A DNA stretch of 32,022 nt. It comes from Arcobacter sp. (lineage in GTDB: Bacteria; Campylobacterota; Campylobacteria; Campylobacterales; Arcobacteraceae). Of this stretch, positions 1-32,022 are shown piece after piece. Every line of letters starts with the position of its first letter. Within the stretch, counting starts at the first letter, position 1. The position numbers were made by a program, and so were the translations under genes. The notes below the pieces were generated by a model. The model had not been told where the DNA came from, did not search any database, and worked only from the letters and a program-made list of their open reading frames with translations. The stretch covers positions 1 to 32,022 of the forward strand of contig JAIFNA010000002.1 of the NCBI GenBank assembly GCA_020048055.1, read 5' to 3'.

Positions 1-1160
1 GTGTAAGGGAGATTTGGAAAGTTTTTTCTAAAGGTGGATAGAAATGTTTCAACTACTTTAAAAGAGCCGAAGATTAGGTAGGTTTTGGAATCATCTAATT
101 TCGAAAAATCAAAGTAATCTACTTTAATCGATATACTTTTTACATATGAATATAAAATATTTTCATCAATTATTCTATCGTCATCACATTTTATAATCAA
201 AATTTCATTAACAACTGGCTTTAGAATTGATAAAATTTCTCGATAATCTTTATCCTTGTAACAATTATAAACAAGTGAAATCTTTTTACTTTTAAATTCC
301 TCTAATATAACATTTGCTGCAAGTGGATTATGCCCTACATCAATCGTGATATTTTTAGAAATTTTTTGACATCTACCTTCTAAAACTTCCAAAACCAAGT
401 CATCTTGATAAAATCCTAGATAATGAATCACACTAAGAGCTAACAATGCATTTGACTTAATATATTTTGGAAATGACTCTCCATCTTTATGCACTAAGTC
501 ATATTGCAAAGGAATCTCATTTTTATCTTTTAATATAGTCTTTTTTAACTCTAGAACTTCATTAGTCATATTTTCACCAAAGATATAACTCTCATCACAA
601 CTTCTTAACTTTGTTGATGCAATCTTGACGATAGTGTCTCCCAGAAAATCTTGATGGTCTAGCCCAATTGATGGAACAACTGTTAAATTATTTTTTACCA
701 CATTTGTAGCATCAAACTCACCGCCAAGTCCTGCTTCTAAAACTATAAAGTCAAAACCATCACTTAAATAAAGTGCAATAATTGTTGAATATTCAAAATA
801 TGTAAGCCCATTAAGTAGCTCTAACGGTAAGATTGTAGTTAGTTGTTTATGTGCGATATTCAAAGTTATATCATCTACATAAACACCATTTATCCAGATT
901 CTTTCATTAAATTTTAAAATATGAGGGGAGGTAAAATGTATGACTTTTTGATTTTGTTGAAAAAGAGAGCTTGCAATAAATCTACCAGTTGTCCCTTTGC
1001 CGTTTGTACCAACAATATGAATTACATATGGTAACCTCATATGATTTGATAAAATTTTCCATGATTTTTGAATTGTCTCAAATTCTATTTTTGTATAAAA
1101 AAGAGTTTTATTATCCATAAACTCATTAAAAGATAAAATAGTATCTATATTTTTGCTCAT
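1..1160 (-). CDS. folC: Folylpolyglutamate synthase / dihydrofolate synthase, C-terminal end cut by window edge
   Basis: Translating the minus strand from the ATG at 1160 gives an open frame of 386 residues that runs off the window at base 1, so the stop codon is missing. Known family role: cytosolic ATP-dependent ligase that adds glutamate to dihydropteroate or folates. Visible support is the Mur-ligase/FolC P-loop GTNGKGTT at about residues 51-58 and the later GLDHQDFLG segment typical of FolC. The start overlaps the lptE stop in an ATGA arrangement (1157-1160), so it is probably translationally coupled as the last visible gene of the yajC-secDF-leuS operon. Bacterial FolC is usually about 400-430 residues, so only a short tail should be missing. 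No frameshift was seen. Confidence 0.9.
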   Translation of the reverse strand, partial: MSKNIDTILSFNEFMDNKTLFYTKIEFETIQKSWKILSNHMRLPYVIHIVGTNGKGTTGRFIASSLFQQNQKVIHFTSPHILKFNERIWINGVYVDDITLNIAHKQLTTILPLELLNGLTYFEYSTIIALYLSDGFDFIVLEAGLGGEFDATNVVKNNLTVVPSIGLDHQDFLGDTIVKIASTKLRSCDESYIFGENMTNEVLELKKTILKDKNEIPLQYDLVHKDGESFPKYIKSNALLALSVIHYLGFYQDDLVLEVLEGRCQKISKNITIDVGHNPLAANVILEEFKSKKISLVYNCYKDKDYREILSILKPVVNEILIIKCDDDRIIDENILYSYVKSISIKVDYFDFSKLDDSKTYLIFGSFKVVETFLSTFRKNFPNLPY

Positions 1161-1663
1161 TTAATTGAGTTAATTGCTATCATTGAAAAAACATCACTGA
1201 GTGCTTTTTCAATAGCCAATTTGATTGCTTCCTCTTTTTTTGCTTGAGAAAAAACGGAATCATTAGTTATAGAATAATCATAATAATTTGAAACGATTAT
1301 ATTTTGTGGCTTTTGATTACCAGAAGTATAAGAAACCAAAATAACGACAGTTTCTCTATAAACTTTTGCGTAACCTTTTTCATCTGTTTCCAAAATAGTT
1401 TCAGAAACACTTTTTAATTCACCATAAACTATGGCGCTTGCAATCTCTTTATTATCAACTATATAGAGATCAAGCTTGGAAGTTAATATTTTAATAAGTT
1501 CATCTTTAATAAAAATTGTATTGCTCAAGTTTTCCGCATCCGTTTTTACATCAACAAAAACTTTTTCATGTATAGCATTTTTTACTATTGAATTGGTTGA
1601 TTTGTAACCACATCCTGTGAATAAAAAAACCAACATTAAATAAAAAATGAAAAATCTATACAA
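1157..1663 (-). CDS. lptE: LPS-assembly lipoprotein LptE-like
   Basis: A 168-residue protein with a lipoprotein signal: hydrophobic residues 4-16 followed by the lipobox LFTGC, with the lipidated cysteine at about residue 18. The remainder looks like a small periplasmic alpha/beta domain with no membrane segment. In the family, LptE sits in the outer membrane plugging the LptD barrel and helps insert LPS. The assignment rests on the lipobox, the size and the position between leuS and folC, where I recall the campylobacterial LptE; sequence similarity in this family is weak, so the name is partly by context. The gap to leuS upstream is 3 bp and folC overlaps by 4 bp, placing it inside one operon. 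Confidence 0.72.
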   Translation of the reverse strand: MYRFFIFYLMLVFLFTGCGYKSTNSIVKNAIHEKVFVDVKTDAENLSNTIFIKDELIKILTSKLDLYIVDNKEIASAIVYGELKSVSETILETDEKGYAKVYRETVVILVSYTSGNQKPQNIIVSNYYDYSITNDSVFSQAKKEEAIKLAIEKALSDVFSMIAINSIK

Positions 1664-1666
1664 TAT

Positions 1667-4135
1667 TTATCCTTTTACAACAATATTCACAAGCTTATTT
1701 GGGACTACAATTTCCTTTATGATCTCTTTTCCATCAAGCCATTTTATAGCAATTTCACTTGATTTTACAATTTCCAATACTTCACTATTTGAAAGATTTG
1801 GCTTCATCTCGATATCACCTCGTTTTTTACCATTAATTGTAACAGCTAAACTAATGCTATCAAGTTCAAATACTTCATTTTTCGTCTCAATTATATCGTC
1901 AAAATTCTTTCTTTCAAACAATCTATCACTTATCTCCCAACAAGTGTGTGGGATAATTGGTTCTAAAATATTTGTTAGAATATAGTACCCCTCTAGAAAA
2001 ACAAGCTTATTATGCTGTAAATTTAAGTAATTTAGTGCTTCCATACAAGATGAAATAAGCGTATTAAATGCAAAAGTTTTCTCCATCACTTCTTTCGCTT
2101 TATTTAACGCCTCATAAACTTTTCTTCTAGCCGTTTTCTCTTCACTAGATAGATTTTGATGGATAATTTCATTTATATCAAAAGATTTTCCATCTAGCTC
2201 TAGGCTTCTATCAAAAAACTTTCTAATAAATTTATAAGCACCTTCAACTGCACTATCATTCCACTCTAACTCTTTGGTTGGAGGTGCAGCAAACAAGATA
2301 AACATTCTAGCTGTATCAGCTCCATATTTACTAACTATCAAATCAGGATCTACTACATTTCCTTTTGATTTTGACATTTTTGCCCCATCTTTTAAAACCA
2401 TTCCTTGAGTTAGAAGATTTGAAAATGGCTCATTTGCATTTGTATAGCCAAGCTCTTTTAGAGCTTTTGTAAAAAATCTTGCATACAAAAGGTGAAGTAT
2501 TGCATGTTCAATACCACCAATATATTGATCTACATCCATCCAATAATCACTATTTGCTTTATTAATCCCGCAATTTTCCCAATTTTTTGGATTTGTAGCA
2601 TATCTTAAATGGTACCAAGATGATTGAACAAAAGTATCCATTGTATCAGTTTCCCGTAAAGCATCTTTACCACACTTTGGGCATTTACAATGTTTCCAAG
2701 TTGGATGGTTATCAAGTGGATTACCCTCACCAGTAATCTCAACATCACTAGGAAGTGCAACTGGTAAATTTTCTAATTTTTCAGGAACCAACCCACACTC
2801 TTCACAGTGGATAAATGGAATAGGTGCACCCCAATATCTTTGGCGAGAAACCCCCCAATCTCTAAGTTTGAAATTTATCTTTTTTGAGCCTAGATTATTA
2901 GTTTCGAAATACTTAATAATCTCATCTTTAGCTTTTACGTTTGGAAGATCTGTAAATATATCACTATCAACCAAAAGACCGTCATCAATAAATGCCTCTT
3001 GCAAATCAATTATTCCACTTTTGGTATCAATTACAATCTTAATATCTAAATCATATTTTTTTGCAAATTCAAAATCCCTTGTATCATGCGCAGGTACAGC
3101 CATTACAGCTCCACTTCCATAACCAGCAAGGACAAAATTAGCAACCCAAACAGGTATCTCCTCTTTGGTTAAAGGATGGATTACACTAAGATCAAGGTCA
3201 AGTCCAGCTTTCTCCTCGGTTGCTCTATCTCTTTCAGTTAATTTTTGCATAGCTTCAATTTGCGATATTTTATCATCATCGATAAGTTTATTTTCAACGA
3301 TATATTTAACAATTTCGTGCTCAGGAGCTAAAGCCGTATATGTTACTCCGTATATTGTGTCTGGTCTTGTTGTAAAAACTTTATAAGTGGAAAACTTATT
3401 ATTTAATTTTGCTTTTGAACTATCACTTAAAGTAAATTCAAACTCTAAACCAGAACTTTTTCCTATCCAGTTTTTTTGCATAGAGATGACTTTAGCTGGC
3501 CATTTTCCCTCCAAAGTATCAAGATCATCTAATAATCTATCTGCGTATTTCGTAATAGCTACATAATAGCCTTGCATCTCTTTTTGTGTAACTTCATTAT
3601 CACATCTCCAACAACAACCATCTTCAACTTGTTCGTTTGCTAAAACTGTATGGCAATCTTCACACCAATTTACCATTGTAGATTTACGATACATTATTTC
3701 GTTTTCATACATTTTAATAATGAACTCTTGTTCCCATTTTGTGTAAAGCTCGTCACTTGTTGCAAATTCTCTTGTTTTAGAGAAACTAAGACCTAAAGCA
3801 TTAAGCTCATCTCTCATATAATCAATATTTTCATAAGTCCATTTTTTTGGATGAAGTTTATGTTTTATAGCTGCATTTTCAGCTGGCATACCAAAACTAT
3901 CCCAACCAATTGGGTGCAAAACATTGAAACCATTTTTTCTAAAATGTCTAGCAAACGCATCGCCTAAGCAATAATTCCTAACATGCCCCATATGTATTCG
4001 TCCACTTGGGTATGGAAACATACTTAAAATATATTTTTTTGGCTTTCCACAAGTTTCATCAAGTGGCTCATTTGAGCCAACTTTATCCCAATATGTTTGC
4101 CACTTTTTTTCTATATTTTTCGCTTCATAACTCAT
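1667..4135 (-). CDS. leuS: Leucyl-tRNA synthetase
   Basis: An 822-residue class I aminoacyl-tRNA synthetase that charges tRNA-Leu in the cytoplasm. The HIGH-type signature appears as HMGH at residues 48-51 within [11 protein letters not shown], and the KMSKS loop is at 586-590 followed by GN. A zinc-ribbon-like segment with CxxC pairs (CEDC, CCWRC) lies around residues 158-175, and the CP1 editing-domain motif TRPDTIYG follows near 255. A second CxxC pair (CEEC, CKCPKC) lies further on. The C-terminal anticodon-binding region and the short LeuRS-specific tail are present, so the protein looks full length. It lies 17 bp downstream of secF and 3 bp upstream of lptE in the same operon. Confidence 0.97.
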
Positions 4136-4152
4136 CAGAATTTCCCTTTTAA

Positions 4153-5127
4153 TTATATTGTTCCATGCTCAAATTGAGCTCTTAATCTTGCTTTTTCTTG
4201 TGCCTCTTTTATCTTTTGAGCTTGTTTGTTTCTATAAGCAGTAACATCAAAACCAGTCCAGATTACAAGTTGTGCTGCAACAAAAACAGAACTGTATGTT
4301 CCAACAACAACACCAACAAGCATAGGGAAACTAAAGCCATGCATAATCTCTCCCCCAAAAACATACAATGTTAAAATAACAAAGAAAACAGTCAATGATG
4401 TCAATATTGTTCGTGATAATGTTCTTGTAACTGCTTCATTAATAATTATTTTAAAATTAGTCTCTTTACTATCTTTGATATGTTCCCTAACTCTATCAAA
4501 TACAATAATAGTATCATGAATTGAATAACCCAAAATAGTTAAAATAGCAGCTATTGTTTCAATGTTAACATCTATTTCAAATAATGATATAGCACCAATT
4601 GTAATAACAATATCATGCAAAAGTGCAACAACACCAGCAAGTGCAAATCTAAAATCATATCTAACAGTAACAGATAATAAAATAACCCCTAATGCCAAAA
4701 AGAATGCTGTTAATCCCTTATTTCGAAGTTCACTACCAGCTTTTGGTCCAACCATATCAACTTTTCTGATTTCAAATTTACCAGTTCCAGTTAAAACTTT
4801 TTGTATCTCATCACTTACGTCTTTATCGATAGTTTCGGCACTTGCTGGACTTTTAATGACAATCTCACCATCTGTTCCAAATGGAGTTACAGTTGAATGT
4901 GCAAATAAATTATTTGTTGAAAGTTTTTTCCTAATATCATCAATTGGTGGTGCTCCTTCATATTTAACTTGAACAACAGTTCCACCAGAAAAATCAATCC
5001 CTAGAGTCAAACCTTTTGTTAATACGAGCACAATAGCAACTAAAAAAGCAACAATAGATAAAATAAATAATATTTTCCCTCTTTCTAAAATATTATAAAC
5101 TTTACTACTTGATTTAAAGATTTCCAT
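4153..5127 (-). CDS. secF: Protein translocase subunit SecF
   Basis: A 324-residue inner-membrane protein. It has an N-terminal membrane helix (about residues 20-40), the conserved FSGGT motif at the start of the periplasmic domain, then five further helices, the normal SecF layout. SecF works with SecD to drive late steps of Sec-dependent export with the proton gradient. The ATG is preceded by a good ribosome-binding site (AAGGAG, 10 nt upstream on the minus strand). Unlike the rest of the operon, secF is separated from secD by 168 bp that contain two inverted repeats, so its expression may be set separately. The C-terminal tail is charged and probably cytosolic. Confidence 0.96.
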
Positions 5128-5155
5128 CTATTATTTTCTCCTTGATTTTGTTCCG

Positions 5156-5178
5156 AAAATGAAGAAAACCTTCATTTT
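5156..5178. repeat. Inverted repeat upstream of secF
   Basis: Nine-base arms AAAATGAAG (5156-5164) and CTTCATTTT (5170-5178) are perfect complements around a 5-nt spacer. The element lies in the secD-secF gap, just before the secF ribosome-binding site. There is no run of T after it in the direction of transcription (minus), so a classical intrinsic terminator is not supported. It could form an mRNA hairpin that affects secF translation. Confidence 0.5.
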
Positions 5179-5189
5179 GTTTTTATTTT

Positions 5190-5219
5190 ATTTTACAAAG
5201 AACTTGTTCTTTGTAAAAT
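5190..5219. repeat. Near-perfect 30-bp palindrome between secD and secF
   Basis: Two 14-base arms (5190-5203 and 5206-5219, arm ATTTTACAAAGAAC) are perfect complements separated by TT. It could be a strong RNA hairpin with a CTTG-like loop or a binding site for a dimeric DNA-binding protein. It sits in the only long gap of an otherwise tightly packed operon. No T-tract follows on the minus strand, so it is not a standard terminator. Confidence 0.7.
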
Positions 5220-5295
5220 TTACCTCAATACTCAGCTTGCAATTGTGAAACAAACAATCAGATAATTGTGTAAAATTTTTGTTCTTTATAATCTT

Positions 5296-6879
5296 TTATG
5301 ATTGTCGTTTAGATAGTCCAAACCATAATCCATATTTTTTTTCTCTTTCAAGTTTTGACAATGTAGCCAAATAAATCCCATATGTCCCAAGGATTGCGGT
5401 TATCATAGATGCCATTATCCCGATACTTAAAGTCAATGCAAACCCCTTAATAGCACCAGTTCCATAAACATAAAGAATCATACAAGCCAACACTTGGGTA
5501 ATATTGGAATCCAAAATTGCTCTCATAGCTTTTCCATAACCTTCAGCTAAAGCTTTTCTAACACCAAAACCAGCGTGAATAAGCTCCCTTACTCTTTCTA
5601 GTATAATAATATTTGAATCAACTGCAATACCTACTGTTAAAACAAGTCCTGCCATACCTGGCAAAGTAAGTGTTGCACCAAACATCGACATTACAGCCAA
5701 AATAATAAAAATATTACTTACAACAGCCAAACTAGCTATAACACCAGAGATTCCATAATACACAACCATAAATACTATAACTAATCCAAAACCAAAAAGT
5801 AATGCCAAAAGTGATGCTTGTATACTATCAGCCCCCAAACTAGGTCCAACACTTCTTTTTTCTAAAACCACAATTGGTGCAGGTAAAGCTCCACTTCTAA
5901 GCGCAATAGCTACACTTCCAGCTTCTTCAACGCTAAATCCACCGCTAATTTGACCATTTCCACCACCGATTCTCTCTCGTATCACTGGAGCTGAAAAAAC
6001 TTTTCCATCAAGCACAACCGCAAGTCGTGTGCCAATATTTTTAGCAGTAAAATCACCAAAAACTTTACCACCAAATGCACTAAGTTCAAAATTTATAATA
6101 GGTGAGCCACCTTGATTATCAAAGGCAACCCTTGCATCCACCACTTCAGCTCCTGTTAAAATAGGAACCTGATGAACTATATATTTTAAACTAGGATTAT
6201 TTGCATCTTCTAAAAGTGTATGTCCTGTAAATTTTGCATCTTCTGCGGAGATTGTATTTGCTTGATCTGCTAATTTTTCATCAATCGCCATAAGTTCAAG
6301 ATTTGCTGGTTTTGCAATAAGCTCTCTTGCTCTTTGTTCATCTTCTATCGTTTTAATCCCTGCCAATTCTACAACGATATCAGTTTTCCCTTGTCTTGTA
6401 ACACTAGGTTCGGCTAAACCAAATTGGTCAAGTCTATTTCTTATTGTCTCAACAGCTTGAGCAACTGCTAAATCTTTTGTAATATCTTTTTCAAGCTGAG
6501 TAAGTGAGATTTTATACTCTAACTCATCTTTTATAGATATCTCAAGCCCCTCTATTGTTGCTAGCATACTATCAATATTTTTCGTTTCACTAGCATCAAG
6601 AACAACAAAAGTTATATTGTCTGGATTAATTGTTAAATCCTCAATCAAAATATCATTTTGATCCGCATAGTATCTAACAGCTCCTGCTATCGATTTCACT
6701 TTTGTTTCAACTGCTTTTTCAACCTCAACACCAAGTAGCATATAGATACCACCTTGAAGGTCAAGACCTAAATTTATCTTTTTCCCCTCCATCTCTTGAA
6801 AAAATGATGGCATCGAAAATAAAATTCCAAAAACTGTTACAATCGAAAAAATTATCAGTCTATAATTAAAAAAATTCAA
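5296..6879 (-). CDS. secD: Protein translocase subunit SecD
   Basis: A 527-residue inner-membrane protein. Helix 1 (about residues 5-25) is followed by the conserved NLGLDLQGG motif that opens the large periplasmic domain, and a helical bundle of five segments occupies about 355-515. It includes the AVDSNIIILERVRE segment that is typical of SecD and shared in form with SecF. It pairs with SecF and YajC to assist Sec export using the proton motive force. Length is normal for this phylum, shorter than E. coli SecD (about 615). It starts 3 bp after the yajC stop, so it should be cotranscribed and coupled with yajC. Confidence 0.97.
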   Translation of the reverse strand: MNFFNYRLIIFSIVTVFGILFSMPSFFQEMEGKKINLGLDLQGGIYMLLGVEVEKAVETKVKSIAGAVRYYADQNDILIEDLTINPDNITFVVLDASETKNIDSMLATIEGLEISIKDELEYKISLTQLEKDITKDLAVAQAVETIRNRLDQFGLAEPSVTRQGKTDIVVELAGIKTIEDEQRARELIAKPANLELMAIDEKLADQANTISAEDAKFTGHTLLEDANNPSLKYIVHQVPILTGAEVVDARVAFDNQGGSPIINFELSAFGGKVFGDFTAKNIGTRLAVVLDGKVFSAPVIRERIGGGNGQISGGFSVEEAGSVAIALRSGALPAPIVVLEKRSVGPSLGADSIQASLLALLFGFGLVIVFMVVYYGISGVIASLAVVSNIFIILAVMSMFGATLTLPGMAGLVLTVGIAVDSNIIILERVRELIHAGFGVRKALAEGYGKAMRAILDSNITQVLACMILYVYGTGAIKGFALTLSIGIMASMITAILGTYGIYLATLSKLEREKKYGLWFGLSKRQS

Positions 6880-6882
6880 TTT

Positions 6883-7155
6883 TTACTCTTCCCATTTGCT
6901 TGTAACAAATGTTTTTACAAGTCTTGATTCTGTTCCATCAACATGTTTAATTCTAAAAAATCCATCTTCAACTTTTACGATTTCAACTATTAAGCCACCA
7001 CTTGTTACAATTTTATCCCCTTTAGCTAGAGAGTCAAGCATTGCAACGTGCTCTTTTTGTGTTTTTTGCTGAGGACGAATTATTAAAAAATAAAATATAC
7101 CAAATAACACGACAAGAGGTAACAATGACCCCAATAAACTTCCAGATTGATCCAT
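6883..7155 (-). CDS. yajC: Preprotein translocase accessory subunit YajC
   Basis: A small inner-membrane protein of 90 residues when started at the ATG at 7155. One membrane helix (LLPLVVLFGIFYFLIIRPQ) is followed by the YajC signature RPQQK and a small cytosolic domain with TSGGLIVEIV. YajC binds SecDF. A longer frame opens 7 codons upstream (7176), but the inner ATG has a proper ribosome-binding site (AAGGAA, 5 nt upstream) and gives the usual MDQ... start, so I chose it. First gene of the secDF operon; a consensus-like promoter lies about 36 bp upstream. Confidence 0.93.
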   Translation of the reverse strand: MDQSGSLLGSLLPLVVLFGIFYFLIIRPQQKTQKEHVAMLDSLAKGDKIVTSGGLIVEIVKVEDGFFRIKHVDGTESRLVKTFVTSKWEE

Positions 7156-8287
7156 GATGATTCCTTTTTTATACAAATTTAAGAGTGAGGATTATACAAG
7201 TTATAAAATTACAAAAGGCTTTATAGTAGCTTTTTTACTTTCTGCGTTTATTTACCTTGAATACTGGGGCATTTCAAACAAATTTATCAATACAATTTTT
7301 GTACTTTTGGCTTACTATTTTTTAGCAACAATTGATAAAAAATCACTTTTTTTTGCTGGATTTTTTACGGGACTTTTATGGTTTTGGTGGATTGGATATA
7401 GTTTTATTTACTACGATTTAGCTTATCTTATCCCTTTTATTGTTTTATTCTTTGGTGTTGCTTATGGTGTATTTTTTTGGTTTACAGCCATTATCGATAA
7501 AGTATTGGTGCGGATAGTTATGCTATATCTTCTTACTTTTTTTGAACCATTTGGATTTAACTGGTTTAAACTAGATTTACCACTTATCAATACCTATTTT
7601 AACACTTATAAGAGTAACTTAAGCGTGCCAAATCTAAAAATCAATATGCCTTCTTATAATATCCCTCAAGATAGAAAATGGGACACAAGATTTATAAGCG
7701 AGATGATTGAAATAAATCTAAAAAACATAGATAATGCAATAGAAAAAGGGGATGATGTGGTGATACTTCCAGAAACTGCATTTCCTATGGTCTTAAATAC
7801 CCAATCAGATCTATTAGAGATTTTAAAAGAGAAATCAAAACAGATTTCGATTGTAACAGGAGCAATTTCTCAAAACAAAAATGAATATCTCAACTCCACT
7901 TATCTTTTTGAAAATGGCACTTACACAGTAGCAAATAAAGTAGTTTTGGTTCCATTTGGGGAAGAGATACCATTTCCAAAATTTCTAACAGATTTTATCA
8001 ACGATACGTTTTTTGATGGCGCAAGTGACTATTCTAAAGCAAGCGAACCTACAACATTTACGATTAAAAATGTGAAATTTAGAAATGCAATTTGTTATGA
8101 AGCAACAACTGATGATGTTTATCAAAATCTTGATACTAATTATGTGATTGCAACTTCTAATAATGCTTGGTTTACACCTTCCACACAGCCAACGTTGCAA
8201 AAGTTACTCCTTAGATACTATGCTAAAAAATACAATTTAATAATATACCACGCTACAAATAGTTCACAAAATATGGTTGTGAAATAA
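7154..8287 (+). CDS. lnt: Apolipoprotein N-acyltransferase
   Basis: A 377-residue inner-membrane enzyme that N-acylates the lipidated cysteine of lipoproteins using phospholipid as donor. About five N-terminal helices (residues 22-135) precede a carbon-nitrogen hydrolase domain. The catalytic triad of the family is visible: E207 in LPETAFP, K262 in NKVVLVPFGE and C314 in NAICYEAT. It is shorter than E. coli Lnt (about 512) and stops right after the domain, without the C-terminal helix. The frame opens with two ATGs (7154, 7157); neither has a clear ribosome-binding site, but no later start precedes the first helix. It diverges from yajC, with the two starts overlapping by 2 bp. Confidence 0.92.
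   Translation: MMIPFLYKFKSEDYTSYKITKGFIVAFLLSAFIYLEYWGISNKFINTIFVLLAYYFLATIDKKSLFFAGFFTGLLWFWWIGYSFIYYDLAYLIPFIVLFFGVAYGVFFWFTAIIDKVLVRIVMLYLLTFFEPFGFNWFKLDLPLINTYFNTYKSNLSVPNLKINMPSYNIPQDRKWDTRFISEMIEINLKNIDNAIEKGDDVVILPETAFPMVLNTQSDLLEILKEKSKQISIVTGAISQNKNEYLNSTYLFENGTYTVANKVVLVPFGEEIPFPKFLTDFINDTFFDGASDYSKASEPTTFTIKNVKFRNAICYEATTDDVYQNLDTNYVIATSNNAWFTPSTQPTLQKLLLRYYAKKYNLIIYHATNSSQNMVVK
7191..7196 (-). promoter_or_regulatory. Predicted -10 box for the yajC-secDF operon
   Basis: On the minus strand the bases read TATAAT preceded by CTTG, an extended -10 form. The predicted start site near 7184 would leave a leader of about 29 nt carrying the yajC ribosome-binding site. The box lies inside the first codons of the divergent lnt gene as called here. 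Confidence 0.6.
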
Positions 8288-8297
8288 AATTTAGGTT

Positions 8298-8323
8298 TGT
8301 TTATTTTTTATACAAAATAAACA
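8298..8323 (+). terminator. Possible weak terminator hairpin after lnt
   Basis: Ten-base arms TGTTTATTTT (8298-8307) and AAAATAAACA (8314-8323) flank a 6-nt loop just after the lnt stop. The stem is AT-rich and no T-tract follows, so it is a weak candidate; it may instead be a stability element at the lnt 3' end. Confidence 0.35.
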
Positions 8324-8345
8324 GTCTATTTCCACACTAAAACCT

Positions 8346-8351
8346 TATACT
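8346..8351 (+). promoter_or_regulatory. Predicted -10 box, antiporter gene (possible leaderless mRNA)
   Basis: TATACT ends 6 nt before the ATG at 8358. A start site at the usual distance would fall on or next to the A of the start codon. No purine-rich ribosome-binding site lies between the box and the ATG. Confidence 0.5.
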
Positions 8352-8357
8352 TTAATT

Positions 8358-9956
8358 ATGGAAAATCTACTGCTCGCAATCTTTTTAACTTTAGCCATAG
8401 CTACAATTTTAAACATCATCTTAAAAAAATTTGGTGTTTCACATATCATAGGCTATATTATAACTGGAACAATAATAAGTTATATTTTTGGATTTAATGG
8501 ATTAAACATCCATACTTTAGATTTAATCGGTGAGTTTGGGATAGTATTTTTGATGTTTACCATAGGGCTTGAACTAAACTTTTCAAAAATTAAAAAGATG
8601 AAAGATATACTTTTAGTCAACGGTATACTTCAAGTTATACTTAGTGTTGTTGTAATTTTTATCCTTTCATTTTTTATCTTTAGACTTGATTTTAATACAT
8701 CAATTATCATCTCACTAGCTTTTTCACTCTCATCAACCGCAATAGTTTTAACATACTTAAAAGATTCAAAAGATATCCACACACCTTATGGACAAAAATC
8801 GATGGGGATACTGATATTTCAAGATTTAGCTGTTATCCCTATTTTGTTGCTGATTTCATTTTTATCAAATGAAACTTTATCAATTACTGAAGTTTTAACA
8901 AAAACTATACTCTCAGCATTTTTAGTAGTGGTATTTATGTTTACAGTAGGTGAAAAGATTGTAAACACAATGCTTTCGATTTCAGCAAAAAGTCATCTTG
9001 AAGAGTTATTTTTAGGTTCAGTTTTTGCAATTGTTTTAGGATCATCACTTTTGGCTTATGAGATGGGATTTACCTACTCTTTGGGGGCATTTATAGCAGG
9101 TATGATAATTGCTGATACATCGTACAATATGAAAGTTGAATCAGATATTAGTAGCTACAAAGATTTACTTTTAGGGGTATTTTTCTTTAGTGTTGGGACA
9201 AAAATTGACGCTGTTTATTTTTTTATAAATATCCACATAATTGTCTTGATTTTTACCCTTGTGATGATTTTTAAAGCTCTTGTTATCTATTTTATAATTC
9301 GTAAAAAAGAGGATAAAAATACCTCTGCAAAAACAGCACTAGCACTCGCTCAGATTGGTGAATTTTCATTTGCTATCTTTGCACTTGCTGGAAATCAAAA
9401 ACTTATCAGTGAAGAGATGGCAAGTTTTTTGATACTTGTAAGTGTTATCTCGATGATCTTGACCCCTTTTGTGATACAAAATATCTATAAACTCTCCTCA
9501 TATTTTGAAAAAGAGTTTTATGAATCTGATGTCATTACCCCAATTGGACTAAAAAACCACATCATAGTTGCTGGATTTTCAACTTTAGGACGGATTGTTG
9601 CTGGGGATTTAAAGCATCAAAATATTGAGTTTATTGTTATAACTGACAATCTTAAACATGTACTTTTAGCTAGAAAACTTGGAATTATGGCTTATTTTGG
9701 ACACTTAAACAAACTGCCTGTTTTAGAATCTTTAAAAGTTGATGAGGCAAAAGCTGTAATTATCACAACTAGCAGTGAAGGGAATAAAAGGGTAATCAGT
9801 GAAGCTGTACTAAAGTTTTCAAAAAAACCAACTGTTATAGTAAAAATTGATACAGTTGATGAGCGAAAAAATATGAGAGATTTACCTGATTTGGAGTTTG
9901 TAGATGCAAATTATGAGATTTCCAAACTCCTAGTAGATAGAGCGACCTTATCTTAA
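8358..9956 (+). CDS. Kef-type (CPA2) monovalent cation/proton antiporter with RCK domain
   Basis: A 532-residue membrane protein. Residues 1-385 form about twelve helices of the sodium/hydrogen exchanger fold with family signatures SLSSTAIVL (123-131) and FQDLAVIP (154-161). Residues from about 399 form a TrkA-N/RCK nucleotide-binding domain with the Rossmann motif GFSTLG (406-411) and an acidic residue at the end of strand 2 (D430). Relatives such as KefB/KefC expel potassium in exchange for protons and are gated by ligands at the RCK domain. The last 9 bases overlap the convergent small gene. The exact ion and gating ligand cannot be read from sequence. No ribosome-binding site precedes the ATG. 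Confidence 0.9.
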   Translation: MENLLLAIFLTLAIATILNIILKKFGVSHIIGYIITGTIISYIFGFNGLNIHTLDLIGEFGIVFLMFTIGLELNFSKIKKMKDILLVNGILQVILSVVVIFILSFFIFRLDFNTSIIISLAFSLSSTAIVLTYLKDSKDIHTPYGQKSMGILIFQDLAVIPILLLISFLSNETLSITEVLTKTILSAFLVVVFMFTVGEKIVNTMLSISAKSHLEELFLGSVFAIVLGSSLLAYEMGFTYSLGAFIAGMIIADTSYNMKVESDISSYKDLLLGVFFFSVGTKIDAVYFFINIHIIVLIFTLVMIFKALVIYFIIRKKEDKNTSAKTALALAQIGEFSFAIFALAGNQKLISEEMASFLILVSVISMILTPFVIQNIYKLSSYFEKEFYESDVITPIGLKNHIIVAGFSTLGRIVAGDLKHQNIEFIVITDNLKHVLLARKLGIMAYFGHLNKLPVLESLKVDEAKAVIITTSSEGNKRVISEAVLKFSKKPTVIVKIDTVDERKNMRDLPDLEFVDANYEISKLLVDRATLS

Positions 9957-10187
9957 AAGATAAGGCAAAAAGAAAACAACTACACACGTCATAGCTAAAA
10001 CAGTTCCGTAATAAAATTTACTTAGTCCTGTTTTGTCTGGATTATTTCTCATTGTTTCAAAACTATCATTATCTTTGTAAGCCTCTATAAGTGACTGAAC
10101 ACTTTTAAAAGTCAAAAATAACAACACCAAAATTGTTACGACTGTAATATTATCAAAACTAAATTTTATAGCTTCAAAGATCTCCAT
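9948..10187 (-). CDS. Small two-helix membrane protein, unknown function
   Basis: A 79-residue protein I do not recognise. It has two hydrophobic helices (about residues 13-31 and 60-78) joined by a charged linker of about 28 residues (EAYKDNDSFETMRNNPDKTG), so both ends probably lie on the same side of the inner membrane. A good ribosome-binding site (GGGAG) precedes the ATG. It sits 16 bp after waaF as the last gene of the seven-gene LPS operon and overlaps the antiporter gene tail to tail by 9 bp. Its codon use matches its neighbours. A role in LPS assembly is suggested by position only. Confidence 0.7.
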   Translation of the reverse strand: MEIFEAIKFSFDNITVVTILVLLFLTFKSVQSLIEAYKDNDSFETMRNNPDKTGLSKFYYGTVLAMTCVVVFFLPYLLR

Positions 10188-10203
10188 TTTTATCTCCCTT
10201 AAT

Positions 10204-11187
10204 TTATTTGTTTTTTCTTAACAAAAGTGATACTTTTTCCAAAACATCTTTGGCTTTTATCTCTTTCATACATTGATGGTGTATTTGCTTATCAAGTGGG
10301 CACTCCCGTTTCATACAAGGCATACAAGAAAAATCTTTTTTAACTATTACACTTTTTTCATTTTTCCACTGTGATGTTTCATTAAATTTTGTCGGTCCAA
10401 AAATACAAACACTAGGGACTCCAAATGCTGCTGCTAGATGCATAGGACCGCTATCGTTTGTGATAAATAAATCAAGATTTGAAATCTTTTCAATCAACTC
10501 CTCAACAGTTGTAAGCCCAGCAAGGTTTTCATAATTTGTGATATTTGATAATTTCAATCTATCTTCAATATCACTAGCCATATCAACCTCTCCACTTCCA
10601 CCAAAAATAATCGTATCATAGCTATTAGAAAGCTCTTTTATCACATTTGCAAATTCATTTGGATACCATCTTTTAGCACTTCCATAAGTTGCACCTGGAT
10701 TTATACCCAAAATTGGTTTTTGTTTTTTTGATGTATCACTAAAACGATTTTCATCTTGATATATCATAAGCTTTTGTGGTGTTGTATTAATTTTTAGGCT
10801 ACGATTTACAAAATCGTTGTATCTTATTACTAGGTGAACTTCATCTTTTGTAAATCTTTTATAGCGATATTTCTCTTTTGCATCTATCCAAAAAAGTAAA
10901 AATGTAGATGTAAAATTTCTCCTAAAACTAAAAGCAATATCTACAACACCAACACTTTTAGCGATACTGTAAAGATTTTTGTACCTAAAACCACTTTTTT
11001 TAGAATCATCAATCAAAATCTTTTTAACATTTGGATGGTGGATAAAAATCTTAGAACTAACAAATGAGCCTAAAATTGTTATTTCACAATCTTTATATGT
11101 TTTTATAATATTTTCAATCGCGGGTGTCGCCATAACAGCGTCTCCAAGCCAAGTTGGAATCTCTATAAATATTTTTTTAATCTGCAC
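10204..11187 (-). CDS. waaF: ADP-heptose:LPS heptosyltransferase II
   Basis: A 327-residue GT9 family protein acting on the cytosolic face of the inner membrane, where it adds the second L-glycero-D-manno-heptose to the LPS inner core. The N-terminal IPTWLGDAVMATPA matches the WaaF acceptor-side motif, the NDSGPMHLAAAFG motif (about residues 244-256) is the GT9 donor-binding signature, and the cysteine-rich tail (CMPCMKRECP ... HHQCM) is typical of WaaF rather than WaaC. It overlaps the upstream GH-like gene by 11 bp and so is cotranscribed. With waaC at the other end of the window it brackets the LPS locus, an arrangement known from campylobacterial LOS clusters. Confidence 0.92.
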   Translation of the reverse strand: MQIKKIFIEIPTWLGDAVMATPAIENIIKTYKDCEITILGSFVSSKIFIHHPNVKKILIDDSKKSGFRYKNLYSIAKSVGVVDIAFSFRRNFTSTFLLFWIDAKEKYRYKRFTKDEVHLVIRYNDFVNRSLKINTTPQKLMIYQDENRFSDTSKKQKPILGINPGATYGSAKRWYPNEFANVIKELSNSYDTIIFGGSGEVDMASDIEDRLKLSNITNYENLAGLTTVEELIEKISNLDLFITNDSGPMHLAAAFGVPSVCIFGPTKFNETSQWKNEKSVIVKKDFSCMPCMKRECPLDKQIHHQCMKEIKAKDVLEKVSLLLRKNK

Positions 11188-12235
11188 TTTTTACCATCTC
11201 CAACATCTTATAAAATTGTGGCATTTTCACCAAAACACCATCTCTATTATCAACCAAACCATAACCAGCTGCAATTAATTGATGCCAAAAAACTTTTTTT
11301 ATCTTTTTACTATCTTTTGCAATACTAAAATACTCCTCCATAAAAAGTGTGTAATCATCGATATTAACACACTCTGCTTCACTTGTAGGGGAATATGGAG
11401 CTCTATTTTTTAATGGCCAATTTACTTCAGTTATATAAATCTCATCTTCACACTTAAAAGAAGTTTTTACAATCGTATCTAAAAATTCAATCTTATTTTT
11501 AAGGTCAAATATCCCATATTGGGTATTTTTGGGACCTCCACGACGGTCAACATAAAGTAAACTTGCAACCTTATCAAAATGGATTTTGTAGCTATTAAAA
11601 AGTGTACGAATTGTAAAGTGGAATTCAAAATCTATAACAGATGAACCAACTAATTTGATATTTTTGAAACTTTTATCTCGCACTTTTTGGATTGTTTTAT
11701 AAAAATCCAAATACTCATCAACACTAGCAAAGCCCCATTTTATACGATTTATTGCATTTCCAATCATAAATTCATTAGAAACTTCACTAAACTTTTCAAA
11801 TACAATATTTATATCTTTTTTTAAAAGCTCCTTGTTTTCTATATGCTCCCTACTTTGAACAACACAAATAAGTATCTCTTTATCGTTTCCAAACGATTGT
11901 GCAAACTTTACATATTTATCGATATTTTCCATCTCGCATAGATAAAATCTTATCTGCAAAGACTTCACACCAAGCTCTTCAATAAGCATAACCTGCTTAT
12001 CTCCCTTGTCAAGATTGACACAAATACCATAAAATAATTTTGAATGTTGAATGTTGGATTTTGAATTATTATTTTTAAATAAAAATTTAAAAAACAGATA
12101 GGGAAATAAAAAAATATTTGTCAAAAACAATTTCAAAAACTCTTTAGTTTTGTTTTTTCGCAAACTTTTTTTATCTTTTTTGGACAAAACTGCTGGTTGA
12201 TCTGATGGATGCCAAGGGTGGTTTTTAAAAATCAT
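11177..12235 (-). CDS. Membrane-anchored TIM-barrel protein resembling clan-A glycoside hydrolases
   Basis: A 352-residue protein with a very basic N-terminus (residues 18-34) and one hydrophobic helix (about 35-54), so probably membrane anchored. From residue 66 it shows alternating strands and helices like a beta/alpha barrel. Clan-A landmarks are recognisable: ITEVNWP with E270 where the nucleophile of strand 7 would be, and VFWHQL (316-321) on the last strand. At the strand-4 position, where active enzymes have GNE, this protein reads MIGNAINR (158-164), with alanine at 161. Hydrolysis by the usual double-displacement mechanism is therefore doubtful. It overlaps GT9 (4 bp) and waaF (11 bp) in the LPS core operon, which suggests a job in core trimming, sensing or transfer. 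The specific function is not known to me. Confidence 0.72.
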   Translation of the reverse strand: MIFKNHPWHPSDQPAVLSKKDKKSLRKNKTKEFLKLFLTNIFLFPYLFFKFLFKNNNSKSNIQHSKLFYGICVNLDKGDKQVMLIEELGVKSLQIRFYLCEMENIDKYVKFAQSFGNDKEILICVVQSREHIENKELLKKDINIVFEKFSEVSNEFMIGNAINRIKWGFASVDEYLDFYKTIQKVRDKSFKNIKLVGSSVIDFEFHFTIRTLFNSYKIHFDKVASLLYVDRRGGPKNTQYGIFDLKNKIEFLDTIVKTSFKCEDEIYITEVNWPLKNRAPYSPTSEAECVNIDDYTLFMEEYFSIAKDSKKIKKVFWHQLIAAGYGLVDNRDGVLVKMPQFYKMLEMVKSAD

Positions 12236-13146
12236 AAAATTTCATTTAGCCTTAATTTTACAACTTCTAAAAATTCATCCCCATGGTTTTGCGGTATTTC
12301 AAAATTATTTTGACAATTTAATTCACTAATTGTTCCCCATCTTTTACTACTTGCAAATAGATTATTTCCAAAAAATGATAGTGTTGTTGTATTTGTAAGT
12401 CCCGCTAGATGCATAGGACCCGTTGAAGTGCTAACAAATAATTTTGAAGCTCCAATATATAAAACAAAATCAAAAAGAGATTTAAAATCATCACGAATCA
12501 AAATCTCAAAATCTAAATCTTTAAGTTTTGACTTTAAGTCTTCCTTTCTAGAGCCATCATCTGGACCAAACGTAAATACAACTTCATATTTACAACTAGC
12601 AACTTTGGCAAGTTCTAAATACTCATCAATTGTTAAATTTCCATCGCTACTTCCACCAAATCCTATATGAAAAACGACCCTATGTTCGCGTTTATTTGTG
12701 GTTTTTAAAAGTGGTTTTTCAAAATCCAATTTAAGAGAATTGTCAAGTCCCTTTAGTAAATCAAGATTGTATTCCCACTCCCTTTTTTCAACCAAACTTC
12801 TCCTTTGTTTGATGGTTTTATTGAAAAATATTTGTGCAATTTTGGTAGCTGGTGATATTCTCAAAGGAATCCTTGCCAAAAATAGTGTAAGCCCCAATTT
12901 AAAATCGATATATCCGCTGATGCTTACATCTGGTTTAAACTTATTTATCCTTTGGAGTAAAACAAAACTATCCTCACTATATTCAATGACATCATCAATA
13001 AAATCAAATTTTTTACATAAATCAACATTAATTTTACTAACCAAAAAAATAATCTTATGGTTAGTCTGTTCTTTTAAAACCTTAGCCATAGGAAGAGCAG
13101 TGATAAAGTCACCTATTTTATCGTGTCTGGTTATTAAAATTGTCAT
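12232..13146 (-). CDS. GT9 family glycosyltransferase, probable LPS core heptosyltransferase
   Basis: A 304-residue GT9 protein. The N-terminus ILITRHDKIGDFITALPMAK has the family's basic-G-D pattern, and STSTGPMHLAGL near the C-terminus is the donor-binding signature (STGP in place of DSGP). It lacks the cysteine-rich tail of WaaF. Such proteins are often WaaQ-like and add a side-branch heptose, or a different sugar, to the LPS inner core on the cytosolic side. It is coupled by 4-bp overlaps to the GT2 gene upstream and the GH-like gene downstream. Family assignment is firm; the acceptor and position of transfer are inference. Confidence 0.83.
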   Translation of the reverse strand: MTILITRHDKIGDFITALPMAKVLKEQTNHKIIFLVSKINVDLCKKFDFIDDVIEYSEDSFVLLQRINKFKPDVSISGYIDFKLGLTLFLARIPLRISPATKIAQIFFNKTIKQRRSLVEKREWEYNLDLLKGLDNSLKLDFEKPLLKTTNKREHRVVFHIGFGGSSDGNLTIDEYLELAKVASCKYEVVFTFGPDDGSRKEDLKSKLKDLDFEILIRDDFKSLFDFVLYIGASKLFVSTSTGPMHLAGLTNTTTLSFFGNNLFASSKRWGTISELNCQNNFEIPQNHGDEFLEVVKLRLNEIL

Positions 13147-13901
13147 TTTTTATCTTTTTTATTCTCAAGATTTAATTCATACAGCTTTATGTATTTATAA
13201 AAATTTGTAACCATATGGGAAAATGAAATTACAAGTCCAGCATAGCCATCTAAAAATCCTCTTTTAAAAATATATGTTTTTATAAAAGAATATTTACCAT
13301 TTAATAGAGCTTTTATTGGGCTTGAGCTTTTTTTACCAACATTGTTTTTAGCAAAAAGTGTAGAGTAGTGATCTGCTTTTTGGATAAAACTAGAAATTGA
13401 GTCATAGCTATAATGTTCCATATTTCCAACAAGCAACTCAATCTCTAATCCATCAACAATAATATCCTCGTGAACATCATTGTCGTTGTATCTTGTGATT
13501 TTTTTATTGTAAACTCTTTTAATTTTTTGATTATTCCAGCCACAATATTTGATTTGTATATCTTTATAAAAAGCTTTAAAATTTAGCTGATATACTTTTT
13601 TATCATCTAAAACTTTAGTTTTTAGAGTCTCTAACAAAACCTTATCAACAACTTCATCGCTATCAACAATGATAATCCAATCATTTTTGGCAAAAGTTGA
13701 GGCATAATTTTTTGTCCAACCAAACCCTTTAAATTCCCCACAAACCAAATTTACATTTGAAAATTCCCTTGCGATGTTTAAAGTATCATCACTTGAACCA
13801 TTATCATAAACCACAACATCATCAAAATCAGCCAATGCTTTAAGTGTATTTCTTATAGTTAGTTGATTGTTTTTTGCTAAAACTACTGCGCTTATATTCA
13901 T
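13143..13901 (-). CDS. WaaE/KdtX-like GT2 glycosyltransferase
   Basis: A 252-residue GT-A fold glycosyltransferase. It opens with ISAVVLAKNNQLTIRNTLKAL, then YDNGSSDDT (32-40) and the metal-binding DSD in IIIVDSDEVVD (80-82). The layout matches the WaaE/KdtX group that adds a glucose (beta-1,4) to the first heptose of the LPS core, and the later segment QLNFKAFYKDIQIKYCGWN is typical of this group. The C-terminal hydrophobic part probably associates with the inner membrane. It overlaps its neighbours by 4 bp on both sides. The sugar transferred is inferred from the subfamily, not shown. Confidence 0.82.
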   Translation of the reverse strand: MNISAVVLAKNNQLTIRNTLKALADFDDVVVYDNGSSDDTLNIAREFSNVNLVCGEFKGFGWTKNYASTFAKNDWIIIVDSDEVVDKVLLETLKTKVLDDKKVYQLNFKAFYKDIQIKYCGWNNQKIKRVYNKKITRYNDNDVHEDIIVDGLEIELLVGNMEHYSYDSISSFIQKADHYSTLFAKNNVGKKSSSPIKALLNGKYSFIKTYIFKRGFLDGYAGLVISFSHMVTNFYKYIKLYELNLENKKDKK

Positions 13902-14632
13902 CTGTTACCCAATATCATTTTTGTAAATGTTTTAAATTTATATTTTAAGATATTTATTGGACTAAACACCTCATAGCCATTTTTAAGATTATCCCCATCA
14001 ACTCTATAAATCACACCTCGAACACCACCAAAATCTCTATTTATTCCATTTCCGATTCTAAAGGGATACTTGTAATGTTTTAGTGTTTCATCAAGCACTT
14101 CTTGATTGTATTTACCAAATGGAAACACAAAACTATCAACCACAACGCCCAATTTGTCCTCCAAAATCTCTTTTGATTTTGTTAATTCTAGTGTTACATC
14201 GGCATCATCTTCAGTTAAGTTTTTATGTGAATAAGAGTGTGATGCGATCTTTACTAAACCACTTTGTATCATCTCTTTTAGTTCACTATATGTACAAAAA
14301 GTTCCATTTTCAAAATTCAAAAACAGATGATTATGTTCGTAATTTAATCTTTTTTCATCCCCAAATGGACAATCATCTAAGATATATTTAGGGACAACAG
14401 CTAAAAGTGCTTTTAGTTTAAACTCTTTTAGCAGTGGAAAAATAAGTCTATAAAAATCAAAATAACCATCATCAAAAACCAAGCAAATCGGATTTTTTTC
14501 CAATTTTGAAGATGGAAATTGGGTATTAAAATTTTTAGAAATATACTCTAAATGCTCCCTAAAAATAAGGTAATCATTACTACATCTATCACTATTTAGA
14601 TGATGATACATCATACTAATCAACAACTTCAA
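13898..14632 (-). CDS. Polysaccharide deacetylase (NodB-type, CE4) family protein
   Basis: A 244-residue protein. The family motifs are present: MMYHHL near the N-terminus, FDDGY (53-57) with the metal-binding aspartate, and SHSYSH (131-136) carrying the two histidines; VFPFGKYNQ follows as a motif-3 equivalent. No signal peptide is evident, so it would act in the cytoplasm, presumably on a lipid-linked LPS core intermediate carrying an N-acetyl sugar. It sits between the WaaP-like gene (17-bp overlap) and the WaaE-like gene (4-bp overlap). Deacetylation of a core hexosamine would expose a positive charge; that substrate is inference from context. Confidence 0.85.
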   Translation of the reverse strand: MKLLISMMYHHLNSDRCSNDYLIFREHLEYISKNFNTQFPSSKLEKNPICLVFDDGYFDFYRLIFPLLKEFKLKALLAVVPKYILDDCPFGDEKRLNYEHNHLFLNFENGTFCTYSELKEMIQSGLVKIASHSYSHKNLTEDDADVTLELTKSKEILEDKLGVVVDSFVFPFGKYNQEVLDETLKHYKYPFRIGNGINRDFGGVRGVIYRVDGDNLKNGYEVFSPINILKYKFKTFTKMILGNR

Positions 14633-15362
14633 TCCCTTTTAATCTTTTTTTCATATTTATCTTGCTTTTGTGTTTATGGGAAAACGAAAGTGCGATTTTT
14701 ATACACTCATCCGAATCTTTGCTTATAAGATTAGAATACTCATCTGCAACAACACTCAAATCCTCATCTCTCATCCAAAGTTTTGAAAAATTTTTCAATC
14801 TATCTTCTGTGCTAAGTGGAATAAATTTCATACGATTAATATCCACAATTTTAAATCTATACCCATCATCTACTTTTTTAACCAAAATATTTCCAGGTGA
14901 ATAATCATAGTGTAAAATATTATTTTGATGAAGCTCAAATGTAAATTTAGCAAACGCCCTTAGCAATTCATTTTTGGCTTCAAAATAACTACTAATCAGT
15001 GGTTCTCTTATTGTAAAATCATATTTAAAATTTTCACTTATAAAATAACTTTCTTCTAAAAGACCATTTGCATAAAACTCAATAAAGCCGATTGGCTGTG
15101 GTGTAAAATCTCCAATTTTCAAAGAATACTCGTAAGATTTTTTTGCTTTACTTGATTTAAAAAATGAATAAGCAAAACGATTTATAATATTTGGAACTTT
15201 AAAAGATTTTACAACAACATCAAGATTATTAAAATTTATCACTTTTAATTCATTTCTTGCTTTATGGATTGTTTGATTGTTTTTTTTGAAATTATCTTTT
15301 ATATTTAATAAAAACTCTTTAAAACTAACTTCATAATTTGGATTTATTGTGTATTTTGTCAT
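14616..15362 (-). CDS. LPS kinase (WaaP / Kdo-kinase / InaA-like)
   Basis: A 248-residue protein-kinase-fold enzyme. VVVKSFK (K52) supplies the ATP-binding lysine, HYDYSPGN (151-158) holds the catalytic aspartate D153 and the asparagine N158, and IVDINR (D174) replaces DFG, as in the WaaP/InaA group. The family phosphorylates sugars of the LPS inner core (heptose or Kdo) in the cytoplasm. It is first in the seven-gene core operon and overlaps the deacetylase gene by 17 bp. The ATG at 15362 has no ribosome-binding site and a -10-like TACAAT lies 6 nt upstream, so the message may be leaderless. The target sugar is not readable from the sequence. Confidence 0.83.
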   Translation of the reverse strand: MTKYTINPNYEVSFKEFLLNIKDNFKKNNQTIHKARNELKVINFNNLDVVVKSFKVPNIINRFAYSFFKSSKAKKSYEYSLKIGDFTPQPIGFIEFYANGLLEESYFISENFKYDFTIREPLISSYFEAKNELLRAFAKFTFELHQNNILHYDYSPGNILVKKVDDGYRFKIVDINRMKFIPLSTEDRLKNFSKLWMRDEDLSVVADEYSNLISKDSDECIKIALSFSHKHKSKINMKKRLKGIEVVD

Positions 15363-15368
15363 TGGAGG

Positions 15369-15374
15369 ATTGTA
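15369..15374 (-). promoter_or_regulatory. Predicted -10 box for the LPS core operon (possible leaderless mRNA)
   Basis: The minus strand reads TTTGGTACAAT, an extended -10 (TG-N-TACAAT). The box ends 6 nt before the start codon at 15362; the bases between (CCTCCA) are the opposite of a ribosome-binding site. The 108-bp divergent region 15363-15470 also holds the plus-strand promoter. Confidence 0.5.
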
Positions 15375-15438
15375 CCAAAATCATACTTTAATACTTTTTT
15401 CAATGAGGTTAGACAAAGAGTTTTCAACACATTTTGGC

Positions 15439-15444
15439 TAAAAT
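15439..15444 (+). promoter_or_regulatory. Predicted -10 box for the GT4-GT2 pair
   Basis: TAAAAT preceded by TTTTGGC lies 26 nt before the ATG at 15471. The predicted leader carries a purine-rich AAAAAGAAG segment that can serve as ribosome-binding site. It is divergent from the core-operon promoter about 65 bp away. Confidence 0.45.
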
Positions 15445-15470
15445 CGACAAAAATTAAAAAGAAGATAAAG

Positions 15471-16553
15471 ATGTCTAAAAATATACTTGAACTTTGCCTC
15501 TCACCTGACCTTGGTGGATTGGAACTTTTTGTATCAACTTGTTTTAATGATTTTAAAACAAAAACAAACTGTAAAATCTCAATTGCACCAAACAGTAAAC
15601 TAGATAGTTATCTCGATGAAAATGATAAATTTTACATCAAAAGAAATAAGCTTTTTCCAATATTCCCTGCATTAAAACTTGCTAAATTTATTGATGAGAA
15701 TAATATCGATATTATCCATTTTCATTGGACAAAAGATATAAATCTTGTGGTTTTAGGGAAAGTTTTTAGTAGGAGAAAACCAATAATTGTCCAATCAAGA
15801 CATATGACGATGACAAGATTTAAAGATGATTTTTACCACAAATGGCTTTATTCAAAAATAGATAAAATTCATGCAGTCACCTATCAAGTAAAATCTCAAC
15901 TAGAAAAATTTATCCCAAAATCTATCTTACCAAAAATAGAGATGGTGCATATTGGATGTGAAGCTTCAAATATCAATACAAAAATAGTAGATGAGTTAAA
16001 AGAGACTTATCATCTTAGTGGCAAATTTGTTGTTGGTATTGTTGGGAGAATCGAAGAGGCAAAGGGTCAATATTTAGTTATTGAGGCGATATCAAAACTA
16101 AGACATCTTCCAATTATTGGGCTTATTGTTGGAGATGCCATGGATAAAAATTATCTAAATGAACTAAAAGCGAAAGTTCAAAAATTGGGACTTGAGGAGA
16201 AAATAATTTTTACAGGTTTTACCAAAGATGTAAATGAACATATACAACTTTTTGATGTTAGTATTTTAGCTACACCAAAAGAAACGTTTGGACTTGTCGT
16301 AATCGAAGCGATGGCGAATGGTATTTGTGTGTGTGCAACAAACCAAGGTGGACCACTTGAGATTATTGATGATATGGTTGATGGGTTATTGTTTCAAAGA
16401 GATAGTGATAGCATAAAAGAGAAAATCGAGCTACTTTACACAAATAGTGAACTTAAAACAAAACTTGCAAATAATGGAAAATTAAAAGCTGACAAACTTT
16501 TTAATAAAAATATGCAGTTAGAGAAATTATATGGGGTACTAAATGAAGGTTAG
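15471..16553 (+). CDS. GT4 family glycosyltransferase
   Basis: A 360-residue GT-B fold glycosyltransferase. The N-terminal half starts with ILELCLSPDLGGLELF, a glycine-rich acceptor-side loop. The C-terminal half has VGRIEEAKGQYLVIEAI and the retaining-GT motif PKETFGLVVIEAMANG with the EX7E pair, then NQGGPLEII. It should be a retaining transferase using a nucleotide sugar on the cytosolic face of the inner membrane, extending the LPS core or O-unit. The GT2 gene downstream overlaps it by 11 bp, so the two probably act in sequence. The sugar is unknown. Confidence 0.88.
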   Translation: MSKNILELCLSPDLGGLELFVSTCFNDFKTKTNCKISIAPNSKLDSYLDENDKFYIKRNKLFPIFPALKLAKFIDENNIDIIHFHWTKDINLVVLGKVFSRRKPIIVQSRHMTMTRFKDDFYHKWLYSKIDKIHAVTYQVKSQLEKFIPKSILPKIEMVHIGCEASNINTKIVDELKETYHLSGKFVVGIVGRIEEAKGQYLVIEAISKLRHLPIIGLIVGDAMDKNYLNELKAKVQKLGLEEKIIFTGFTKDVNEHIQLFDVSILATPKETFGLVVIEAMANGICVCATNQGGPLEIIDDMVDGLLFQRDSDSIKEKIELLYTNSELKTKLANNGKLKADKLFNKNMQLEKLYGVLNEG

Positions 16554-17358
16554 TCTAATAATAGCAGTTTATAAAGATGTTGTGGCACTTGATCTAATCA
16601 TACAGTCGCTAAAAAATCAAACATATAAAAATTTTGAAGTGATTATCGCCGAAGATGGCAAATCTGATGAGATGGCAAAATATATCGCAACCATTGAGGG
16701 ACTTGAAGTTTATCATCTAACACAAGAAGATGTTGGTTGGAGAAAAAATAAAATGCTAAACAAAGCTATAAAAAAAAGCTCAACAGAATACCTAATATTT
16801 ATAGATGGGGATTGTTTACTTGATAAGAGATTTATCGCCGAACACGTCAGGTTAAAATCAAAAAAAACAGTTCTATGTGGACGAAGAACAGAGCCAGGTG
16901 AGTTGTTTAGTGATTTATTAAGAGCAAAAAAAATTTCACTTCAAAAGTTTCTAGATAACTACATAACAAGTTATTTTAAGCTTAAAAAAGACAATACGAG
17001 ACATTATGAAGAGGGAATATACTGCAATCCAAATTCTTGGATTGGAAAACTTATTTCATTAAAAGCTTCAAAAAAAGAAGCTCATCTTGTTGGCTGTCAT
17101 TGGTCGTGCAATAAAGATGATATACTTGAAATAAATGGCTTTGATGAGGATTTTGAGCTACCAACAACTGGAGAGGATACAGATATTGAAAGACGAATGA
17201 GACATTTTGGAATAAAAATGAAATCTTGTAGAAATTTTGCAGTAATGGTTCATTTGTACCATAAAAAGAATTTTAATCAAGATATTTCAAACCAAACTCA
17301 AAAACTAATGGAAACCAAAAAAGATGAGTTTGTTTGCAAAAATGGAATAATCAAATAG
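16543..17358 (+). CDS. GT2 family glycosyltransferase with galactosyltransferase-type C-terminal domain
   Basis: A 271-residue GT-A fold enzyme. VSLIIAVYKD opens the fold, DGD at 88-90 is the metal-binding motif, and GCHWSCNKDDILEINGFDEDF followed by GEDTDIERRMRHFG matches the C-terminal galactosyltransferase-like domain (Glyco_transf_7C type). Probably adds a hexose or HexNAc to the growing core or O-unit. It overlaps the GT4 gene by 11 bp. Notably, its last 47 bases before the stop have a diverged second copy at 19136-19182, so the gene end was duplicated or a paralogue once lay there. Confidence 0.87.
   Translation: MKVSLIIAVYKDVVALDLIIQSLKNQTYKNFEVIIAEDGKSDEMAKYIATIEGLEVYHLTQEDVGWRKNKMLNKAIKKSSTEYLIFIDGDCLLDKRFIAEHVRLKSKKTVLCGRRTEPGELFSDLLRAKKISLQKFLDNYITSYFKLKKDNTRHYEEGIYCNPNSWIGKLISLKASKKEAHLVGCHWSCNKDDILEINGFDEDFELPTTGEDTDIERRMRHFGIKMKSCRNFAVMVHLYHKKNFNQDISNQTQKLMETKKDEFVCKNGIIK
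17308..17354 (+). repeat. Gene-tail repeat, copy A (3' end of the GT2 gene)
   Basis: Forty-seven bases encoding METKKDEFVCKNGIIK. Aligned without gaps to copy B at 19136-19182 by hand, 38 of 47 positions match and the last 17 are identical. Confidence 0.8.
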
Positions 17359-17381
17359 ACTATGTAACTTTCTTGAATCTT

Positions 17382-18014
17382 TCAATCTAAATTATTAATG
17401 TACAGAGAGATATCCAAATGCCTACCAAAATGCCTCCATTCATCCCTTACTCTTGTATCATTTTTAAACCTTTCAATACAAATATTTGATTTAAAATCAT
17501 AGTCTTTAGATGTAAACATAAGTTTATTTTTAAATTCCAAATCATCAAATCTCTTGCCCAAAGAATAATCAAAAAGATCGCCATCACTAAATTTGAATAT
17601 AATCTTATTCAGATCAATCCTATCACATCGATTTAACCATTTTTGTCTAGCTTCCTCTTTTGTTTTATAATGCAAAAAATTTACTTCATATTTTCCATCT
17701 ATCAAGCCTATTGGATAGTCTATTTGATAAATATTTAATCTCTTCATTTCATCGATATATTTTGATTGACCATGTTCAATAAATGATAAGTTATACAATT
17801 TTTCAACTGAAAAGTTCTCCAAAAGTTCAATATAATCAGGTGCAAAAATCATAGAATTGATAAAAGGTGACCGATAAGGCAATCCAAATTTCTTGTATAT
17901 AAAAGTTCCCCAACAATTATTTGAAATAATTGTAAAATTCTTGTTTCGTAATGAAATACGACTTATTCTTGATTTGATATATTTTTCAAAATTTCTTAAT
18001 ATCTCTATTCTCAT
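17382..18014 (-). CDS. DUF1919 family protein (exopolysaccharide-locus protein)
   Basis: A 210-residue protein that matches the DUF1919 pattern as I know it: ISNNCWGTFIYKKFGLPYRSPF near residues 30-51 and HYKTKEEARQKWLNRCDRI around 115-133, followed by FKFSDGD. No signal peptide or membrane segment is seen. Members occur in capsule and exopolysaccharide loci and are sometimes described as acyltransferase- or glycan-biosynthesis-related, but the biochemical role is not established to my knowledge. It is on the minus strand, convergent with the GT2 gene (23 bp apart), and next to a decayed glycosyltransferase. Both lie between the two gene-tail repeats, which suggests arrival as a cassette. Confidence 0.78.
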   Translation of the reverse strand: MRIEILRNFEKYIKSRISRISLRNKNFTIISNNCWGTFIYKKFGLPYRSPFINSMIFAPDYIELLENFSVEKLYNLSFIEHGQSKYIDEMKRLNIYQIDYPIGLIDGKYEVNFLHYKTKEEARQKWLNRCDRIDLNKIIFKFSDGDLFDYSLGKRFDDLEFKNKLMFTSKDYDFKSNICIERFKNDTRVRDEWRHFGRHLDISLYINNLD

Positions 18015-18099
18015 TTTTTACCCTATCTACTTTCTTCTAGTATCATTAAAAAAGATAGTTTGTAATTGTACAATACGAATTGTCTTGTCCATATAATTA

Positions 18100-19072
18100 C
18101 CTTTGTATAATTTTATGCCGCACAAGTCATTAAATACATTATAAAATTTCAATCCACAAATCTCTTTTAATATTAATCTAAATTTATTCTTTTTGTATTA
18201 GAATAGAATTTATCTTTATTTTTATTTAAAAGAAAAACCAATTTTAACTTATCCATGATTTATTTTTAAGCGTATATTATATCATTAAATTGGGTAGCAA
18301 ACATTTATCAGCCTCAGAAAGCAACGATAGTCTTAAAAAATAATCAAGCATGAGAATTTTTTGATTTATTTGAGATGCTTTTTCTCAACAATGCTTGATT
18401 TTTGTTTTTTTAATTTCTTTTTGGCATATCCGCTTAGTGTATTGCTTACATGTTGTCTGTATTGCACCAGGCAATCATCATAATAATGCACTCCATTTAG
18501 TGCAGCAGCATTAGCTGCAATATAAGCATCAAAATAAATTATTTTAGTAAAAGGAAATAGATACTCTAAAATCTCTCTTTTAAACAACATAGCATGAGTT
18601 GAGACTATATTACCAAAGAGAAAGTTTAGACCAATTTGGAAGCTAATGAAATTGTTTCTTAGTTTTTATGATAGTGTTTTATCTAAACTTTGCCCGTTTT
18701 CATCCGCCAATAAAGAATTTGCATAAATCAGGCTACTATCCCCGATATGACTTAGTAGTGACTCTAATTTATCAGCTTTCCAAATATCATCTTGATCACA
18801 AGATGCTATAAAATCGGAAGTTGCTTTTGACAAAATAGACTCAAAGTTTTTCATAAATCCAAGATTTGTTTCATTTACAAAAATCTTTAATTTAATATTT
18901 ATTGATATATTTTTGTAATTTCAACAGCATTATCAATTGAGCAATCATCTTGCAATATTACTTCATAGGATTTGATTGTTTCATTTAACAATGAAGCTAA
19001 TTATTCATGGAGATATGTTGATCTATTGTATGTTGCAATGCAAATTGTTATACAAATACTATTCGCTTTCAT
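18100..19072 (-). pseudogene. Decayed GT2 glycosyltransferase (rhamnosyltransferase-like)
   Basis: From the ATG at 19072 the minus strand encodes ICITICIATYNRSTYLHE, a GT2 N-terminus, interrupted by TAA at 19001-19003 where the family usually has EQL (CAA to TAA would explain it). The frame continues through ILQDDCSIDN and is lost near 18900, but resumes in another frame with INIKLKIFVNETNLGFMKNFES and then ASCDQDDIWKADKLE. A further in-frame stop occurs at 18666-18668; reading continues in the same frame through MLFKREILEYLFPF to KHLK (stop 18366). Later pieces in shifted frames (ILMLDYFLRLSLLSEADK, LKLVFLLNKNKDKFYSNTKR, FRLILKEICGLKFYNVF) extend the remnant to about 18100. An intact gene would be about 300-320 residues. 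Several nonsense and frameshift lesions make it clearly non-functional. Confidence 0.88.
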
Positions 19073-19099
19073 ACCATTGCAACCACTAATAATTTAAGT

Positions 19100-19189
19100 T
19101 AAACATATAAAATTGATGCGAAAACACTTAACTTAATGAATACCAAATTAGACAAATTTATTTGTAAAAATGGAATAATCAAGCTTTAA
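19100..19189 (+). pseudogene. Remnant of the 3' end of a GT2 gene (gene-tail repeat copy B)
   Basis: The plus strand encodes AKTLNLMNTKLDKFICKNGIIKL then TAA at 19187-19189, clearly related to the end of the GT2 protein encoded at 16543-17358 (QTQKLMETKKDEFVCKNGIIK). The 47-bp core 19136-19182 matches copy A at 38 positions. Upstream of about 19100 the frame is broken (TAA near 19099) and no further GT2 sequence is recognisable. It overlaps the end of the convergent waaL gene (19179) by 11 bp. Confidence 0.75.
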
Positions 19190-20387
19190 CCGCTGATTCA
19201 TTCCATTTTATTGCCAAGATTCCAACAATAAAACACCAAAGTGCTATTGTAAATTGTTTCATCCATAAAGGGTCACCAACACAACTAAAACAATATATCG
19301 CCAAAAAGACAACACCGAGCTCCTTTGTTGTTTGGTTTTTTAAAGATACCCTAATGATTTGAAATAAGATATTTAACATCAATAAAATTCCCACAATCCC
19401 ACCTTCAATAATAACCATAAGATATTGGTTATGAAAATGATTGTGCAAAATAAACTCTTTTACTGTATCAGAAAATGGCATAACTTTTTCATCAAAAACT
19501 TTTTGTGATGAGCCAACAGAACCACCAAGTCCAACACCAAAAATTGGATCTTTTTTAAAAATCTCATATCCTGTCATAATAAAAGCGATTCTTGATCCCC
19601 ATGAGCCATCATAATTTAGATTTTGTATCATTGCTAAATCTTGTTTTGTATCTAATATTCTTTTTTGAAATGTATTGCTAAGTGAGAAAGCAACAAAAAA
19701 TACTACAACCAAGCCAATAATAGAGCCAATAATCGCTTTTATCGTAAGCTTATAATGTAAAATAAAAATAGCAATAAATCCAATTAAAAATGCTATTTGT
19801 CCAACGCGACCTGGTGCCAAAAATAAATTTCCAGTAACAGTACAAAAGAAAAGTCCAAAAATCACTTTTTCTTTTATGGTATAATCTTTAGATATAACCC
19901 TACTGAGTAACAAAATTGAAGCAAAAGCCAAGAAAATACTATAATCTATATGCATCATAAATGGCGATAGATATTCTTTTGTTGCATATTTAGCACTCCA
20001 TAAATCAAAAAATACACCATAAGCAATGATTTCAGAGATAAAAATACCAGCCAAAAAAGCAGAAAGAATAAGAGAGACTTGCTCTTTTTTTAATTTTGTT
20101 GCAAAAACAAAAAGGATAAGCCAATAAGAGTAAAGTCGAGCCATATTTGCCCCCTCTTCTGTGTTGCTACTCCAAAATAAACTAATAAAGATATATCCCA
20201 AAAAGATAGTGATTGATAAAAGAATTGGATTGTTTTTGATGTCGTTAATTTTATCTCTTATGTGTCCATCAAAAAGCCACACAAGAGGTAATACGATAAC
20301 AAAAAGGCTTATCAAAGCCCTACTAATTGGTAAGATAAGTGCAAAGGCAATTGCACTATAAAAATAAAAATTTTGGTTAACTTTCAA
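19179..20387 (-). CDS. waaL: O-antigen ligase (WaaL) family protein
   Basis: A 402-residue polytopic inner-membrane protein with about ten to twelve helices. The Wzy_C/WaaL landmarks are present: APGRVGQ (R194) before a periplasmic loop, then GVGLGGSVG (284-292) and HNHFHNQYLMVIIEGGIVG (from 315), which holds the conserved histidine. Such enzymes transfer an undecaprenyl-diphosphate-linked glycan to the lipid A core on the periplasmic side. A Wzy polymerase is the main alternative because both share the fold, but its place in a waaC-waaF locus favours ligase. The start is a TTG with ribosome-binding site AAAGGA about 10 nt upstream. It lies 68 bp after the Wzi-like gene. Confidence 0.82.
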   Translation of the reverse strand: MKVNQNFYFYSAIAFALILPISRALISLFVIVLPLVWLFDGHIRDKINDIKNNPILLSITIFLGYIFISLFWSSNTEEGANMARLYSYWLILFVFATKLKKEQVSLILSAFLAGIFISEIIAYGVFFDLWSAKYATKEYLSPFMMHIDYSIFLAFASILLLSRVISKDYTIKEKVIFGLFFCTVTGNLFLAPGRVGQIAFLIGFIAIFILHYKLTIKAIIGSIIGLVVVFFVAFSLSNTFQKRILDTKQDLAMIQNLNYDGSWGSRIAFIMTGYEIFKKDPIFGVGLGGSVGSSQKVFDEKVMPFSDTVKEFILHNHFHNQYLMVIIEGGIVGILLMLNILFQIIRVSLKNQTTKELGVVFLAIYCFSCVGDPLWMKQFTIALWCFIVGILAIKWNESAVKA

Positions 20388-20455
20388 TCTATATTTCCTT
20401 TTTTTACTATATGCTTATAACAATAACACTCAACCATAATAAATTATTTTAAAGC

Positions 20456-21844
20456 CTAAAAACTCATCTCATAACTTACGAAATTCACTTTTTCACCATT
20501 CAACTTTTTCTCAAAAAGGTAATTTATCTTGTATTGAAATGTTTTAGAAAAGGCAAAGCTTGTGTCAAGTGCATAATAAGAATTTGGCTCAATCACCTTA
20601 TAAGCGCTCTTTGGTGTTAGGTATTTTAATTTTGTTTTTACAAAAACATCATCAAATTCACTCCCAACCTCTACAAAATGTAGATTACTTTCAATGTTTG
20701 CATTTACTTTATCTCCAAACCAATTACCTAAAACAGTTGAGCCATTTTTGTATCCATTTTTATACAGATGATGAACATACCACGCCTCTCCAATATCTAA
20801 AAATTCATACCTAAAGGATGAGTTTTGTGTAAAAGTTGGCAAATAAAATCCAAATCCTTGTACAACATTTCCGAGTTTATAATTCCCACCATTTGTATCT
20901 TCACCACTGTAAGTAGCATACAAAGAAATATCTTTTCCAAAAAACTTATCATTGTATTTAAAATTTAAACTAGCTTGTTGGTTTCCTGTTTCATTATCTG
21001 TATTCAGGTTTTCATTAGTATTATCATTGCTAACTGGGTCAATAAATGCGCCCCAAATATCACTGGCACTAGAACTTCTAGGACCTCCGCCAAATTGAAA
21101 TGTTCTATCAAGTGAAACTTCAACTCTATCAATTGGAGAAAAATCAAGGTGCATTCCAAGAAGCCGTGGACTCCCAGTGTGATCAGTTCCATCATATAAA
21201 ATCCCATCAGTTTTCTTTAATTTTGTCAAAAAAACTTCATAATTAATTGAACCAAATGAAAAAGGTGTGTTGTTTGAAATTGTAATTGACGGTGAATTTA
21301 TTGCATTTTTTGAGATAAGCAAAGCACCATTTTTAAACGAACCATAATAATGCTCTCTAAAACCAACATCAAGTTGAAACATATCAATCCCAGCAGATAA
21401 AAAAGTACTATTTGTAGCAAATTTTAACCTACTTTCATCTTGATAAATCGCCCCTTCAAGTGAGCCTTTTAGGTATTCATTGATGTTTACAAAATAACTA
21501 CCCTCCAAAAGATAACTATATTTTGTATCTTTACCACTCTCATTTGATAGCTCACTTTTATTATCACTTAAAGATAAAGTTATTGATAAATTATCTTTTA
21601 CCAATATCTCCTTGTTTTCAACTTCTTGTGTTTTTTGCAAAATTTTATTGTAAAGCTTTGGACTAGTTAGTTTTATCATTTCATTGTATTTTTTTACCAT
21701 CTCCAAAGAGTACGGCATTTTAGATGTTGGCATATTTGTTAAAACAGCCATTTTCTCTACATCATCGCTTATGCTTGAATCAATTGGTAAATAAAGTGAA
21801 GCCCCAAAAGATAATATTGGTAGAAATATAAGAAATCTTTTCAC
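20456..21844 (-). CDS. Wzi-like capsule assembly outer-membrane protein
   Basis: A 462-residue protein with a signal peptide (MKRFLIFLPILSFGAS). A helical region (about 25-80) is followed by many amphipathic strands. Wzi-family features are seen: HYYGSFKNGALLISKNAINSP and ITISNNTPF, then GMHLDFSPIDRVEVSLDRTFQFGGG. It ends in an aromatic residue (EMSF), as outer-membrane barrels do. Wzi is a barrel that binds and anchors capsule or group 1 exopolysaccharide at the cell surface. The ATG overlaps the stop of the GT9 gene upstream by 4 bp. With the Wza-like and Wzz genes nearby it points to an exported surface polysaccharide in addition to LPS core. Confidence 0.85.
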   Translation of the reverse strand: MKRFLIFLPILSFGASLYLPIDSSISDDVEKMAVLTNMPTSKMPYSLEMVKKYNEMIKLTSPKLYNKILQKTQEVENKEILVKDNLSITLSLSDNKSELSNESGKDTKYSYLLEGSYFVNINEYLKGSLEGAIYQDESRLKFATNSTFLSAGIDMFQLDVGFREHYYGSFKNGALLISKNAINSPSITISNNTPFSFGSINYEVFLTKLKKTDGILYDGTDHTGSPRLLGMHLDFSPIDRVEVSLDRTFQFGGGPRSSSASDIWGAFIDPVSNDNTNENLNTDNETGNQQASLNFKYNDKFFGKDISLYATYSGEDTNGGNYKLGNVVQGFGFYLPTFTQNSSFRYEFLDIGEAWYVHHLYKNGYKNGSTVLGNWFGDKVNANIESNLHFVEVGSEFDDVFVKTKLKYLTPKSAYKVIEPNSYYALDTSFAFSKTFQYKINYLFEKKLNGEKVNFVSYEMSF

Positions 21845-22866
21845 ACCATCTCCTTACTTATTTTTGATTTTATTTGGTTGTAAACCATCTCCACACTAAT
21901 CTCTTTCATACAAAGATTGTTATTACAATTTTTCATCGCATCAGTTTTATAACAAGGGCTACAATCTTTTTGAAGAGAAATAACATTTACACTATTTGTT
22001 GGGCTTTTATATGGACTATCAACGACCACATCATTTGGTCCCATAAGGACAAAAACCGCACAATCAACAGCAGCAGCAATATGCCCAATAGCTGAATCTG
22101 TACAAACAACACAAGAAGCATTTTTTACAATTGTATTTAATTCAAGAATATTATTTTTCCCGACCAAATCTATTGTATTTTGTGGATATGGCTTTAATTT
22201 TTCAAAAAAATTACCCTCCCCTTTTGCTCCAACTATTACAATATTAAATTCAGATGAAAGCTTAGCCATCAACTCTATCCATGAGCTGTTTTCCCAAGCT
22301 CTATAATTTATCCCACCCCTGTTTACATGGGAATTACTAGGTGAAATAACTATATAGTTACCATTTAGTCCAAATTTATCTTTTACCTCTTTAAAATCTT
22401 TAGTTGCAATTTTTGGGAAAGATTTTTCTAAATTCTCTTTTGAAACTATATTTTGTAAAAATAACTTTTGTACCGCTCCACGATTGAGTTTTTTGTTTTC
22501 TATCACATCATCAATTTGTGAGCCGATTTTTTTATCGGCAACAATCTTAGTAATTAAACTTTTAAACTGTTTACCATACTCAAAATTTATCAAAATATCA
22601 TAAGGATTATTTTTTGAAGCTTTTAAAATATCTTTTTTTTCACTACTAAATATTATTGGTAATTTTTTGTATTTAAGTGGGAAAACCTTATGTATTCGTT
22701 TATCACCATTAAAAAGTGTCCCACTTGATGGTGTACAAACAAAATCAATCAACACATTTTCACCAAACTCAAAAATCAAAGCATCAATAACACTTGTGGC
22801 ATAAACTAAATCACCGAGTGCTCCACACCTAATAACTAAAATTCTTTTTGGATTGTTGTTTATCAA
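21841..22866 (-). CDS. GT9 family glycosyltransferase (heptosyltransferase-like)
   Basis: A 341-residue GT9 protein. RILVIRCGALGDLVYATSVIDAL is the N-terminal signature, CTDSAIGHIAAAVDC the donor-site motif (with SAIGH replacing SGPMH), and a cysteine-rich tail CSPCYKTDAMKNCNNNLCM resembles that of WaaF. It starts with TTG; the ribosome-binding site is weak (AGG about 10 nt upstream). An extended -10 box lies at 22901-22906. It probably adds a heptose or similar sugar to the LPS core; the changed donor motif may signal a different donor. First gene of the minus-strand group GT9-wzi-waaL. Confidence 0.85.
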   Translation of the reverse strand: MINNNPKRILVIRCGALGDLVYATSVIDALIFEFGENVLIDFVCTPSSGTLFNGDKRIHKVFPLKYKKLPIIFSSEKKDILKASKNNPYDILINFEYGKQFKSLITKIVADKKIGSQIDDVIENKKLNRGAVQKLFLQNIVSKENLEKSFPKIATKDFKEVKDKFGLNGNYIVISPSNSHVNRGGINYRAWENSSWIELMAKLSSEFNIVIVGAKGEGNFFEKLKPYPQNTIDLVGKNNILELNTIVKNASCVVCTDSAIGHIAAAVDCAVFVLMGPNDVVVDSPYKSPTNSVNVISLQKDCSPCYKTDAMKNCNNNLCMKEISVEMVYNQIKSKISKEMV

Positions 22867-22900
22867 TTTTATTATGCCTAACTTATTTTTTTAAGTTTGA

Positions 22901-22906
22901 ATAATA
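22901..22906 (-). promoter_or_regulatory. Predicted -10 box for GT9-wzi-waaL
   Basis: The minus strand reads TTTTGGTATTAT, an extended -10 form, about 34 bp before the TTG start at 22866. It is divergent from the lytic transglycosylase promoter in the same 127-bp gap (22867-22993). Confidence 0.5.
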
Positions 22907-22966
22907 CCAAAACATAGCTTTTGTATAAATTTCAATTCTCTTCTTAAAAGTTTAAAAAAAAGTAGC

Positions 22967-22972
22967 TATACT
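22967..22972 (+). promoter_or_regulatory. Predicted -10 box for the lytic transglycosylase gene
   Basis: TATACT preceded by AGTAGC; the predicted start near 22979 leaves a short leader with the ribosome-binding site AAAAAGGG at 22986-22993. Confidence 0.5.
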
Positions 22973-22999
22973 AAAAAAGTTTTTTAAAAAGGGTTGGCT

Positions 23000-23434
23000 T
23001 TGTTTAGATATTTTTTATTTATATTTTTTCTTTTAACGCAACTTTATTCAAATGATAAATTTGATAAATATTTTGTTGGAGCTGGGATACAATACAACAT
23101 ACCGCCACTTTTACTTAAAAATATTGCAAAAATTGAGAGCAACCTAAATCCAAAAGTTGTTGGTTTAAATAAAAACGGTACAAAAGACTATGGACTTATG
23201 CAGATAAATACAATCCATCTTAAAAGATTAAATAAAAAATATGGTGTAGATGAAAATCAACTTATGGAGCCAAAAACAAACATCTATGCGGGTGCTGAAC
23301 TACTTTCAAAAATAATCAAACAATATGGCTTAAACTTTGAATCAATAGGCAGATACCACTCAAATACTGAGGAATTTAAAAAAAAATGGAACACAAAACT
23401 CATCAAAGAGCTAACATACGAACTTAAAAAATAA
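23000..23434 (+). CDS. Lytic transglycosylase (SLT domain), short
   Basis: A protein of 144 residues with a signal peptide (FRYFLFIFFLLTQLYSN) and a single goose-lysozyme-like SLT domain. The catalytic glutamate is in KIESNLNP (residue 46 counted from this start), followed by DYGLMQIN and YAGAELL. It cleaves peptidoglycan in the periplasm with 1,6-anhydro product formation. The open frame begins with TTG at 22994, but the purine run 22986-22993 touches that codon; the TTG at 23000 sits at normal spacing, so I chose it. Small dedicated transglycosylases of this kind often open the wall for envelope-spanning machines, here perhaps the polysaccharide exporter encoded 88 bp downstream (inference). 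Confidence 0.85.
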   Translation: MFRYFLFIFFLLTQLYSNDKFDKYFVGAGIQYNIPPLLLKNIAKIESNLNPKVVGLNKNGTKDYGLMQINTIHLKRLNKKYGVDENQLMEPKTNIYAGAELLSKIIKQYGLNFESIGRYHSNTEEFKKKWNTKLIKELTYELKK

Positions 23435-23459
23435 GAGAATAATATAAGCAACCAATGGG

Positions 23460-23465
23460 TATAAT
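23460..23465 (+). promoter_or_regulatory. Predicted -10 box for the Wza-like gene
   Basis: A perfect TATAAT preceded by ATGGG lies in the gap 23435-23521. A start near 23472 would give a leader of about 50 nt with ribosome-binding site GGAG at 23511-23514, 7 nt before the ATG. Confidence 0.55.
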
Positions 23466-23521
23466 CAAGCCTTTTTTAAGAAATACTATTGAAAAAATAA
23501 ATGTAACTATGGAGTTTATAG

Positions 23522-26278
23522 ATGAAAAAAAAGTTTAATCAAGTTGTTATTGCGTTGCTGATTGGCGCTGGGATACTATTTGGAGCAAGTAGTATGGAAA
23601 ATACTATTTTAATTGAGCAACTAAAAAAAGATAAATATCTACAAGAAAAAGTAAAAGCAGAATATCAAAAAAGTGGAACAAAATCCGATAAAACAGACAC
23701 AAAAAAGATAACAAGTCAACCTAATGAAAATCAAATTAACAATGATTTAAACCAAACAACAAATGATACAAATACCACTGAAGACTCCAACGAAACAAAA
23801 AAACCAAAATATACATTAGAAAACTACTATAAAAATTTCACACCATTTTTTTATGAAGGTCATATTTCATTAGTTGAAGAGATTGAAAAAAGACAACTTA
23901 AAATTGAAAAAGAGACAACACTAGAAAGATTTGGGGTGAAGTTTTTTGAAAATACACTCCAAGATATTCTAACATCTGGTGTTCCTGATGATTATATTTT
24001 ATCAACTGGTGATAGTTTAAAAATTGCCGTTTATGGCTTAAGTGAATATGATGGTGAATTAGAAATAAATAAAGATGGAAAAATAATAATCCCGCAAGTT
24101 GGAGCAATTAGTGTGCGAGGCTTAAAATATAAAGTTGCAAAGTCTACTATTTACAACAAATTAAATGCAACTTTTCCAAATACTACGATAAACATCACAA
24201 TAGGAAACACTACACCATTTAGCGTAAGTGTAGTAGGTGAAGCAAAAAAGCCAGGACTATACACGGTTAATGCTCTCTCAAAAGTAAAAAATGCACTTGT
24301 TATGGCTGGAGGAATCAGTAATGTTGGAAGCATGAGAGGTATAGAAATTAGACGAAACGGTAAAGTTGTAGCTACATTTGATCTTTATGAGCTTCTAAAA
24401 GGTGGCAAAGACAATGGTGATGTTTATCTCTATCCAAACGATGTCATTTTTATTCCAACAGCAAAAAAAATGGTTTATCTTGATGGAAACGTTAAGTCTC
24501 CTGCCATATATGAAATGAAAAAAAATGAAACTCTACAAGATTTGATTGATTTTAGTGGAGGGATAAATAGCGACTCACTAAAAACTATCAAAATCTTTAG
24601 AAGCCAAAATGGAGTTAGAACACTTTTTGAAGCGAAACAAAATGAGAAAATTACACTTAGAGATGGAGATAAAATAGTTGTTGGAAAAACATCTGATGTT
24701 ACAGACAATGTTGCTTATTTGTATGGAAATGTTTATAAAAACGAATCTATCTCAATCGAAAAGAATGACTCTGTTGGTAGCTTATTTAAAAGATTGATTA
24801 GTTTTTATGGGATCGATAAAGTCTTTATGTCAAATAGCGATATGGGGTATTTTTTAGTAAAAAGAGTTGATGAAAAAACTTTAGAACCTAAGATTTTATC
24901 TGGTGATTTAACAAAAGCAATAAATGGTGATAAAAATTTTGATGTGTCACTTCAAAGTGAAGATAAGATATTTATTTTTAATAAATCTATAACTCAAGAT
25001 ATAAAATATATCTCTATTGGTGGTGAAGTATTAAGAAGTGGAAAATTCAAATATTTTGATGGGATGAAATTAAACGATGCACTTATGGCAGGTGGAATTA
25101 AAAAAGAATCAGATTTAACAAAAATAAAAGTAACATCAGTTAAAAAAGATAACACTTATGAGATAAAATATTACAACCAAGAGATAGCAAATAAAATCAA
25201 CTTAAATCCTTATGATGATATAAATATCACAAATTTTGCATCAAATGATGATTTTGAAGAGATTACTATCGGTGGCGCTGTTGTTGAGGGAGATACATTT
25301 AAATACTCAAAAAATCTAACAATAAACTCACTAATAAATCTAGCAGGTGGACTAAGACAAAATGCCAATAAAGAGGAATTTGAACTTGTAAGATACGAGG
25401 TTTCTAATGGGATTAGAAAACATAGCGTTCAAGTTTTAAACCTACAAGAAGCCCTAAAAAATAATCTTCAACTTCAACCATTTGATGAAGTGATGATTAG
25501 ACAAATAAGTGGTTGGAGGGAAGCGAAAACAATAACTTTAGCAGGTGAAGTTAATTTCCCAGGTACTTACACAATCTTACCGGGAGAAAAACTCTCAAGT
25601 GTTATAAAAAGAGCTGGTGGATTTAAAGAATCTGCATTTATTGAAGGTGCCGTATTTACAAGAGTTGATGTTCAAAAAATTCAACAAGATGCTTTTAAAA
25701 AACAACTTGACAACTTAGAATCATCAATGCTGTATCTTTCAGCTCAACCAGATGAAGCTGGAAAAAGTACAAATTCAGCAGAATTACTTCAAGTTTTAGA
25801 TTCTGTTAGAAAAAGAGGAGCAGAGGCAGTTATACTTGGAAGACTAGCTATAAAACTAGATAAAAACTTAGATAATTTCATAAACACTCCTTATGATATA
25901 GTTTTAAAAGCTGGTGATACACTTACTATTCCTGAAACTGAGCAATCGGTTGCAATTATGGGTGAAGTTATGAATTCAACAGCTGTAACACATATAGAAG
26001 ATAGAGATATTTGGGATTATATTGAACAAGCTGGTGGACTTAAAGAGAGTGGAGATGATGAGGGAATTTTTGTTGTTAAAGCGAATGGGGAAGCAAAAAG
26101 ACTTAAAAGATATTTTTTCACAGGATACTCAAATCCTAAAATTGATGCGGGAGATACTATAATAGTTCCATTTAAAGTTGATAAATTTAGCGGTCTAAAA
26201 TTTGCAAAAGATATAACAAGCATCATCTACCAAATAGCAGTATCAGCAGCTGCACTTAAAACAGTTGGAGCGCTTTGA
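23522..26278 (+). CDS. Large Wza-like polysaccharide export protein with multiple SLBB repeats
   Basis: A 918-residue exported protein. Residues 1-22 are a signal peptide without a lipobox cysteine, unlike Wza. Residues 45-97 are a low-complexity, Asn/Thr/Lys-rich linker. The polysaccharide-export (PES) domain is about 154-230 (DDYILSTGDSLKIAVYG). Beta-grasp SLBB-like repeats start near 234, 317, 397, 496, 580, 669 and 808, each with a G-x-V start and most with an AGG(I/L/F) end; the third is degenerate. A helical insert is at 715-785. The last 25 residues (DITSIIYQIAVSAAALKTVG) form an amphipathic helix like the one Wza uses to make its outer-membrane pore. Family members form the periplasm-spanning channel for capsule or exopolysaccharide. 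Wza is about 380 and KpsD about 560 residues, so this one is long. Confidence 0.88.
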   Translation: MKKKFNQVVIALLIGAGILFGASSMENTILIEQLKKDKYLQEKVKAEYQKSGTKSDKTDTKKITSQPNENQINNDLNQTTNDTNTTEDSNETKKPKYTLENYYKNFTPFFYEGHISLVEEIEKRQLKIEKETTLERFGVKFFENTLQDILTSGVPDDYILSTGDSLKIAVYGLSEYDGELEINKDGKIIIPQVGAISVRGLKYKVAKSTIYNKLNATFPNTTINITIGNTTPFSVSVVGEAKKPGLYTVNALSKVKNALVMAGGISNVGSMRGIEIRRNGKVVATFDLYELLKGGKDNGDVYLYPNDVIFIPTAKKMVYLDGNVKSPAIYEMKKNETLQDLIDFSGGINSDSLKTIKIFRSQNGVRTLFEAKQNEKITLRDGDKIVVGKTSDVTDNVAYLYGNVYKNESISIEKNDSVGSLFKRLISFYGIDKVFMSNSDMGYFLVKRVDEKTLEPKILSGDLTKAINGDKNFDVSLQSEDKIFIFNKSITQDIKYISIGGEVLRSGKFKYFDGMKLNDALMAGGIKKESDLTKIKVTSVKKDNTYEIKYYNQEIANKINLNPYDDINITNFASNDDFEEITIGGAVVEGDTFKYSKNLTINSLINLAGGLRQNANKEEFELVRYEVSNGIRKHSVQVLNLQEALKNNLQLQPFDEVMIRQISGWREAKTITLAGEVNFPGTYTILPGEKLSSVIKRAGGFKESAFIEGAVFTRVDVQKIQQDAFKKQLDNLESSMLYLSAQPDEAGKSTNSAELLQVLDSVRKRGAEAVILGRLAIKLDKNLDNFINTPYDIVLKAGDTLTIPETEQSVAIMGEVMNSTAVTHIEDRDIWDYIEQAGGLKESGDDEGIFVVKANGEAKRLKRYFFTGYSNPKIDAGDTIIVPFKVDKFSGLKFAKDITSIIYQIAVSAAALKTVGAL

Positions 26279-27243
26279 TGGAAACTAAAATACAAAATTT
26301 AGAAAATACAACACATATTCAAAACGAAGATGAGATTGATTTAAGGGAATTAGGGAAAACAATAGCTAGATACAAATGGAGTATTTTACTATTTACACTA
26401 ATTGTAACAAGTCTTGCTATACTGTTTGCACTATCAAAACCAAATGAATATGAATCAAAAACACTTCTTATGCCACAAGAAAGCTCTAAGCCTAGCCTTG
26501 GTGGAGGATTAGCTGCCTTAGCTGGTATGGCTGGTGTTGATGTTGGTGGAGGTGGTGCGCCTGGTGCTGAGGAGTCATTTAATGCTCTTTTAACAAATTT
26601 TGATTTTATGAAAACATACATTGAAAAATATGATATTCACAATAAATTAGATAGTCATCAATCTATAAAAAATTACCAATTTGCACTTGGATACGATAAA
26701 ATATATACTTTTTTAGAGACAAAAAGTAGTGATAAAAATATCACAAAAGATGAATTGGTTTTTAATACTTTTCAAAATATCTCAAAAACTATAATGATAA
26801 CAGCAGATAAAAAATCAAGTATCATAGTGATGTCAGCAAAACACAACGACCCAGTTATGGCACAATATTTAGTTGAAACTTTTTTAAGTTTCGCGAGTTC
26901 ATATCTCAAAACAAAAGATATGAAAGATAATGATAAACAAATAGCTTACTACAATGAAGTGATGAAAAACACAAGTGATATTGCGCTAAAAGTGAAACTA
27001 GCTGAATTAGCCTCAGCTCTAATTCAAAAGAAAGTTCTTTCAGATGCAAATGAATTTTACAATGTAAAACAATTTACAAAACCACAAATCGCGTATGTTA
27101 AAGATAAGATTGGTCCCAAAAGAGCTTTGATTGTTGTTGTTGCTTTTGTAACATCGCTTATTTTATCAATCTTCTTGGTATTTTTAATTGAATTTATAAG
27201 AGGAGATAAAGAGGCGTTAGAGGAGATAAAAAGCGAAGCCTAA
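26278..27243 (+). CDS. Wzz-type chain-length determinant / polysaccharide co-polymerase
   Basis: A 321-residue inner-membrane protein with the Wzz topology: helix 1 at about 34-52 (WSILLFTLIVTSLAILFAL), a periplasmic domain, and helix 2 near 281-304 with a short cytosolic tail. A glycine/alanine-rich stretch (LGGGLAALAGMAGVDVGGGG) follows the first beta region, as in the Wzz/GumC group. There is no tyrosine-kinase domain, so it is not a full Wzc. It sets polymer length together with a Wzy polymerase or feeds the exporter. The frame extends one codon upstream to a TTG at 26275, but the ATG at 26278, overlapping the TGA stop of the Wza-like gene, is the better start. Its end overlaps dgkA by 27 bp. 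Confidence 0.85.
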   Translation: METKIQNLENTTHIQNEDEIDLRELGKTIARYKWSILLFTLIVTSLAILFALSKPNEYESKTLLMPQESSKPSLGGGLAALAGMAGVDVGGGGAPGAEESFNALLTNFDFMKTYIEKYDIHNKLDSHQSIKNYQFALGYDKIYTFLETKSSDKNITKDELVFNTFQNISKTIMITADKKSSIIVMSAKHNDPVMAQYLVETFLSFASSYLKTKDMKDNDKQIAYYNEVMKNTSDIALKVKLAELASALIQKKVLSDANEFYNVKQFTKPQIAYVKDKIGPKRALIVVVAFVTSLILSIFLVFLIEFIRGDKEALEEIKSEA

Positions 27244-27567
27244 CCATATAAAAAAAGTTAAAAGCACACTAAGCAACACACCAAACGCAGCGATATCTTT
27301 TGCATATTTTGCCAATATGTGAAAATCATCGCTCACCAAATCAACAACCTTTTCAATGCTTGTATTAAATACTTCGGCAATTAACGGCAGAAATAAAGAG
27401 GCAAATAGAAAAATTTTAGCCCAAAGTGGATATGGTAAAAACAATAAAACTACACTAAAAATAACAAAAAATAAAAGTTCAAGTCGAAAAGCATTTTCTT
27501 TTAATAGTACTTTAAATCCATCAACTGCGTAAAAAAAATTGTTTTTTAGTGAATATTTTGGCTTCAT
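27217..27567 (-). CDS. dgkA: Diacylglycerol kinase
   Basis: A 116-residue integral membrane kinase with three helices. The DgkA signature AEVFNTSIEKVVDLVSDDFH (about residues 64-83), holding the catalytic and metal-binding glutamates, is followed by the KYAKDIAA motif. It phosphorylates diacylglycerol to phosphatidic acid with ATP at the inner membrane, recycling DAG released by phosphoglycerol or phosphoethanolamine transferases. A ribosome-binding site AGAGGA lies 4 nt before the ATG. It follows the PAP2 gene by 34 bp in the same direction as the LtaS-like gene, a sensible pairing. The stop lies within the convergent wzz gene end. Confidence 0.93.
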   Translation of the reverse strand: MKPKYSLKNNFFYAVDGFKVLLKENAFRLELLFFVIFSVVLLFLPYPLWAKIFLFASLFLPLIAEVFNTSIEKVVDLVSDDFHILAKYAKDIAAFGVLLSVLLTFFIWLGFAFYLL

Positions 27568-27601
27568 TGAATCCTCTTTTGGAATCGAATTTGTTTGATT
27601 T

Positions 27602-28141
27602 TTACCACTTTAATCCAACTTCCAAACCAATACTATTTGTTGTAAAAGTTGGCACAATTGCTAAATTTTTATAAGTTGATGTGAAATAAAAACTACTAAG
27701 TGAGCCAATCAATCCACCAACTACAACATCTCTTGTGTAGTGTTTTTTAGAATCAACTCTACTCCAACCAACATATGATGAAGCTATATAAAAAGGGAGT
27801 GCATAGTTAAGCCCATATCTTTTATGGATAAATGATGCGGACTGAAATGTGATTGAGGTATGAGCAGATGGGAAAGAATCTTCACCACTTCCATCAGGTC
27901 TATTTGCTTTTACACCGTATTTCAAGGCAGTTGTAATGCTACCATTTAGTAAAAATGATTTATAAAATTCACCTCTTCCAACTTCATCATCTACTAAATA
28001 AGTGGTTCCAAATGAAGTAACTGGGATTAAAACCAACAATATATCTCCACTTCTTTCAATACCACTTTTACTGTATAAATTAGGCTGAATAGCAAATAGA
28101 CAAACAAAAAAAGTAAATATTTTTAAAATTTTTATCTTCAC
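27602..28141 (-). CDS. PAP2 superfamily phosphatase
   Basis: A 179-residue protein with an N-terminal hydrophobic signal (about 5-20) and the complete PAP2 motif set: K74-x6-RP (81-82), PSAH (91-94) and SR-x5-H-x3-D (S127, H134, D138). It should remove phosphate from a lipid such as phosphatidic acid, undecaprenyl diphosphate or lipid A on the periplasmic side. The tail after the last helix (VPTFTTNSIGLEVGLKW) looks like beta strands ending in an aromatic residue, unusual for inner-membrane PAP2 enzymes and perhaps hinting at an outer-membrane or periplasmic form. The ATG overlaps the stop of the LtaS-like gene by 4 bp. The substrate cannot be decided from the sequence. Confidence 0.87.
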   Translation of the reverse strand: MKIKILKIFTFFVCLFAIQPNLYSKSGIERSGDILLVLIPVTSFGTTYLVDDEVGRGEFYKSFLLNGSITTALKYGVKANRPDGSGEDSFPSAHTSITFQSASFIHKRYGLNYALPFYIASSYVGWSRVDSKKHYTRDVVVGGLIGSLSSFYFTSTYKNLAIVPTFTTNSIGLEVGLKW

Positions 28142-30066
28142 CTAGAAACACTCACTGGAGGATAACTTTTATAGAGTTTTTTATCATACATATCATTCAA
28201 AACAGTGATAATTGCTAGTGCTTTTTTCTCCAGCAACTCATCTTTTGTTGATGGAATCAATTTTTTATTTAGATATTTGAATGTTTGAGGTTTCATATTT
28301 GGTCCAAGAACTGAAACATTTTCACCAACTCTTAAGGCATATACATCATTAAATTGCATCAGGTTTATATCTTTTTTTGTTTTTGAAAAAATTGATTGCC
28401 CCAAGATTGGATAACCAAAATCAACACCAAGTAGATCAATTGCAGTAGCTAACACATCAGGTTGCGATGCTTGATTTTCATATTTCATACTTTTTAACCC
28501 ATCAGCAACTATAACAGCAGGTATATGAAACATATCAATAGGAACTATATCATCACCATAAACTCTAACATTATGGTCTGCAACCACAACAAAAACAGTA
28601 TCTTTATAGTATCCCTCTTTTTTAGCTAATGCAAAAAAACTTCCGATAGCAAAATCGGCATATTTGATTGCATTTTTTACACTATTTTTAGGTTCTCCTC
28701 TAACGAGTTCGATTTTCCCATCTGGTAATTCAAATGGTGCGTGATTTGATTGACTAAACATAACACTTACAAAATTTTCTTTGTTTTTGTAGTGTGTTTT
28801 AAACTTCTCATTTGCTTGAACAACTAAATCCTCATCACTTACACCCCAAGTACTTACAAATGATGGATTTTTAAAATCTTTTTGCTCAATTACAGTATCA
28901 AAACCATTTCCTAAATACCAACTTTTCATATTATCAAACCTAGCTTCTCCACCATAAATAAAACTAGATTTATACCCGTAAGGTTTTAGCAAACTAGCAA
29001 CACTAAAAAAATCACTTTGAGATTTTTGTCTTTTTAAAATCCCCTCACCAGCAATAGCAAGATACCCAGAACTCATTCCAGCAAGTCCCCTGATACTCCT
29101 TGTGCCGTTTGAATAAAGATTCGTAAAAGCTAGATTCTCCTCCCCTAATCTATTTAGATTTGGCGTTAAGTTTGCCTCTCCTCCACTAAATGCTACAAAT
29201 TGTGCTCCCAAACTCTCCTCTATAAAAATCACAAGGTTTTTCTTCTTAGTAGTTTTGAAATTTGATTTTACTTCTCTATAAAACTTTTTATCTTTATCAA
29301 GTGGTATATTTAAAGCTTCACTTGTAAGTTTATAAGCTTCCTCAAGCCCTATTTTTCCGTATTTTTCAATTAGTTTTGTATTGTTTTTTTTATTACTATA
29401 ATAAGCACTTCCGATTGAAAAAAGTGAATTTTTTGTTATCTCATTTATTACTCGATTTTCACTATAAAGCGCATCTGATATATTTGCAGGACGATGACCA
29501 AATGATGATCTAATACCAATAAAAAGCACTATTAAAAGTGGAAAAAGTAACAAAAATCTATACAAATATTTAGTTTCAAAAGCATCTTTAAAGTCTATAA
29601 ATTTTGATTTAATAAAGATATATCCAACCATAAACATCAAAATAAAAGTTAACAAAAGTGCTACCTTATAATCTTTTAACATCAAAGAGACTACCTCTTT
29701 TGGGTACTCCAAATACTCTACAAAAAGGTAATTTGGTCTTACATCATATTGGGCAAAAAATGGAATTGTTGCACACTCAATATAGACTAAAAACAAAAGA
29801 ACAGACAAAAGATAATAAGTTAAAAATTTTGAAACAAAAACCGCAATTCTTTTTGGTGAGATAGATAAAATCAAAACAGGTAAAATAAAAAATATTGAAA
29901 TAACAATAATATCAAGTCTAGCACCGTACACAAAGGTCAACAAACTTTCAAACAAACTAATATCATCTAATCTATCAAAATAGATACAATAAAGGGTAAT
30001 TCTCCCTAAAAAAAATAATGCTAAAAATAGTAAATAACCCCTTAGTAAAACTTTTAAATAACTCAT
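28138..30066 (-). CDS. LtaS/OpgB-like phosphoglycerol or phosphoethanolamine transferase (sulfatase fold)
   Basis: A 642-residue inner-membrane protein. Five helices occupy residues 1-185, with a periplasmic alkaline-phosphatase/sulfatase-fold domain from about 275. Metal and catalytic residues are visible: E283 in VIFIEES, nucleophile T322 in YSNGTRSIRG, H442 in SNHAPF, and D497-H498 in VVADHN. The family transfers glycerol-phosphate (or ethanolamine-phosphate) from phospholipid to a glycan, leaving diacylglycerol, as in LtaS and OpgB. It sits between lpxL and PAP2 with 4-bp overlaps at both ends and dgkA just beyond, so the donor side fits phosphatidylglycerol with DAG recycling. The acceptor, perhaps LPS core or a periplasmic glucan, is inference. 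Confidence 0.87.
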   Translation of the reverse strand: MSYLKVLLRGYLLFLALFFLGRITLYCIYFDRLDDISLFESLLTFVYGARLDIIVISIFFILPVLILSISPKRIAVFVSKFLTYYLLSVLLFLVYIECATIPFFAQYDVRPNYLFVEYLEYPKEVVSLMLKDYKVALLLTFILMFMVGYIFIKSKFIDFKDAFETKYLYRFLLLFPLLIVLFIGIRSSFGHRPANISDALYSENRVINEITKNSLFSIGSAYYSNKKNNTKLIEKYGKIGLEEAYKLTSEALNIPLDKDKKFYREVKSNFKTTKKKNLVIFIEESLGAQFVAFSGGEANLTPNLNRLGEENLAFTNLYSNGTRSIRGLAGMSSGYLAIAGEGILKRQKSQSDFFSVASLLKPYGYKSSFIYGGEARFDNMKSWYLGNGFDTVIEQKDFKNPSFVSTWGVSDEDLVVQANEKFKTHYKNKENFVSVMFSQSNHAPFELPDGKIELVRGEPKNSVKNAIKYADFAIGSFFALAKKEGYYKDTVFVVVADHNVRVYGDDIVPIDMFHIPAVIVADGLKSMKYENQASQPDVLATAIDLLGVDFGYPILGQSIFSKTKKDINLMQFNDVYALRVGENVSVLGPNMKPQTFKYLNKKLIPSTKDELLEKKALAIITVLNDMYDKKLYKSYPPVSVSR

Positions 30067-30959
30067 TGTTTCCCTTGTTTATATATCTCTTTGTGATACT
30101 CTTTAAATCTTTTGTGTTGCCAAAACCATTGGTCTGGGTTATTTAAGATATGCTCCCCCATAACATCAGCTTGTTTTTGAGTGAGATTTAATATTTGATT
30201 TTCCCCTTCAAAATCTTTAGCTTCAATTGGTGGATAAAATTTTGCGGTGTATGAACCGAAACTCTCCATTGTAAAAAAAAGTGGCAAAATTATCGCATCA
30301 AATTTGACTGCCAACCTTGATGAAGAATCGGCTTGTTTTACTCGGTGTCCTAAAAATTCAACATCAATCCCACTACCATTGTGTTGATCTATAACCATAC
30401 CAATTATCCTATCCTCTTTTAAAGCCTTTACAAGTCCACGGCTAGCATCCCTTTTTGTTAACATTTGAGTATTGTTTCTAGTTCGTGTATTATCTAATTC
30501 GGAGTTTAGGTATTTGTTATTCATCGGTCGTCCAACCATTGTTGTTGGAAGATATTTTAGCGGAATAAAAGTATTTCCATACTCCCAATTTCCATAATGT
30601 GCTGTTATAAGGATAATTTTTCTTTTATTTTTGATAGCTTCTTCTAAAAAATTTCCATTTTCAACTTTGATTTTTTTTTCAAATCCATCTAGTCTTAAAG
30701 TTTGATTTTCAACAAATTCATAAAGATTATAGATTAGATTTTTATAACTATTTTTTACAATCTCCCATTTTCTTTGTTCACTCAAAGTATCTTTAAAAAC
30801 CATATCAATATTTGCTTTTGCGTATATTTTATGCTCACGATTTAGGTGAAAAACAAGCCAAGCTACAAAGTCAAGAAATACTTTAACTATATTTTTTGGA
30901 AACAACAAAACAAAAAATTTAAAACTTTTATAAAGGAGAAATAGTAAATAATCTATCAT
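30063..30959 (-). CDS. htrB: Lipid A biosynthesis late acyltransferase (LpxL/HtrB family)
   Basis: A 298-residue inner-membrane acyltransferase with an N-terminal anchor helix (about 10-37). The catalytic H-x4-E motif is HYGNWE (H121, E126), followed by the VGRPMNNKYLN and IDQHNGSGIDVEFLG blocks and the NPDQWFWQHKRFK block typical of LpxL. It adds a secondary acyl chain to Kdo-lipid A on the cytosolic face. It is coupled to waaC (4-bp overlap upstream) and to the LtaS-like gene (4-bp overlap downstream). The waaC-htrB pair is the usual beginning of campylobacterial LOS loci. Confidence 0.93.
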   Translation of the reverse strand: MIDYLLFLLYKSFKFFVLLFPKNIVKVFLDFVAWLVFHLNREHKIYAKANIDMVFKDTLSEQRKWEIVKNSYKNLIYNLYEFVENQTLRLDGFEKKIKVENGNFLEEAIKNKRKIILITAHYGNWEYGNTFIPLKYLPTTMVGRPMNNKYLNSELDNTRTRNNTQMLTKRDASRGLVKALKEDRIIGMVIDQHNGSGIDVEFLGHRVKQADSSSRLAVKFDAIILPLFFTMESFGSYTAKFYPPIEAKDFEGENQILNLTQKQADVMGEHILNNPDQWFWQHKRFKEYHKEIYKQGKQ

Positions 30960-31948
30960 TTAATAAGCCCTCTTGCGATATCTACAATATCTTTTGGCTC
31001 AATTTCTCCAATAGTGAAATCATCATTATCTAACCTTAAAGGGTTTACTGTACTTTTTGATTTTATTGTTTTATTGATAGTTGTTTCATAACTATTTCTA
31101 GTATGTGGTGTGTTTCCAAAAATTGTAATCGATGGGATATTTAAACCCCAAGCTATATGTGTTGGACCAGTATCGCCACCAATTACAAGTAAAGAGTGTT
31201 CTATTTTTTTAATTAAATCACTCAAATTCCCTTTTGTATCAAGTGTAATAAAATCGCTATTTTGGCTCAGCCAAAGTGCTGTTTCATATTCACTTTCATT
31301 TCCAAACACAACTAAAATATCTTTTTTAAGGATATTTGCAACCTCTAAAAACTTCTCTTTTGGATAGATTTTATTTGGTTTTGAAGCTCCAACAACAAAA
31401 ATAATATATTTTTTATCGTTCAAACATTTTGTATTTGAAAACAAAAATGGCTTTTTATTTAAAATATCATCTTTTACCACCCTAATACCAAGTGGCTCAC
31501 ATATAACTTTTAAATTTCGCTCAATCACATTTTTATCATAAGGGATATAAACCTTTTTGTCATAAAAAAATGATGCTAACTTCTCCCTGATGCTATCAAT
31601 ATCAAATCCCAAAATATAGCTACCGACAACTCTGCTTCCTATGATTTTACTAACTATTGCTGATTTTAGAAGCCCTTGAGCATCGATTACTACATCGTAA
31701 TTATTTTCTCCATACTGATTAATAAGTTTTAGTTGGGTAAAAATTTCTCTTTTATTTTTTTTAATAGATTTTAGATTTATTGGCAAAATCTTATTGATAT
31801 CTTGATTGTTTTCCAAAATTCCTTTAAAACTATCCTCAACAATCCAATCAATCAAACAAGTTGGAAATTCTCTTTTTATAAATTGCAATGCCACCATTGC
31901 ATGGATGATATCCCCCATTGCCGAGAGCTTAATGATACAAATTTTCAT
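30956..31948 (-). CDS. waaC: LPS heptosyltransferase I
   Basis: A 330-residue GT9 protein when started at the ATG at 31948 (MKICIIKLSAMGDIIHAM). KLSAMGDIIH is the WaaC form of the N-terminal motif and GGDTGPTHIAWGLNIP the donor site, ending with IFGNTPHTRN. It adds the first heptose to Kdo on lipid A in the cytoplasm. A longer frame reaches back 12 codons to a TTG at 31984, but the family normally starts at MKI, so I chose the inner ATG. No good ribosome-binding site is seen; instead TTTAAT, one mismatch from the -10 consensus, ends 6 nt before the ATG (31955-31960). It starts the five-gene operon waaC-htrB-ltaS-like-PAP2-dgkA. Confidence 0.92.
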   Translation of the reverse strand: MKICIIKLSAMGDIIHAMVALQFIKREFPTCLIDWIVEDSFKGILENNQDINKILPINLKSIKKNKREIFTQLKLINQYGENNYDVVIDAQGLLKSAIVSKIIGSRVVGSYILGFDIDSIREKLASFFYDKKVYIPYDKNVIERNLKVICEPLGIRVVKDDILNKKPFLFSNTKCLNDKKYIIFVVGASKPNKIYPKEKFLEVANILKKDILVVFGNESEYETALWLSQNSDFITLDTKGNLSDLIKKIEHSLLVIGGDTGPTHIAWGLNIPSITIFGNTPHTRNSYETTINKTIKSKSTVNPLRLDNDDFTIGEIEPKDIVDIARGLIK

Positions 31949-32022
31949 ACTACCATTAAACCCTAAACTAAAAATAAAACCCAAAGGGTAAGATGGAGTA
32001 AAATAGCAAACATAACAGCGGT

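Follow-up and report, generated by a model that had tools for sequence, protein, structure and literature searches.

An orphan glycosyltransferase tail beside waaL: a probable recombination scar in an Arcobacter surface-glycan locus

Introduction

Why does the end of a glycosyltransferase gene occur twice in one surface-glycan locus, once on a whole gene and once alone, next to waaL? The question is raised by a stretch of 32,022 nucleotides (bases 1-32022 of its contig, called the window here) from an Arcobacter genome of about 2.0 Mb. The glycan locus in the window contains genes of the heptosyltransferase family and genes for a Kdo-kinase-like protein, a polysaccharide deacetylase, a GT4 and a GT2 glycosyltransferase and a ligase-type protein, as well as for Wzi, Wzz and export. 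On the GT4 side of GT2, much of the gene order is repeated in many of the Campylobacterota loci fetched for comparison. A 352-residue protein encoded at 11177-12235 is also present in many related loci; it has no match in Pfam or NCBIfam at E 0.001.

The features that matter for the question are collected in Table 1. The intact GT2, called GT2-A, scores 64.3 bits with PF00535 (curated cut-off 23.3). Its start overlaps the end of the GT4 gene by 11 bp, an overlap of the same length as in L107, L123 and L216. The gene called waaL scores 67.5 bits with PF04932 (Wzy_C; cut-off 31.7) and has no NCBIfam match at E 0.001. The Wzy_C domain does not tell a ligase from a polymerase.

Table 1. Features around the two copies of the GT2 tail, in window coordinates.
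Feature	Position	Strand	Evidence
GT4 glycosyltransferase	15471..16553	+	PF00534, E 8.4e-34
Intact GT2 (GT2-A), 271 aa, probable hybrid	16543..17358	+	PF00535, E 1.6e-17
Codons 1-56 of GT2-A, resembling GT4-adjacent clade G21	16543..16710	+	identity and profile scan
Copy A, the GT2-A tail (residues 248-271 plus stop)	17284..17358	+	tblastn
DUF1919 gene, rare accessory module of the locus	17382..18014	-	PF08942, E 4.9e-51
Decayed glycosyltransferase	18366..19072	-	PF00535 on one fragment; 317-aa homologues
Orphan tail of a GT2 (copy B): Leu and stop after 24 recognisable codons	19112..19189	+	tail homology
O-antigen ligase/polymerase-type gene, called waaL	19179..20387	-	PF04932, E 1.5e-18

The repeated tail

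The original prediction reported a diverged 47-base repeat, and direct alignment bears it out: 17308-17354 and 19136-19182 share 38 of 47 bases, including all of the final 17. It also proposed an alignment for homology further upstream. Without gaps, the repeat extends to 61 nt at 77% identity (17294-17354 against 19122-19182), and blastn within the window recovers 49 bp of it at 81.6% (E 8e-8). In translation, tblastn aligns GT2 residues 248-271 with 19112-19183, with 15 of 24 residues identical (E 2e-4). No GT2 homology was found in copy B upstream of about codon 248 (19112).

Copy B is coding-like; its frame is open for 28 codons, and its recognisable GT2 part consists of the 24 codons from 19112. 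It ends in CKNGIIKL and its own TAA stop (19187-19189), the intact GT2 in CKNGIIK and a stop. Such a C-x-N-G-type motif at the C-terminus is a signature of this GT2 subfamily. The waaL stop (19179-19181) lies inside copy B, and the predicted convergent overlap of 11 bp follows from these coordinates.

With a GC content of 23-30%, the region might be expected to produce fortuitous likeness, as AT-rich sequence does. This explanation is scarcely credible. Copies A and B have a local score of 33; none of 150 dinucleotide shuffles exceeds 15, and none of 72 other pieces of the window exceeds 17. A tail profile built from 47 GT2 tails of the family was also run over the whole genome at E≤0.1, and its only matches are the end of the intact GT2 and copy B, the latter with E 7.3e-5. 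Chance similarity is rejected by these three controls.

A role of copy B as a promoter or terminator was considered as well. A consensus scan of 17200-19400 gave 11 promoter-like sites where 15.5 were expected, and a single terminator-like site, which lies within the dead glycosyltransferase gene. Both roles are rejected.

Identity of copy B

Tail models specific to each GT2 clade can be used to ask which kind of GT2 copy B came from. The model of clade T1, made from 11 sequences with copy A left out, gives copy B 39.1 bits. The models of three other clades give it 26.1, 24.3 and 13.4 bits, the lowest being that of the large GT4-adjacent clade. When copy B is trimmed to its last 18 residues, the margin is smaller: 30.8 bits for T1 compared with 26.8 (waaL-side clade), 25.4 and 15.7.

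Besides the 15 of 24 residues, copies A and B share 50 of 72 bases, and the 22 differences are divided 8, 4 and 10 among the three codon positions. Copy A shares 11-17 residues and 41-53 bases with nine of the 11 T1 sequences. By this sequence comparison, the divergence between A and B is in the range of orthologues between genera. Because of this divergence, and because copy B fits a T1 model from which A was excluded, copy B, as judged from its sequence, comes from another GT2: it comprises the final 24 codons and the own stop codon of a second gene that has been lost. Most likely, the lost gene belonged to T1, the clade of the intact GT2. Copy B had originally been taken for a duplicated tail of the present GT2, a view that these results do not sustain. 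The alternative then offered, a second and now lost GT2, is supported.

The genes between the copies

Two genes on the opposite strand lie between the copies. The nearer one to GT2-A encodes a DUF1919 protein, as originally proposed (173.5 bits with PF08942, cut-off 25). This domain is found above its cut-off in six of 398 sampled genomes of the order, the window's own included. In the same-genus genome G001 it is a neighbour of waaL; G239 and G336 have it upstream of GT4, and G398 has it next to the kinase gene. In L062 it follows a GT2, and in L100 it separates GT4 from GT2. Across relatives, DUF1919 thus occupies at least five different positions of the glycan locus, like a roving module. 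A DUF1919 protein has also been reported from a capsule locus of Actinobacillus pleuropneumoniae (PMC5901230).

The other gene had been recognised as a dead glycosyltransferase, and comparison with intact homologues of 317 residues substantiates this. Compared with L083 (11727-12680; 63-68% identical to the pieces of the dead gene) and L218 (8206-9159; 46-58%), its reading frame is broken by two or more in-frame stops and by one frameshift. In both L083 and L218, the 317-residue gene runs opposite to GT2 and lies one gene past it, as in the window. The decayed stretch may continue towards 18200.

The two genes had been described as foreign-looking. Their composition is ordinary, with a GC content of 26.1% for DUF1919 and 28.9% for the dead gene compared with 30.0% for the window. 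GC3 stands out only for the dead gene, whose 33.6% comes from a single fixed reading frame, which the frameshift disrupts. A foreign composition is thus rejected.

Signs of a mobile element were sought at the edges of the cassette. The junction shows neither an insertion sequence nor a long stretch of identical homology, and the 25 longest of 95 inverted-repeat pairs include no terminal inverted repeats. The interval 17359-19135 contains four open reading frames of at least 60 residues; the three scanned with Pfam gave DUF1919, GT2 and no match, with no transposase among them. No identical short direct repeats of the kind left by target-site duplication were found, the two copies being 77% identical over their 61 nt.

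The waaL junction in relatives

The 3' ends of 55 distinct waaL-like proteins were compared, the window's included, each with at least 150 bp of sequence beyond; one pair among them is nearly identical. At five of these ends (L047, L048, L096, L123 and L201) there is a whole convergent GT2, and at one, that of the window, an orphan tail. The stops abut or overlap by at most 7 bp in four of the five intact pairs, and in L201 they are separated by 23 bp. The proposed ancestral order of GT2 facing waaL therefore exists intact in relatives, though with other GT2 clades: all five belong to GT4-adjacent clades, whereas copy B is of the T1 type.

From the 11177-type gene to waaL, the gene order of G047 and G048 is that of the window without DUF1919 and the dead gene, apart from one extra GT9-type gene in G047. 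Beyond waaL, both differ from the window. Since GT2 and waaL face each other intact in relatives, waaL and tail B look like one old junction. DUF1919 and the decayed glycosyltransferase separate this junction from the present GT2.

A probable hybrid alongside

The genes of the window differ in how closely they resemble those of its own genus, in a sample with one genome per species. Compared with G001, six core genes are 60-79% identical, DUF1919 56%, GT2 44% and waaL 33%. Two same-genus genomes have this GT2 subfamily, with 43-45% identity in GT2.

As a whole, GT2-A falls within clade T1 (support 98, 12 rows). Its two ends differ in affinity: codons 1-56 have a median identity of 64% to the GT4-adjacent clade G21 and 45% to T1, and codons 100-271 have 58% to T1 and 33% to G21. 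A profile scan places a break at codon 56 with 59.8 bits, compared with 30.5 for the best of 59 controls (L085, a member of neither clade, whose break runs the opposite way). In a leave-one-out scan of 32 T1 and G21 sequences, the best score is 14.0 bits. It should be borne in mind that the clades were named from a tree that includes GT2-A and that the breakpoint was chosen after the alignment had been viewed.

Tree tests are mixed. For the N part (codons 1-58) with 72 rows, a grouping of G21 with GT2-A is not rejected (p 0.80); that of T1 with GT2-A is (p 0.001), but this test is discounted, as T1 alone is rejected too (p 0.002). With 33 rows, T1 alone forms one clade (97/90), T1 plus GT2-A is not rejected (p 0.55), and neither is a grouping of GT2-A with nine T1 rows (p 0.10) or with nine G21 rows (p 0.34). 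For the C part (codons 100-271), T1 plus GT2-A forms one clade with support 95 (72 rows) and 100/100 (33 rows); G21 plus GT2-A has p 0.016 and 0.050, respectively, and GT2-A with nine T1 rows has p 0.052. GT2-A is a probable hybrid, of the GT4-adjacent type to about codon 56 and of the T1 type from about codon 100, with most tree tests not decisive. The genes on either side of the junction may therefore differ in history, which the contrast in identity to G001 and the profile scan support.

Models for the origin of the tail

The likely explanation for copy B is a cassette exchange by recombination, which left the end of a displaced GT2 beside waaL. In this model, the lost gene, GT2-B, would once have been convergent to waaL with overlapping stops, and copy B would be its preserved 3' end. 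The locus would be a splice of two haplotypes, one with GT2 followed by DUF1919 and GT317 on the opposite strand, the other with GT2-B facing waaL. Recombination may have replaced the body of GT2-B or, equally, may have brought waaL and the attached end of GT2-B beside the other haplotype. The last codons of GT2-B were perhaps kept because 11 bp of them double as the end of waaL, so that deletion would damage it. We infer recombination as the cause of the join, and with it the direction, the sequence of events with respect to the probably hybrid 5' end of GT2-A, and the reason for the retention of the tail. The original reading of a recombination scar in a surface-glycan locus is supported, as a probable one.

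Chance having been set aside, other histories have to be weighed. One is that a cassette was simply inserted after GT2-A, whose tail was duplicated in the process. It would explain why copies A and B have the same orientation and bracket two genes, but the 22 of 72 differing bases follow an orthologue-like pattern, and the ending and stop differ. At the edges no transposase frame was seen, nor any terminal inverted repeats among the pairs listed. Since B is no recent copy of A, this model is very improbable and is rejected. A rather unlikely model is that two full GT2 paralogues of the same clade were present, the one on the waaL side being deleted as DUF1919 and the other glycosyltransferase moved in. 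G015, of the same family, indeed has two T1-clade GT2s in the locus, of which the second lies next to waaL and ends in FICKNGVEKL and a stop, and several relatives (L072, L075, L087 and L100) have two GT2s of different clades. However, both GT2s of G015 are on the strand of waaL, while copy B is on the opposite strand, and no remnant of GT2-B was found upstream of codon 248.

A special case of cassette exchange would require one event only, and is a possible but doubtful refinement. Here, the interior of one resident GT2 would have been replaced by a T1-type GT2 body and end, DUF1919 and GT317, so that the resident would survive in two pieces, its first 56 or so codons at the start of GT2-A and its last 24 as copy B. 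Such an event would account for the GT4-adjacent type of codons 1-56 and for the waaL junction that copy B retains. In L123 and G048, the resident GT2 shares its first 11 bp with GT4, and its 3' end abuts or overlaps waaL. Against it, tail B scores 39.1 bits with T1 and 13.4 with the large GT4-adjacent clade, and the resident itself must then have been mixed. The GT2 of L096, which belongs to a GT4-adjacent clade and is convergent to waaL, does have a somewhat T1-like tail (14.0 bits).

Taken further, cassette exchange may have a fixed place. The slot between GT4 and waaL could be an exchange site at which GT2 genes trade 3' parts as modules, the 5' end being held by the 11-bp overlap with GT4 and the 3' end by the overlap with the waaL stop. 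Every swap would leave behind a hybrid GT2 together with a fossil tail from which waaL cannot free itself. This idea is speculative and rather improbable as it stands; if true, hybrids and fossil tails counted across the Campylobacterota would be a readable record of glycan switching.

Comparison with known systems

An example of a similar relationship can be found in the galactose-initiated O-antigen clusters of Salmonella, for which wzy gene remnants and recombination junctions are reported (PMC3715488). There, as proposed for the window, remnants of displaced glycan genes reveal the origin of one cluster from another. Serial deletion leaves different parts, and group D2 is given as a hybrid cluster from D1 and E. 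In that account, the related clusters are known and some junctions have remnants of IS or H-repeat elements, whereas no IS was seen at the junction in the window. The remnant in the window also differs in being the 3' end of a glycosyltransferase that overlaps the stop of a convergent gene. The tail is a probable, well-preserved recombination scar of the kind known as gene remnants in Salmonella. Its particular features are its retention in a convergent stop overlap and the probable hybrid GT2 alongside.

Closer relatives also have variable loci. In Campylobacter jejuni, of the same phylum, the LOS loci are variable through recombination and horizontal exchange among gene regions; the available part of that source (PMC7248181) describes no gene tails retained where convergent stops overlap, like that of the window. 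In Arcobacter butzleri, from a probably related family, the LOS locus has heptose-adding genes at both ends, and the O-antigen region is reported as hypervariable (PMC2147049). The A. butzleri LOS region is reported as conserved among 12 strains in the same paper, while the stretch from GT2 to waaL in the window differs even from that of the same-genus G001. A literature search of titles and abstract openings found no published description of the window's locus.

If this account is right, a splice in a surface-glycan locus can be placed from a single genome. It suggests that the ends of lost genes are preserved where convergent stops overlap, and such tails can serve as directly searchable markers of gene exchange in the past.

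Orphan tails in other genomes

Among the loci compared, orphan or gutted GT2 tails were found in three other genomes (L035/L107 of G001, L069 and L093). The tail in G001 (L035 3746-3820, the same as L107:14757-14831 on the same contig; E 1.5e-4) lies upstream of waaL, with an open reading frame of 71 residues between. It is of another clade, with 26.3 bits from the waaL-side model compared with 13.4-15.5 from the others, and six relatives with a GT2 of this clade have a whole GT2 at its position. In L069 (20143-20349, minus strand; E 3.2e-5), the middle of a GT2 is missing: its head, about 37 codons long, is fused in frame to a C-terminal tail. This gutted gene directly follows a GT4 gene 50% identical to that of the window. 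In L093 (6741-7730), a GT2 is interrupted by an in-frame stop and followed by a second orphan tail (E 0.0099); the stretch after it looks like the start of an IS1-type transposase. Two further matches in L087 are weak (E 0.3).

The tail profile was also searched against the 398 genomes of the order. Among the remaining matches are those in short frames in G277, G373, G203 and G039, two of them (G373 and G203) at contig starts, and other weak ones at E 0.001-0.1. Matches in G018, G103, G142, G408 and G418 were inspected, and none of the genes around them matches a protein of the window. In G018 and G103, an in-frame stop falls within the motif. In G142 (L211:3145-3198, minus strand), the GT2-like stretch HLWHKK is followed by stops, and this stretch may be a real GT2 remnant.

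Follow-up and report, generated by a model that had tools for sequence, protein, structure and literature searches.

Gene organization of the locus

The window (the whole stretch of DNA analysed, 32,022 nt of an Arcobacter sp. genome) carries on its minus strand, in the order of transcription, the following genes. The 3' end of a canonical dgkA (dgkA1, 31963..32022) lies directly upstream of waaC, with most of the gene past the window end (whole gene ~31963-32313, L038:5964-6314; DAGK_prokar 103.3 bits at G000:C3:31972-32274, Pfam 5.3e-30). It is followed by waaC for LPS heptosyltransferase I (30956..31948; TIGR02193 258 bits, above cut-off; Glyco_transf_9), whose ORF has a TTG opening at 31984 and an ATG at 31948, a gene for a htrB/lpxL-type lipid A acyltransferase (30063..30959; NF006270 259.7 bits, above cut-off; Lip_A_acyltrans), a gene for an OpgB/LtaS-type membrane transferase of 642 aa (28138..30066; PF00884, Sulfatase, 2.2e-40, 139 bits), a gene with a GTG start codon for a small PAP2-family lipid phosphatase of 179 aa (27602..28141; PF01569 2.4e-9, 37.4 bits), and dgkA2, encoding a divergent second DgkA (27217..27567; PF01219, DAGK_prokar, 8.5e-26, 90.2 bits). 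As the canonical dgkA1 is located upstream of waaC, the operon contains two DgkAs.

The five ORFs from waaC to dgkA2 have the positions, strand and families given for them in an earlier note on this DNA, and all five products score above the Pfam cut-offs of their families. The 4-bp overlaps of waaC/htrB, htrB/transferase and transferase/PAP2 and the 34-bp gap before dgkA2 are likewise exact. Of the 19 adjacent same-strand gene pairs listed in the window, 8 have an overlap of exactly 4 bp; the overlaps were therefore attributed to compact operon packing and rejected as a sign of a special module. Promoter and terminator scans were uninformative, with 15 promoter-like sites vs 26.7 in shuffles and 5 terminator-like sites vs 2.1 in shuffles. 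A Wzz gene is convergent with dgkA2, and a Wzi gene is found at 20456-21844.

Fold, branch and catalytic residues of the transferase

A structure model of the transferase was based on an alignment of 88 sequences (pLDDT 94.4, pTM 0.91), and an earlier model from 12 sequences (pLDDT 71.8) was discarded. The model consists of a helical N-terminal membrane part and a periplasmic domain with alkaline-phosphatase fold. Its long N-terminal helices (2-28, 38-59, 72-107, 134-154, 174-186) are probably transmembrane and would precede the periplasmic domain. In structure comparisons, 3LXQ (Z 58.2), LtaP and LtaS (Z 35.7-38.5) were at the top of the list, one of the LtaP/LtaS structures having glycerol phosphate bound, with YejM (Z ~31) and the phosphoglycerol transferase GacH (Z 26.4) as further relatives. 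The 50 matches listed include no EptA-family structure, an absence that was not counted as evidence.

Assignment to a branch was obtained from profile comparisons. The profile of the 88 relatives matched E. coli OpgB with 99.3% probability (E 1.1e-20, 28% identity over 313 columns) and the genome's own EptA with 16.9% probability; the Pfam scan detected no EptA_B_N domain (PF08019) in the transferase, the single PF08019 match of the genome being the EptA on contig C2. The transferase is thus a member of the OpgB/LtaS (phosphoglycerol) branch and not of the EptA (phosphoethanolamine) branch. As it scored far below the cut-offs of the OpgB equivalog models (72.3 and 46.4 bits vs 572 and 574) and of the LtaS equivalog model (71.9 bits vs 970), it is a relative of these enzymes and no ortholog.

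Judged from the alignment, the putative catalytic residues are intact. The presumed metal ligand E284 (codon 29215..29217, minus strand) is a Glu in 87/88 relatives, the presumed nucleophile S324 in the motif GTRS (29095..29097, minus strand) is Ser in 73/88 and Thr in 15/88, and the presumed metal ligands D497-H498 (28573..28578, minus strand) as well as H442 are kept in 88/88. The S324 region was set by hhalign against DYTIAG of OpgB. In S. aureus LtaS, we take H347, D349, W354 and R356 to form the pocket for glycerol phosphate; at these positions, the alignment places Y371, G373, D378 and M380 of the transferase, and OpgB is also devoid of the pocket residues.

PAP2 and the two DgkAs

PAP2 enzymes are characterized by the motifs KxxxxxxRP, PSxH and SRxxxxxHxxxD, all three of which are present in the window's PAP2 (KYGVKANRP, PSAH and SRVDSKKHYTRD). 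It is not recognized as an LpxE lipid A 1-phosphatase (NF007159 20.7 bits vs cut-off 177). The dgkA2 product is 41% identical to that of dgkA1 and, aligned to E. coli DgkA, keeps E28, E34, E69, N72, E76, D80, K94 and D95, presumably the catalytic residues of the E. coli enzyme; it is a predicted DgkA-family kinase.

Among 104 genomes searched, this PAP2 type was found in 7 Arcobacteraceae genomes, and it was seen beside the transferase in the window's genome only. In the sister genomes G003 and G007, which have the closest transferase orthologs, the PAP2-dgkA2 pair is present away from the transferase, in G003 on another contig with other neighbours. Four further Arcobacteraceae genomes have this PAP2 type (G030, G013, G439, G011), and in G011, G013 and G030 the transferase gave no match.

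Conservation of the linkage across Campylobacterota

Linkage was counted in 38 genomes with a close transferase ortholog, including G242 and G348, in which the gene is split; G001, G002, G004, G005 and G006 were searched and left out for having distant or zero relatives. At a distance of up to 5 kb from the ortholog, DgkA was found in 12/38, PAP2 in 13/38 and EptA in 9/38 genomes, where copy number and genome size predict ~0.27, ~0.26 and ~0.14, respectively; these counts ignore kinship, and the genera g35, g64 and g10 give much of the signal. At least one of the three was within 5 kb in 20/38 genomes, and all three were missing from that range in 18/38. A gene of the LPS-core (Kdo/WaaP) kinase type lies within 5 kb in 3/38 genomes and in 11/80 loci (the best 80 of 571 relatives), the two sets overlapping and therefore not independent (for example, L122 = G025, L156 = G364, L167 = G385). 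htrB is located at most 100 bp from the ortholog in G000, G007 and G385 and in the named loci L131 and L176. In G003, a cut htrB (78 aa, under the length limit of the neighbour count) is adjacent to the ortholog; the transferase is on a 3.7-kb contig there, and missing partners may be an assembly effect.

The arrangement dgkA1-waaC-htrB-transferase is common to the window's genome and a sister genome; waaC-htrB-transferase is kept in G007 and htrB-transferase in G003. The complete five-gene order was seen in the window's genome only. Across Campylobacterota, the orthologs thus often have one of the three partners within 5 kb (20/38) and at times htrB/waaC beside them, but conservation does not extend to the five-gene set. 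A conserved unit of transferase, PAP2 and dgkA2 within waaC-htrB is not supported: the case for a module is weak because the PAP2-DgkA pair is found elsewhere in both ortholog-bearing sister genomes.

Acceptor, donor and alternative readings

MdoG/OpgG was found in 0/39 genomes, including the window's, in a search with a positive E. coli control, and periplasmic glucan was rejected as acceptor on this ground. Together with the linkage to LPS genes, this makes LPS a better guess for the acceptor than periplasmic glucan. STT3/PglB was found in the window's genome and in 30/39 genomes searched; as nine of the 38 ortholog genomes gave no STT3 match (G025, G151, G275, G332, G350, G364, G170, G421, G330), N-glycan was rejected as an obligate acceptor. 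The predicted lipid A/core role of the transferase is well supported by the genes near its orthologs, often DgkA, PAP2 or EptA and sometimes htrB/waaC and core kinases. For the LPS decoration suggested in the earlier note, there is support from the OpgB/LtaS type of the enzyme and from the linkage of its orthologs to DgkA, PAP2, EptA, htrB, waaC and core-kinase genes, while a conserved module is not supported. Phosphoglycerol is known on O-chains, according to PMC3210612.

We consider an LPS-modification operon, in which the transferase would pass phosphoglycerol to lipid A/core and DgkA would recycle the diacylglycerol, to have a probability of about one half. Points against it are that the five-gene order was seen in a single genome, that 18/38 ortholog genomes have none of the three partners within 5 kb, that the presumed LtaS pocket residues are replaced, although OpgB lacks them too, and that the equivalog scores are low. 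A serious competitor, to which we give somewhat less than even chances, is that PAP2-dgkA2 is a cassette that came by chance to end an LPS operon and serves undecaprenyl or phosphatidic acid turnover, unrelated to the transferase. The pair moves as a unit, with different sites in G003 and G007, its PAP2 type occurs in genomes devoid of a transferase match, and adjacent PAP2-DgkA pairs, present in 9/38 ortholog genomes, are mostly apart from the transferase; against this, association of the transferase with different DgkA/PAP2 types in other genera is far above chance. It is rather doubtful that the acceptor is another periplasmic or surface glycan, be it an N-glycan, a free oligosaccharide or the product of the neighbouring capsule-like (Wzz/Wzi-type) genes. 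The presence of STT3/PglB, the Wzz gene next to dgkA2 and the Wzi gene would fit such an acceptor, as would the structural relative GacH, which decorates cell-wall polysaccharide; the nine ortholog genomes missing an STT3 match and the recurrence of lipid A/core genes as neighbours speak against it.

With LPS as acceptor, an OpgB/LtaS-type enzyme could also draw on phosphatidylethanolamine and act as a second phosphoethanolamine transferase beside EptA. The frequent proximity of orthologs to EptA, PAP2 and DgkA, a classical phosphoethanolamine context, and the replacement of what we take to be the LtaS pocket residues point in this direction; we regard it as unlikely, given the strong profile match to OpgB and weak one to EptA, the lack of EptA_B_N, and the PF08019 EptA that the genome already has on C2. 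That the protein is a sulfatase or phosphodiesterase, as its Sulfatase domain and a weak Phosphodiest match could suggest, is highly improbable: formylglycine sulfatases have the motif C/S-x-P-x-R, which is missing at the nucleophile site (G-T-R-S-I-R-G), the model has a long helical membrane region, and LtaP/LtaS follow 3LXQ as the best relatives of known structure.

Proposed mechanism and comparison with known systems

For phosphoglycerol transfer to lipid A/core, we infer donor, acceptor, diacylglycerol recycling and PAP2 substrate as follows. The inner-membrane transferase would work on the periplasmic side, where it would cleave a membrane phospholipid (most likely phosphatidylglycerol) and hold the headgroup phosphate on S324. 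Phosphoglycerol would then be passed to lipid A or to sugars of the LPS core, the products of the flanking genes. The leftover diacylglycerol would be converted to phosphatidic acid by DgkA, from dgkA1 and/or dgkA2. PAP2, which travels paired with dgkA2, would act as a periplasmic lipid-phosphate phosphatase, with undecaprenyl pyrophosphate or a phosphate of lipid A as its probable substrate.

Among solved structures, the closest is Vibrio parahaemolyticus VP1736 (3LXQ), with the entry name 'uncharacterized protein', a member of the same subfamily with 39% identity, GTRS, and the above Z score over 402 residues. LtaS/LtaP and GacH, which use phosphoglycerol donors (also named in their structure entry titles), share fold and metal site with the transferase but are Gram-positive, ~20% identical or less, and have other glycerol-phosphate pocket residues. 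YejM/PbgA, with a role in LPS control, is a membrane protein of the same fold whose DUF3413 N-terminus is unmatched in the transferase. E. coli OpgB belongs to the same alkaline-phosphatase-fold branch and its catalytic region aligns, but catalytic-domain identity is 28%, its nucleophile is Thr instead of Ser, and its periplasmic-glucan acceptor is unexpected here, as MdoG was not found in the 39 genomes; no dgkA lies in the 18 kb around E. coli opgB. According to PMC3818809, the diacylglycerol by-product of OpgB is handled by Dgk and is toxic to E. coli in its absence, and OpgB (phosphoglycerol) and OpgE (phosphoethanolamine) have zero significant sequence similarity.

The earlier note knew of no described system of this composition in the phylum. 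The composition is less unusual than this suggests, as EptA-PAP2-DgkA sets occur in Arcobacteraceae. One locus, L089, has the order transferase-EptA-PAP2-DgkA. An EptC-DgkA neighbourhood is presumably present in Campylobacter jejuni. EptA/MCR with pap2 and dgkA (mcr-1-pap2, mcr-3-dgkA) are moreover published (PMC7559476, PMC10285318), with a phospholipid headgroup transferase encoded alongside PAP2 and/or DgkA in a lipid A context. The window's transferase differs in belonging to the OpgB/LtaS branch and lacking EptA_B_N, and its predicted headgroup, phosphoglycerol, would add negative charge, whereas EptA/MCR transfer phosphoethanolamine. The locus looks like a phosphoglycerol-type version of these sets. 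More speculatively, and we think this rather improbable, a phosphatase first clearing a lipid phosphate and a DAG kinase of its own would make the addition of anionic phosphoglycerol from phosphatidylglycerol to lipid A/core a charge-preserving counterpart of the polymyxin-related EptA/MCR-PAP2-DgkA system, spread with the VP1736-like transferase family in Campylobacterota and some Gammaproteobacteria.

In the literature searched, no LPS operon was found reported that combines an OpgB/LtaS-type enzyme with DgkA and PAP2, nor was a function found assigned to the VP1736-like family (VP1736 was not used as a query name). Among the matches listed, VP1736-like relatives occur in many Campylobacterota, Gammaproteobacteria, Bacteroidota and others. 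If the proposed reading is wrong, the locus would be no more than a common LPS operon that also encodes accessory lipid enzymes. If it is true, the VP1736-like family would gain a testable function, phosphoglycerol transfer to LPS, and the DgkA/PAP2 accessory logic of colistin-resistance genes would also serve a transferase of the other branch.

Operon structure and gene packing

On the reverse strand, from 31984 to 27217, lie waaC, htrB and three genes coding for a sulfatase-family membrane protein of 642 aa (the transferase, 28138-30066), a PAP2 protein of 179 aa and a DgkA of 116 aa (dgkA2, 27217-27567). All five ORFs are present as the earlier note had them, their products exceed their own Pfam cut-offs, and the 4-bp overlaps and the 34-bp gap between them are exact. 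The overlaps had been read as the sign of a module; as they occur in 8 of the 19 neighbouring same-strand gene pairs listed within the window, they are normal packing here. A canonical dgkA (dgkA1) directly precedes waaC; it takes up 31963-32022 of the window and extends past the window's end to contig position ~32313 (L038:5964-6314). The LPS operon is bounded by DgkA at both ends, the two proteins being 41% identical. dgkA2 is convergent with a wzz gene on the opposite strand, and genes of GT9, GT2, Kdo/WaaP-type kinase and O-antigen-ligase type were found at 10204-20387.

Identity of the transferase

PF00884 was found in two proteins of the whole genome, the transferase and a protein on contig C2 that bears the EptA domain PF08019. 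A profile of 12 orthologs ranked 3LXQ (VP1736) top, with LtaP and LtaS next, and an 88-sequence profile matched E. coli OpgB with 99.3% probability (28% identity over 313 columns) and the genome's own EptA with 16.9%. The predicted structure was confident (pLDDT 94.4, pTM 0.91), with Z-scores of 58.2 against 3LXQ, 35.7-38.5 against LtaP/LtaS, ~31 against YejM and 26.4 against GacH. Among the 88 aligned relatives, R323, H442, D497 and H498 are each kept in 88, E284 in 87 and T322 in 84, and position 324 is Ser in 73 and Thr in 15. Because Ser and Thr interchange at residue 324, the alignment points to S324 as the nucleophile, with a small probability left to T322. According to one report, E. 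coli OpgB, which uses phosphatidylglycerol, and OpgE, which uses phosphatidylethanolamine, have no significant sequence similarity (PMC3818809); since the transferase groups with OpgB, phosphatidylglycerol is favoured as its putative donor.

Relatives and genomic linkage

Searches gave a transferase match in 16 of 60 relative genomes, close in four (G003, G007, G025, G046; 53-76% identity), and in 121 of 397 phylum genomes, with 32 full-length and 2 split further close orthologs counted from the match rows. Linkage within 5 kb was counted in the resulting 38 genomes with a close ortholog, including that of the window. DgkA was linked in 12 (expected ~0.27), PAP2 in 13 (~0.26), EptA in 9 (~0.14), and any of the three in 20. 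The DgkA, PAP2 and EptA cases span 4, 5 and 4 genera, respectively, so that the counts are inflated by relatedness; the signal is spread over more than one lineage. In the kind of Campylobacterota survey proposed earlier, these genes lie near the transferase above expectation; the full five-gene order was seen only in the window's genome. Locus L089 reads transferase-EptA-PAP2-DgkA, and L085 dgkA, YejM-like, core-kinase-like, transferase.

Among the 38 genomes, no more than 100 bp separate htrB from the transferase in the window's genome, G007 and G385, and G003 has a cut htrB there. The same spacing was seen in L176 and in L131 (Sulfurovum), where core-type genes, among them one for a Kdo/WaaP-type kinase, come after waaC-htrB-transferase. 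Genes related to kinases of the Kdo/WaaP type lie within 5 kb of the transferase in 3/38 genomes and in 11/80 loci (the best 80 of 571 relatives). Five loci (L086, L087, L088, L091, L098) carry two LtaS-like genes back to back, ~30% identical, several with PAP2 past the second.

Conservation of the PAP2-DgkA2 pair

Transferase, PAP2 and DgkA had been proposed as one set inside waaC-htrB, which does not hold in G007 (dgkA1-waaC-htrB-transferase) and G003 (htrB-transferase). In both, the relatives of PAP2 (55% and 49% identity) and DgkA2 (74% and 67%) adjoin each other away from the transferase, near cytochrome c and two-component genes (names by inspection) in G007 and ABC-transporter-like genes in G003. 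The window's PAP2 type occurs in 7/104 Arcobacteraceae genomes. In G364 (L189), an EptA-PAP2-DgkA set stands ahead of cytochrome c and two-component genes of the kind seen in G007, and in the window's genome cytochrome c genes (by inspection) come after EptA; judging from these neighbourhoods, the pair may long have accompanied an EptA-type locus and only later been placed behind the transferase. EptA-PAP2-DgkA or its parts adjoin small cytochrome c-like genes in L189, L187 and L037 (contig C2), with a two-component system also in the first two.

The region downstream of the transferase is rearranged, with pap2-dgkA2 at the joint. Sister loci L024 and L023 have Wzi-like genes downstream of the transferase, L024 also a GT9-like one; in the window, compared over 20456-27243, their counterparts sit past a polysaccharide-export/wzz block. 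In G004, a genome of the window's own genus, the genes after waaC encode another kind of PAP2, a transferase relative (37%) and a YejM-like protein, so PAP2 and this transferase type came together beside waaC more than once. Locus L028, from the same genus, shows this arrangement, which differs from the window's: waaC, a PAP2 of another kind, a transferase relative (37%), a DUF3413 protein resembling YejM, and a gene that by inspection only looks like one for a cytidylyltransferase. In L191, L190 and the pairs of G368 and G342, well away from the transferase, a PAP2 gene of another type stands directly ahead of one for a divergent DgkA; pairs of PAP2 and DgkA seem to recur as a unit in their own right. 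A window-type PAP2 within a 445-aa open frame (L205:4770-6107) is perhaps a fusion with the gene that comes after it in L203 and L204.

Known systems and acceptor

Published work describes the mcr-1-pap2 and mcr-3-dgkA arrangements and the recycling, by DgkA, of the DAG that EptA leaves (PMC7559476, PMC10285318), so the accessory logic is already known. The window operon shares it with the EptA/MCR sets but differs in its OpgB/LtaS-type transferase inside a waaC-htrB operon, a combination not found in searches of a set of open-licence papers. The idea of a module in an LPS operon is weakened as to the module and strengthened as to the LPS link.

MdoG gave no match in any of the 39 genomes searched, while an E. 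coli control did, which speaks against periplasmic glucan as the acceptor. STT3 was found in 30 of these 39, including the window's genome, and gave no match in nine ortholog genomes; an N-glycan is therefore a possible acceptor here, not a general one. Phosphoglycerol on O-chains is reported from several Gram-negatives (PMC3210612). On the basis of gene linkage, our best guess for the acceptor is lipid A/core.
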